A DNA stretch of 64,000 nucleotides from Isoetes taiwanensis. Its lineage: Eukaryota; Streptophyta; Lycopodiopsida; Isoetales; Isoetaceae. The stretch is from positions 1,066,508-1,130,507 of the forward strand of contig JAJEKV010000008.1 of the NCBI GenBank assembly GCA_021234155.1, written 5' to 3'. Within the stretch, counting starts at the first letter, position 1. Each line of letters begins with the position of its first letter. Below are positions 1 to 64,000 of this stretch, piece after piece. The notes beneath the pieces were generated by a model. The model was not told where the DNA came from and ran no database searches. It saw only the letters and a program-made list of their open reading frames with translations. The position numbers and the translations under genes were made by a program.

Positions 1-326
1 CATCTGAGCCACTCAAATGTTATTGAGTAGTTAGAGTGAATATTCCTAACCCCAACACTAGCTAACAAGAAATTTTATACTCAAGCAGGCAAACCCATTA
101 TTAGGCAGAAAAATAGAAAGTTCTGTGACTTTAACCAACTCAAGTTGAGCTTGTTTCTGACCTATTTAACTTTTTATATCTTCTTAAGATACTAAAACAT
201 TAAATCGTGGGGAGGTGCTAGACAATGAAAGAAGCATAATTATAAAGGGTTGCAATTGACAAATGACGGGGAAATTAGAGGAGAACAAACTATGACGAAA
301 ACTAGACCAATTAAACCCCAAAATAC

Positions 327-438
327 CTCTTGAGCTTCCACACAATTTTTCCAAGAGAATCCCTGACTTGTGCTTTCTTCCTTGCCATAAACACAATCAA
401 TGAAGACGATTGCTCTATCTTCATTTGGCCAGTGATAT
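327..438 (-). CDS. Helicase exon 12 (last seen)
   Basis: The acceptor GCATTACAG precedes 438 and the donor GTATTT follows 327. It encodes YHWPNEDRAIVFIDCVYGKE then SQGFSWKNCVEAQE, the family's W......V.F.....EE....S..N..EA segment upstream of motif V. Positions 1-326 hold no further exon that I can see, so the following exons lie off the window. Confidence 0.82.
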
Positions 439-3400
439 CTGTAATGCATCAATCAATACGAACGTGACAAAATGGCACATAGATTTTCACATTTTGAAAT
501 GCCAGCATAAGCATGCAACACAGTTGGCTTACTATGGTTAATAAATCTGAGGAAAATGAGGAACATTATCAAAACTAGAAAATTTGCATCATTTGAAGAA
601 ACTCCCAAGGTAATTTTGCCATCCTTAGGCCCATGCACTCTTGCAACATGGATAGATCTCTGGTTTAAGTACTATTTCAATTACCCTTTGGGTGCTGGGC
701 GTTCCATAGGTGATGGGTATGAAAGTAGGTTCCCTTCATAGAACATATTCGAAGGAAACTCTGCCAAAGCAGGATGCATCCTGTTGAATTTACAATTCTC
801 TGAGGTTTGTGCACATGGTAAACTAACGATAACAAAGGAGAAACCTGTATTGCATATTCAGTAAGAGTGTGGTTAAGCCACATTGCTGCAGACGTTCAAA
901 AAGACTTATCCCCAATCCAGCCTGTCGCACCAAAAGATTTATTGATCAACTTCAAATATTTTAGATCCGAGGGAAAAACACATTAAAAAAAGCAAGATCT
1001 AACCGACATTTGTTATATTGGTAAATTAGGTTAAATATTTACTACATATTGCAGTTGAAATCAATTATTGTTCTGGCATCTCGAAGGGAAAATAAGACCA
1101 CTACTGAGATGGAGAAGTCTAATCGTTTTATTTCCTTACAGCCCATTCAACTGTTGCCATGACCAAACGTAGTGTGTAGCAAGAGTTGTATGCACTTTCG
1201 CACATAAAGGCAAAGAAATTTTGTTGGTGTAGCTTAATTACCAAATCAATGAATATTGGTCATATTTTCATTACGCCATGTCTCAGCTTATTGCAACCGT
1301 TACCCTACCTCCAGAGCATCTTTAGAGACCACAGTTGGTGGAAGCTGGGCTTGATCTCCAACCAGAATAAGACTGTTAGCACCACTGTTCAATATTGGAA
1401 TAAGGCTCATGGTTCAGTTGCCTAGAAACGTGAGAAAGAGAACCCCAGAACACGCCAAAATAAATAACAATAGCTCATACCAGGATAGCTGAGCCAGATT
1501 ACAGATGAGAATGATGTTTTAGGAACCAAGCAATGCTCCTAAATGACATTCTTACTGGAAGGATGCTGATGCATATGTTTCAGTGAAAGTGACCTGTGAG
1601 GCTTCATCAATGACACACAGAGTAAACCGACATCCTTCCAATCTTTCATCTCCTACACCCACACAGGTTGAAGCCACGACCTCTGCTCTAAAAAGCGTAA
1701 GTCTAAATTAGAGCTGGATAAAATCAACCACAATAGCCATGTTAAAACCAAAATCTGCTGCTATTCTAATACTACACAGACAATAACATACCTTTCCAGC
1801 ACAGACTTGATTGCTTGACGTTCAAGGTCAACTGCATTGTCCCACTTCAGACTTGCTTCTTTTTGCAATGGTACTTTTTTTAGACCCATTCATCATCCTA
1901 GATTCCGCTCTTTGAGACTTAGATTCTCTTTTTAAGTTGTAAAGATCTTTTTCATCAGTGGATGGACAACCACCTGTGCTTCAAGAGTTGCTTGTCTCAA
2001 TTCTTCCTTCACCTTAATTATAAAAAAACCATGTTATCGAGACATCACATACATCAATCATTTTAACCCCACAAAAGGCGCCCAAACACCTACGGCATAC
2101 ATGAACCATGTTCTTCAACCATCATAATAGACGCTCTTATGTGCCCATTAAATACAATGAAGCATCTGATGTTAAAACTCCCCGTGATGGTGTCAGGACC
2201 AACAACCATAGACACATCACCAGGATCTTAAGGTATCGGGTGAAGATGCATGAATCTCCTGGCAGCAACTCCAGTCCAGAAAAGTGTTAACCCTTGATCT
2301 TCTGCTCTTGTACCAATTGTCACATTTCTTGACATTTTGTGGGTACAACAAATACATAGATAGTGAGATATATAATATATTCACAATCTCTTACCGTCAC
2401 TCATCCATTTGGCAATGCATGCGCTGACTAACGCAAATGTGTCCTATTGCCAGCCAGCAGTAACATGTGCTTATCTACCTGTTATTATTCAATTGTAATT
2501 TGAATGCTCAAATATAGAGTCATTTAGTGCCCAGCTCCAGCTTTTCTCTTATTAAAGTTCTCCAGTATTGCTTTCTGTGTACTCCAGCATTACTTTTTGT
2601 ATTCTCATCTCTGATTATTAATCACGCAGATCTTTGGCATTCCCATGATACTGATGCCATCCTAATGGATAGAAGAATGGAACGACCCTCTATTGTTGTT
2701 TGCAGGAAGGAAATTCGATTTTAAATCAACTGAAAGTCAGCAGAATTTAATGAGCCAAAGCCCATCAGCAACATCCCACAATCCTTGGAGTACTCTAACA
2801 GTGCAAAATCAGAGGTGTGAAATGAAGTGTGGGCGTTAAAATTCAAGAAGAGCACATTATTTAGCACAAAAAAATCTCTGAAAGAAGAGGATTTGAAGAA
2901 AGTCCAGTCCTTTAGGAGCATCAGATTTACATCTCCAACGAAGTTCTGAAGAAGTAGGTGGAAGAACTCAACTCTTTGTGGATAACGAGAATTTTTTAAT
3001 CGCATTGGAGTTTGTCCACCACATTATGCAAAATCACAATATCAGCCATGTCAAAACTTAACAAGTGCCTCCCATTCAACTCTCTCAAGATGGTATCCCG
3101 CCACTAGAATCTTGTAATCTAGTAATTATTGTCTATTAGAAACAATATCAACAGATGCATCAATAATTTGCCATCTGGGAGCATTATCAATGTGCTACGC
3201 AAAGCTAGTCAACATGAAAAACACAAAAGATATGGATAGTAGTTTTTGAATTATATGGATAGTAGTGTTTGAAATGCTCAATTTGCTGAATAAGACAAAA
3301 ATGACAGAATCAAAATACTTCACATGTATAAGCCTTAACCTTTCACCTATAAGACCAGGATTAAGATATTGAAGCTTTGCTATCCATCAAGACATTCTAG

Positions 3401-6400
3401 GGTTACGCGGGTATGAGACAAAGCCTACTCTACAATAAGTAATAAATGCTGATCTCCTCATTAATGCATTCAAAATATGATTATTTAATTGGGTGCTACA
3501 AAGTTGATGAGCAACTTCATAACCATGACTAACTGCTTTGTGGGCAGTATGACCTTATAGGTGGATGGTAGACATGAACGGTGTTCCTAGCAGCTTGACT
3601 AACTTTTTCAATGTTTCCACTTGAATAATACAGCCAACATGTGGGGCTTTATCTGTAAGTGATTTTGCAGGAAATTAAGGCTAAAAAAGGTGTATGGCTT
3701 TAACTGTGAGGGATTTTGCTGAAAAAAGGGGTGCAAAGAACACCTTGACAGGCTGCCCAATACGTACGATCCTTAATCCATATGCCAGTAGTCCTTCTAC
3801 AAGGTTGTCAACTGCGACATTGCTGAATCATATAAAAAAGTTCAGTGGAGACAAGAAGCCAATGACATGTTTGAAACATGGCCCAGAAAAATTACCTGTC
3901 AGCACATGCAAGTACTTTTCCCTGACCAGTTTTGCAATAGATGTTGATAAGCTCTACAAGAGTTCTAGTTTTTCCTGTCCCAGGAGGGCCCTGCCATAGT
4001 GTTACTTTGCGACACAAAGCGTCCTGTATTGCCCTGCATTGACTGGAGTTGAGTTGTCCCTCTACATCTTTGAGGTGAGCACGGCGCATTCTTGAATGCA
4101 CTCAATGTCTTCCCAATCTGCAAGGGAGGCTAGAAGCTGCAATAACATGCTCTGTCTTTGACAAGTCCATTTTATTGCTGCCAGCCAACTGCATTGGCGG
4201 TTCCTCAAGCTTCTCTATTAAAATCTTTACAGTTGAAGCAGCCTCCCCAAATAAATGAGAGTTATCTGCTTCCAATCTATTTTTTGCATTCCTGTTGTCA
4301 AGTGAGTTTTCCATTTCAAACTTGGGAGATGAAATCTGCTCAATAGCCGACAGGCAACGGTCATGAGCAATACGATTCGCCCACAGATCCAAACGCCATT
4401 TGTGGTCTATGTTAAGGCTTTTGGCAACACTCTTCTGAACTGCAACACGCAAAAATCTGTTTAACAAAGACTCAACGTTAATAATGGCTACAGACATGAA
4501 TCACCAATAAAGCATAATTGTTGCCGGTAATCCTTATTGCCACTGGTATAGGTCTTTTGGTGGCCAGCAGATTTAAGAGACTCATCTCTCATCAAGTTAA
4601 AATTTAAAAGCAAACCCACTCCCAAAAAACTAGAGTTTATTTGATGACAATTAGCATACCCACAATATTAACATTAATCTGCAGGAGAATTTTTGCAGCA
4701 GGTACGAGGTTAGACCAACCATTTTTCCTTTTGGTGGACCACTAATGATTTTCAATACATTCCCTTAAATTACTCGCTATCATTCCTATTCCCCCAGTCA
4801 TTTCTACGGTCACTGTGCCTGGTTCTGCACAGCCTGAGTTGCTTGCAATGACTCCAGAGATGTTAAAGTGACATGTTGCACAGCTAATAGCTATCATTCC
4901 TAGAAGGGTCTCCTTTGTCATACAGGGAGGAAGGACTTATTGATGTCTTAGGTTCTACAAGACCAAACAAGAATATCCATTCTATCACCCCCTAGCTTTG
5001 AATACACTGCGCAAAGAAAACAAGAATGCGATAGAAAACATGGTACAAAAGCCAGTCTTGGTCTAACTGTCAAAACCAAAGTATATTCACAACCTGTAAC
5101 TAATGAGGTAAAGGGTCCCAGAACCTCAGAAGCACTTGTTGACACTTGAGGAAGGAGAGATGCAGGAAGACTTTGCTGTTAAAGTTTTTGGATGGATTTC
5201 AGCCCCTCTGTTCGAAAAAGCAGGAGCCTTCTAGGGACTACACTTCATAGTTGACAGTGCATCCAGGGAGCATTTCATGATGTAAAACTAAGCTTACTCT
5301 TTGGTCAAGCTTTTGAGCATCTGACCTTAAGGAAGATAAATGGACCCAATGTTGTATACAATGATAGAAGGCAAATCTTTCATATGTCATGGCATAATGC
5401 TAGCAGAATTTGCTGCCAAACCTCTGTAACTTGAACTGTTAGTCCTCCCTAGTTATAAAGGCAGAACCATAACGAGTTTTTTCAAAAGAACAGGGTAAAC
5501 AGGACATAGTACCCAACTATAACTCGAGGAAGCAAGAGATATCTGGAATATTTTATGCCTCAAACTACGTCCACAGAATCAATGGATCATGCTCAATGTT
5601 GCATAGAAAGGTAAAAGAACATTCCCTAACCTTTGGGACCTTTCCATAACAACACCTTCCAGTGCTTCCCTCGATTCATCGAGAGGCTTTTCCTGCTAAT
5701 TAACACCATGTCCCCTGTGAAAAGGCATTTGCCAGTAAAACCCCAATTATGTTTATCCTTCATTTTCCATTTACTAATTTGTCAGAAATAGAGTTACTGG
5801 CATTCTAAGGCCTATAAAGAATACTACCTGTCGGAACTGATGATTTAGAGGTAAGACTCCATTCCCGTGTTTATGATGAAAACGAAAAACTGGGTCCCTG
5901 CATTACAGAAGACACATTTAGTGCATATTGATGCATTATCTCTCCTTTAAAAAGAATGCTTCAGTTTGAAAACCATGGTTGTTAGGTTGTTCATGTTCAT
6001 GGACTCCACAGGTACCTTACTTTTTATTCAACAAGTAACATGGTTGCAAGGCTACCTATAAAGGTAGGTATCAAAAGAAGCTGACAAGTTAAACAGTGCA
6101 AAGCCCTCATTCTCTAGCCTTTGCCTAGACCAGTTCCTCATCCTATCCTCCATTGCTTGCATTTCCTCCAACTGATTGAATCATTCGACAAATCAGATAT
6201 GAATGAGAAAAGAAACAAGGACCCATCTATGAAATTATAGAACATAACGTATTTTTTTAACCTAGATTTCCTTAACTAACAACATTGCTTCTGAACTCTA
6301 ACAAGGGGATTTGATAAGTCAACGACAATTTTATACATTATCCAAGAGTTCTTGAGCTCTATCTGCAGCATGAAGTGAGATGCAATCACTTTATTATAAG

Positions 6401-7446
6401 AAAATGTGATTGTAAAATGAGGGCACAGTGTATGGGCACAAGAAATAAATAGCATAATTGAGCCACTCCATTTGTTTGATGTATGCATGGATGAGTCGGA
6501 GAGCTTCACTACATCATGCTAAATAAAAAGTGATGGTGTTCAACATGTCATAGGAATGCATGAGATGCAACATGCTCCAATTTCACAACTAACCAGTCTT
6601 TGTGTTTGTATTTGAGAAGCCAGTAGTAATTGATTGCTGTTAAAAGGTTTTACTCTAATATTCAATACTCTCCAATTTCCACCAGTCAATTAAACTTCTT
6701 AGTGAGATTACCATTCTCATAATCTTTTCCACACTGATCAAGTTATTGATGGTTGATGTAAGCTTATTTTCAAAGTATTTCCCACAGAAACCCATCTCTT
6801 CATAATATGGTTAAGGTAGCTACTTTATATGGAGCTAAATATGGGAATGGGCTTCATAGCCAAATACAATGCATTTCAAAGATGTGACAAGCAAATCAAT
6901 CCTGCATTGAATCATTTTGCTGAGTTTGCAGATTCTCAACTGCAATTTATCATGGCATTCCAAGTGATATCAATTATACAACAAATGATTTAGTTAGAAA
7001 ACTTGAATAATAAGAGGGTTCCTGGCTAGATTTAAAATCCTTGAAAGGGTGTTAAAGACTTCTAGTTATAGGTTGCCTAGAACAGCTTCCTCCTCACAAA
7101 TGTCTGGCTTTATTTTTAGACCGAAAATAAAATGAAGACATTATGCTTCCAAAGGCCATATATCGGAAAAATGATCATTTCATCTAGAAAGAAATAGATT
7201 GTCTACAAAAGTAAAATATCGGGAATGTACCAGCTCTGCACGCACAGCCTTGGTGAAACGAGTCCGATAGGATTCCATTGCCTCATACTTGAGCTGACGC
7301 TTTCGAGCACGTTGTCTAGTAGGCGCATTATCAAAATCTCTGTTTTTACAGCGAATTCTGAAACCCACGTTGCCAGTGATGAACTTCTCTGAGAAGCTAA
7401 ATTTTGGCCTAGCGAGTATGAACTGCCCCGAGGAGCATAGCTCCAT
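327..7446 (-). CDS. Superfamily-1 helicase gene, SMUBP-2/UPF1-like, 12 exons, 3' end off window
   Basis: ATP-dependent RNA/DNA helicase of the UPF1-like SF1 branch, closest in layout to plant SMUBP-2 (IGHMBP2-like) proteins. I joined twelve exons by canonical GT-AG sites and continuous phase, about 614 codons. In order they show a basic transit-like N-terminus, MEDRMRNWSRQRLENEG, DPVFRF, a GD.VLISR segment, WRLDLWANR, Walker A GPPGTGKT, ACAD-SNVAVDN, Walker B DEASQ, motif III GDQAQLPPT, motif IV QYR-MHP and SWKNCVEAQE. Motifs V and VI should lie beyond position 1. The start is the ATG at 7446; nothing upstream extends the frame convincingly. Seven single-base indels break the frame (exons 4, 5, 7 and 9), but no substitution creates a stop, so I favour sequence error over a dead gene. 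The N-terminus suggests plastid or mitochondrial targeting (inference). Family assignment is firm; the precise orthologue is not. Confidence 0.88.
685..780 (-). CDS. Helicase exon 11 (motif IV, YR-MHP)
   Basis: The acceptor TTCAACAG precedes 780 and the donor GTAATTG follows 685. It encodes MHPALAEFPSNMFYEGNLLS then PSPMERPAPKG, matching the family motif YRMHP.I..FPS..FY.G.L. The frame is intact. Confidence 0.85.
845..921 (-). CDS. Helicase exon 10
   Basis: The acceptor GCGACAG precedes 921 and the donor GTTTCTCC follows 845. It encodes AGLGISLFERLQQCGLTTLL then LNMQY, the family's GL..SLF.RL...G.....L..QYR stretch. It leaves AG, completed by the first G of exon 11 to give the Arg of QYRMHP. 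Confidence 0.85.
1309..1421 (-). CDS. Helicase exon 9 (motif III), one 1-base deletion
   Basis: The acceptor TTTCTAG precedes 1421 and the donor GTAGGG follows 1309. It reads ATEP, then after one lost base MSLIPILNSGANSLILVGDQ and AQLPPTVVSKDALE, the helicase motif III GDxxQLPP. The exon is 113 bases where 114 are needed, so a single deletion (CCAATG to CCATG) suffices. Confidence 0.85.
1594..1687 (-). CDS. Helicase exon 8 (Walker B, DEASQ)
   Basis: The acceptor CTTTTTAG precedes 1687 and the donor GTCACT follows 1594. It encodes AEVVASTCVGVGDERLEG then FTLCVIDEASQ, the Walker B / motif II signature DEASQ typical of UPF1-like SF1 helicases. The frame is intact. Confidence 0.9.
1792..2012 (-). 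CDS. Helicase exon 7, two compensating indels
   Basis: The acceptor AATTAAG precedes 2012 and the donor GTATG follows 1792. It reads VKEELRQATLEAQVVVHPL, then after a one-base loss EKDLYNLKRESKSQRAES, then after a gain in a seven-A run KVPLQKEASLKWDNAVDLE. The beginning matches the family's V.E.LR.ATL.AQ...HP. The total length keeps the correct phase. Confidence 0.75.
2013..3743 (-). other. Long helicase intron 6
   Basis: An AT-rich 1.7-kb intron between exons 6 and 7 with GT and AG ends in place. I found no exon, RNA gene or recognisable transposon inside it. Confidence 0.6.
3744..3822 (-). CDS. Helicase exon 6 (motif Ib region)
   Basis: The acceptor GATTCAG precedes 3822 and the donor GTGTTC follows 3744. 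It encodes (S)NVAVDNLVEGLLAYGLRI then VRIGQPVK, the invariant N.AVDNL..GL...G..VVR.G.P.K stretch that follows Walker A in this family. It has 26 codons and no frame problem. Confidence 0.85.
3896..4456 (-). CDS. Helicase exon 5 (Walker A)
   Basis: The acceptor TTAAACAG precedes 4456 and the donor GTAATT follows 3896. It encodes FLRVAVQKSVAKSLN, then WRLDLWANRIAHDR, LFGEA, LNSSQCRAIQDAL and the ATP-binding loop GPPGTGKT at about 3967-3990, ending in VLACAD. An apparent TGA at 4102-4104 disappears if a C run (SSL/LADWEDIECIQECA) has one extra base and a base is missing just before RAHLKDVEG. The exon length of 561 bases is otherwise in phase. Confidence 0.85.
4457..5630 (-). other. Helicase intron 4
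   Basis: A 1.17-kb intron between exons 4 and 5. Short reading frames here match no helicase segment, and the exons on either side join directly in phase, so nothing is missing. Confidence 0.55.
5631..5714 (-). CDS. Helicase exon 4, two 1-base deletions
   Basis: The acceptor CACAG precedes 5714 and the donor GTTAGG follows 5631. It reads GDMVLISR in one frame and KPLDESREALEGVVMERSQ in another, both family-like beta-barrel segments. Two one-base losses, in the G run at the exon start and the A run near the middle, explain both shifts. The corrected length of 86 bases restores the phase needed by exons 3 and 5. Confidence 0.7.
5828..5897 (-). CDS. Helicase exon 3
   Basis: The acceptor is AATGCAG before 5897 and the donor GTAGTA follows 5828. 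It encodes (R)DPVFRFHHKHGNGVLPLNHQ, matching the family's V.RF....G..LP.H.F segment before the small beta-barrel. The length of 70 bases fits phases 2 to 0 exactly. Confidence 0.8.
6056..6171 (-). CDS. Helicase exon 2
   Basis: The acceptor is AATCAG before 6171 and the donor is GTAGCC after 6056. It encodes LEEMQAMEDRMRNWSRQRLE then NEGFALFNL, the conserved N-terminal helix of SMUBP-2-like helicases (family pattern: basic E..RL...G.AL..L). It enters in phase 0 from exon 1 and leaves two bases (AG), completed by exon 3. Confidence 0.8.
6172..7230 (-). other. Helicase intron 1
   Basis: An AT-rich 1.06-kb intron between exon 1 and exon 2, without recognisable coding or repeat content. Confidence 0.55.
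7231..7446 (-). CDS. Helicase exon 1 (start codon, transit-like N-terminus)
   Basis: Encodes 72 codons from the ATG at 7446 to a GT donor at 7230-7229, phase 0. The start MELCSSGQFILARPKFSF is poor in acidic residues and rich in Ser, Phe and Lys, like an organelle transit peptide. A basic helix follows (RQRARKRQLKYEAMESYRTR) and runs into the KAVRAEL segment that joins exon 2. The frame is intact. Confidence 0.75.
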
Positions 7447-7780
7447 CAAGTTCAACGGAAAGCAAAACTTTCAGCCAGATCACAATTTGGCCACATATTT
7501 GTATCCTACCCCGTTATCAGCCCAGCCTTCGGAATGAAATCTTCCATTGAAAAATGAAGGGGAGGTCTTTCTTTTGGGTTGCCACTAGGGGGTCGCTCAT
7601 GTGGTTTTTTGGTATATTCTAAGTATATGCCTAGAATATGCCAAAAATCTCTGGCTGTTGCCAGTGAACTGTCGGTCACCTATATTGGCGGTCGTGAGAG
7701 TGTTCGAAGAGAGTGTTCAAAGCAGTCTTAGACACTCCCAATAAGATGGGGCACAACTATATCACCCCTGATTAAATCAA
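7447..7780. other. Upstream region of the helicase gene
   Basis: This 330-base spacer lies between the helicase start and the PPR relic and should contain the helicase promoter and 5' leader. I see no clear TATA box or other site that I would assign. Confidence 0.3.
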
Positions 7781-9350
7781 ATGGGAGTTATTAAACCAGA
7801 TTTGATTTTATTACTGGCTATGCCCGACACGGTGATGGCAAAGAGCCACTTAGGCTTCATGAAAATGAGAGGAAGGTATGAAGTCAAGTGGTGCTACTTT
7901 TATCTCTGTCTTAACTGGATGCAATCATGCCAAACTTGTGCAATAAGGATGCTGTTATTTCATGTTGATGAGTCATGGTATATAATCTCATCAAGTGTTG
8001 ATCATTATGCTTGTATGATTGATGTATTTGGTCGCGGCCACTTGCAAGAGACATAAGGTCCCATGAAGATGCCGCCATTTCTACCAAATGCACACGAACA
8101 TGAAGATCGCGACGCTTATAACATGTTAGAAGCGTAATTCTCGATTGCCAATACAAATGGTGCTCGAACCGTCTCCGACAAAATGATGAGGCTTCTTATA
8201 GTTGGAATTTGTTTGACCTTAGCCTCGGGCGAACATCATTAGCTTCACAAAATGCCGTAAAGGTATGTTCAAAATCATCAATAACGAAAAGCTAAGCGGC
8301 ATTGCAAGGTGGTTAGCACTATTACCGCTTTGAAAGACCTTCTAGTGACCATGCCGCTATCATGTCCGGGCCGCCTACCTACCGCCGATGCTTGAAGAAT
8401 ATTATATCTTGTGATCAAATATCGTGAACTTATAAAGAACTCAACAATGATGCATCGTTATTTCATTGCAATCAGGTTTATATGGAGTTGCCTTTATATC
8501 CTTGTCGCCTAAGCTTCGTCTCAACTTGAAGGTACCTCATAGTACTATTGTTAGTCCTTTAATCCTAATATTGTACATGCTTATACAAAGAACCGGATGC
8601 TAGTGTTTCATAATTGCTTGCCCCCAGATTCACAAGACAATTGGATGTAGAAAGTTACAGCATGTTGTTACCGCAAATTAGGATGATGCAATGGGATTAT
8701 GATGTTGTATGATGCCTCCATTTATTGATGAACAAGTTAGGCCCCTCATACCACCATCAAAGAGTAATATAGGAGTCTTGTCTACAACATGTTAATTAGA
8801 TTCGTATTCATAATTCCATGAATTACAACTTTTTTAGAACTTGTAAACCGTATATCCTAATGTTTCAAAGATTCCATTTTTTACAAAGTTGTTCTAATGC
8901 TCCTTAAATTTGTAGGATGTCTCACCACCACTATAGAACCGGGTCCTCAAGAGATGGCTTGGATTAAGGTAAATGATATTAGTCTAATATAAAATGCACT
9001 TTTAGGTTTAGTATGGCATGTATGCTTATGATCTCATACTTCATTTACGTGATACTTACGAGCATATGAAATCAATTGATATTATGTGTTACAGAAACCA
9101 CTTGCCTAAGAGAGTTTCTGAATGATGAGGTTTGTCAATTCGACATGTAGCTTTCATTTTCAACCAATTACGAATTGAAGGAATTGATTCATGATTTGGT
9201 CAATAAGATCAATATGAAGCCGGTAAATAAAGGGAAGGAATATCATAGTTTAGGGATTTAAAAATGTTGATCAAAGATGATGTAAGCTTCATGGTCATGC
9301 AGATTATTCATGAAGATAATTGGGTGTAATTTCTATATATACTAGTTTAA
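7781..9350 (+). pseudogene. Decayed DYW-type pentatricopeptide (PPR) gene, C-terminal part
   Basis: PPR-DYW proteins are organelle RNA-editing factors with helical repeats. Pieces of the repeat and E/E+ regions appear in order: ITGYARHGDGKEPLRL, SGATFISVLTGCNHAKLVQ, VDHYACMIDVFGRGHLQET, a degraded MPFLPNA segment, NDEASYS, EPGPQEMAWIKVND (about 8935-8975), ELKELIHDLVNKINMKP (about 9170-9222), then a weak echo of the C-terminal region. Frames change several times and there are in-frame stops. Gaps of several hundred bases with no PPR match (for example 8260-8900) suggest insertions. It is adjacent to, but independent of, the helicase gene. Confidence 0.68.
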
Positions 9351-11403
9351 GTGGTCTCCACAACATTGGAGAGAGTAAGGTTTTGAAGGGGTCGAAGCTA
9401 TAAATCCAATCAGATATGCTAGTCAATGGTGGTGAATTAGAATTTGTATGTTTTAGTGTAACTGCAGTGATGGAGAATATAAATCATAGTTATCTTCTAA
9501 TATACAATGGATGGCTGAGTATTCACTTCATCTTTCCATGTGGATTTTCAAGTGCTTAACTAGGAAGTATGCAATAGTGCTAATTTGAGTTCACAGCCTA
9601 TTTTAGTTGTCCCTAATGTCCATCCTTTTTTTTTAGCACGCCAAACCAAAACCAAAGCCTACCGCCTTTCTTGCAATTCTAAGCTATTCACGTCGCACCT
9701 CCAACTCAAAGAAAAATTGACATGGCATAAGTTCCTGCCATTGTATCGCCATTTTTTTCTAGATGAACGGCTAAGAAAATTAGAAAATTGCCTAAAAATT
9801 GAATATGGAGATATGGAAAAGTATGTCGTCTTCCTCCCACGCCGGCCGCCTCAGAGTCTCAATGTGTAATGAGGCAACTAACATGGTTTTACATTAGAGG
9901 AGGGTGCCCTCCTTCCGCCAGCGCTCTTCTTTGCCCACTTTTTCCCCCTTCTTCGCCAATAAGACCCTATCCCAATTCAATGTTTGCCAGATCGATGAGG
10001 ATATACTCAGCAGAGGTTATGAGGCTTGGTGCTCACGTAAAATCGCTAATGGATGTCCTAAGAACCCAAGTATAAATTTTGGTAGAGGAAGAACTGAGAA
10101 AGCACAGAATTCCGCCCCATTGCATCGGTTATCACGCCTACAAATGCCTTGAAATTTTTTTCCTAATTTAACTCTTATCTAAGATCTTTAATATCATTGA
10201 AGATGGTAGCATTGCAAAGAGTCTTGTTGCGTAAAAGACGGCTGTATTGTATGTTGATTCAACTTGTTTTGGCCCTTCATTTTGTGTAGTTGCTTTTTTA
10301 AGTTCTTTTCTTTAGCTTTGACACTTTGTACATAATGCCATGGATCTTATCGAAAGTTGTTGTTGACATGCGTTTTATGACACATTTAAATAGTTGAAAA
10401 GCATAATAAAATGTTTGGATTTAAAAGTACCATTCTGATAGAACTTTACCTTGTATCAAACTAAAACTCTCCTTTAGTGGCTAATATCACATGCTTCCGC
10501 TTTAAGAAATATCACGCTGGTGCGTGCACTAGTAATGCGTGTAAGTCTTTGCTCTTTTGAAGTTCTCGCTTTTCACTATTTTGTTGATCTAAGATTATCT
10601 AACGATTCCTATATAGGCCCTTTTTTAAGTCCGGTAATAACCGCACTAATTATTGCGTAATCAATAGACAATTGCATTAAAATTGTGAGTTGAATGCTAC
10701 CGCTAGTTATTTACGCAAAGATTTAAACGCTAAATGCTTAAATGCTTCTTAAGATAGTGTTGGCTACTAACTATTACTACTAACTGTATTGTCAAATGGA
10801 ACAAATAGCATGCTTACCAAATCAAACACGTAACATGCAACATCAACATCTTCCTCGAAATGTGTGCCTCTTCCTCGCATCTTGCTCCCCGCTCAATCTC
10901 TACCCGTATGTGCTATTCTATATCGGATGTATTACATCATTATATCTCAATGTACGTGTGTTTGCTGCAGCTTTTCATTTAATTGTATTGTCCATTTATC
11001 CCCGACCTTATAAATAAATGGCATTCTTTCCGTGGCGTAAATATGCGCTGGTTCCGGATAAAAGAGCAAGTTGTTCATATAGCACATTGTTGTGACGAAA
11101 TTCGAGTCTTGGCGCATTTGATAACGTGGTTGTCCCAAACGCTTTTATGCGTATGTGAAAAATAATGCATGCATAATGCTTTTACAAGTATGTATCAATA
11201 CAAACGTATTTTTACAAAAACTTTTTTTCTTTTTTTTTTTGGGGTGTGTGTGAAGGTTTCTAAATTACTCGGACATTCACCGACAAACATAAAATCATGA
11301 AAGTAGCATCTAAATTCATTTTGGGCACCCTAATCAATAAACTATTTCGCTTTTGGGCAAAAGCTTTAAGTAGATGAACAAAAATTAGAAATCTACCTCC
11401 TTG
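9351..11403. other. Intergenic DNA, nothing assigned
   Basis: An AT-rich spacer before the gypsy element. The longest open stretch, about 9585-10152, has no family resemblance that I recognise. A T-rich run sits at 11221-11240. Confidence 0.4.
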
Positions 11404-11408
11404 ATGAG
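11404..11408. repeat. Target site duplication, left (atgag)
   Basis: The five bases immediately before the 5' LTR equal the five immediately after the 3' LTR, marking a single integration event. Confidence 0.85.
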
Positions 11409-13017
11409 TGTGGACGGTCCAGGGAATATACACATAAATACGTATATTCCTCGGATCCAATCACCATACAAGTCTATCTTCATAGCCTTGTATACCATAG
11501 ATTGTGGCACTAGGGGCATGGCCAAGTTATTCTCATAACTTAGCCAACCATAGGTTAGAACCATTATCCACGCGGCCTTAACCTATTGGGCACCCGCCAC
11601 ACAGACTCACCCAATTGGTGCCACGTGGCATCCTAGGTGGACCTAACTTATTTAGGCCTAAACCCTAACCCTAGGCCTCTTTTCCAGCCCTAACACCCAG
11701 ACTCACCTACTGCTCAAAACCCCGCTTCAACATCGCTTGTTGGCATAGATCGGTGCAAAGAAAGCCCCGAGGGAGGTAGACTCGCTCTTGAGCAAGACCA
11801 GCATCGCGAGAGCTCCGGAGACCATGGAGGCACACCTGATCTGGAGGGAGAGCTTCAGAGCGTGTATGTAGGATAGTAGTTGTGATAGCTCATCCGAATT
11901 AGCATTCCAGCTGTGCTAGTATCTTGTATCTAGAGTAGAGCCATCCTAGAACCCGTGATTTAACATCTTGAACCCTAATCAACTAACCCTAACCATTAGT
12001 TAGATTGTATGATTAGGTTAAGATGTTCTTCTTATGATTATTCTCATGATATGATGATTATGTGATGATGGTTGATCATGTTTGCTCCTCTTGTATTGGG
12101 AAGGGGGTAGAGACCTAGGGCCATATGTAGTATGTTCCTAGAGTAGATCCCTTAGTTCCCCATTAGTTGCGGCCGTGCATTAGGAGCCCACCGGGCTATC
12201 GAGGCTATGACATGACTCCAAAGACCATACAACGGGGCCAGAGGGAATGTGGGAGGGAGATCCCCCGCCGAAAGTGGGGGCTTCGGGGATCCCATAGTGA
12301 GCTAGGCTTATGGTCGGTCACTTGTGTGGGCCGGCATGGGTCCCACCTTCCGGGCAATGGTGTCGCCTGAGTCGCAAGTGTTGGCTTGGCTCTCGCTTTG
12401 GGGGTTAAGTCGGGTACGAATCGTGGTGTCGCCACGATTCTCTAGCCACCCACGGAACCTCTAGACCACGAAAGGGAGATGCAACCCTTCCCGCCTCATC
12501 CACTGTGGAGATGCAACCCGAGTAGTCCCCCATGGGTGACGCCATGGGATTGCGTATCCTAAGGCTAGAGTCATGCCAGAGCCCGATTTAGCCCATCTGC
12601 AAAGTATGCACAGGGAGGGGCGGATGGAGTGGTCAACCCCAGCCATTGTTCTATGCCAGCCCCTTTCGCCATTGCCATGACTCGGTCTGCTTCTATCCTC
12701 GAGGCCTAGCCCTGGTCAGCCATCCTCCCCCGAAGTCCGGAAATGGGTAGGGAGCTCTCATGTTTTACGGTTTGTGGTTATCATCTTTGTATTGGTATAT
12801 GGGTGATGCACTACCCTTCGAGGTAGTATTTGTATATGTTTGATGCTAGTTCTCATGTTATCGCCTCACGTTATAGGAGCCCATAGGGGAAGGGCGCAAG
12901 ACACCTTCTCAGATATTCCCTCCCGCACTAGGGATCACCTCGGGTAGACGGCGGCCGGACGGGGGATTTCCGCCCGAGTGTACTGGCCAAGCCCCGATGT
13001 TTAGCAGGAGCGCCACA
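11409..13017 (+). repeat. 5' LTR of the gypsy element
   Basis: 1609 bases aligned end to end with 22838-24473. Long stretches are identical, for example around 11462-11570 and 11985-12110. It contains a telomere-like aaaccctaaccctagg string near 11660 and ends CGCCACA. Differences from the other LTR are mostly small indels in CG-rich patches. Confidence 0.93.
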
Positions 13018-13596
13018 ATGGTATCGTAGCAATGTTCTTGGTTGACCAAGAACTAGCACCACCATAACCATGAAAGTAGTCTAACAAGCCTATAGGAGGT
13101 GTGAAATAAACATTTCCACCGGATGAACCAAAAAAATAGGGGAAAAATTTTTCTCCTAGGTAGTGGGGTCGACTTAGGTTAAGTGATGTATCTAAGGAAT
13201 AAGTAAGTCAAATTCATCTTCTAGTAAATTTGGGGTGAAAATTATGCATCTGCATCAAATTTCACCTAAAATGGGTCAAGAATCATACCAATCTGGACCC
13301 GAGTGAAAAAAAATGGTGCAAATCCATAATTAGCACTTCAAACCATTAGAAAATTCGAAAAATTTTAGGTATAATACGAATTAATACAGGATTAATACAT
13401 ATCTTAATAATTAAATAATTACTAAATATGGTGTAATTAATAAGGGGGGGCTAATAGATAGGGGTAATTATGGTGGGAGAATATTCCTAGGGACCCTCCT
13501 TTTTAAATATTTGACACCTCATTCTCTCTCTCCAACCTTCCACCTCCACCTCTCTCTTGCTCAGCCTTACGTCACCCATTTCCTGAACCGCAAGAC
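13018..13596 (+). other. 5' leader of the gypsy element
   Basis: Primer site followed by AT-rich untranslated sequence up to the first ORF. I see no other signal except a pyrimidine-rich run (about 13510-13570) just before the start codon. Confidence 0.45.
13019..13030 (+). promoter_or_regulatory. Primer binding site, initiator tRNA-Met type
   Basis: tggtatcgtagc begins one base after the 5' LTR. It matches the usual plant primer site TGGTATCAGAGC except for two positions, at CG/CA. Confidence 0.75.
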
Positions 13597-13989
13597 ATGG
13601 CTCGCACCAAGCAAACCTACAGGAAGACTGGCCCTAGGCCCACCCTCTCCATGGCGCAGGCAGCAGGGCGGCACGTCAAGAAGGTCCCCGAGCACCTTCG
13701 GCCGAGGCCAGGCGACGAGGAGTCCCCCGCCAGCAAAGAGCAGAAGCCAAGGCCTCCTTCCATGATACACCGAAAGCCCCCAGCAGCTAGCCCTGCCGGT
13801 GTACTCAGAGAACCGGGCGAAGTTCATTTCTGGCCCCTGAACCAAGCGGGAAGAAGAGGTGGAAGAACAACAACAAATGTAGGGGAAGCTGGTCCTTCAA
13901 GACTAAAGAAGAAGGGCAAGGAGAAAGTCGCTGAAAGTGGCTCTGAGGAGAGGGCCGCCAGGGAAGAAGAGGGAGCCGAGCTGAGTTGA
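13597..13989 (+). CDS. Histone H3-tail-like ORF at the 5' end of the gypsy element
   Basis: A 130-codon ORF starting MARTKQTYRKTGPRPTLS. The first six residues after Met equal those of histone H3 (ARTKQT), and the next are YRK-TG against ARKSTG in H3, so the positions of K4, R8 and K9 are kept. Further on, HVKKVPEHLRPRPG resembles the H3 segment GVKKPHRFRPG. At DNA level the first 21 bases read like an H3 gene, and the shorter stretch after AGGAAG looks like loss of one Ser codon. The remainder is basic then acidic and low-complexity (KKKGKEKVAESGSEERAARE), unlike H3, with no histone fold. I infer capture of an H3 N-terminal segment, although convergence is possible. It is the first ORF after the leader, upstream of gag. 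Its function is unknown. Confidence 0.72.
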   Translation: MARTKQTYRKTGPRPTLSMAQAAGRHVKKVPEHLRPRPGDEESPASKEQKPRPPSMIHRKPPAASPAGVLREPGEVHFWPLNQAGRRGGRTTTNVGEAGPSRLKKKGKEKVAESGSEERAAREEEGAELS

Positions 13990-14520
13990 GGCAGCAGGAA
14001 AGGAGAACTAAGAGGAAGAACGATAGGGCCTCACCGGACCGGGCCATAGAGGAGCCCCCTGAGGAAGAGGAGGCACAGGAGGGCTGGTAGTGGAGAAGAG
14101 GAGGAGGAGCAAAGATCAGACCCCGACAGCCACCCTACCCTAAGTGGGCCGAACCACCAAAAAGTGGTGAAGAAGCAGTAGGGAGGCATTCAAGGCCCGG
14201 ACAGATCGCGAATCTGCCAAAAATGGCGTATACAAGGAGTACTCCCTCCGCTGGGACGAGGTACAACGATTGGTATTGCCGCCGGAGGTGCACGGTTGTG
14301 GAGGGCGGCAGTCAAGAAGAACCAGCCCAAGCCACCCCCACCTAGACCGAAAACCCAAGAGGGTTCACCACGGGCCGAAAAAGACGCGACGCCCGTGTTT
14401 AGGGAGATTAAGCACTTCCGTGATGTGCACAAATCTCCTGATAAGGAAGGCTCTTCGAGCCGCCTCCTTAGGGAAGTAATGCGGGAGTTTCCGACCCGAT
14501 TATAGGGTTACCCCTCTAAT
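13990..14520 (+). CDS. Continuation of the first element ORF, frames broken
   Basis: Coding-like sequence in shifting frames: ERRTKRKNDRASPDRAIEEP, then TDRESAKNGVYKEYSLRWDE, then KKNQPKPPPPRPKTQEG and EIKHFRDVHKSPDKEGSSSR up to about 14505. It is charged and proline-rich, without a domain I recognise. It probably continues the H3-tail protein through single-base indels, giving roughly 300 residues in total. This is inference from reading-frame overlap and composition. Confidence 0.4.
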
Positions 14521-15890
14521 GACCCGGCCCCCAAGAGGTCAGCCGGGCGTAGCTGGTGCAGCTCTTCGAGGAAGGAACCTCTCAGGTAATCCATGCTACC
14601 GTTAGTCACCCTCATCCAAGGACATTCACTTAGCAATGAGGATCTCAGCAGGGAGAGGCCCTAGGCCTCAAATTTTGTAAATTTTGTTAGAAAAGTTAAA
14701 ATTGCATGTAATCAAGTTTTTCTTATTAATATAAAAGTTATTTTCCCTCGTAATTAGAAAAGTGTTGGATGCTTGAAATTTAGGAAATAGAACCCAATTG
14801 TGGTAGAACTCTTCATAGCATGCTTAGGAATACCCTAGAAATCATAACTACAACGGTAAATTTGGCAAAAATCATCAAAAAGCAAAAATTAGGCAACCGG
14901 GGTGAGACCGCCAATGGCCTCTGCAAGGTGACGCTGGATGCTTCCAGCGCGGATTTACCCTCGGACGCCCCTAAAACATGCTTTTAGATGTCGGGCTTTG
15001 CTCAAAATAAGTTGCTAGTTAGCTTAGAATCGCCCAATTAGCCATGTTAGCATCTTGAAATTCCCAAAATCACCAAAAATGGCTCCAAAATAGGCCAACC
15101 GGGTGAGACTGGCGCCAAACGCTGTCTCAAGGTCCGACGCTGAGGCCATCCGCATATGATTCACCCGGGTCAGCCCATTTTTGACCCAAATTAGCCAAAT
15201 TTGATCCAACAAATTGCCATGTAATGTTTCTTGCTTTGTTTTGCTTAAGTTTGCACTTCATGGTAGTTCATTTGGACACCTGCAGCCATAGAACCAAGGC
15301 CGCCTTAGGTAGGTACCTTTTTGCACTAACCCCCGAGGTCACCCATAGTCTATAAAAATAGGTCTCATTTGCCATTTTTCCTTCTACAGAATCAAGCCCC
15401 AGCCCTTTAGGCTTATTTTCTCTCAAACCCCACCATCCTTGCAAGCCATTTTCGCACCCCCTTTCCTACTCAATGGCTTCAAAGAACTTTGAGAGGTGGT
15501 ACAATGTCGCAAGCCATATCCATCAGTTTCCTCAGATCAAGCCTTCTCTGTTCACACCACTTGTTTGATCTCAGATGCAACTCACTAGAACACCCTACTA
15601 CACGCATATTATGTGCCAATATGACCAGCAAGTCCCCGCCTTGGGAAGTTAGGATCCCCTCAGGGGAGGGAATTGGGTTTCTCTTGAGTCACTCACCCAA
15701 GCCTTAAGTCGAGAGTTGGGAGGATCCAAGGGCAAGAAGCAACTATGGGATAGGACTAGGACCATGCCCGACATATGACCTGCGACATAATAGGCATAGG
15801 TACCTTTCGGCCCGCATGCAGCCCTGCCCTTTTCATGCACTATAAGTCAATCAACAAAGTAGGGGAACCTTCGTTCAGCCCTTAGACTTA
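14521..15890 (+). other. Non-coding stretch inside the gypsy element with two diverged repeats
   Basis: No coding signal. Segments near 14866-14965 and 15065-15165 resemble each other (aaatcaccaaaaa..., then caaccggggtgagac / caaccgggtgagac, then a CG-rich part), suggesting an old tandem duplication of about 200 bases. A leader-like stretch precedes the next coding block. Confidence 0.4.
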
Positions 15891-15895
15891 GCCAC

Positions 15896-16866
15896 TTGAT
15901 ACCTCGTAGGGCCCGTGATCAAATCCTCAATATAGAGTCCTCCTCCTATGAATACCATGGCACGACGCCGTGGGCACCATCTCTCGCAGATCTACTGGTA
16001 CTACGAAAGCAAATTAGGGGAGCAAAACCCGCAATGGGAGAACAGGGAGGCAACAAGGATGCAGAGGTACATGTCGAGGCACGACGACGACATCGAAGAG
16101 CTACCGAGCCTCCCGCCGCGGCATCACAAATTGGCCGATAGTCATCGACGGGGAGGAGTACATTTTGCAAACAACATCCTCAACTTGTCGTGATTGCCGT
16201 GAATGTGGTCTTCGAATCGACGAACTCTTAGGCATGATAGCACATGGCAAGAGCGCAGACTTCATCGACTACTCATACCAGGAGATTCCAAGGGAGCTAG
16301 CGGAGAGACACTCTTATGCTGGGGAGACAATGTCGGACATAGCAGCCTATCGCCAGATAAGGGAGATCTATCGACAAAGATGAACCTATCATCTCGTGAG
16401 GAGGAGTTCCAAAGCAGATACAGAGCACACTCTACAAGCCGTGGAGGGGCCCAAGCTCAAGCCGACCCGGGCCGAGCCAGAGTATGAGGGAAGGGTCCAA
16501 AGAAGATCAACTTGGACAACGCAACCAAAGATGTGGAGAGATCATGAAGATCTTATGGCAGTGGATGCCTACGGCAAAGCAGCTCAAAGGAAGGGCACTG
16601 GATCGCGAGGTATAGGGAAGGGCACGGCACTTCGCTACTATCTTCCAGCCCTCAGCCAAGGGCAAATGATAGTTTTCCACAAGGAGTTCAGCCCAAGGGG
16701 AAGAATCCGTGGCACTTCTCATAGCGCCTTCGGGCTTGAGATTCAAGATATACCCCATGCCGACCACATTATCCTTTTCAACAGGGCCGTCAAGGCCCAT
16801 TGCCTCGACTTTTTTGCGAGAGGGCACCTTAGGGATGCAACACTTTCAGTGGGTAGCAAAGAATAA
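15896..16866 (+). CDS. Unassigned coding region between the first ORF and gag
   Basis: Open in overlapping frames: MARRRGHHLSQIYWYYESKL, then CGLRIDELLGMIAHGKS and DFIDYSYQEIPRELAERHSY, then RRSSKADTEHTLQAVEG and FGLEIQDIPHADHIILFN. Composition looks like protein, with long overlapping ORFs broken by small indels, but I recognise no domain. It lies where Ty3/gypsy elements usually have only leader or gag, so it is an extra element-encoded protein or an N-terminal extension of gag. Confidence 0.45.
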
Positions 16867-17426
16867 AGACCAGAACTTCCGTTTAACCTGAGATGGCCCG
16901 AAAGCACTTGAAGGAAGATCGACAAGGAACATCTTATAAAACCCCAAGCAAAGGCCTCCGATTCGTGGATGTCAAGAACTTCTTCGTGCTTTCGAGGCCA
17001 TTGAATAGTTGTAAAATTTTCTTAAGTTGTGTGCTAAATGTTTTCTTATACCCATTGTGCTAAGACATATCTACCCTATCATGTAATCCTTATGTATTAA
17101 TGGCTATTAACCTGCTTTTAAAATGCAAAGTTTTGTATGATTTCTTTATAACTAATAAAGATAATTCAATTACAAGTAAGATTGATCAACATCTAACCCA
17201 AATAACATGCATTGATGATCAATCCTTGCAGCAAGGAACTCAAGTGCAGGATCTCAAGACCAGCACCGACAACGCAATTGGGTACCAAGGAATTTGTTTG
17301 GCAGAGAACAAGAAGACTTCGAGCAGGATATGTCACCAGAGGCAGTCAACGCAAGGTTGGTGCAGATGAGGAACCAGATGCAACACCTCATCAACTGGGC
17401 GACACCCCTGATGAACGCACATAAAG
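16867..17426 (+). other. Linker before gag
   Basis: An AT-rich stretch around 16990-17210 without a clear frame, followed near 17330 by the beginning of a gag-like reading (MRNQMQHLINWATPLMN). Confidence 0.35.
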
Positions 17427-18475
17427 ATGGTCCTCCACCTCCACCTTGTGTTCCCGAGAGGTGACCAAGGCCCCAGCAGAAGGGGAGGGCAAACTGTGGG
17501 GAACGCCGTGGATAGGAGAAGGAAGAGAAGAACCAGAGCCCATCATCATCTAGCTCCAGCCATCGACATTGTTCTTCCAGTGGGGACAGCTTCTAGTCTC
17601 GACAACAACCACACATCTAGAGTAAGGAAAAGGGCAAGAAAGACTGATGACTATCGAGAAAAGGTGGATAGTGCTATGAGCAACGATGGGAAGACAAGGA
17701 AGTCGGGCCAGTTCTCGGGAAAGACAGATCGCATGGAGGCTGAAGCATGGCTTGATGAAATGGAAGAATTTGGTAACTCCTACTGATGAAAGACAAGGAC
17801 ATAGGGAAAGTTGCTACAAATAACCTTATTGGACCGGCAAGGATCCGTGGAAGGGATATGCTAAGTCTAACAAGCTGAAGAGGAACAATTGCGTTTTAAG
17901 ACCTTCAAAGAAGGCTTTCTCCCGCAGCAACTATGTGCCAAGGTCTCATACTAGTAGATCCGATCCAGCTTTTACAAAGTGAATCGGTAGCTTATCGCTG
18001 GCTAAGTATACCGAAGAATTCATGAGGCTTAGGCCCATGTTCCCCGAGTCTCGTAAAGGCAAGCAAAGGATACCTACATTGAGGGGTTGAACAACAATAT
18101 CAAGAGGCTTGTGAGAGAGCAATCAACCCAAGGTCAGTTGCAGGGCAAGATAAAGCTATAAGTTTGGAGGAGGCACCAAAGAACTCCAAAGCAGAGAAGC
18201 AAATAACCTTCGGGGGTAAGAGTTCGATTAAAATATCGGGGTAAGCAATCAGCGCCACACCATCGAGGCCAAAGCAGAAGGTAAGAGTCGAACAAAGCTT
18301 TTGGGGACCGTGAAGCCACGTAATGCATCGGGGCAGTGCTTTAAGCGCCTCCTAGATAGTCTGCGGGCCAAGGAGAAGAGACAAGAATGCATTGAGAAAA
18401 AGTTATGCTTCAGTGCTTCCAGCCGTGGCACCGAACACATGATTGTCCATTCGGCCATGCAAGCCTTGGCCAGTG
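17427..18475 (+). CDS. gag: gag, broken: capsid region and zinc knuckle
   Basis: Structural protein that packages element RNA. The sequence shows FSGKTDRMEAEAWLDEMEEF (about 17710-17770), the typical start of the retrotransposon gag domain, then LAKYTEEFMRLRPMFPES (about 18000-18050) matching the family's L.QYT.EF..L....P. A CCHC zinc knuckle, C.QCFQPWHRTHDC, lies near 18400-18440, with one base missing between its first two cysteines. Frames shift several times and stops interrupt the region, so no intact Gag is encoded as read. Confidence 0.75.
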
Positions 18476-18599
18476 TAACTTATGGATTGGGATTCCCAAC
18501 AGAAGTTTTATCAAGACGACGACCAAAGCAGAGGCCCGTGACTTCATAGATGGTGAGTGCCACATATGTGCAAACATTGAGTCGTGATATTGAGAGTCA

Positions 18600-18990
18600 C
18601 CGATCATCATCATAGGGCCGATGGGATCATAGATAGTAATCCATATGTAGTCCTCATAGATACAGTAGCTCTCACAATTTTGCATCTCCTAGGCTTGGTC
18701 TGCCTTAATGAAGAACAAGGTATTGAAGTCTAAGCCAAGGCCAAAGAGTTATGGCAAACCACGCCATTCTACACACAAAGGGCGTGAGAATCATCTTTGA
18801 CATAGACCTTAGTGGGGCTAAGGGCCGATGGGAGCGAAGTCATGGATATCGAAATACGATCTTATAGTGGGATGGAATTTTGAAGCCAGCCCAAAGCCAT
18901 GATTGATTGGGCGACCGAACGAAAGTCACCATGACGGCACCGCATCGGCAAAGAAATTGATAGTGAAAGGTAAGAAGCTAGATTCTCCCA
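18600..18990 (+). CDS. Aspartic protease region, broken
   Basis: Reads DSNPYVVLIDTVALTILHL near 18632-18690, aligned with the retroviral-type protease motif (V.IDTGA....); the catalytic triplet reads DTV instead of DTG. Further on, about 18890-18925, KAMIDWATERK-like residues match the segment after the flap. It cleaves the polyprotein in intact elements. Here the altered triplet and frame breaks make activity unlikely unless they are sequence errors. Confidence 0.6.
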
Positions 18991-19089
18991 TGCAAAGGTA
19001 TCTCTTTGAAGCAGCCTAAGGAAGAGTATAGAAAGGAATAAGGTGGACTACATCTTGAGGATGGAATTAGTTGAGCCGGGCAAGGTGAT

Positions 19090-19980
19090 GGAAGTGACCC
19101 AAAGGGAAATCAATTGCCCGTGCAAATAGCAAGGCTTATTTCCTCATTCAAGGATGTATTCCCTGATGAAATCCGCAGCCGCCACCTTATAGGGTGTGGA
19201 ATGTGAGATCACGCTGGCTCCGTGATGGCCTACCAAGAAGGCGCATATAGAATGAGCACCCCGTAATTGATTGAGCTCAAGAAGCGCCTTCCGGAATTGC
19301 TTGAGCTTGGCTTTATAAGAGCAAGTGTGTCTCCTTTCGAGCACCTATACTCTTTTGTGAAGAAGAAAGATGGGAGCTTAAGAATGTGCATAGACTATCG
19401 CCACCAATAAGCGCATTTATAAAGAACAAATATGCATTGCCAAGGGCGATGACCTAATGGACCAGCCACAAGGAGCAAAGGTATTCTAAAATTGATTTGA
19501 GGTCGATACCATCGATAAGAATAAAAGAAGAGGATATCCATAAGACCGCTTTCAGAACGCTGCAGATGGTCATTTTGAGTTTACAAGAATGGCCTTTGAC
19601 TATCGAACGCCCAAAGAACGCTTATGCGCCTCATGAACGACATCTTCGTGAGACTTCTTGGATGAGTTTGTTATTGTCTTCTTCGATGACATTCTAATCT
19701 ACAAAGAAGTCCCTCAAGGAGCATTGTCAACATCTCGTGAAAGTGTTGGAGAAGTTGAGACGCCATCTTGCATGGGAAGCTCTCCAAATGCCACTTTGCA
19801 ACAGTCCGAAAGTGGAATATTTGGGGCATGTTGTAACATCCGAGGGAATTTCCACAGATCCATCTAAGATAGAGGCAATAGTTGATTGGCCACCCAAGGA
19901 ATGTGGCGTAAGTGAGAAGCTTTCAAGCGGATATTACGTAAAGTTCGTGGAAGGACTTTGCTAAGGGGCGCCCCTTTGCC
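19090..19980 (+). CDS. pol: Reverse transcriptase, broken
   Basis: Clear Ty3/gypsy RT blocks in order: [18 protein letters not shown] (about 19285-19340), [16 protein letters not shown] (19354-19402), [15 protein letters not shown] (about 19517-19560), then the catalytic core [14 protein letters not shown] (about 19660-19700) with both aspartates present, and [20 protein letters not shown] (about 19810-19870). Frame changes separate the blocks. It copies element RNA into DNA. This is the best-conserved part of the element and identifies it as Ty3/gypsy. Confidence 0.88.
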
Positions 19981-20049
19981 TGACCTCACCAAGGCCAAGA
20001 AGATTAAGGATTGACTAGTCATTGGTTAGAAAGTCCAAGCTTCCTTCGA

Positions 20050-20470
20050 GAAGCTTAAGGAGGCCTTAACAACAAAAAGACAGTGCTTGTTCTCCTGATC
20101 CGAGTAAAGATAAATTGGTGGCAACAGATGCAAGTAAGATAGCAAATGCAGAGCAGCCTTGATGCAAGAAGGAAGGGTAGTCACCACGACCGAAGAAGAT
20201 GAACGACGCCGAAAGCAACGCTACCCAACCCATGATCGAGCTGCTAGCCATTGTCGTGGCATTAAGGATATGGAGGCATTATTTGTCGGGAGGAAGTTTC
20301 AGCTTGGATATCGATCACCGAGTCCGCAGATCTTTTACCCAGCCACCCTCAATTTAAGGCAAAGGAGGTGGATGGAATGTCTTGAGGAGTATGATTTTGA
20401 TATTGTATATAAGCCCGGCAAGCTTAATGTTGTAGCAGATGCCCTCTCCAGGAGACCATTTCAGACAAGA
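20050..20470 (+). CDS. RNase H region
   Basis: Follows RT as expected: a TDASK motif (about 20115-20130), ELLAIVVALRIWRHYL in a shifted frame, then LNLRQRRWMECLEEYDFDI and YKPGKLNVVADALSRRP (about 20350-20460), the conserved end of the Ty3/gypsy RNase H. The region 20159-20767 is open for 202 codons and runs on into integrase. Confidence 0.8.
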
Positions 20471-21560
20471 ACGCATTGTAATGCGATTTCCACTCTTTCG
20501 AGTGAGTTTGGCAAGAAGATTGGGGAGTCCTTGCCAACCGATGTGGACTTCAAGGAGGTGTGGGAAAGCCTCTCCAAGGAAGCCAGAACAGATAAAGAGC
20601 GGGAAGCCTTCAAGCATTATAAGAAGGAAGGCAACCTGTTGTATCACAAGCATAAGTTGTGTGTGCCCGAATCATCAGGAATAAGGAAGCTAATTCTTCA
20701 TGACACACATAACAGCCCAATAGCAGGGCATGCTGGCTTCATGAAGACCTATTTCAAGATTCGGTAGTTACTTCGCCAGGAATGAAGAGGCGATAACCCA
20801 GCATATATTCGATTGCCGCTATGTCGCAGACCAAAGCGAGCAAAACTCGGATTCCGTGTGCTTTAGAGCCATTGGGGTGCCAAATGCGGCGGGAGGTCAT
20901 AAGCATGGATTTCATTACAGGTTCCCTAGAACTCTTCGAGGCAAGGATGCATTGATGGTTGTCGTGACAAGTTATCTAAGATGGCACATTTTGTGCCTTG
21001 CAAGACCACCGACACCGCATTAGATAATCGCCAAGTTATTTGTAAGAGAGATTTTTAGACTCCATGGCATGCCTCGGAGATAATATCCGATAGAGATTCT
21101 AAGTTTATGAGTGCCTTTTAAGCAGATCTCTTTAGCACCATTCAGATCTAAGCTCTCCATGAGCACGGCATATCATCCCCAAAACAGATGGCCGACGGAG
21201 GACGAATCTGGATCATTGAAGACATGCTTCAAGCTATGTGTGGAATAAAGCAATCCAAGCGGGATGAGTACATCCACTTGGTGGAATTCGCCACAATAGT
21301 GCTGCCAAGCAAGAGTCATCTCGATGTCTCCGCTTATGGTAAATTACGTACCAAAGGCTTAACCCCTGACACCGCACAACTCGTCGAAGGTGGAAGTATC
21401 CCAGCAGATGTTAGGGGATATGCAAAGCAGCTTAGTGGAAGAAGTAAGGGGTTACTTATTGGCAAGCAAGAAGCCTGCGTAGAGTGTAGCCGACAAGCAC
21501 AGGACCGTAAGAGAGTTCAAGGTAGGCGAGATAGCTTTGGTTGAAGATCAAGGTGAAGCA
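20471..21560 (+). CDS. Integrase (zinc-binding and catalytic core), broken
   Basis: Begins in the open frame that follows RNase H: LHDTHNSPIAGHAGFMKTYF near 20695-20755 gives the two His of the HHCC zinc finger; the Cys pair is degraded (DCRYVADQ). The catalytic core shows SMDFITGS (first Asp, about 20902-20925) and SDRDSKFMSA (second Asp, about 21086-21115). Near 21185 TDGRR stands where TDGQTER carries the catalytic Glu, so that residue is lost as read. IEDMLQAMCGIKQSKRDEYI and LTPDTAQLVEG follow. It inserts the DNA copy into chromosomes. Confidence 0.8.
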
Positions 21561-21950
21561 AGCCAAGCTTCGGATTGGGAGTTGTAAGAAGCTTGCCCCT
21601 AGGTGGGCTGGTCCGCTCAAGATTTTGGAGAGAGGGCTCAAGCCTACAAGTTGGATCTTCCTACCATCTCAAAGTTCACAAGGTCTTCCACGTAAGTTTA
21701 TTAAAAAGGCACAATCCTAACCCCGAGGAGGTTTTGGATACTCCAACCTTGTTGGAAATGACTGAGGAGCAAGTAGAAATAGTACCCTAATTACTTCTGA
21801 TAAGTCATTCAAGAAGACTAGGAGGTCTCAGCCTCCCAATATTTGGTTAAGTGGAAGCACTTGCCCGTGGAAGATGCATACGGGTATTGAAGCAAGATTT
21901 GGAGAAGCAATACCCGTGAGTTTATGAAGGAGTTTGATGGGCGAAGTCGC
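21561..21950 (+). CDS. Integrase C-terminus with chromodomain-like end
   Basis: Reads KVHKVFHVSLLKRHNPNPEE (about 21670-21730), the GPY/F-like end of integrase, then EEVLDTPTLLEMTEEQVEIV. After one frame change come SFKKTRRSQPP and QYLVKWKHLPVEDA (about 21800-21870), then KQDLEKQYP-like residues. YLVKWK-LP is the core of the chromodomains that mark chromoviruses and guide integration toward chromatin with modified H3 tails. The domain is recognised from short motifs only, so confidence is moderate. Confidence 0.65.
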
Positions 21951-22823
21951 CTCCGACTTGGTCGACCTCGACTTTGCCGTGGTTAGCTAGTATGTTGTTA
22001 GTTAGTTTTAAGCCCCGGGCGATGCATTCTAGTTAATAGGGTGCATGTGCCGTAACCTTGATCGTGGTGGGCGGCGATGGGATACGCTTTTAGGCATTCT
22101 CTAGGCCACACGCATTAAGAGGTGCACATGACCATTAGGGTCATGTGAGTGAGGAATGAGGCATGGTGGGCGATGATGGGACATCGACGGATGATCTCTA
22201 TGCCACGATGCGGGTACGCACACCCGGCCGTAGGAGGGTCATGGTGAAGGTTAAAGTGATCATGCGGCGATGGGATCGTGGAGACGCCCCAGCTTCAAAA
22301 CCCGTGGGGCATGATGCACTAGGGGTACTTTTCACCGTAACCGAAAGTACAAGGTAGCACTGATCATGGGCGGCGATGGGAGCATCTTAATGATCCTTAA
22401 GCTCAAACCGAAAGGGCCATGATCTTGGGCAAGGTAGTAGGACAACCTTGAGTCAAAGAGTTCTACTCAAGGAGGTAAGGGGGGTGGTCCCCTAAACCAC
22501 AAATTATTAACTAAACTAACGTAATGTGCTCCTTTTGCGTGCAAGTAGAAGGTGGACTTCAACTAGGAGCGATTACAAGAAGATAGGGGAGCCATAATTT
22601 AGATTATGAACCCTAATAACTCTTACAATAATGTTTTGAATTATCGTAAGAAATAACCGCGGTTAAGGCTATATAATTTTGTATAAGTACAAATATAGCC
22701 TAAATTTTGACTTGAACTAATAAAACTTGATTACTATAATAAACTAAAGGTTATGACATGTTGTTGCTTGTGCAGTGCATAAGGTAGGTTCGTCACCTTA
22801 GCGCAATGCCGGGACAAAGATTG
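21951..22823 (+). repeat. 3' untranslated region with ~100-bp tandem repeats
   Basis: The motif gggcggcgatggga or close variants recurs near 22068, 22168, 22264 and 22368, about every 100 bases. Flanking words recur too (gatgca.t.tag...ggt.c, ccgtaacc). This is a diverged four-copy tandem array. The rest, to the polypurine tract, is AT-rich and non-coding. Confidence 0.6.
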
Positions 22824-22837
22824 TCCTATGGGGAGAA
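22824..22837 (+). promoter_or_regulatory. Polypurine tract
   Basis: A purine-rich stretch containing ggggagaa directly abuts the 3' LTR. It would prime plus-strand DNA synthesis. Confidence 0.65.
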
Positions 22838-24473
22838 TGTGACGGCCCAGGAATATACGCCCGTCACGATATTCCCCGATCCGGCACCATACAAGTCTAT
22901 CTTCATAGCCTTGTATACCATAGATTGTGGCACTAGGGGGCATGGCCAAGTTATTCTCATAACTTAGCCAACCATAGGTTAGACCATTATCCACGGCCTT
23001 AACCTATTGGGCACCCGCCACACGTGACTCACCCAATTGGTGCCACGTGGCATCCTAGGTGGACCTAACTTATTTAGGCCTAAACCCTAACCCTAGGCCT
23101 CTTTTCCAGCCTCTAACACCCGAGACTCACCTACTGCTCGAAACCCCATTTCAACATCGCTTTTGTCGTGGCATAGACTCAAAGAGCCCCAGGGGTAGAC
23201 TCGCTCTTGGAGCAAGACCAAAGATCGCGAGAGCTCCGAGACCATGGAGGCACACCTGATCCGGAGGGAGAGCTTCGTGAGCAGGTATGTAGGATAGTAG
23301 TTGTGATAGCTCATCCGAATTAGCATTCCACCGTGTGCTAGTATCTTGTATCTAGAGTAGAGCCATCCTAGAACCCCTCAGATTAACATCTTGAACCCTA
23401 ATCAACTAACCCTAACCATTAGTTAGATTGTATGATTAGGTTAAGATGTTCTTCTTATGATTATTCTCATGATATGATGATTATGTGATGATGGTTGATC
23501 ATGTTTGCTCCTCTTGTATTGGGAAGGGGGGTAGAGACCTAGGGCCATATGTAGTATGTTCCTAGAGTAGATCCCTTTAGTTCCTATTAGTTGCGGCTCA
23601 GGCATAGGAGCCCACCAGTGCTATCGAGGCTATGACATGACTCAAAGACCATACAACGGGGCCGAGAGGGAATGTGGAGGGAGGATCCCCGCCGAGTGGG
23701 GGCTTCGGGATCCCATAATGAGCTAGGCTTATGGTCGGGTCACTGCAGGGGTCGGCATGGGTCCGACCTCCCCGGGGCAATGGTGTCGCCCAGCCTCTGA
23801 GCCGCAAGTGTTGGCTTGGCTCTCGCTTTTGGGGTTAAGTCGGGTACGAATCGTGGTGTCGCCCACGATTCTCTAGCCACCCACCTGAACCTCTAGACCA
23901 CGGGAGGGGAGATGCAACCCTTCCCGCCTCATCGGACCCGGGAGATGCAACCCGAGTAGTCCCGATGGGTGACGCCATGGGATTGCGTGATCCCGAAGGC
24001 TAGAGTCATGCCAGAGCCCCGATTTAGCCCATCTGCAAAGTATGCACAGGAGGGGCGGATGGAGTGGTCAACCCTAGCCATTGTTCTATGCCACCCCTCG
24101 CCATTGCCATGACTCGGTTCGCTTCTATCCTGAGGCCTAGCCGGTCAGGTCATCCTCCCTACGAACCCGGAGCCGGGTAGGAGCTCTCATGTTTTACTTG
24201 CTTGTGTTTATCATCTTTGTATTGGTATATGGGTGATGCACTACCCTTCGAGGTAGTATTTGTATATGTTTGATGCTAGTTCTTACGACGTGTTATCGCC
24301 TACTGCTATAGGAGCCCATAGGGGAAGGGCGCGCAAGACACCTTTCAGATTCCCTCCCCGCACTAGGGATCACCTCGGAAAGCGGGGTAGACGAAGGGCC
24401 CGTAGGCCGATGTTGAGCCTGGACGGGGATTTCTGCCGAGTGTACGGGCGCCGATGTTTAGCGTGGAGCCACA
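22838..24473 (+). repeat. 3' LTR of the gypsy element
   Basis: 1636 bases, starting TGTGACGGCCCAGG directly after the polypurine tract and ending AGCCACA, homologous over its whole length to the 5' LTR. Confidence 0.93.
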
Positions 24474-24478
24474 ATGAG
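24474..24478. repeat. Target site duplication, right (atgag)
   Basis: The five bases directly after the 3' LTR terminal CA repeat the left flank. Confidence 0.85.
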
Positions 24479-26685
24479 CCTATTATTTGCCTATCTGTGG
24501 AGGATGCTATCCAAGATCATTAGGTGGCTAAGAAGCATTCAAGGAAGCAAGCAAGACAACCGAACATGATTTGGGGTCTTCACCTTGTCATCTCAGGCCA
24601 TGATCGCCTACTCCGTCCGAGCGGCATTTAGGGCAAATGAGAAACGTATGAATGGAAGAAAAAAGAAGACTTACCTAAGATATTAACAAATATAATATGT
24701 TATATTAAAAAAAAAAAAAGCAAGGATAAAAAAACTACTAAATGTTTGACCAACGTTTTTATCATACATATATAATATGTTTGTTACGTAAAATACGTTT
24801 GGTATATGTAAAATACGCGTATTTATACAACACTGGATTTGAGTCTTGACAACTCATATGGATTAAGGGGTTGTAAGCTGCCTTCAGCCGCATTTGACAC
24901 TGACTTCAACCTTATGTTGGTAGAAGGTTCAAGATCATTTTCATATCTCCAACTTATCTAACTCATGTAATTATTATTGGCAAGATGCTTTGGCATATTC
25001 TGTGTTTCGGGGGGCAAAAAATAGCACTGTTAAAAAAAGGAAAAAAATTCACTCAGCGCCAGCGCCACATTCTTTCTCTGATCTATCTTATGGATATGTG
25101 CAGACAGGTGGTAGGATCACAAACAGCCAGAACATTTTATGGAGTAGCATTAGAGAGCGGGGCAATCAATAAATTGCAATTGAATCTTCACCAATTAGGC
25201 ATTCCCAAGTTTAATAAAGTACTTTTATCAAGATTGGAATTAAGTCCTCTTAATAGGTAATCGCAAGTGTGAGAAGTTTTTAATTGAGTCGGGTTGAGTT
25301 ACGTGAGTTGCTATATGCCCATTAATATAATTTGCTTAGAAACGGAGCAAAATATTCATATAATTTCTTAAGTGCCATGCTCGTAAAAATTGATCCGTAA
25401 GCTCTTTGGTCAAATTAATGGACAAGATTTCATTTATCAATTCGGCAGTCCAATCCGTTGCACCATTGCTTTGTAAGTGATGCCCGAGGTTGAGTGAACA
25501 TAGCTCCAAAAAACATAAGAACAACAAAAATAGTTGCACTATGGCCAAATTGTTTGCATGCATTCCCAGAACTTGCTTTATGCCACCATTTATTTGTTGG
25601 ATTGGAGACAATTGAATAAGGGCATTGATGGAGTAGTCAAACACGTCATAGTCAGAAGCTCAATAGTACATTGCCGTTAATGTAGTAAGTGCAAAAAATC
25701 CATGCCTGGATGAATAAGAGGCGCCACATTTGTGATCCATGCCTCCTTTGTGATTATGTTATGCTCTGTAAGGGATCTGAAAAAGGTGCTTTGGTTTTGA
25801 ACTTGGGTATGGATACTCATAAGCTTTCTCTATCTTGGACTCCATGTTCGCATGATGCACACAAAGATTGTATCCTATATTCACAATTCTTTAGTCTATG
25901 TTATTCAATCTATATTTTATCATCTACTTTTGTGTACAGCGGTTTGAGGCTGTTGATCGATGGCAAGAACACGCAAAAATGGTATGTGTAGTAAATCTAT
26001 ACTCATGCAGGTTTCAAAAAGCTAGACCACCTTTTTACTCGTCTCTAGCACAAAAGGTATGGGCCTGATGCTTGAGATAAGCCTCATCTGTGATCTTGCA
26101 TCCTCTCATATGGTTTTTTTCACGAGGGGCGGTGTATTATAATTTGTTTAGAAATTAAAGCAGTCATGCAAGATAGTTCAGACATGCTAGCACAGAAGGT
26201 ATGGACCAGCAACAAAATGACCAGATAACATTATATCATACCTTCTGGTCATCATGATCAAATTTTATCATTTTGTTGGTTATATGTTGGCAGCCTGCTG
26301 TCACAGGTGGAAGTAGATAACTCATTAGAACCCCTTTGAAGCGAGGGTATGCATTGGGGGTGGTGTGGAGATTATAGAATGCCAATGACAAACCCAATGA
26401 TACTATGGCAGGTTGAGATTTGGTTGCAATTTGTTAAACCAATTAATAAATCTGCTCAGAATATGATCAATTGTTTGAAATGGCATTTCAATTCAATAAA
26501 AGATCCTTCTATACGATTGAATTTGATTCTCAATTGAAAATAAAGATCCATGTGGATAGGGGTGGATATGAAATTTATGTGAGATGAAAGATATGGTCAA
26601 TGCATGATATCACAACTTAAATCTGGATGTTGAACTGGTAATGGTCTCATAATGTTGTATAGTAAGGCTGGACAATCTCATAACA
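24479..26685. other. Intergenic DNA, nothing firm
   Basis: An A run at 24709-24719. Around 25695-25790 the reading KIHAWMNKRRHICDPCLL recalls a PPR repeat but is too weak to call. No RNA gene or further transposon was recognised. Confidence 0.35.
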
Positions 26686-26689
26686 TTAT

Positions 26690-27290
26690 ATGGTAAAGCT
26701 GGACATAACTATCTCTGATACATGTTCAGGGCTTGAAAACCTTATTGGGCAAGAGAAAACATGAAGCAACCGTACTGGGCAAGAGATAAAAAGAAGCCCC
26801 TTGCTGAGAGCATACTTGAAGCCATCACTTGATGGCTTGGAGATAGATATTTTTGTTGGTGCTGCGCTCACAAATATGTATAGTAGATGTGGAAATTTAA
26901 AGTATGCTGAGACATGCACAAAGTTCCTTTTCAAGAAATTCTTATAGAAAGTATAGTTCGAACAGAACCAACTTACATTGAACCAATTTACACGGTCAGA
27001 AAGTACAGCTCCAACAGAACCAACTTACATTGAACCAATTTAGATGGTCATGCTTGATTCATGATTGCTTAAGAGCGATATGACTTTTGGTGAACTCAAA
27101 TGCTTCATAGCTAGAAGGAGCTAAACTCATGAATGGATAGCTTTAATTCGGGATATACTGAAGATGGTTCGAGACATGAAGCATTGAAATGCTTTGCACA
27201 GATATAGCACAACCATATGAAGCATTGAAATGCTTTGCACTTTGATATGTGATGTAACATAACCAAATGATGTTGTTTCATAAATATGTT
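26690..27290 (+). pseudogene. PPR gene fragment, decayed
   Basis: Reads GLEIDIFVGAALTNMYSRCG then NLKYAETCTKF (about 26832-26935), the standard form of a plant PPR repeat pair (V.ALV.MY.KCG....A). After an unmatched stretch, NSGYTEDGSRHEALKCFAQI (about 27145-27205) is another repeat. The phrase agcattgaaatgctttgcac is present twice (about 27180 and 27220), a local duplication. Stops and frame changes show it is not functional as read. Confidence 0.65.
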
Positions 27291-30200
27291 ACAAGATTAA
27301 ATGAACTTAACCATTTGGTGAAAATTCCTCAAATATTTCCTAAATATTTATTATGGGTAATTTTAGGTTTATGGGTCTTGATGGCGCCGCTGACATTACC
27401 GCCATAACTTCCTCTGCAGCGATCGGCCGTTCAAATCCGGTAGGGTCTTTCCTACTTCTGCAGTAGCTATGTTCTGATCTAGTGATTTCCTGCTTCAATC
27501 TCCATGTACAACACTCAAGATTTTGCTCCAGATGTCCTGAATGCATGTTTTCATGCTCTTCATAGCAAAGCTCCCCTGCTCTGCTCTGTTTTCATTCCGG
27601 ATGTCTTAAATAGCATGTTTGCTGACTATGGTGCCCTGTTTGCTTCATGCCCAGACCATTCCTGAGACATTCCTACCCAGACCATAGCCACCAAAGCTTC
27701 AGAGCTTCGGAGCTTGTTGCCGGACAAAGCTTCCTTTGTATCCATGTCTTAAACATTGCGTGGCTGCATAAGTTTGTTTTGGCTTTCGTTTTGGCTGCAT
27801 AAGATTGTTTTGGTTCTACTCTGATACTCCAGCTCAACAATTGCATATTGAAACAGGCATGATTTAGGCCTTGTCTTCAGCAAACAATAGGTAGAAACGG
27901 GCAGATCAAGAAGCAAAATTCCTTTCTGCTTGCAAAATCAGCATAGGAACATCTCCCCGCTTGCAAGAATCATCGCCAACAATCAAGGTAAAAAATTTCA
28001 CCAAGCGTTGGCTTTTCGTTTGGTAGCCATATCAGATTTCGATGTTTCCGGCCGATAACCGGCGGTCGGTCGGCAGCCCAGCGGCTAACACCACTTCCGC
28101 AGAGAGCCACAATTAGTTTACGGCTAGAAACCCCTCAATCTGGCCGGTTACCTAGTACATAACGTACCATAAAGGATAAAATAATTATTTGGACATAGAA
28201 AAACAATAGAAGTGGCAGAACACATAAAAAGAAAGATAAATCATTTACATAAATTTATTTCACGTCCATTTAGATCAAGCCATTTTCAAATTCATCTTTT
28301 TCATCGATCGTAGAACGACAATATTGTTTTCCGATTGGTTGCAATACATAATGTTTTCACCTATACAACCTCTCATTGTTTTGTATTAGACCTAGTAAAT
28401 GTAACTTAGGTCCTATAATTCTACCAATGTTTAATTAAATGAGAACTTTCTAAATTTAGGCAATTTAATGCACACAGTTTGTATTGTCAAAGTTGCTTTA
28501 AACATGCAATAGCAACACGTAATCAAGGATTGAATAAATGGGAGGGTTACCCACAAAAAAAAAAAAAAAAAAAAATTGAACTAGCCAATACTAGCACAAA
28601 CATCAAGATTGGTCAATCCCTTTGGCGCCTTATCCGCCATACGAGAACCTGTTAAGTCCTAGATGGTACCATCCTTTCCCTCGTGTAATGCGTGATCAAT
28701 GTTATCATATAAACGAGAACAAACTATATTCCAAATTCTCTGATCATTGTCGAATGACTTATTGAAACATATCTTATGCATGGCGTAAAGCATAAGTTTC
28801 AAATAATATCAGCCCCAATTTAAACCTAAAGATTAATAGGTTTGACATAAAAAATATGTTGGGTCAAATTCTGTATTCATATTCATATGTTTAACAAGGA
28901 TTCAGATCCGTTCTTATCACTGTTATGTTCAATATAAATATTCAAAGTAGCACAAGAAAGCAAACTAGCTAACATAATCATTATGCTTTAACCGTATTGG
29001 TCATATTTTTTTTTCTGCAACCTCCTTGAAAGTATCAACGTCATGAACTCTTGCATTTCTCCATCATCCTTGAAGCCAAATCCAACCTACAAAGCAAAAA
29101 GGAACAATGGGAAGAAAATCCCATTACTGCAATGTCAATCAAGACTGTTAGCGTGAAAACGGTATCAGGGCAAGGGCCAAAAGTACATTGGGATTTTCGG
29201 TTCATCACCGATTACCCATTGTGCCTTTTGCCCCGAAGTTAGAATTAGCAAAAGAAATGAAAGGAGAATATGTTAGCAATTGCCATTATCCATGTCTATG
29301 AATCATGTAAAAGTACCCTCCGTAAACACCTTTAAAATCAATGTTATTACTTTGTTTTATGTCAATAATGCAAAGTCTCTAATGTTACAGATCAACTAGT
29401 CCGAAGTAATTATGCATTTGCATTCTTCTGAGAGTTAAGCTAGAGTTAAGCTAGAAGCAGGTGTCCTTTATTGCCATTATGCATAGACCAATTTCTTGTT
29501 TGATAACCAGATACAGAGAGCCAAAACCTTAACCTTAAGGACGTTTCTAAAGTGAAGATCCAAGCATAGATGGCTTTCTTGGGATAAACATACAGCCCTT
29601 AAGCATTTGGGACCCATGGACATAATCTTTTGAAAAATATGAACGCATATCATTTCAACTAATTCATTCAGAAAAAAAATGGTAAGAACCCGGTTATTTA
29701 CGGGTCGCCCCTCATTTTGCACCGATATATACTCTGAATGAGAGGTATTTATGAGATCTTCCCGTGCTTTTTGCAATCAAGCTAATCGCCTTCACGAAAT
29801 GCTCTTCTTCTTATATCTCTCGGTATTTCATATCTTGCCCATCTAAATCCTCCTCACTCTGGTTACAAATAGCATCTACAACCAGCTCTGCATTCGCCGC
29901 TACCAATGGCAACTGCCGTCTTCCAAGCCTTTTGCATTGATCATTGCTACATAAGGCATCGGCTAAGTTTTCCTCGCCTTAGCCATTTTGCTTTACCATT
30001 TACCGACATCCCGTGCAACTAGGTATTTTTTATGTATCGGCTCCCCGAACAGAGGTAGAATAGAGGTAGCCGCTCGAGCAGCTCAAGGGCATGCTTTTTA
30101 GGGCAACCCGAAAAGCCCTAAATGTTAGTCTTCTAATAAGCTGAATGTATTCTGCAATACGAACCATGGATTTTGACATTTGTAGATATTCACTTCATAT

Positions 30201-30457
30201 ACGAACCATGGATTTGATATTCACTTCATATGGGACCATTGCCCTCGCTATTCTCTAAAGATGAGCCCTTGAAGATTATGTGCGTGAGCTCAAATAATGC
30301 TGCTTAAACCTCACCGATGTATGACCGTTTTTACAAACATATCATAATTGCACAAGCATATCATAATTGCACAACCTGCATCATTGCCATAATGCCTCCT
30401 AGTGGATATGTATCTTGCTCAGTTGCTTTCAGTTGCACACTTATCTACTGGGTATAC
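27291..30457. other. Intergenic DNA
   Basis: No gene recognised. A 22-A run at 28555-28576 may be the tail of a retroposed sequence whose body I could not define. Short direct duplications occur at 30160-30235 (acgaaccatggattt..cacttcatat) and 30340-30380 (catatcataattgcacaa). Confidence 0.4.
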
Positions 30458-30585
30458 CAAGTATAAGATAATGTATATGTATATGTATTTGAGCTTAACA
30501 AGCAACATGCAATTAAAAAAACAAGTATAAGATAATGTATATGTATATGTATTTGAGCTTAACAAGCAACATGCAAATAAAAAAA
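30458..30585. repeat. Two-copy 64-bp tandem duplication ending in poly(A)
   Basis: The unit starting caagtataagataatgtata is repeated at 30522 with near identity; each copy ends in an A run (7 and about 15 A). It is recent, given the identity. Confidence 0.8.
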
Positions 30586-30589
30586 AAAA

Positions 30590-31639
30590 AAAAAGTTTAC
30601 ATGTAAACTCCAAAATTTCAACTTTACCACAAGAAATTCGGTATACACCAATATACATGGGAAAACTTATGGGTATACCTCAAACATTCTTCTGAACTGA
30701 TCTAAGAAGGTCATTGCATCATAGGAAGGTCAATTTCATCACAAAGCAATATCTTGCATGAATTATAATTTCGACACATAATATACATAAATATCTTCCT
30801 ACACAAAAATTCTCTACATAACGCCCAACTCCACGAGTTAATTCAATAATTACTGTAAATTCCACACTTCAGGCAAACTGAAACAATTTGACATGCATAT
30901 TGCAGATAAAATAGCTTGCGCGGCACACTCCACATTCAAGTCACCTTATCTTACTCCTGAGTCTTCGCACGACAAGTCAAGATACAAAGATAATCATGAG
31001 AACAAAAGAAATTCTATGGGTGTGTAATGGCAAAAAGTTACAATCCAAGACATTATTCCAATACGATACATACACAAATCAAAGATTTTGTTAAACAAAA
31101 AAAAACACTACACCATCAAGTCTTACCATCCTTAAAAACATTACATACTTCCAACGGTTCCAATATATATTTACATGTATTGCAACATGTGAATATATCC
31201 TATATTGCTATGTGGCAATACCCCATATGAGCCATTTATCCCATTAGACCCTAACCTAAAAGCGTAGACATAAAGAAGCGGAACCCTAAAAATGTTCCCT
31301 TTTAGCATTTCACTTCCTTGAGCCATTCCGCCAAGCCAAAATAAATATTCGATTGCCGGATGTTGAGTCAAATCGACTTTGCTGTAAAACAGATCTCCAA
31401 GATTCTTAGCCTTCACCTTGAACAAAAGCATGGACGCATTCCGAGGAGCTGGGGCAAGCCAAGGTTCAAGTAAACAACAATTCTGTTATGCAATGCCGAC
31501 TTTTAGTCTGGCAATGAGCTGGTTTAGCATGTTAGTTCAGCCTTAGAGGCCTTATAGATTCTGAGATCACAAGCTCTAACAAAGAACCTAACCATGTATG
31601 TTTCTCGTAGATAGATTAGATGTTATTCTATGTTTTTAG
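30590..31639. other. Intergenic DNA
   Basis: AT-rich, no gene or repeat that I can support. Confidence 0.35.
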
Positions 31640-32578
31640 TTCTATGTATGATGATGTTCTATTCTATGCACACTCACATTATATTGGGAAGGGGGGTAGA
31701 GACCAAAAACCTCAAGAATGATGTATCTAGATAGCCTCATTAATTCCCAATTAATGAGGCACGTGCATAAGAGTCCACTGGCTATGAGTGGCGGGACTAG
31801 ACCCGACAGATAAGGGGGACTTGTCCCATTGCAAATTGATCCATGTAAAGCTACCGGGGATCTTAGCGGACTAGGCCTGATGGTTTGCCCTTTGCGTGTA
31901 AGCAAGGCATGGGCTCCGACACCTCTGGTGACGTGTCACCTTCCATGGGGTTCAAGTCAGATGGGTATTGGCCCTCTAGCCGTCATTGTGATGGGCATGC
32001 ATGCCTTTGGAGGGAGTGATTTCCTCCCGCTTCGGAGGGATCGGGAAGATGCAACCCGGGAGTAGTCCCCTTGGCTATGCATCCCGGGCAAACGCCGAAG
32101 TCTCAAGACTTATCAGCCCATTCTGCAAAAAGTATGCACTGGAGGGGCGGATGGAGCGGACTACCCAACGGCCATGTTCTTATGCCAGCCCAATCCATTT
32201 GCCATGAATTCTATCTGCATTGACTTCTGGAGATCCAAGCGGTCGGTCGATCCCCATGAGCACGAGACTTGGATAGGATTCCCCTTATGTTGATGTTACC
32301 GATGTTGTTGTTACAGATGTTATGTTATGGTGAGCCACACTTCGAGCTGGATATATATGCTATTTGATGCTATGTGCTCATGTTTGATGTGCTTCCATAG
32401 TTAGGTAGGTCCCGAGGGAGACGGGATGAATGGCATGTCCATTCTTCCCCATTGGCTTCTTGGATCGTTAGCAACGATCGATGTTAGTTGACGGCCTCAT
32501 ATCGAAGAAGGCGTTGATTGTGAGGGATGAACTCCGTTCTGTCTAAATGGGAGCATCGTTAATGGAAGGGGCGCCACA
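31640..32578 (+). mobile_element. Single LTR related to the gypsy element
   Basis: Near 31678 tattgggaaggggggtagag matches 12092 and 23517 in the two LTRs. The order of features is the same as there: gcataagagtcca / gcataggagccca, gggatgcaacccgg-like string, a stretch with tgcactggaggggcggatgg, tttgatgcta, and the end gggcgccaca. No internal coding region is attached, so it is a solo or truncated LTR of a diverged sister family. Its left end is uncertain. Confidence 0.6.
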
Positions 32579-32579
32579 C

Positions 32580-34170
32580 CAATCGCCTCAATCTTTTGCA
32601 AATCTTTTCAGGCATAATGAAAGGCCTTTGCAAAATCAACAAAGCAACAAGATAGATCCCGTGGGCGATTCTTGTTATCTTCAAATAAGGTCTGTAGTCT
32701 ATAAATAGTTGAGCATCAAGACCAAAATTATGTCTGTATGAGGGCCCGCATACGCCTCCTCCATCCATATTGTCAACCGTTGCTTTCGAGAATGCCGGCC
32801 AATAGTTTTGCAAATAACGAACTAATTATGATTGTTCCGTGAATTGGTCTTCCAGCTGAGGGTCATCTACTTGTAGATGGGAACAATTCTGCTAGTTGTC
32901 CATTGTGGAGGAAAGCATTTATGTAATGCTCTGTGGAACAATGGAGTTAGGTTGGGTACTATGGGTGGCCACTAGCTGTAGCTCGCCTACATGCCATCTA
33001 AATTTGTTGCCTTTCCATGGCACGACATTATAAGCCCTATGTGACCTCCTGCCTTTGTGATTACTAGCAATCGGGCTCATCTGCGGGGTGTTGATGCTCG
33101 AACACCTAGAGGATCATAGAGCTACTACAAGTGTTGTATGCATTGCATGGAAATGATGCTCCTCATAGGCTACAGAGGCTTCCTTAGTACCATTTGCTAG
33201 AAGTTGTTGAGATGATGGTCCAAGAGATAGAATATTTCTCTCTGTTGCCTTGCAATGTATTTGGCTTTCTTTTCCTTGAGAAAAATGTGCTACTGTCTAA
33301 TCGCATATGGGTGCAAATTGAGATCAGTGACCTATCAAAGACAACATTTAAGTTCTTTCCATTCAGCATCAAACCACTAGTTAGGGGGGGAAGATTGTTA
33401 CCACTAAGATTCTCCGTATGTGGCTTCTCCCAAAGAACCTCTCAATAGCAGTCATAAGCACATCAACTAACAAGCCAGTCTATTGCTATAGCTCATGCTA
33501 GATCATTTGTGAGCATCCGGATATAAGCTCTGCATGATCGTGCTCAAACATAATGAGGCATACGAGGAGTTGTAGCACAAGGGATCCGAATAGTCTGCCA
33601 AGCCAGTTGCAGAAAAAGAGGTTGGTGATATGAGTCCACTTCTTCATCCCTATTGTTTATTCCAATGCGAAGGTAGATAGCCAGATGCATATCATGTTCA
33701 GCTATGAGCATGTAATCCATAACACCGAGCTGCCCCACGGTTCTTCTCGCCTACAAGTATAGCCGGCAAAGGATGGCCATTGGCGCTAAACTATTAACCA
33801 AGTCAAAGATGTTGCACATCCGGAGCAATTGTCCGCCATAGCATGGACCGGTGTGGTCACCGGCTATCCGGCGCTTGACTAAGTAGGGCGGATTGTAATG
33901 TGTCCTCTCGCCAATGCATTAAACTTTGCTAGTTGTTAAAGCCTCCAAGTAATATAACCCGACCCATTTGTCTTTGTTGTTGTATGTCATCATATAGATC
34001 AATATAGGAATCCAGCTATCGACATCTGAGTGGCAGTGATAAAAGTTATATCCTGTATGTGGAAAGTAGCATGCTGCCACAAAGAGGGGGATGAACAATG
34101 GAAATTGACAAAAGGTGTATGTATCTTCCACTTTATTACATTTAAATTGACCATCAGAATGCCTTTTCAA
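32580..34170 (-). mobile_element. LINE fragment (endonuclease to RT), minus strand
   Basis: Reading from 34170 downward: PLFVAACYFPHTG then HSDVDSWIP (endonuclease region), RDEEVDSYHQPLFLQLAWQT (about 33665-33605), PPQWTTSRIVPIYK (about 32910-32870) and NRPRDLSCCFVDFAKAF (about 32665-32615), the RT palm. The same blocks occur in the plus-strand LINE at 51716-55150. Frames are broken. It stops exactly where the single LTR ends, so the LTR or a deletion truncated it. Confidence 0.72.
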
Positions 34171-34179
34171 AGCTTTAAG

Positions 34180-35361
34180 TCAAGATAATTCAAATAACAA
34201 TAGAATGTGGAGTTGCCCTGGGCACTGTTGTATGGTCTCCGGCCTTTCCCATGTGCATCCCCTTTTCTCACACGAGTGTTATGGGCTTGGGATCATGTTA
34301 AATGTGTGCTCTTCCAGCTAGATTATGCCCTCAGTTTATCACCACTCTTCTCCTTTCTTGTGGGTTCCTCTACCCCCTAGCACTTGCCCCTTGGTCGCCA
34401 TGCATGCTGGAGACGCAGAGCCGTTGGAGGCGAGCTGCTGTGGCTCACCTTGGAGGATTGGTATTGGGGTGGTCAGCTAGCTTCGTGGGAGTTCTTTTCG
34501 AGATCGCTTTACCGAGGGCGCAGGACCGGGCTATCTCGGGAACATGTGGCGGGAGTATTCGCCACACATACCTATAGTCCCTCGGGATGATGTGGTGGTG
34601 CGTTTGGAAGGCTCATCCGATGTTGTGTCTTCTTGCTTTGTGTGGTCTTCTTTACCGGGTGCGGCTATTCATGACACGCTGCCCCCTTCGTGCAAGTGGT
34701 CTCTGCAGCTTCGGGTTCTCGATGGCGCTTCGGTTTGGGCGTGGACATGGAGCTCACTTCCCCAATCGGGTTAGGTGCTTCGTGGCGGTGGTGCACCGGC
34801 CGTATCGGGTGAATGCCCTTGTGAGTCGGTTTAGGCTGGGGTGTGAGCCCTCTGCCCCTTGTTGTGGCCTTCATCGTGAGAGATCGGAGCGTTGTGGTTC
34901 CTCGCCCCTCACTTGCGGTGTCAGGATTGGGTTGGGGCTCGCTTGGTGAGATTGACTAGCCGCCATTCTGTCGCTTCATGTATCTCGGTGCTTGGCCAGC
35001 TCTTGCGGCGCGCCAACCTTGCATTTGTGCGTGGCTTGGTTTGGTGTGGGCGATTTGGAAGGCGGTTGTGGATCTTCGGGGAGGGTTAACTGCGGCCTCT
35101 CCCCGATTCCTCGACTTCGGTACAAGCTATTTCAAAGCTTCGGTGTTCCCTGAGTATTAGAGCGGAAGTTTGCAATTTGACTTCTTGGGTGTTGTAGTGG
35201 TCTGGTTTGGCTGGCCAAAGAGAGTTGCGCTTTTCTTGTGAGTTTGTTGTGGAGTGTCGAGGTATCATTTGTCTCTTTGGGGCAATTCTCCTTCCTCCTC
35301 ACTTGCTTTGTAACATTACCATTCTTTTAATATATTGATGACACGCTTCTTCAAAAAAAAA
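34180..35361 (+). other. GC-richer block ending in an A run, possibly a retroposed sequence
   Basis: From about 34290 composition turns GC-rich, with overlapping short ORFs, none recognised. It ends at 35353-35361 with nine A after a 3'-UTR-like stretch (ttctttgtaacatt...tattgatgacacgc). This is compatible with the 3' end of a non-LTR element or processed transcript, but no target duplication was found. Confidence 0.35.
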
Positions 35362-35412
35362 GGTTTAGTGGTAAGACCTTAAACCACCATCTCAAGCTCA
35401 TGGGTTTGAAGA
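35362..35412 (+). repeat. tRNA-like SINE head, degraded
   Basis: ggtttagtggtaagacct resembles an RNA polymerase III A box in a tRNA head, and gggtttgaag about 25 bases later resembles a B box. The tRNA-like sequence abuts the A run. Only the head is recognisable. Confidence 0.4.
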
Positions 35413-37119
35413 TGATAAATATTCATTTATTAAAGAAGACCTTTGAGTTCTATCATTGCAAGATCATTTTATTTTAGAAAATAACTACACATGCAGGTCT
35501 ATCACATACAATGCACATACATGGAGCATAAAATCTAACAATTTATCAATCTGAACTAATTTCATATTGTCTCAAGTTGGTAAGCTGACGTATGAGTAAT
35601 AAACTTTTTCTGTATCTCATCTCCGATTCAATTTTGTTCTCTCACTTTGAAGTATAATAGAGCACATTATAGAACGTGGAACATTTCCAAGTTGCATTGG
35701 AATTTATGCTTTCCATGTGCTCATTTTAGACTTGCCAACTACAACCTTGAACACTTGGGGAGATGAAATAAATGCATCTATGTGTCCACAAAGAGACGGT
35801 AGCCAACGTGATTAATGGCAAGCAAGATACAATATATGGTGCGGGATATATGGCTATATGGACATACTAAAAGTTTGGTTTGTCATAAGTTATGTCCTTG
35901 ATTCCCTTAAAAAAATGGGGATGAGATTTAACATTCAAAATGAAACAAAATATGGAATGAACATTATAAAAGAACGAGAGAATTTTATTCAACTATCCGA
36001 GGGTCGATATAGACAGTGTTTCTTACCAAGCAACAAGACAAATTGCCAGACTGTAGCAGGTTGGAGAACAAGGGTAAAAATTGTCATGAAGGGAACATAT
36101 CTATAATTTTATAGAGGGCCCATGGTGCAATGCAAATATGCCCATCAAGGGGATGCCCCCACATGAAAGGGGAAGAGTGATTGGTTTAATAAAATCAAGA
36201 CTGACCACATATATTTGGCCCACAAAATTGGATGTTGAATGGGCAAATGTCGACGTCTTGAGCTGGGGCCAAAAAAAATTCAGATCTGCAAAGACAGAGT
36301 TTTGAGCCTTTTTGCACAGATGTTTATGATGGCATTTGCATTAATATGTAGAAGGATTGATTAGCAAATGGGGGCCATTCTATAATGGCTGTCATAAACT
36401 GGCGTCATAGAGAATATGTCATATGTAGCACGTCCTCTCCGAAAATCACTCTCCCAGATCCTAACCTTGACCTCCGAAAAAAGCCTATCACCGACCTGCT
36501 ATATACACATTGTATCCTATATGGCTGACAATTGACGTAATATTGGTCTTTGTGATGTTCCTTTCGCCTTACAACACTTATACACATGGGCTATATTTAA
36601 TGTTTTATTTTTTTCTTCACTGCTATAATGTCCTCAACCATATTTGTTTCAAAACATTAGGAAAAAATAATAGATTTGATCACTAATTCTAATATAAAAC
36701 TAAGCAAAATGCTGATGTGAAATTTTCCATTCTAAAATGATTAGAAAACTTCTAGTGGGGTAGATTACCTTTTGAACTTTAAATAGTGGTTCTTGCTATA
36801 TAGTACAATAAAATTAATGTTTTCTCGGCTGATATGTCACTACGTATTTGCATCAAGTATCCCTATCAATATAATTTTCTTCATTTTATTCAAGTGAAAC
36901 ATGCAATATTGGATTAATTTGTCTTTCACCTTGTTACCAATTCAAGTATGTTACGTGAATTTCACCATAAATTATGACATGAAGGAAAGAAATAGACCAT
37001 TAGATTTCTTTCACCATTCTATTCCAAATGGGTACTTTTCGATGTTGAATAGATGCGTCATCCTAAGTATACTCCGTATCACTAGAAGATAATTTATTAT
37101 GGTGATACACGACCCTCAA
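35413..37119. other. Intergenic DNA
   Basis: AT-rich; a 82-codon open stretch at 35858-36106 has no recognisable similarity. No repeats of note. Confidence 0.35.
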
Positions 37120-37183
37120 TTATATGCCAAGTTGTGGCATGCAAGACCAAGTTATATGCCAAGTTGTGGCATGCAAGGCCAAG
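37120..37183. repeat. Two-copy 32-bp tandem repeat
   Basis: The unit ttatatgccaagttgtggca plus gcaagaccaag occurs twice back to back. Confidence 0.75.
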
Positions 37184-37544
37184 TTGGGTGACATGGGGGT
37201 ATTTACCTACAAACTATTCATTTCTTCAAATACACAAATATGGAACTTATTTACAATCTTAATACATTCTATTAAATCTTATGAGCTATTAGTAAATTCG
37301 GATCATGACTGCGAAACTCAGATCCGAATTAAGTTAAGGAAACCTTAAACCAGATCCGAAACTGAGTTAAGGATGAGAAAGTTTGAAACCTTATTACATT
37401 CTATTAAATCTCGTGAGCTATTAGTTAGTTTGGATTATGAGTATTTAGTTTGGTTAGTTTGGATTATGAGTATTTAGTTTGGATTATGAGTATTGAATTC
37501 AAATTCTTATTTTACTTTATCACTATCTTACCTTCTCCACAAAT

Positions 37545-37718
37545 TTTTTTAATAGAAAACACACACATACATGATATTTTTACTCACACACCGAATGATA
37601 TTAGTGGGCACACCATAGATGATAGACTTGCATTCGCCCACCGAATGGTAGTCAGTGGATTTTGAACCCCAATGAGGAACACCCCAAGCCAAAAGCTTAA
37701 CCACTAAGTCATCAGCGC
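37545..37718 (-). mobile_element. tRNA-derived SINE
   Basis: On the minus strand it begins GCGCTGATGACTTAGTGGTT, with A box TAGTGGTTAAGC, and has B box GGTTCAAAATCC about 35 bases later. It then has a non-tRNA body and an A-rich end (TTAAAAAAA) near 37547. That is the usual plan of plant SINEs transcribed by RNA polymerase III. A copy of the flank (taagtcatcagcg.aatgtacaa) recurs at 37737-37763. Confidence 0.65.
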
Positions 37719-38119
37719 AATGTACAAGAGAATATAAGTCATCAGCGTAATGTACAAAAGAATCTCCATCTGAAATACTTAATCTGAATTAACTTGAAGG
37801 CTAATTCGATAACCCTGGGATTTCACTTATACCTATGGGAGGCATGCCATTTGCATGCAAAGGGGGTCAGCATAAAGCCCCTTGTACTTGCCTTAGATAT
37901 GCTTGATTAAAAAGTGCCCTTAAAAGTGCCATCTAATGACTAGAAAAAAACCCAAAGAAGTATCCAGTACTAATACTGCAAAACTATGTCTCAACAAATA
38001 TTAAGTTTAAGAATTAATACATACTTTTACGTCTCTATTAATTTTGTCTTTCACCTTTAACTTTGAAGCTTAACATGTCCTCCTAGTCTTTGCAGCAAAT
38101 TTTCATCATTTATATAACT
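37719..38119. other. Intergenic DNA
   Basis: Nothing recognised beyond the partial duplication of the SINE flank. Confidence 0.35.
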
Positions 38120-39338
38120 CTATGTCTCATCATAATCTACGACTCTTATCTAATAATGTGGCTAGCTGTCACATACCAATCATAACTTATTTCAAGCTTA
38201 ATATCAAACATTTGGAGGACGATGAGTTTAAAGTTTATTGTAATCAGATTTGGTCTCGCGCTTTTGCGCTTTGTAGGGGCATGTCTAGGAGAGTTGCAGT
38301 ATTGTCCACATTAAAGTCATTTGCAAAGAGTGGGGTTAGTCAAGACTGTAGAAGGTAGAAGACCATCTTCATTGTATCAAGAATTAGAGGTCCATTGTGC
38401 TCTCACCTCCACCAATGGAGTTATTAAAAAGGAGTTGCTATCTCAGATTAAGGCTATGGAAACTGTGAAAGTCATTGAAGCTAAGACAAAGGCATAGTTT
38501 TAGTAGTTCAAGAATGGAGATAAATGTACACGCTTCGTCTTTGCTGGTGAGGAAAAGGAAACTCGCTATATGTTTGCATTCTTTGGTATTGCCACATGGT
38601 TCCCTCTGATCATGTGCATCTTAAGCAGTATCTTCATTGGTGGAGTTGCCCTGCTTTTGAGATAGTCCGGAATCATTTTTTGACCTTGGCATTCCATTCC
38701 ACGCTTCCACAACTTCTCAGAGCACCATCTGTGCATGACTTGGCATTATACATACTTGAGGTTCTAGATAAACGTCTGCAATTACTGAGCCCTCAGTAGT
38801 CATTATCTCCGCTTGTCTAGTATCATCATTACTGCAAAGGTTTTTCCCTTGAAAACCTTTCGAGGCAGGGGTTTTTTAATCCTAGTAGTAATGATTGTAC
38901 TAGCCCATTGTATGGGTCCCATGGCCTATTGGTCTCCGTGGACGTTAAAAAAAACTATTCTATTCTATTCTATTCATCAGTATTTTTCTTCATTTTTTGC
39001 ATGGCGATAGCCCTTGCCTTTTCAAGAGGACATGCAATCTGCTGTGTTGATTAAGATGCGTTGCATTATATTTGAAGAGCGAGTTGTTTCTTGAGTCTAG
39101 TATAGTGAAGACGGATTTGAAAGCAACCTACGCTCTCTCGAAAAAGGATAAATGTCATGGTCTAGATGGTTGGAGGATCAATCAAGGATGATATATATTT
39201 ATATTGGCATCATCCAAGGTTTGCCAATGGTTGATGGTTTTAAGAAGTATATAAATAATAATATGATTAAATCGAGCTTCTTAAGACCCAAAAGGGCATA
39301 AAGTCTGAAATACAAAAAAAAAAAAAAAAAAAAAGTAT
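38120..39338 (+). mobile_element. Plant L1 LINE relic (part 1), interrupted
   Basis: Reads WSRAFALCRGMSRRVA, LLSQIKAMETVKVIEAKTKA then FKNGDKCTRFVFAGEEKETR (about 38430-38570), the linker between endonuclease and RT of plant L1 ORF2. After the nested LINE tail (38590-38975), ATYALSKKDKCHGLDGW (about 39122-39172) is the start of L1 RT and MIKSSFLRPKRA echoes the next block. It ends at a 23-A run (39315-39338). Many stops. Confidence 0.6.
38590..38975 (+). mobile_element. 5'-truncated LINE tail nested in the L1 relic
   Basis: Encodes a LINE C-terminus (WWSCPAFEIVRNHF) followed by a 3' UTR whose last part, gggtcccatggcctattggt plus ctccgtggacg, is shared with the LINE ending at 55150. It ends in (ctatt)n at 38955-38974 rather than poly(A). 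Confidence 0.7.
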
Positions 39339-39356
39339 CAAGTATTGTGCGAGTTT

Positions 39357-41324
39357 TTACATAAGATGATGCTTATCTATATCGATATGAATGCTCCTAG
39401 ATCGGAGAGGATCCATCCGCCACGAGAGAAAAAGGTTAGAGTGTTCAGCCTCATATCTCGCTCTTATTGGATCGTATTGTGTGCATCGAAGAAGGGTATG
39501 TTCTTCATCTTCAATCTGGCCGTCTTCACAAAACAGGCAAATTCTTTCTTCCCTTGGGATTTTCATCCATCGACTGCTTTGATCCTTAGGTGATGAGAGC
39601 TGAGCCTATATCCGCAATGACTTTCCCGACACGTGGAGATGTTTTCGATAATCTTTTTCTCGCAGATATTAACATTGGGTTAATCTCTCGACCGATAAAA
39701 CTCCATCTTTGTACCCTTTTCTTGCCACGGTTTTCAACGACCTTGGCCTGAACCGGATCGCGAATCCCTTCGTGCCCGGTAGGCCAATTACTCTCTTCCA
39801 AATTCCCATTTATGTAACCACTCCTTTACTTCTTGGAACCACCCTTGGCTGCTCGAGGTTTGCATTGCAAGGTGAGGGAGCCGACTCTCCTCTAGATTGC
39901 TGATCCCGTTGACATATGACAATGTTTGGCACAAAGCTTCAAACGTAAGGGAAGCATCCCCGCTCCTCCGCTAAAATCATTGCATAGGGTACTTGTTTTT
40001 ATCCCAAGTTCTTCTCAAGGAAGAGTTTGAGCACTCCTTCTATCTTCTCCCACATTTTGCTTGATAGAGATGGCTTCCCCAAATTGGGCAGCCATATAGC
40101 ACTACGCTTGCACTGTGGTACGAAAGAGCATTTTTCTGAGCTTCCATCCCCGCTAAACCAGCTTTATGGCATCTTTGCAACATGTCAGACAGGCACGCTT
40201 TGCCTCCCCGCAATCGCTTTTTCAATGCAAATCTTCCAAATTTGTAATTTGAGCGTAATTCCAATCCTAGATATTTGTAAACATTAACCAATTCCAACTG
40301 TTCATTCGATAAAAGAAATCTGGTTTTGAGAACGTGCCACTTACCATGCATTTAGACTTGGATAAGTTCACCTTCATACATTTGTTTGTGCAAAAAGGGC
40401 CAGGTTGTCTAGATGTGTTTGTAACCCTTTGTGAAGTTTCTCGAGAGAAGGACCACGCCATCCGCATATATATTAAGAGTTGGATAAGAAAGTTTCCGAG
40501 CAATGTTCCAAAATTGTCCTTTGGATCTCATCCATTCTTCTAGGGAGTCAATGTAAAGCCCAAGAGCGTGGGGAGATAAGGGGCAGCCTTGTTTCACGCC
40601 CACCGTCTTTGTGGAACCTCATCCGTAGCTTACGTGAAAGTTTAGCAATTACCTCTTCATACAATTTGGCCACTTTGCTCCACGTGTATGTTCTCTCGGG
40701 AGGCCTAACTCTTCCATCCTCTCTTCTAAGCCTCGCCTGGGGGGATCTGAGTCGAAAGCCTTCTCGAAAATCAATGAAAGCCATGTGCAACGATTTTTCG
40801 GGACGCTTAGCTCTCTCCATTAAGACTCGAGTGATAAAATGTGATCATAAGTGCTATGATCTTTCCGAATCCAGCTTGTGTGATGGCCCTCTTATCCGCA
40901 GAATCAGCCCATGCAGCAATTTTTCTTCGAGAATGCCTCCAAAGATTTTGGAAAAGATGCCCTACTAAGATTGTTCTATAGCTTCGCATCCTCGCCTGCG
41001 CTCTGCTTTGTAAATAGGTACTACTCTGCATGTTTGCCATTGTCTAGGGAGACCCTCCTTTGCCGCATCATTAAGAACCTTCGTGAGATATGGAATCAGC
41101 CCATCTCCTCCCCATTTTATCAGTTCAGCCGAAAGCCCTTCTAAATCGACTGCCTTTCCATTTGCCAATGATTGAGTGTACTCTTCAACCTCTGCCTCAG
41201 TGAAAAGATCTTCTAAAATGGTGCAACCGTTCATCCTTGAGGCCTGTGGGGCATAATACAGTTCCTTGACAAATTCTAGCAGCTTTGAAGTCTCCAAATT
41301 ATGCCCTGTGGTGGGCATGGCCAA
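39357..41324 (-). CDS. LINE ORF2, reverse transcriptase and C-terminus, broken
   Basis: RT blocks in order: ANGKAVDLEGLSAELIKW and TCRVVPIYKAERR (41324-40965), HMAFIDFREGF (about 40790-40755), GVKQGCPLSPHALGLYIDSL (40603 on), YADGVVLLSR (about 40455-40425) where intact RTs have YADD, VYKYLGLELRS, and finally the Cys/His motif CLFCEDGQIEDEEHTLLRC (about 39545-39485). The catalytic loop reads ADG, so the enzyme is inactive unless this is a sequence error. Confidence 0.75.
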
Positions 41325-41445
41325 CTTAGACCAAAAGCTTCTTGGCTTTTCTTCAAAAAGCGCACTGAGGCCAGCCTGTCGAGTCTTGTAAAATGCTGCC
41401 TTCTTCTTCTTTAAGGCTTTTTTGTACCACTTAGGTTTTCATTTT

Positions 41446-42334
41446 TCAGACTGACGGCAATGACCTTCTCGAGTTCACGAGCATTCTTGGTCCCACCAAG
41501 ACTTGATTTCCCACGGTGGACAAGCTCGGGTTTCTCCAAAGCTTTTTCGGGTGCATTCGGATAACTTGGGATAAGGATTGAGCATTTGGGCAGTTATCTT
41601 CCCTTACATTTTCGAGCAATTCAGACAAAGCTTGTTGGTAGGCATCTCTTTTCACATAATCCAGTTTGATTTTTGGGACAAATTCCTTTTCCACTCTGCA
41701 TTTTTAAAACTCATATCCAAAGCAAAAAGGATAGGCACATGGTCCGATTCGGTTGCTTGTCAATCAGCTTGAGATAAGGAACTGGATTACGTGACCGCGC
41801 TAGCAGATAATCAATCAGATCTTGTCTCCTTGCCAAGTAAAACATGTTGACTTGTTAGAGCAAGGATATTTCAAATGCCATTGAGTATTTTTTAGATTGC
41901 GATAGAGCCAAGCTCTAACAAAGCGCGCACTCCATTTGGTTTTTATTCGGGTCACCGAAGCTTCATCAAATTGGGGGTCATAGACTTCTTCTAACATCCG
42001 ATTATCCTCGTATATATTTGATACATTGCATATTTTGTGTCCTAGCATTAAAATCCCCTACTAGCATGACCTCGTCCTTTATCCCGAAAATCCCCGACCG
42101 CAATGTAAGAGCATGGTATGGATGGTCCGAGTCCATTCCTTCCTGTTTATACACCTTCATATTCAACGGCGCATAATAGCAAGCAGCCAGGAATATTGGG
42201 TGAGATGTTCCTACTTTTATCCACATAAATTGACTATGTGTGTCTTTTTGTGCCACTGAGATGCTACCTGTAACTTGACTTCGGGCATACAATGCTATGC
42301 CTCCAAAACCACGACCCATGCACGAGTCTTTCAT
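41446..42334 (-). CDS. LINE ORF2, endonuclease region, broken
   Basis: Contains GRGFGGIALYARSQVTGS, FLAACYYAPLN and VMLVGDFNART (about 42075-42045). The GDFN motif is the signature of apurinic-type LINE endonucleases, which nick target DNA to prime reverse transcription. The downstream part is degraded but continues to the RT linker. Confidence 0.65.
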
Positions 42335-42515
42335 ATTCCATACTGCATCAACAAAGGCAAAACACAGTCAAATCTGGTAATGAACTTGACTGGTGCTGCC
42401 ATGTTTCCAGGAAAATTATAACATCTGCATTTTCCCAGATGTGTACTGTTGCATCTATTTTAGCCTGGTGTAAACCATGGATATTCCAGCACATGACCTT
42501 TAGGGTCTCGTTTCC

Positions 42516-43211
42516 CTATTCTGATTTTCTTCTCTTTGTTACGATTGCTCTTCCAGAACGGTCCAGGTAAGCGACAAACCCTTCATCTCTAGCTTCTTTT
42601 ATTTTGGCTAATTCCTTCTTCCTTTGTTCCAGCTGTGATGGGGTAAGATCATAATCCAACCAGATCTTGTGTCCTTTCAGGACAGCTCGATTTTGCAAAA
42701 TTCTATCCCTGGCTTCTTTGTCTTTGAGTTTCACCATGATTGCCCTTGAAAAACTAGTTGGCTTGCCCTAATCTTCTCGCTATGCACTACACCTGGATCA
42801 TGTAAATGCATGACATCTTTAAAGAAAAGACTTACCGTTTGATTGATATCTTCGTCATCTTCTTCCTTCAGACCTGATATCTTGAGATTTCGTGCTCTAT
42901 TCTCTTGATCCTAGGACTCAGCAGATATTTCTTCATTATGCTTGTCCATTGTTTGTTTTGTTGCTTCCGCAACCACATTTGTGATGGCATCCATATCCCG
43001 AACCCCGGATTCATGGTGTTTTAAGAAGAACCTCTTTCAATTACGTGTTTTGATTGCTCAAAATTTTTCCTGGGCAATGACTTCTCCCATCAATCTCTTG
43101 ATTCGCCATCTCGATTTCATCTCTAGCACCAAATTATCAAATTGTCTCCATCAGATTCAAAAGGGTCGGCCTTTTACTTGGAGATCCGGCTGGCTTTTTG
43201 CTTTTCCCCAT
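42516..43211 (-). CDS. LINE ORF1, RNA-binding protein, broken
   Basis: Starts MGKSKKPAGSPSKRPTLLN at 43211. Later ENRARNLKISGLKEEDDEDI and FFKDVMHLHDPGVVHSEKI (about 42900-42780), then AIMVKLKDKEARDRILQNRA and LKGHKIWLDYDLTPSQ (42737-42600). The pattern N.RI.G..E..... followed by R..I.VK......R..IL and a ...I....DL....Q segment is that of the RRM and C-terminal domains of L1 ORF1 proteins, which coat LINE RNA. Stops interrupt the middle. Confidence 0.65.
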
Positions 43212-43282
43212 CTCGGGGGACCTACGATTCCCAAAAGGCTAGGCGCTACCAAACCGCCTAGGCGCTTTGGAGCCCCTCGAAC

Positions 43283-45080
43283 TATTAGTATGTTTGATGA
43301 TACCTTTCTATTTGTAACTACTGAGGTTGAGAATCTTCAAAGTGCTAAGCTATTATTGGACACTTTCTTCTTAGCATCGAGGGTTCTTGTAAGATGGAAA
43401 AAAGTGCACTACTTTTATGGATGTTGGAAGTCCGGTTCCCTCCTCAGATTTTGGACTACCCATGGAAGGTATTTCTACATGGCAAAACCGGGTGAGGTTA
43501 CTCGATATTCCGTTAAAACAACTCCCCTAACACACCAAAACAAAAACAATTTCCCAATACAACATCACAAAAATAAAGTGCAGCCACCATAACATCATCT
43601 CTCAAAGTAAGAAATGAAAGAGGCCCAAAAAAGTAACTGGCCAATCTACTTGTCTTAGTTTTAATATCTTCATAAAAGCTTTTTGCACTACAATGATCTT
43701 TCACATATAGTTTGCAATGTTGTCTTTTGCAGGTCTTCTGACTTGTTCAGCCATGGTTAAGCTCTGGAAGTAAACAATTCTCTCTCATTCATCTCCTCTT
43801 TCCAGTTCTCTTGCATGAATCCACAAGTGATCCTAAATTTTGGGAAAGCTAGATAAAATCAGTTTATGGCCAATTCAACACAATCTGCCGGTGAACCATC
43901 AAAATTTATATTCTACAATCAAGCACAAGCACAAGCTCAAACACAGGGAAGCTCAAGCTTATTAGGATCAAGCAAATCCCTGAGTCTAGGAATTACATCA
44001 TCCCCTGCAATAGTACGATTGGGTTAGGTAGGTTGCCTGGCCCATCTGGGCATCCACCGACATGCAAGCGACAGTCCAACAAAAACTCTTAACTGCCTTT
44101 GCGTTTGTGGGTTTTAAAATATTAAGGCTTTAAAAAGATAAAACGAAAATGTTCTTAAAAATCTTGTTAGATTTTAAAATAACAAGCCCTTAAAAAGATA
44201 AACCAAAAATAATATAAGCCCTTAAAATATTATAGGCTTCTTTATTTCCGTTTTTCATTTTTAGCTACATCTTTTCCTTTATATTTCTATGAACTCTCAA
44301 TGGTTCAACGGAGAAAAAACCCCTATTTTTGAATAAACGTTTTTAGCCCAATATTGATTTCCCCTCCTTTAGTTACTTAGATATTTCAATTAACTACGGT
44401 TTGTTTGGTGCGTAATTACATATAGTTTCCCATTGGAGAGCCATGGATCACGGAGGATTCTCCTCATGGCCTTTCGAATTTGTTTGAGCGCCCTTCTCAA
44501 AGCCAAACCATCCATTTAGTGCATTAATGGCATTCATGTTTCGCTTCGAGATTCTTGGGATGAAATTATTAAAAGGTCGAGAAGCACTTAATTTTGTGGA
44601 ATACACTAAACTATTCATGCTTGGAAGAATCATTATAACTAAATGTGTACTTAGTAATACTAATATTTACATGGCATCTGCTCTATTAGCTCCTCAGTGA
44701 TGGAGGAGATTGTTCGTATTGTCAGGAATTTCATTTGAGGTGGAAAGGATTTTTACCTCCAAAGTAAAGTGATAATCTCGAAGTTTATTTAGAATCTTCT
44801 TGCACGACAAAGATGATTCTCCAAGTTTGAGATTGGTGACACAGTCAAGTCGACATTGTCTCCATTTCATAAGGCAACCACCAAGTCCCTCCTTCCTTGG
44901 CCTTTGTTTTATCAACTGCATCCATATCCAAATGCTTCTCCCTTCCTAAAGGGATTGCTTACTGCTTATGCTTTTGGGTATAGTAGGGGCTTCGGAAGCA
45001 TCTCCCATTTCATCTCCCTTTTTTTCCTTCGAGCTGGTGCTCTTACTCTTGTTCTGTATTATGGTCTGACAAAGTGTCCT
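43283..45080 (+). mobile_element. Plant L1 LINE relic (part 2)
   Basis: SMFDDTFLFVTTEVENLQSA then LLLDTFFLASRVLVRWKK (about 43287-43400) is the catalytic palm of plant L1 RT. NSWDEIIKRSRSTLNFVEYT and RIIITKCVLSNTNIYMASA (about 44550-44685) followed by RIVRNFI-like residues match the downstream region. About 900 bases between these blocks (43540-44460) show no L1 match. It probably belongs with part 1, split by the minus-strand LINE. Confidence 0.55.
43540..44460. other. Unassigned insert between L1 blocks, with short repeats
   Basis: Non-coding. A run of imperfect repeats at 44110-44240 (ttttaaaat, gccttaaaaagataaa) is the only structure seen. Confidence 0.35.
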
Positions 45081-45237
45081 TTCTAGCAATTTGAATCCAA
45101 CGCTTTTGGATTGACCCTGTCTAGTCAGCATTGGTTTCCTATATTCTATCCATTAGTTACGAGCATGCCGCAATTGCTCTATATAGGGACTGCAAAAAAT
45201 AAATTTGTTAGTTCCAGGTTAACGACAAATTGCGTCT

Positions 45238-45423
45238 ATTTTGAAAAGAGACTGCTTTGATTGATTGAAGCACTCCCATTTTCTGAATATGCAAATCGCG
45301 CATAGCGTGATTTCAAAATGGAAGGGATTGCTTATTCTGAAAAGAGAATGCTTTCACTGGTTGAAGCACTCTCGTTTCTAAATATGCAAATCGCGCCTGG
45401 CCGATTTCAAAATGGAAGGGAAA
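45238..45423. repeat. Two-copy ~95-bp tandem repeat carrying palindromes
   Basis: gaaaagagactgctttgatt... at 45243 and gaaaagagaatgctttcact... at 45339 begin two similar units; both contain atatgcaaatcgcgc and tttcaaaatggaaggga. Confidence 0.7.
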
Positions 45424-45523
45424 TCGTGCCAGGCACGATTTGACTAATCAGAAACCGGTCAACTGGTTCTATTTAGTTAAACGTATCGAGTTTTTGAATA
45501 TGCAAATCACGCCTAGCGCAACC
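45293..45523. promoter_or_regulatory. Cluster of four ~21-bp palindromes (consensus AAATCGCGCCnGGCGCGATTT)
   Basis: Copies at 45293-45313, 45388-45407, 45421-45441 (aaatcgtgccaggcacgattt, a perfect inverted repeat around one base) and 45504-45523. All lie just upstream of the coding block that starts near 45600. Two further copies sit at 47355-47375 and 47429-47449, upstream of the phosphatase domain. They could be protein-binding sites of a transposon or promoter; there is no direct evidence. Confidence 0.55.
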
Positions 45524-45599
45524 AAAACAAAAGGCATAGGAAAAAAGAGTTACCTTTTGTACAGATACATTTTTTTCATATTGTTAAGAAGTGCACTGA

Positions 45600-46450
45600 T
45601 TTCGGCTAGCTCAGCAGGAGTTGCTGAGCCGCTTAGGAACCGACAGTTTTTGACCGAGTTGTCTGATTCACAAGGCAAATATTCGATCTCCATGTCACAG
45701 AGATGAGGAAGGCCCATCGATTAGACGATGAAGAACTGATCTCGGTTTTGGACAGGTGCATCAGAAAGGAAGTCTTTTACAAGAAAAGTTTTGTAGCAAA
45801 GAACAGAGTATCATTTGAAGATGCCTGCGACCAACTGAAAAATATTCGAGCACTCAAGAAGGCAGTTGGAGAGGAATTACAAAGGCTTACAGGGGGGTGA
45901 TCATTGTTGGAGCTAGGACTAATGCAAAAATACAATGTCTCCAACGATGATCTCAAGAAGTATATTTTTTGGTTGAAAGAGTTTGTCAAACAGCAAAAAT
46001 TGAAAAACGTTACACACCTACGTGGGCTTCACATGAAAGTGGCATCCGACTTGAAAAGAAAAGTTGCATTGGTGAAGCAGACCCCGGAAGAAAAATCCAC
46101 TTTCTTTTACCAAGTGTCCACTGGTTTTAAGTGTGCAATGCCAGACGTGTGTAAAGAACCCCCGATATCATTCTCTTCGCGCTTGATAGCTGAGGTACCA
46201 GATGGTCGCTTGATGACTATAAGGCCTTTTACAATACATGCAGTGGTTTTACGACAGAAATGCATTATACCATTGTCACAATTTGCCCCTCCGACATGTC
46301 CTATGCATATGCTCTATCTGCTACAAAGGATTTAGAGGTTAAAGTGATACGACAAGCAATACCGATAGATGAAAACAGGGATGGTGAGTTTAGTATAGAA
46401 AGTAAAATCTCACATGTGTTAATCATTATGATAGCCATGCATGGATGATA
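45600..46450 (+). CDS. Unrecognised protein, one in-frame stop and one frameshift
   Basis: The frame from 45703 encodes RLDDEELISVLDRCIRKEVF, VSFEDACDQLKNIRALKKA, then after a TGA at 45898-45900 continues in the same frame with LMQKYNVSNDDLKKYIFWLK and TFFYQVSTGFKCAMPDV to about 46240. After one shift it goes on as HYTIVTICPSDMSYAYALSA to 46448. The coding look (long, in frame, charged helices) is clear, but I recognise no family. It precedes the phosphatase-like domain on the same strand and may be the same gene or a companion ORF. Confidence 0.5.
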
Positions 46451-47354
46451 AGGAATATGAAAGGCTTAAGGGAAAACCGTAGGCTTAAAAACTTGCATGG
46501 CGTCTATCACGATGAACCTCTCCTCGCAAAATGTCTTCTCTTGAGCAAGCTAACGAGGATAAGGGAAGGGTGTGCTAGACTTGTAACAAATAGAACTTGA
46601 AGAGGAAGATGAGGAAGAAAACCGGGGGACCTTCTTGTGGGAGCACATAAAGTATGCGCCCTAACGCCATATAAGGGGAGGTTAAACAAGAACGGGTTTT
46701 CTATGGCTCTTTCTCATTATCTCATTGAAGTATTTTGCCCATTGGGGACAACTTGTTGGGAGCTTCTCGACGGTAGGGGAAGCTTTGAAGTTAGCAAGGA
46801 AATGCCGAACATCATCTTCGCGATCGAGCCAAGCATTTCTTGAGCTCTTTTTGAGAAAGTGCTAGAAGAAGCACCTAGGGATCCAATCGGCAGTAAAAAA
46901 GCAAAAGCTTCGAGCTCTAAGGTCAAATACTTGCAGATTTGGATAAAGAACAAGAGGCTATGAGATGGCACTTTGGTTAGCATTAATATGGATATCACAA
47001 ATGAGCAGCCGAACCGATCCCGCCGAATGTTCGACATGCCCCGTGGAACATCCTTTGTAGATGAAGATAAAGAACGGGATGAAAATAACAAGGATGAAGC
47101 TAATGACGTGGATCGAGAGTCAAAATCTGAAAGCTCTAGCCAAGTTAGCGTAAAAGTAATGAACTATCGACCATATAGTTCAGTCTATACGCACACTAAG
47201 TGATGTGGTTGATGCTTCTAGCGAGCCGAGGCAACTCTCGTAATAAGGAAGCAATGTAAGAAGACACCACTGTGATTGATGAAGAAGAAAGGTATTGTGA
47301 CCAAGCTCGTTGTCTTGTGATATCGGTCGCTTTTACTAACGATGCAAGATATGG
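46451..47354 (+). other. Region between the two coding blocks
   Basis: The only open stretch of interest is 46973-47203, MFDMPRGTSFVDEDKERDEN then SESSSQVSVKVM, an acidic linker-like sequence. It may be part of the same gene; nothing recognised. Confidence 0.35.
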
Positions 47355-47449
47355 AAATCGCGCCTCGCGCGATTTAGAGTTTCCTTTGGTTTCATAATTT
47401 TAGAATTTCTTGATATGCTTCTTTATATAAATCGCGCCAGACGCAATTT
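47355..47449. promoter_or_regulatory. Two more copies of the ~21-bp palindrome
   Basis: 47355-47375 (aaatcgcgcctcgcgcgattt) and 47429-47449 (aaatcgcgccagacgcaattt), about 65 bases before the phosphatase-like frame opens. Confidence 0.55.
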
Positions 47450-47511
47450 CTTGTTCCATTTCTTTCTTCTCATGCGACTGCGCTTATTCTACGATATAAT
47501 TCTCGGCTTCC

Positions 47512-48090
47512 CCAAAAATACTGGTATGCGATTTGAATGGTGTGCTATGCAGAATGTTACAGAACGGAAGTTTTGATAAGTCATGGTATGCGCAGAAACC
47601 ATTTGAAACGTGTACCAAATATGCTTACCCATGCCCTTATATGAAGTAGATGTTGGACGAGGCCTTTAGTTTATTTCATTGTGCAATTTGGTCATCTATG
47701 GAACATAGAAATATACAAAAAGTTTTAAGAGTAGTGCCTGAGCTAAATAGAGATTGGGCGTTCGTCTGGGATCAAAACAAATGTACTTCATTCACAAACC
47801 CTAAGGATCCGACAGGTAAAAAGATATTTGTGAAATACTTGCACACCATGATGGATGGTCTAGGTATTGAGGAAAAGGAAGGCATAATCATGGTTGTTGA
47901 TGACGCCCTCAAGTGTACTTGCTTCAATCATTCATAGTCATTAAATCCGCCATCCTATCATCCTGATATGTTTAGCACAGATGATTTTCTACTTCGTTTT
48001 ATCAGTGTCTTGCAAGAAATATCATCAGGAAAATCGGTCAAAGACATACAAACACTATACCCGCAACTTGATCGGACGTGCAAAAATTGA
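47512..48090 (+). pseudogene. FCP1-like HAD phosphatase domain with two in-frame TAG stops
   Basis: One continuous frame covers a full FCP1/NIF-type domain. KILVCDLNGVLCRM (about 47515-47556) holds the nucleophile Asp in the DLNG(V/L)L form seen in plant FCP1-like proteins. FHCAIWSSMEHRNIQKVL is motif II, WAFVWDQNKCTSF and KKIFVKYL (motif III Lys) follow, then IIMVVDDALKCTCF (motif IV). SLNPPSYHPDMFSTDDFLLR closes it. TAG triplets at 47647 and 47935 interrupt the frame where Gln would fit, with no frameshift. Such enzymes remove phosphate from proteins such as the RNA polymerase II tail. An L1 block begins about 60 bases downstream. Confidence 0.72.
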
Positions 48091-48148
48091 CAGGGACCTT
48101 GAGAAAATTGTTCTAGAAAGGGAACTATTTTGATATATATCTATACCA

Positions 48149-48160
48149 GAAATATACTTT
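48149..48160. repeat. Target site duplication, left end of L1 block
   Basis: gaaatatacttt recurs at 60237-60248, ten bases after the poly(A) tail. Confidence 0.6.
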
Positions 48161-48390
48161 GCAGAAATGTTTTGAATTCCAGTATATAGGGTTCAAGCCA
48201 TTTAGAGTAGTAGAAGCAATGCACAGAGAGTCAAAAGAATTGGTATCAAGTCTGGGATTCCATTTTAGAAAAGAAATTTGATAATTTTCAAAAACCAGAG
48301 GACCATGATTCAGAAAGAAATTTGCTGATCTTTTATTTTCACACTTAATCATGATAAAAGGATAGTTTAGCCAATAAATAGCTTTGATGA
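48161..48390 (-). CDS. L1 ORF1 N-terminal part (DUF4283-like), inverted
   Basis: On the minus strand: CENKRSANFFLNHGPLVFEN, FLKWNPRLDTNSFDSLCIAS then LNGLNPIYWNSKHF. This follows the plant L1 ORF1 DUF4283 pattern (F.......V..GPW.F....L.L..W.P.......F......W....GLP...W). The frame continues across the nested insertion into 49498-49560 (KSGINLGKLWTFCQNLQ). Confidence 0.62.
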
Positions 48391-48401
48391 GAACCCCTTT
48401 C

Positions 48402-49486
48402 ATGTTATGGCCGTTGGCGCGTTTCTTGGCGCCTGGAACTAGGGCGGCGGCAGAGAGGGAAGGCCGCCCTTCTCCCTCTTCCTTCCGGCACTGCTCCAAT
48501 CTTCTTGAAGATCAGAGTCCCATTTGATTTGCTGCTAGAGGGGTTTTGCACAATTTTCTCTTTGGATTTCGTTTATTCAAAGGTGGGTCGGATTCTTCAA
48601 TCAGAATTGCTTCAAGGCGGTCCTTTCATTTCATGCCAGTTTGCCATTAACTTCCGGTTCTTTCTGTCAAATAAGTTCTCTTGTTTGAGTAAAAAGCACC
48701 GAAAGATTCAGATTTTAAGCAGAAATGTGAGGAGAGCAATTGAGTTGTATGATTTCTGGGCTGCCTCATCAAACAACGGATCCTCCGAAGTTCTTGGCTT
48801 TTTCCCTTCCTCTTGCTCTTTCTTTCTAGCGGAAAGATCTAAGAATGTTGTTCCTAAGGAGTCGTGGTAAATTCTTGATTTTGATTTTACGTTTTAGAAA
48901 CAGGATGCTTAATTTTTCTGAGATTGCCGAGCTAGGGAGATAACTATGTCCAGGAAGATGCTTCCATATCGATCAAGATATCATAAACCAAAATTTAGGG
49001 AGGTTTTGGTGTCATCGAGGTTACCGACCGCACATCCCGACAATGCAAAGATCTCCTTTTAATTTCGCAGATTCTCAGAAAAAATTGCAGAATTAGATCA
49101 TAGTTTGAAGCAGTTGGGCTTCTCTGAGCAGTGCGGGAGAATTGGTCCGATTACTCTTCAGCTCTTTTCTCTTCATTTTTAGTTCTGCAAGAAGACTTTT
49201 GAATTTTTGGAGCATTCATGACTTATCTGTAGTTTCTGGAAAGCTTGTACTAAGCTCTTGTAGTATTTTATCTAAACAGGAAGATTGGTTTTAATCATGT
49301 AGTACTGGATAGATAGAAGAAGATGTTGAGAAAGGCAGATCAGTACAGAAATTATGGATATAAAATCTGATCTGCATGTGATCTTTGTGCTTAAACTATA
49401 TCTGGTCTATGTGAGACCTATGCTGTAATTCTTCCTATCTTTTAATAAAGATTTTCTTTCCTTCAAAAAAAAAAAAAAAAGAACCC
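48402..49486 (+). mobile_element. Poly(A)-tailed retroposed insert inside the L1
   Basis: Flanked by the 11-bp direct repeat gaacccctttc (48391-48401 and 49487-49497). It ends with an AATAAA-type signal (ttaataaag near 49443) and 16 A at about 49465-49484. It has one 121-codon ORF (48505-48870, IRVPFDLLLEGFCTIFSLDF...), unrecognised. Structure points to LINE-mediated retroposition of a short transcript. Removing it rejoins the interrupted ORF1 frame. Confidence 0.68.
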
Positions 49487-49589
49487 CTTTCTGGAGATTT
49501 TGGCAAAAAGTCCATAATTTCCCTAAGTTTATGCCACTTTTGTTGACGAACTTTATTTGGCTCCATTGGCACTTACATTTCCACTGAAT

Positions 49590-50300
49590 ATTATCCTGAG
49601 AGACCACCCCGTGCTTTCATTCAACTTGACCTTTCCAAAGCTATTCCAATCCAAATCCCGATGCTTTTGGACAGAAGTCAACTCTATCACTAAGGTGGTC
49701 AGGTTTGCCTCCTCAATGTCAAGTATGTAATAACAAGCACTTTTGGTATGACAACTGCAAATCATACCGCAAAAATCAGGCAGATATGGTAATAAACACA
49801 ATTCCCCCAAAGGAATTGAGTCAGGTTGAGAAAGTTGTGGCCCCAAATGATACAATGGTAACCAAAAAATACCGCGTATCCCGATGACGTAAATGAAACA
49901 ATCAGAATGACATTACCGGCTAATGCAAAAAATGCTAATAAGCATTATGATTTCACCCTGAAAAAAAGTTAATGGTTCTCAAAGGAGAATCCTTAAGAAT
50001 AGGTTGGAGAAGGAGAAGTTAAAGCAAAATCAGGGCCTTCATATATCTGCAACAACTTCAAATAGAAGTGCTTTGACAGGAATATATAAAAAACCTGCAG
50101 AAATAAAGGTGATACGTAAATATGGTGAATTTATTGGAAAAGGAAAGCTCCTATGAATCAAATTGAGAACATCAAATGTAAGAACTACACTCAACTCTAG
50201 ACGTATTATTATTCAAGATGCAAGAATTTTGAATAATTCCAAACTATCAACAAATTTGGATCTTGATAAAAGCAAAGAAGAGAGATCCATTAATTAGGGA
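49590..50300 (+). CDS. L1 ORF1, zinc-knuckle part, broken
   Basis: PRAFIQLDLSKAIPIQIPML (about 49604-49664) is the plant L1 ORF1 segment before the knuckle. PPQCQVCNNKHFWYDNCKS (49708-49765) gives C-x2-C-x3-H-x5-C, one residue short of the usual CCHC spacing. Degraded coding continues to about 50300. Confidence 0.62.
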
Positions 50301-50397
50301 AAGCCATACTAAAAAATCTCAACTCCCCGGTTACTCCACCAATTCATGAGAAACAAGTAGAGAAACATGTGGAAATCTCTAATTCTAGAATGGGACT

Positions 50398-51375
50398 CGC
50401 ATGAAACCAACAAACCGCTTGCTTCTCATTCATCTCAACAGATTTTCTACAATGGTGGATAGTGGGTAGCCGCACACATGCGAACTACCCATAAAAAATA
50501 AAGGGAAAATCCAATTATATCATTTGGACCCCAACAAAATACAATGCTAATAGAGATCTAGTGTACCAAATGTAAAGCTTATCACCGGATTAAAAAAGCC
50601 CTCACCTTCGGTTTTCGAGGAAAACCCTAGTGATAAGCCTTCGGGAGGGGCTTTGGACAAACGTAAGGCATAAAAATCGCCTCCCAAAACCCACGAATGG
50701 AAAGTCGAAACAGATGCCGCCGCTAAAACGTGACCGCACATCACCAACAAAACAACAAGACAAAACAAACCCCCGAGTGGAGGGGTTGATTCTTGCTGCG
50801 TTAACGCCGATAAAAATACAATAACAAAGAAGGGGAGGGTGGGTTCAAAGAGAATAAGGTACCGCCAGAGAAGAGGAAGCATGAGAAGTCGGCCGTAAAA
50901 CGCTGGCCAAAATAGCTTACTCCCCAACCAGAAGCTGGCATGATGCGCTCCGCATGCATGCAAAACATGCATGCTCGCCCCATTCTAGAATGGCGATCCG
51001 ATGTCTCGATCGATGGGATTCTAGAATGGGACTCGCATGAAACCAACAAACCGCCCAATACCAAAGGACTTCTTAACAAACTAGGATCGAGGACTTAAGG
51101 TTACACGGGATGAAGGCTAAAGGCCGAGAAAGGACTGTATGAAAGAAACGCCAATTGGCAAACCAGGCGTGAAGAAGCCCTCCCCCTGCCTGAAACAATT
51201 CAAAGAGAATAAGGTATCACGAGAGAGAAGAGGAAGCCTGATGAGAAGTCGAGGCGTAAACGCCTAAAATAGCTTAACTCCCAACTGAAGGGCATGCGCG
51301 CCAAGATGCATGCAAAACATGCATGCTCGTCCCCATTCTAGAATGGCGATCCGATGTCTCTTGATCGATGGGACT
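50398..51375. mobile_element. Insert of unknown type with internal ~350-bp direct repeats
   Basis: Inserted in L1 ORF1 at tctagaatgggactc. The sequence ttctagaatgggactcgcat plus gaaaccaacaaaccgc is present at about 50383 and 51020. The stretch caaagagaataaggta...catgcatgctcg...gatgtctc is present at about 50848-51005 and again at 51198-51362. It is GC-richer than its surroundings. No coding capacity that I can support. Confidence 0.5.
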
Positions 51376-51715
51376 CTCAAAGAAAGTAAAAGAGTAGCAA
51401 AGGATAAATGCCTAAATGCTTCATCAACTCTACCTCAATCCGATCTGGTCAACTTTGACAAGCAAGCTCCATTGGTGACTTCAAACAAACTTGACCAAGA
51501 AAATATGGTTCTCTGCTCCAATCAATTTCAGGTACTTGCAGATTTAAATACTAACCATGATGATCAATTGTTGTCTGCTGGAAATCCTGACATCCCCGCT
51601 TCACTCCATGCTTCTCTCTCAAATATTCATAATGATGTCCCCTTATCCCCCCATCCTCCATGTTCATTTCCACCTCTTATAGATTTTGAAATATCCCACA
51701 GTCTGAACTCCGTGG
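51376..51715 (+). CDS. L1 ORF1 C-terminal part
   Basis: An open frame (start of the 51310-51825 ORF) reading STLPQSDLVNFDKQAPLVTS, NQFQVLADLNTNHDDQLLSA and PPCSFPPLIDFEISHSLNSV. This is the low-complexity tail of ORF1, with FQVLADLN a common plant L1 ORF1 phrase. The L1 resumes after the nested LINE near 55150. Confidence 0.5.
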
Positions 51716-54700
51716 CAGCCGATATGGATCTCATCTTTCTCATGGAGACATGGGAGCATCTTCAAGTACGTGCTACCCGACTGCCCGGGTTACCAACATT
51801 TCTGGTCTTCAATACCACTGTGTGATGAGGGTCATGGTGGAGTGGCTTGCTACTACCGGACAACCTTGGCACATTCGTTACCCTCCGAGGAAGACGACAG
51901 TGCACAACCGGTACTTGTGGGTTCGTGTGCATAATACCAATGGCAACCCTCTTTTTTAAAGCTGTTATTTCCCTCACGTAGAGAGCACCTTCTATCGCAG
52001 CCACCCGGATGCGGATAGGATGGACCCTTATGTCGATCTATATGATGACATACGGCCCGTACCCAGCCGTTGGGTAGGGTCAGCCCTTCTTGGAGACTTC
52101 AATGCACGGGACAGGAGTAGAGCAGCCCATGCGACTTGACCCCCGCCGACGATGTCCTCCGCATCGCCCGAAAAACCTGGCCACGGGATCGGATGACAGC
52201 CCGAGTCACTCGCGCTTTGGCGGACGTTATACGCTATGTGGTATTTTTGACTTGATAATTTGCAATGGCACATCCGCGGTCTGATTCTCGCAAGTGCACA
52301 TGCGCAGGACAATCGGGGAGGGTCTAGTGTGGTGGACTATGTGCTCAGAAGTTGCGCCGAAGATATGCATCTCATCGATCGCTTTAGGGTGGGCACAGAC
52401 AATTCGGGATGATGAGGAGGTCGACTCAGATCACCTCCCACTTTATTTGGACTTGGTTTGGCAAACCGCCCGGGAACCCCCACTATGCCCGGCCCCTCGC
52501 GCTCGGTTGAGACTAGATTATGGCGGTGAGAGGACTACGCCGAGATGCTCATGGGCGCCCCCCGGTAATTACTGGGACCTCCACACTAGAGCGGCGAGCC
52601 GGACCGGTGACTTCGCTATTGCGGGATCACGGCCGACGGTGCTTTTAGCGAACCCCGCGTCGCCGTCGGGATTAGCAACATTCCGCGATAACCGGGATGG
52701 TTTGATGCGAGTGTAAAGAATAGCGGCGGCACCGTCCCACGATGCGGATCCAGTACCCGCTTAGGGGCCACCACAATACCGCCCATCCGAAGGGAGACAA
52801 AGGCCGGTTACCTTCCGAACATCGGGGGAGATGTTCTACCTGCTGGACACTTATCCTCGAACCTTTTGACGCGGAGAGTGTTGAGAAGATAGCCAGCCTA
52901 CAGGGGACATCACACCGAGGGGAACAAGAGACCCGCACGGCTGACTCTATGACCCGCCCGGGGGCAGCGTCACGCCCATACCCCCCACAGGGATGGCCCC
53001 CATTGGTTCCTGGGAGGAGGATGTTGAGGAGGGCCCCAAGAATCCACCGGGCTAATGGAAGGTACCGACCTCTGATAATTATGCAAAGGCCGAAGTTACT
53101 CAAATGGGCAAGGGGCGGCTTTGTAGAATCCCCTCACTACCCCGTTCAACGAGGCATTGCGGAAGGTCTCCCTCCGACAATGGACCTGGCGGTTGTTCCC
53201 ATTCCTAAGGTGGGCGATTTCACACCGTCCGGGCCCAATTACCGAGACCCGATCATGGTCGATTCGATTATTTGCCAAACCGCTATCGCATTCTCGAAGC
53301 AAAGAAGTTGACCGGCTAGGCGAAGGTAAAGTCGCGAGGAGCGAGCCCTCACACGTAGGCGCTTTTGGCCCCGCCACTCAGCGATTGACCATATCTTTTA
53401 CAACTGCGGGCCGATTGAAGACGGCCCGGAATCATCGGCGGGACTTGTATTGTTGCTTTGTGGACCAGCGAAGGCTTTTTGATCTGATTTCGGGGAAAAG
53501 TCAGGCTGGGATCTGCGTCAACCCCGGGGCTCGGGCTTTTGTCGCGAGAATGCCATATACGAGTTGTATGAGAGTTGTTTTAGCGGGGATGCACGGCCGC
53601 GGGCGGGCATTCACCAATAGTATCGAGTCCCGCAGGGTTGCCCCTCTACGCCAATGCTTTTGGCCTCTACATTATTCGATTCAGAGCCCGGCTTCGCGAG
53701 CATGGGGGATGGCATACGACTTTTGCACCACGGTCATCGCCCGGATCATCTATGCGGGCGATGTTGGCTGTTGGCCCCACCCCAGAAGCTATCTGCGGTC
53801 TCACAGATGCCCTAGACACATTTTGTCGGGCCCTGCATGCTGCGTGAATCGGCCAAGACGGGGTGGTTCTCATATCCTCTTCCGCCACCCCATGCCTCCC
53901 GCACTCACATATCGGGGATGGCCAGGAAGTCACGCCCACCTACAAGTACCTAGGGGTGGAGTTCCCCTCCTGCAGCTCTGGCGGGAGGCATCTATCCACT
54001 TATGCGTGTGGCCAGGCCGGAAAGCTTTATGCCATCTGAGAACAACGATCACCGTGCCGAGCTCATGATTAAGGCCATCCGGTCACATCTGTTCCGCACG
54101 TCGAGCCCATCGGCCCTTCAGACGAAGGTCGAGGTTTGGGGCCCTCGTCTCTTTTGGCGACATGGAATGACTTGGAGCAGGTCAGAGAAGGCATTTTTGC
54201 TGCGGAGCACTTGGGGTGAAACCTTGATCCCCTATCGGTCTGTCTGCGCGAAACCGGATTCTTGCCCTTCGGTAGCCCCTTGATGTACACATCGTCTATT
54301 TTCGGAAAGTGGTTACTATGGGTGATGCTGGGCTCCCTTTAGGGCTTACATGCGGCAATGAGTCCCTTGCGTTTAGCCCGTGGAGGGGTAAAGCCCGGAT
54401 GGAACGTCGCAGAACCTGAGATCGTGCAATTGACACCACGTGACCCGATCGTGGCGCCACCATGGAGTACCTAGATGCTTGTTTCCTCGCAAGCTCTCGG
54501 GACCCGGCAGCTTTAAAGTGAGGCCAAACGCGGCCCATTATAAGGGCACATCAACCCGTGTTAGCCCGGCCCACAAATTTACCTGCGTTCCCTACCCATG
54601 GGCTTGAACTCATTGCCTCCGATCGGCACGGTGCCCACCATCTTCGCATTGAGGCAGGGCAGTGGATTGGGAGCCCCGCCAGATGTGCCTGTCGGCCGCC

Positions 54701-55150
54701 AAAGCGGGTGCCATTGAGGATGAGTCTCACACTTTCGAGGAGTTGCCCGGCCGTTGGTCGGTCCGGGCGGATACACTTCTTTAGTGCGGCGGACTTGCCC
54801 TTACCCATTTCCGATGAACACACCGCCAATACGTGCCCTCGGGTCGTACATTCGGAGGTATCTTGACCTCGAGGGTCACCTTTGCCCCCCGCTTTGCTGC
54901 TTTCGGTGATTAGGCACTACGGGTGGGGCATGATCAGATATATTTGGGTGTTTTACGCATTTTATATATTAGGGCGGTTTGTCGGCAGCGTGATTGTCGC
55001 CACGGTTTTTCCCTCAAACCCTTCGGGCGGGGTTTTTAATCCGGGCAGTAATCCGCTTGTTTGCTTTTATCAATGGGTCCCATAGACCGATTGGTCTCCG
55101 TGGACGATAAAAGTACCTTCCTTCCTTCCTTCCTTCCTTCCTTCCTTCCC
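51716..55150 (+). mobile_element. LINE nested in the L1, microsatellite 3' tail
   Basis: It starts within the endonuclease: FLMETWEHLQVRATRLPGL, then WVRVHNTNGNPLF (about 51900-51957), ALLGDFNARD (about 52088-52112), VVDYVLRSCAEDMHLIDRF and DDEEVDSDHLPLYLDLVWQT (about 52410-52466). RT follows, then a C-terminal EDESHTFEELPG motif (about 54718-54752). The 3' UTR shares a 30-bp block with 38918-38946 and ends in (cttc)n from 55116. A possible target repeat is cagc.gatat (51716-51725 and 55179-55188), with one mismatch. 5' truncated. Confidence 0.75.
52740..54068 (+). CDS. LINE reverse transcriptase, broken
   Basis: LPPTMDLAVVPIPKVGDFTP and FTPSGPNYRDPIMVDSIICQ (53180-53275), RRDLYCCFVDQRRLFDLISG (about 53437-53500), then GVPQGCP-like residues near 53630 and ARIIYAGDVG (about 53740-53770) where active enzymes have YADD. 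53157-54068 is open for 303 codons, although some motifs fall in other frames, so frames alternate. It is the same family as the fragment at 32580-34170. Confidence 0.68.
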
Positions 55151-55715
55151 TTGTGAACCCGTAAGAGACAATCCATTTCAGCAGATATTGAGCAACAAAT
55201 GGCCATTCTTCAGGAGGAGTTAGTTAGTATGAATTCAACTCAAATTAACTCTCAGGTTCATGATGTGGGAAAGGTTGACTGCTATTCAGGCTGTCCTTCA
55301 GAGAATGCAATGGTTTTAGATACTCCAGATCGAAAAAACTCCAAATTGTTCATGAAACTCCTCCAAGTCTCAGTCCCGAGATCTGCATCAACTCTCACAA
55401 TTCTCCTATGGATGATCAAATAATTCAACTAATAAATGCTTGTTTGATAACTCAGTAAACAAAATGTTTGAGTTTATTCCAGGGGGTGCTTCTGATAGTG
55501 AGGTTGAGTTAGATCTAGATTCTGATAAGGAAAATATAGGGAAAAATGTATGGGGAGATGATGAACTCTTGAGAGATTCTTTCTTAAAGACTAAGCCTCA
55601 TCCCAAAGCTTTATTAAAAATGGTGGATGCTAACACCCCAGCCAATAATACTAGGAGCAAAAAAACGAAACAGAGCTATAAAAAGGCTGGTAAAAATTTA
55701 GGGAGATCTAAATAA
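55151..55715 (+). CDS. L1 ORF1 end (resumed after nested LINE)
   Basis: Reads EEELVSMNS-like, then FEFIPGGASDSEVELDLDSD and NTRSKKTKQSYKKAGKNLGR, an acidic then basic tail, ending at a stop just before ORF2. Typical of plant L1 ORF1 ends but without a domain. Confidence 0.45.
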
Positions 55716-55748
55716 GTTTCCTCTTTCTAATTCTTCTCTTGTCTAAAA

Positions 55749-56629
55749 ATGAAGATAGTTAGTTGGAATTTGAGAGGTATCAAAGGTTCCCTAAAGAGAA
55801 AGAGAGCAATTTCCCAAGTAAGACAGTATGATGCAGATATTGTCTTGCTCCAGGAACTCAAGCTTCCTAAATTTGAAGCTTCCAACTGGGAGACTGGATT
55901 TATCCAGGCTCTTCATCAATCTCGATTGAAGCAAATGGTACTAGAGGAGGGATGGCCATTATATGGAAAAACCTGCAGCATATCTCTTTCTGCAATAGTT
56001 CTTCTAAAATGTGGCAGGCTGTCACCTTCTCTGTGAACAATACTTCATTTGGAGTCATAAATGTGTATGCTTCCACTTGTCCAAAAGAGAGAGAGAAACT
56101 TTGGCCTAGTATTAATTCTTGGATCATAAACAACTCCACTGTTGACTGGATTCTAGCAGGAGATTTTAATAATACCCCTACTTGGGATATGAAGTTGGGA
56201 AATAAAATCAACATGTCCATGGCTGAGAGGGTAAGTTGGGATAAACTTATTGCTGACTCTTCTCTCATATACATTCCTTCTTCTACCTCTATTTATACAT
56301 GGTCCAATAAACAAAAAACACTTGATAGAGTTTACTGTGCTCTAGATAGATTTTATGTCTCTAATCCAAATTCTGATTTTTGGGACAACTGCTATGTCAC
56401 AAGTGATGAAGGTACATCCATCTCGGACCACCAGCCTCAATTTCTTTGTACTAAGCATCTGCTTAATCCTCTCAGAGAGAGAAATATTCCCTTCAAATTT
56501 AATTGTTCTCTTCTTCAAAGCACTTCTTTTCAAAAGGAGTTCTCTGATTTCTACTTGTCCTTTAATTCCATGCTTCCTAATTTATCCATGAAGAATTTCT
56601 ATCTCAAAATAAAAAAGGCTAAAGATTAG
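55749..56629 (+). CDS. L1 ORF2, endonuclease domain, one frame change
   Basis: Starts MKIVSWNLRGIKGSLKRKRA, the standard plant L1 ORF2 start (M.I..WN.RG......R), with IVLLQELKL (catalytic Glu). After a shift near 55940: FGVINVYASTCPKEREKLW, WILAGDFNNTP (GDFN, about 56150-56180), YTWSNKQKTLDRVYCALDRF and TSISDHQPQFL (SDH, about 56414-56446). All key endonuclease motifs are present. Confidence 0.82.
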
Positions 56630-58620
56630 ATAAAGGCTTGGGCAAAGATTCAAAGTAAGAAACTCTTTGCATAAGATGAAAGAGGTGAGATCCCTGCTTT
56701 AAATTGATCCCTATAATTCTAGTCTTCATATTGCAGAGGAATTAATTGAGAGACACCTTAAAAGCATTGAGGAAAAGGAAGCCAGATTTTCAGCAATTAA
56801 ATGCAAAATTAAATATAATAGTGAAATTGACTATGGAGCTCTAAATTCTTCTTCAGAGTGGCTAAGTGCAGACTGCTCAAGAATTCTATAAATCATGTAA
56901 ACAATGCAATGGTTCTATGGCAACATAGAACCATCATTCTTGGAGAAGACGGGCCTTTTTGAACGTCTATTTTTCCATAAGATCTTTTTTACAGGTTATA
57001 TATCTCATCAGTTCTAGGTTTTCATCATCGGCCTTCCTCTTGAGCGTTCCACCTTTTTGTGTTTTGTCTTCCTACTTTCCCACCCTCCCATGCCCTTTTG
57101 CAATATACTCTGCACTACAAATCATGAGATCAAAAATTATTTTTATGACAGTTACTCATCTCTATTCAAGGTCAATGATCTCTCTGCTGCTGATATTCTA
57201 AACAGGGATAAATTTCTTGCTAGACTGGATGCTATTATTCCTAATCCTATTGATTCTATGGATATTTCTTTAACTACTATTTCTGGGGAAGAGGAAATTT
57301 ATAAAACCTTGTTGAGCTTCTCTAAGAACAAATCTCCACTGATGGATTTCCTCCAGAATTTTATGCTCAATTTTGGGACATTATGATATCTGACATTATT
57401 GGCCTTGTGCATGGGTTTTGGAATTCTAATCATTTACACTCATCTATTTCTGCTGGTTTCATTACTTTAGTGCCAAAGGTTGAAAATCCTACATCCTTAA
57501 ATGAATGGAGGCCAATCTCTCTGACTAATTCTACATACAAAACTCGTACAAAATTATTGCAAGAAAGAATTTAGGGCTTATCTCCGAAAAATATAAGTGT
57601 CAATCAATCCGCCTTTTTGCCAAATAGGTTTATTCTAGACAACTATATTAGTGCTATGGAAGGCTTACATTGGAATAGAATTTCTCATCAATCTTGCATT
57701 CCTATCCTCAAGATTTTAAGAGAGCTTTTGACTCTGAAGTTGGGATTTCATTGACATATCATTTAAAAGATGGGTTTTCATACCAAGCTCAATATCTCTT
57801 ATTCATGGTTTAAATTCTATGTCCAACTCTTTGTCTTGATCAATGGATCTCCCTCAAATTTCTTCCCTTTGGCAAAAGGTGTTAAATTTGCCCTTTTAGC
57901 CCTTTATCTTTTTCTCATTGTTGCTGAAATGCTCACTCTATGTGTTCTTCATTTGCAAAATTCGGATGCAAAAATCTTTTATCTCTTCCTAATAATTTGG
58001 ATATGCTTTGGAGAACAATCTTGGGAAATACTTTTGCTTTCTTGGATTTCAATCCCGGTATCAATATCTTCCCTAGATCTCATTAAGGAATTCTTATCCG
58101 GCATGGACATCCATCTTAATCTTGATAAAAGTCTCGATCATAGGGGATGTCTCTGGACTTATATTTGTGACATTCCAATCTTTGAATCCCAATCAAGCTT
58201 CCAAATTATTAGGTATGCCTCTCTCTCGGTCCCCAATTTAAAAGGTCTATGGGATCCTATCCTCCAAAGAATCAAGAGGAAATTGAATAATTATAGGAAC
58301 TGTCTATCATTTTTTTGGTAGGACAATCACAAAGAAATTCAGTTCTAGCTTCCTCACATGTGTACTTCTCCTCTCAGCACTTATTGCTCTAAATCAATTT
58401 ATTCTGATTTGGAGAAGATTATTAAATTTCATCTGGAATGGCTCTCATCTTGTTAAACGGAATTGTCTCTAGGCCTAAAAATTTTGGAGGGCTTGGATGC
58501 AAAAATCTTCACCTCCCTTGTTCTTTGGCGAGGAAAATATATCATAGGAGAACTATCATGGGAAACAATTCTCCAAGGTCCCCACTTTGCTCTTATCCCT
58601 TGATTACATCCCTCTCTTAA
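56630..58620 (+). CDS. L1 ORF2, reverse transcriptase to C-terminus, broken
   Basis: LVPKVENPTSLNEWRPISLT (about 57470-57530), INGSPSNFFPLAKGV (about 57838-57885) and LYLFLIVAEML match plant L1 RT. The catalytic F/YADD block is unreadable near 57950-57975 (SSFAKF). SGMDIHLNLDKS (about 58100-58135) and RPKNFGGLGCKNLHL (about 58470-58515) are later blocks. There are several frame changes and stops. Confidence 0.7.
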
Positions 58621-59205
58621 GCATTCTCTCCCAAATGCTGCTTTTGTGGATATTCATCCTCAATCCCAATACTTCTCCTTTGATGAGAAATCTGAAATGG
58701 CCCCGAATAAAATTCATCCCGGTTGCACCCCTAGACAATTTTCTTCAAGCCACTATGAGCACTAATCTATTTTGGTCACCAATTTTCTCTCGATCAATTT
58801 TCCAACATTATGGCCATTAAGCATCCTAAGATTTATAGTAAATGGTCTAGTAAGGGTATCAATTTCGCCATTAAAGATCTTAGAGCAACAATACTTTCAT
58901 AAATTTGACCTTTGAAGATTCTTTAGGGGGTACCTCCAGTCACAAGAAGCTTTTGTGCACTTCAAGAATATTTTGGCTTCCTTTAATAATTTTTGACTTC
59001 AATAATGGTTGCTCCATAAAAGGAAAGAATATTTTCTAACAAAGAAATTTATTCCTTGATTAATGTGGCATTTCGAATCAAGGCCATCTGCGAAATGGTC
59101 CTTAGATCAATCCCAAGTTAAACCTCTTTTAAAATGTTTGAACTCTTAATGCACCCCTAAAATTTGCTTCTTTATTGAAGCCATTGCAATGTCATAAAAG
59201 AAAAT

Positions 59206-59799
59206 TTGGAGACAGATATAATAGTTGCTGGAATTCCATTGGGCTATACAGGGGCCATTTTGAATTATTTGTATCTTCTCTCAATGTTATTGATTCTAAT
59301 GCTCCATATTCTGACTGTGACAGAATATCTAATGTTTCTTAAGGGGGAAGGTGCCACAAAAAATTTGGACCGGAACATTGACAGTTATGAGATAGCCCTG
59401 CATCAAAGTCAGCAAGTTGGTAAAAAATTAACATTGAAGCAATTATGTGAGATGACAGACGAGTTCTTAAAAGAGGTGGAAAGTTCTAGAACAAGAGAAG
59501 CAGTATGGGCAGAAAGTTATACCCGAGAGTTCATGCAAATGCACATTCTGTTCGAGTTTCTTTTTAATACTCACTTCAACATGACAGAAACACAGTTAAG
59601 TAGGTACAGGAAAATGTATTACATCCATAAGCTTCTGACAGACTTATATGGTACCTTACTTCTACTGATGGGGAAGGAAAGTTTAGCAATGCTACTTATG
59701 CAAAATGACAAAGGCAAAGGCAGCTACATTCAGGGTTCTACAACAGAATTCTATCAGCACTATGAATGGTTCAACAACAATCTTGACAGCCATAACTAA
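59206..59799 (+). CDS. Intact 197-codon ORF in the L1 3' region, unknown function
   Basis: Opens METDIIVAGIPLGYTGAI with a hydrophobic stretch, then a highly helical, uninterrupted part: DSYEIALHQSQQVGKKLTLK, QLCEMTDEFLKEVESSRTRE, FMQMHILFEFLFNTHFNMTE and DLYGTLLLLMGKESLAMLLM. L1 sequence seems to continue in another frame up to about 59330, so the genuine foreign part may start near 59330 (EYLMFLKGEGATKNLDRN). It is followed by a 3' UTR and the 25-A tail. I recognise no domain. It could be a host exon carried along with the L1 transcript or an element gene. Confidence 0.45.
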   Translation: METDIIVAGIPLGYTGAILNYLYLLSMLLILMLHILTVTEYLMFLKGEGATKNLDRNIDSYEIALHQSQQVGKKLTLKQLCEMTDEFLKEVESSRTREAVWAESYTREFMQMHILFEFLFNTHFNMTETQLSRYRKMYYIHKLLTDLYGTLLLLMGKESLAMLLMQNDKGKGSYIQGSTTEFYQHYEWFNNNLDSHN

Positions 59800-60202
59800 A
59801 CCATCAATCCTTTATTATAGCCTTCCATTTTGTCCTTCATATACTCTCATTCCATCAACCATGCTCATCCCCATGATTTCCAGAAATCAACTTTTGAAGA
59901 TCATGGTTGGTTATTTTGTTTGCTTTTACAGGAATTCGAGGACAGAGACTTGAAGAATTCTTATTGAATTCGTGCTTCCAAGAATCAGAACTCCACTTAG
60001 GAATTTCAGAGTTACAATTTGGATTTTGTTAAACTTTTTATCCCACAATCGACTGCTATCTCTATCTGCATACTATTATTATTACTTCTTTTTGATGCTC
60101 ATGAAGAGTATCAAATTTTCTCCTCTTGTCATGCCTTTTAATAGTGTGACAAAAAGGATTGTATGGCTTTATCTAATTAATGGAAAAATCTACCCTTATT
60201 CT

Positions 60203-60227
60203 AAAAAAAAAAAAAAAAAAAAAAAAA
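60203..60227 (+). repeat. Poly(A) tail of the L1 block
   Basis: 25 consecutive A, followed ten bases later by the right target repeat. Confidence 0.8.
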
Positions 60228-60236
60228 TTTGAATAT

Positions 60237-60248
60237 GAAATATACTTT
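60237..60248. repeat. Target site duplication, right end of L1 block
   Basis: Matches 48149-48160 exactly over 12 bases. Confidence 0.6.
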
Positions 60249-61130
60249 ACACAAAAGCTTTGAATATATATTGTGTTATTGTAAAATAACTTTTTTTTTG
60301 TTTTATGGCATTCATCTTGTCGATTATTAGAGACAAAATACAAGCATGCTTGACATTATTGGTTCTAGATAAAAGTGTTGTATTATTCTATTATGTATAT
60401 GATTTGCTATATTAAGTCCAATAATTTGTATGTATATACCAGTCAATAATTTTAGTGGGTACAAATAGATATGCATCAAATTGCGCCATTGACTTTGGCC
60501 TCCTTTTGCTTCTTCTTGTTATGGTACATTACGCTTCCAATCGCCATTCGATTACACTGTAAGATGAACCATGAGGACCTCTGTAAGGTGCTTTGTCGGT
60601 CGCGGCATAGAACGTGGTTGCTATGAATCCGTCCCCGCTTCTATCCTAATCCCGCCGATGTTGTGATCCATATTCTATGGAATCCGAGCATGGTTTGTTC
60701 ATGATCGAAAAGGATCTCCTCGGAGCCTGCTGATGGCGATGAATCATAATAGTTTTGGCATTTATGTTGTTTGATCATGCTATATTTATGCCAACAAAAT
60801 GCGCTGATGCGATTTGTACTACGAAAATCTTTGTTTTGTAACCACTTGCTTGCCATTATTTATTGAAACATGCTTCTTATTTTGTTCTATAAATTTCGTA
60901 GTCGTCCATGATGGTATAAAATAATATGCAATTTTCTACTTTTGTATCGCCAACTTTCATTCATAATATGGGCATTTGCATCATTATTTTTGAATGTCCT
61001 TCAATTTCAACACAAAATGCATATTCCCAGTACAAAAGTATGGTTAAATCAATACAAAGGTAAATAATCGGCTTCTACACCGCGATTTTGGAATAGACAT
61101 AATCTCAATTTAATTGAATGATGGTTTGAA
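60249..61130. other. Intergenic DNA
   Basis: AT-rich, no gene, RNA or repeat recognised. Confidence 0.35.
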
Positions 61131-61990
61131 GGATACACTTGCATCAACTACAATAGAAAAAGAAAGAATGGCAATCAGGGAGCAATTTGCAGATTACCAA
61201 TCAGACCAAATATCATGTAGACAGTTGTATTGGCAGTGGAGAACATTTTTCCAGATGTAGCCTGATAGATTAATTCATGATAAGATGGACCAACACAAGA
61301 CTTTCTTGCCAAAGCTAGATCCTTTGCCCAAGCGTTGTCGAAATGCTTTTCAGATGAAAGTAAACTTGGCGGGTGTCTTGTTTGGGCATGGAACTGGCAC
61401 CTATGATCATATTGTGCTTGATATATGGAGAGATGATCTGAATTTCCATGTGAGTTCTATTTTCAAGCGCTTGAGAACACTAGAGAGAGGATCGATAGAA
61501 GGAAGGAGGTATTCTCCCTCAGCCCCCATTTTTTAGGAGAACTTGGGATGAGTTCCCCGTATTTAAGAAACAACGGCCAGAGGAGCTATGTGTTCAATTG
61601 GACAACTGTTAGAAAGGAAACAAGAATAGATGGATGTTTGGGGCAATGTCATACTTGATAGCAGTAGGAGTATTCAAGATTCTGAAGGTGGGGTTCATGA
61701 TGGTTGGGCATACACATGATGATATAGATATATTCTTCGAAACTTTCTCTACCAAGCTCAAGAGAGAAAATGTGACTAGTCTCCTTGAACCAATTGGATA
61801 TGTTTGAGAGCTACATTGACCCCAACCCAATGGCTTTCTTGATGGATGAGGTTGCAGATTGGAAATCATTTGTCGAGGGATACATACTAGATGGTAAGGA
61901 TAAGTTGACAGGGCGCACAAAGCCACTTCAGTTCAAGTTTTGGGTGAGGGATGTGTTATGAATATGGTAGCTTCGGGAGTGGTCCTGGAT
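61131..61990 (+). pseudogene. Relic of a transposon-type protein with a VGHTHDDID (DUF7869-like) signature
   Basis: In order: TIEKERMAIREQFADYQ, RQLYWQWRTFFQM-stop-PDRL (TAG near 61257), HDKMDQHKTFLPKL (about 61278-61320), QLDNC..GNKNRWMFGAMSY, LIAVGVFKILKVGFMMVGHT, HDDIDIFFETFSTKLKRENV (about 61705-61765) and PNPMAFLMDEVADWKSFVEG. MDQHKT...LDNC..ENKN...VGHTH.DID is the pattern of a large protein family seen in plants, fungi and other eukaryotes, often in transposon settings, and catalogued as DUF7869 if I recall correctly. It needs one TAG read through and several frame changes. The exact family name is uncertain. Confidence 0.6.
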
Positions 61991-63423
61991 GTTAGTCTTG
62001 GTGGACTAGCATGGATGTGTAAGAATGGCAAATTATGGGCAAAGCAAGGCAAATTAATGGCAAGGAAACCTTATAATAGTTATCCTATATTATAATGTTA
62101 TAGGATGTTATATCCCGCCCTAATTTGCACGACGCAGATTATTCCAGCTCAACGGCCCAGATTACGCTAAGAATACGAAGGGCTTGGGCACATTAGGGGG
62201 CTCACATTAGGGTGGTAAGTACTTTGCACATCGGCAATCCTTGGAGCTCCGTGAGAAGGCCAGGGCACCAAGTCAAAGAGGGCCGAAAATCTTGTGGGTT
62301 GCACTAACTATATGCAGCTCGACCATGGTGCCCATGGAGCAACTCTACAAGCCGGTTCCTTTGCTTTTTGCTATCAGGCAGTTCTTATACAAATCAAGAT
62401 ATGCTCAAGCAAAAACTGCGTGGAAGCTTTATTTTACTTCCATTTAGCTTCGCAAGTTTTGCGGTATTTTATTGCATCTGCTTGAGCTTGGTTAGGTGAA
62501 TCTGCGAAGTTTTGTTCTTGATTTAGAAGCCATTTATTTTTCTTGCTTTGGGACATGGCTTTGGGATGACAAAACTTCTTCTTTGGCAAAACCTCTTCTT
62601 TGGCGGCAGATTATAGGGACGACACGGTGAAGCAAGATGACAAAGGGCCATGTGGAATGTCTTTCCTGTTTTACTTTGTTCTGTATCTTTTATTGAGCTT
62701 CAAATCCCTAACTTTTTGAGTCGATTTTACCGCCAATTTGAGCTATGTAGGCTTCTTTGCTGCAGGCAGATGGGAACCGAATAGATTAGATAAGTTCCTC
62801 CTTTCCTCTTTTTTTTAGACTTCAGGGTTAGCTTTTACGGGCCCCGGATCGAGCTTTGACATGATTTAACACACATTTTATTGGCGACATCTATATATTC
62901 CATTTAAACATGAACCGCAATATGGTTCTACAAATGAGCTCTCGAGGTAATCAAAGCTTTTATACCTATTAATATTTCTATTACATTTTTTCATATTACC
63001 CCTATTTGAAGCGGAGGTCATATCCAACATCTCTCGAAGTTTCACGCCCTTGAACATGGCTCCTAGTGCGACACTTAAAACCCATTAAAGCATCAAGTTT
63101 AAGTTCATGCATTTGCTAAAGTTGTTCATTCACAACCCTGCATCATTCAAGTAATTTATGCAACTCGCATTGATGCTACACATAGACGCGGTTTTAAACT
63201 AAGCCTAGGACTCAAGTTTGATTGTTATCCTTACATCTTGGTTCTACATTGGTTGTTGGTTGATTGGTTGGTAACATCATTCATCCGGGCTTGCGGGCCT
63301 TTGTCATTCACAAGCGGCTTTATCATTCTGATATTGAGGCAACATAACTTTTAAAATTGGGGGATAATAACCATGGTGAGGCGCTTCGGATGGGCGCCAT
63401 GGTGATGACGGCAGCGGCGGTTT
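61991..63423. other. Intergenic DNA
   Basis: Mixed composition, no supported gene. A short duplication (aaaacttcttctttggc / aaaacctcttctttggc) lies at 62568-62603. Confidence 0.35.
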
Positions 63424-63894
63424 GTGGAATCCCTCATAACTTGCATCCCGACTCCGTTTTCAGCGATCTTTGGTTGCTGGAAAGCTCTTTTCAGTGATCC
63501 TTCTTTTGCACATATTTTTCTTCGGTTTTTGCTGTGTTTGGGGGCCGGATTTGATCCCCTGTTGCGGCCTTTTTGCTGTAAACCCCGAGGCATGGTGATG
63601 GCGGGTAATTACGACCGAGTTTGGGCTGGAGAAGGTGGGGCGAGGATTAGATGTCGAGATGCTGCGAGAGGAAAGAAAGGGAGGCAAGGATATATCCAAA
63701 CCTCTGCGTCGCCTTGGCACTGGATCTTCAAGAGCCAATTCTTAGCCGGGGATGTATCCAATGGCGGCCGGTGGATTCCTGGGTGGAGTCGCTTTTTGGG
63801 AATCCGAGGTAGGATGGAGGATAGAGGTGGTGCCCAGCTCAATGCCACCTTTGGAGTCTGTAACTTTGCCATCCTTGGTTGGTGTGAATGGTGA
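63424..63894 (+). CDS. 156-codon ORF, unrecognised
   Basis: Opens MESLITCIPTPFSAIFGCWK with hydrophobic residues, continues RFLLCLGAGFDPLLRPFCCK and GWSRFLGIRGRMEDRGGAQL. The stretch is GC-richer than its surroundings and open without a stop, but the opposite strand is also open, so it may be chance or the 5' part of an element running off the right edge. No family resemblance. Confidence 0.25.
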   Translation: MESLITCIPTPFSAIFGCWKALFSDPSFAHIFLRFLLCLGAGFDPLLRPFCCKPRGMVMAGNYDRVWAGEGGARIRCRDAARGKKGRQGYIQTSASPWHWIFKSQFLAGDVSNGGRWIPGWSRFLGIRGRMEDRGGAQLNATFGVCNFAILGWCEW

Positions 63895-64000
63895 TGTGCT
63901 GCCCAGAGGACCCCTTTTCGGATGCTCTGCAGAGCTCCCAGAGGTGGTGCCTCAAGCGACCCACGAGCCCCAACTCCTCATGCATGGAAAGGTAATGACA

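What the first reader, a model, noticed from the sequence alone, without database searches (positions are those of the whole stretch)
13597..13989. Retrotransposon ORF that begins with the histone H3 tail
The first ORF of the Ty3/gypsy element starts MARTKQTYRKTG, keeping the H3 residues ARTKQT and the K4, R8 and K9 positions, and later has HVKKVPEHLRPRPG, resembling H3 GVKKPHRFRPG. The first 21 coding bases read like an H3 gene. Chance matching of six consecutive residues directly after the start codon is very unlikely, and the second segment in the right order argues for capture of H3 sequence. Such a protein could compete for readers, writers or erasers of H3K4/K9 marks that silence the element. 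I know of no description of this in plant chromoviruses.
Basis: partly seen in the sequence, partly recalled or inferred. Interest (0 to 1): 0.9.

Follow-up and report, generated by a model that had tools for sequence, protein, structure and literature searches.

The report
Retrotransposon carrying its own histone H3
A jumping gene in this plant genome carries a complete, selectively conserved variant of histone H3, a core protein of chromosome packaging, which suggests the jumping gene alters chromosome packaging for its own benefit.

Summary
The H3-like start is real, and it is part of something larger. The window holds a complete Ty3/gypsy chromovirus (11409-24473, TSD ATGAG). Its first gene (13597-14664) starts ARTKQTYRK and ends in a whole histone H3 fold (14380-14664). 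Indels hide the fold in this copy; they look like long-read errors near CpG. The genome (1.658 Gb; by assembly size probably the quillwort Isoetes taiwanensis) holds 275 sites encoding MARTKQTYRK and 447 encoding this family's fold motif. Of 39 other copies fetched, 8 have an intact 360-369 aa ORF; all 8 match Pfam Histone (E 6e-28 to 8e-30). Codons 2-7 encode ARTKQT in 40 of 40 copies, with synonymous changes; dN/dS is 0.10 overall, 0.07 in the fold. A second family (674 sites) carries a closer H3 fold behind a different N-terminus; its one copy traced through pol is a related chromovirus with the same gene order. Fungal hAT transposons with captured H3 and viral single H3s are the nearest precedents; my searches showed no report of an LTR retrotransposon encoding a core histone. 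Function is inferred: a nucleosome-forming H3 variant that alters chromatin for the element.

The parts
11404..11408 (.). target site duplication ATGAG (left)
   Evidence: identical to 24474-24478
11409..13017 (+). 5' LTR, TG...CA
   Evidence: 83 indel openings and 57 substitutions against the 3' LTR, clustered near CpG
13019..13033 (+). primer binding site, initiator-Met-tRNA-like (TGGTATC...)
   Evidence: sequence; the sister-family copy has TGGTATCAGAGC; that this matches tRNA-Met is recalled
13490..13530 (+). conserved TATA-like block (TTTTTAAATA ... TGACACCTCATT) about 95 nt before the H3 gene; possible internal promoter
   Evidence: near-invariant in 8 of 8 other copies aligned; promoter function inferred
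13597..14664 (+). element-encoded histone H3 variant gene; ATG 13597, TAG 14662-14664; frame broken by indels in this copy
13597..13626 (+). H3 tail start MARTKQTYRK (positions R2, K4, R8, K9 of H3 kept)
   Evidence: codons 2-7 encode ARTKQT in 40 of 40 copies with synonymous changes at 5 of 6 codons
13627..14379 (+). rest of the tail and a long charged linker (about 230 aa in intact copies)
   Evidence: linker dN/dS 0.11
14380..14664 (+). histone H3 fold (helices N, 1, 2, 3) ending RERP-stop
   Evidence: Pfam Histone in intact copies
15350..15359 (+). TATA-like box before ORF2
   Evidence: conserved in 9 of 9 aligned copies including the window, one with a 1-nt deletion; promoter function inferred
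15473..16990 (+). ORF2, protein of unknown function; broken here, intact (454 aa) in another copy; end approximate
   Evidence: homologous to ORF2 of the sister family, E 2e-7
17330..18500 (+). gag (broken); bounds approximate
   Evidence: Retrotrans_gag 3.9e-14 in the same ORF of another copy
19267..20460 (+). reverse transcriptase and RNase H (broken); bounds approximate
   Evidence: RT_RNaseH 1e-8, RT_RNaseH_2 6.2e-6 among pieces of 17202-22492; RT itself read by eye only
20684..21790 (+). integrase (H2C2 zinc finger to SH3-like end; broken); bounds approximate
   Evidence: Integrase_H2C2 4.5e-4, SH3_Tf2-1 1.6e-4
21825..21884 (+). chromodomain piece
   Evidence: Pfam Chromo E 0.0016, below Pfam's gathering score
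22830..22837 (+). polypurine tract
   Evidence: sequence
22838..24473 (+). 3' LTR
24474..24478 (.). target site duplication ATGAG (right)

Best explanation
A clade of Ty3/gypsy chromoviruses in this genome has captured a host histone H3 gene and kept it as an accessory gene between the 5' LTR and gag. In the window's family the product is about 365 aa: H3 tail start ARTKQTYRK, a long charged linker, then a complete H3 fold. SHOWN: the gene's identity, its fixed place in the element in the copies examined, its copy number, its intact copies and purifying selection on it. INFERRED (about 0.8): it pairs with host H4 and enters nucleosomes, because the histone fold is its most constrained large part in both families and the DNA-contact and H3-H3 interface residues are kept. 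INFERRED (about 0.4): these variant nucleosomes help the element escape or blunt silencing, with the unusual tail and linker changing how chromatin enzymes treat chromatin that carries it. The TATA-like boxes suggest the gene may be made from its own internal promoter (inference).
For: Fold found in the broken copy by frameshift-aware alignment, H3-specific: H3.1 114, rice CENH3 96, Arabidopsis CENH3 79, H2B 36, H2A 30, H4 25. Confirmed in intact copies: 8 of 8 ORFs match Pfam Histone at 6e-28 to 8e-30 and the one searched matches PDB H3 chains at 1.6e-31. Copies: 275 MARTKQTYRK sites, 447 fold sites, reversed-pattern controls 0. dN/dS 0.10 overall, fold 0.07, residues 2-10 0.02; sister family 0.11 overall, fold 0.03. 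H3 gene, then ORF2, then gag pieces in 8 of 8 extended copies and in one of two sister-family copies examined downstream, that one with RT, integrase end and chromodomain. In the window's alignment R49, R63, K64, R69, R72, R83, H113, V117, T118 and D123 are kept; NLCAIHAKRVTLMPKD is invariant in the 8 intact copies. Roles of these residues are recalled.
Against: No expression, protein or chromatin data were available. Both structure models are weak (mean pLDDT 53 and 49), though the helix order fits H3, and Foldseek found no PDB match at E <= 0.001. The region that sets chaperone choice (about H3 84-90, recalled) is changed in the window's family, so deposition may be impaired. The dN/dS values pool non-independent pairs of intact copies only.
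Confidence: 0.72

Rival explanations
1. Tail decoy: the main job is to display K4/K9-type sites and soak up readers, writers or erasers of H3 marks.
For: ARTKQT is encoded in 40 of 40 scored copies with synonymous variation; residues 2-10 are the most constrained part (dN/dS 0.02).
Against: The sister family, with more sites, keeps the fold (dN/dS 0.03) but begins MAITKS or similar; a pure decoy would not need a constrained histone fold and interface.
Confidence: 0.15
2. Targeting or packaging: variant nucleosomes mark sites for the element's integrase-chromodomain, or the H3 packs element cDNA.
For: The same elements carry a chromodomain (Chromo 0.0016 in the window; 3.4e-8 in a sister-family copy).
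Against: By eye the chromodomain (QYLVKWKHLPVEDA) appears to lack two of the three HP1 cage aromatics, so methyl-lysine reading is doubtful (group I/II rule from passages of PMC12786077; cage positions recalled).
Confidence: 0.2
3. Passive cargo: a host H3 swept up by transduplication with no role, as for many fungal hAT copies.
For: Such passive capture is known (PMC6710886, abstract and outline; PMC3538342, passages).
Against: Two families keep it with dS about 0.5-0.8 and dN/dS 0.03-0.13 in fold, linker and N-terminal parts; the place in the element is the same in the copies examined.
Confidence: 0.06
4. Chance resemblance or an isolated H3 pseudogene inserted into one copy.
For: None beyond the broken frame in the window.
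Against: Hundreds of copies, intact ORFs, Pfam E of 6e-28 or better.
Confidence: 0.01

Closest known systems
Histone H3-like (H3L) in hAT DNA transposons of Pyrenophora tritici-repentis and other fungi (PMC3538342, PMC6710886)
   Same: A transposable element that captured a histone H3 gene and amplified it.
   Different: DNA transposons in fungi; in Pseudocercospora fijiensis the hundreds of captured copies were inactivated by RIP (abstract). Here it is an LTR retrotransposon clade of a plant, with a long linker and low dN/dS.
Single viral histones: bracovirus H4, xenomavirus H3 (PMC9145170, passages)
   Same: A single core histone with an extended N-terminal tail, thought to join host nucleosomes.
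   Different: DNA viruses or polydnaviriforms; the review's main text has no occurrence of 'retrotranspos' or 'Metaviridae'.
Ty3/gypsy elements with acquired domains, e.g. the AlkB-type demethylase in Phalaenopsis (PMC9289625, passages and one section)
   Same: An extra ORF of host origin in a plant Ty3/gypsy element, retained through replication.
   Different: A screen of 121 angiosperm genomes reports 15 extra domains; no histone domain is named among them in the section read, and the full chart is in a supplement not read. Other lineage and other domain.
Chromoviruses (chromodomain Ty3/gypsy)
   Same: LTRs, PBS, gag, RT, RNase H, integrase, chromodomain.
   Different: About 4.2 kb of extra sequence with two ORFs before gag.
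Plant CENH3
   Same: H3 fold behind a divergent N-terminal tail; plant CENH3s also start MARTK (recalled).
   Different: No loop-1 insertion and a better match to canonical H3.

Membership tests
Ty3/gypsy chromovirus | paired LTRs TG..CA with 5-bp TSD, PBS, PPT | tested here: met
   window element; LTRs of the sister-family copy were not delimited
Ty3/gypsy chromovirus | gag, then RT-RNase H, then integrase | tested here: met
   RVT_1 4.8e-39 in a sister-family copy; no Pfam RT match in the window's own broken pieces
Ty3/gypsy chromovirus | chromodomain at the integrase end | tested here: met
   Chromo 0.0016 on a 20-aa piece, below Pfam's gathering score; 3.4e-8, above it, in a sister-family copy
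Ty3/gypsy chromovirus | place in a named lineage (Tekay, Reina, CRM, Galadriel, Tcn1 ...) | not tested
   no reference RT set was used
Histone H3 | H3 histone fold with N-terminal helix | tested here: met
Histone H3 | H3 rather than H2A, H2B or H4 | tested here: met
   114 against 30, 36 and 25
Histone H3 | H3 tail start ARTKQT with K4 and K9 | tested here: met
   window family; the sister family lacks it
Histone H3 | forms nucleosomes | not testable with these tools
   needs reconstitution
CENH3 | loop-1 insertion relative to H3 (recalled as a plant CENH3 feature) | tested here: not met
   no gap in the alignment with host H3
CENH3 | closer to CENH3 than to H3 | tested here: inconclusive
   canonical H3 scores higher with 4 of 4 frameshift penalties, but the tree puts this family with two recalled CENH3s at 68/72, not significant

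The most novel reading that the evidence does not exclude
A whole clade of retrotransposons builds its own chromatin: an ancestral chromovirus captured a host H3, its descendants diversified it into at least two H3 variants with different N-termini, and over a thousand fold-motif sites (against 15 full-length host H3 hits) supply element-specific nucleosomes that protect or mark the elements.
Probability: 0.4. Interest if true: 0.95.

Novelty: new variant of a known kind. Interest (0 to 1): 0.9.

Why it matters
Plants silence retrotransposons largely through H3K9 methylation and histone variants. A retrotransposon clade that encodes and conserves its own H3 would be a direct counter-move in that conflict, and a natural experiment in how far an H3 can change (long linker, altered tail) and still work. 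It also makes a testable system: predicted variant nucleosomes in a sequenced plant. A practical caution follows too: TE 'decay' calls in this assembly may be unreliable, because in many copies the H3 gene is broken by indels that in the window look like base-calling errors near CpG.

Tried and rejected
Pfam scans of the window's own broken pieces found no histone, nor did PDB sequence searches of two of them, because frames are broken. Protein search of the 130-aa ORF against 5.8 billion proteins: 97 candidates, none at E <= 1; of a piece of ORF2: 8 candidates, none. The third search, a pol piece, gave 633 proteins at E <= 0.001, best 74% identity over 63% of the query, the best 120 listed: it shows ordinary Ty3/gypsy relatives and says nothing on the H3 gene. 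Viral contigs: nothing confirmed in 3 scans. Rfam: nothing. Period-3 signal was uninformative. ORF2 has no Pfam family and no convincing PDB match, best E 0.13; the N-terminal 280 aa of a sister-family H3 protein had no PDB match at E <= 1. Structure models were too poor for fold search. CENH3 membership rejected (loop 1). Dating by LTR divergence rejected, since sequencing error seems to dominate the LTR differences. Single against double capture: unresolved (p-AU 0.29 for the two families as one clade). The upstream flank of the sister-family copy matched its own integrase region, not an LTR pair, so its LTRs were not delimited. A second sister-family copy (L086) showed ORF2 downstream but no gag-pol match in 6 kb.

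Full report
OBSERVATION. The ORF at 13597-13989 is present as described and begins MARTKQTYRKTG. Among 2,986 ATGs on both strands of the window it is the only one followed by more than three of the six residues ARTKQT.

THE ELEMENT. It lies in a complete LTR element: 5' LTR 11409-13017, 3' LTR 22838-24473, target site duplication ATGAG on both sides, a Met-tRNA-like PBS directly after the 5' LTR and a purine tract before the 3' LTR. Pieces of the internal region match RT_RNaseH (1e-8), RT_RNaseH_2 (6.2e-6), Integrase_H2C2 (4.5e-4), SH3_Tf2-1 (1.6e-4) and Chromo (0.0016): a Ty3/gypsy chromovirus with about 4.2 kb of extra sequence between PBS and gag. No piece of the window's own RT reached a Pfam RT model; that domain was read by eye.

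WHY THE FRAMES ARE BROKEN. The two LTRs differ by 83 indel openings and 57 substitutions; 71% of 118 difference events lie within 4 columns of a CpG against 39% of all columns, and one AT-rich 100-column block has none. That pattern fits base-calling error at methylated cytosines better than decay (inference). The genome has 1,658,258,908 bases in 1,110 contigs; the Isoetes taiwanensis paper gives 1658.30 Mb in 204 scaffolds plus 909 contigs (1,113), sequenced with Nanopore v9.4.1 flow cells and Guppy 3.1 and polished with Illumina reads (PMC8566536, passages). The host name is an inference from that match.

THE HIDDEN FOLD. A frameshift-aware alignment of H3 to the DNA found the H3 fold at 14380-14665: score 108 for the fold against a maximum of 48 in 1000 DNA shuffles and 40 in 1000 protein shuffles; of 750 windows over both strands only the two at this place scored above 45. 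With the full proteins, H3.1 scores 114, rice CENH3 96, Arabidopsis CENH3 79, H2B 36, H2A 30, H4 25. R49, R63, K64, R69, R72, R83, H113, V117, T118 and D123 are kept; R116, C110, D106 and F84 are not in this copy's alignment; their roles are recalled. A GC-rich block (0.47-0.70 per 100 nt) runs from about 13570 to 14640 between AT-rich flanks, fitting one coding unit.

TEST IN OTHER COPIES. The genome search became reachable and scored 40 copies (window included) of 879 first-look candidates. All 40 start MARTKQT; in 38 of 40 a fold score of at least 109 was found in the stretch examined (L026 72, L039 26). For L039 the fold motif lies 316 nt after the start, outside that stretch, which fits an internal deletion. 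Eight of the 39 other copies have an uninterrupted ORF of 360-369 aa; the other 31 break earlier. The eight match Pfam Histone at 6e-28 to 8e-30, 8 of 8; the one searched matches PDB H3 at 1.6e-31. So the fold predicted from one broken copy was confirmed in independent intact copies. The 40 are the copies most similar to the window, not a random sample.

COPY NUMBER. A degenerate 30-mer for MARTKQTYRK matches 275 sites (reversed control 0). A 32-mer for the fold motif VTLMPKDIHLA matches 447 sites (control 0). On contigs C1-C906, where both printed lists are complete, 10 of 26 tail sites have the exact fold motif 995-1051 nt downstream on the same strand, out of 40 fold sites there; the other 16 tail sites do not, through error, divergence or truncation (not examined).

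SELECTION. In the 40 copies codons 2-7 encode ARTKQT without exception, with synonymous variants at five of the six codons; codon 8 is Tyr in 36 of 40, codon 9 Arg in 34, codon 10 Lys in 35. NG86 dN/dS pooled over 28 pairs of 8 intact ORFs: all 0.10, residues 2-10 0.02, residues 2-40 0.095, linker 0.11, fold 0.07. Pairs are not independent and only intact copies were used.

SECOND FAMILY. The H3.1 search gave 15 full-length host H3 hits (96-98% identity) and 135 other scored hits, 150 scored of 9,022 first-look candidates. Of the 15 others examined (L071-L085), all carry an H3 fold closer to host H3 than the window family's; 8 have a long ORF beginning MAITKS or similar, the rest are shorter frames. 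A 32-mer for their motif VTIMPKDLALA matches 674 sites (control 0). Two copies were followed 6 kb downstream. One (C1034) has, in order, the H3 gene (412 aa, Histone 3.2e-41), a second ORF, gag (Ty3_capsid 4.4e-13), RVT_1 (4.8e-39), SH3_Tf2-1 and Chromo (3.4e-8), with a PBS TGGTATCAGAGC upstream. The other (L086) has the second ORF but no gag-pol match in that stretch. Pol DNA of the first is 68% identical to the window's over 1,659 columns; the two families' second ORFs are homologous (21% over 301 aa, E 2e-7). dN/dS over 7 intact ORFs: all 0.11, N-terminal part 0.13, fold 0.03; two of the seven (L082, L083) are nearly identical, and L075 was dropped because its start did not fit the script's pattern. 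The shared layout favours one ancestral capture; the fold tree does not settle it (p-AU 0.29), and puts the second family nearer host H3 only weakly (80/70).

LAYOUT AND EXPRESSION. In 8 of 8 extended copies the H3 gene is followed by ORF2 pieces and then gag pieces; for L051 only one gag motif was seen. TATA-like blocks before the H3 gene (8 of 8 other copies) and before ORF2 (9 of 9) are conserved, which suggests internal promoters; nothing was measured.

MECHANISM. What both families share and conserve is the fold, not the tail, so I take nucleosome entry as the core property (about 0.8) and alteration of silencing chromatin as the likeliest purpose (about 0.4). A K4/K9 decoy is possible for the window's family only. 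Reading of the element's own H3 tail by its chromodomain is doubtful, because the chromodomain appears to lack cage aromatics (by eye; group I/II rule from passages of PMC12786077).

WHAT IS KNOWN. Fungal hAT transposons carry H3 (PMC3538342, passages; PMC6710886, abstract and outline). Viruses encode single H3s with long tails (PMC9145170, passages). A screen of 121 angiosperm genomes lists 15 extra domains in Ty3/gypsy elements; no histone domain is named in the section read (PMC9289625; its supplement was not read). The term histone does not occur in the held main text of the two Isoetes genome papers, the additional-ORF paper (PMC7264820) or the giant-transposon review (PMC6431247). Paper searches listed no report of an LTR retrotransposon encoding a core histone; most listed papers were seen as title and abstract start only, and the library is open-licence papers only.

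LIMITS. No expression data; low-confidence structure models; no comparison outside this genome; chromovirus lineage not assigned.

Noticed in passing
11409-13017 vs 22838-24473: LTR differences are mostly indels near CpG, the signature expected of base-calling error at methylated cytosines; some 'broken' TE genes in this assembly may be intact.
   Followed up: partly
15473-16990; L052:1242-2603:-: ORF2, a 454-aa protein of no known family, conserved beside the H3 gene and homologous between the two element families.
   Followed up: partly
L077, L080, L085 (sister-family H3 ORFs): An internal ARKSG/ARKTG motif before the fold resembles the H3 K9/K27 context although the ARTKQT start is lost.
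   Followed up: no
24026-24112 and 32115-32207: A 94-column piece of the 3' LTR has an 82% match elsewhere in the window, perhaps a remnant of a related element.
   Followed up: no
55877-56629: ORF with weak endonuclease/exonuclease-family matches (Exo_endo_phos 1.5e-4), probably a LINE.
   Followed up: partly
59179-59799: 206-aa ORF with a weak Tudor-knot chromodomain match (0.0024).
   Followed up: no
52001-56000: GC 53% and CpG 6%, above every other 4-kb block of the window, with several long overlapping ORFs; the one scanned from its middle (53127-54065) had no Pfam match.
   Followed up: no
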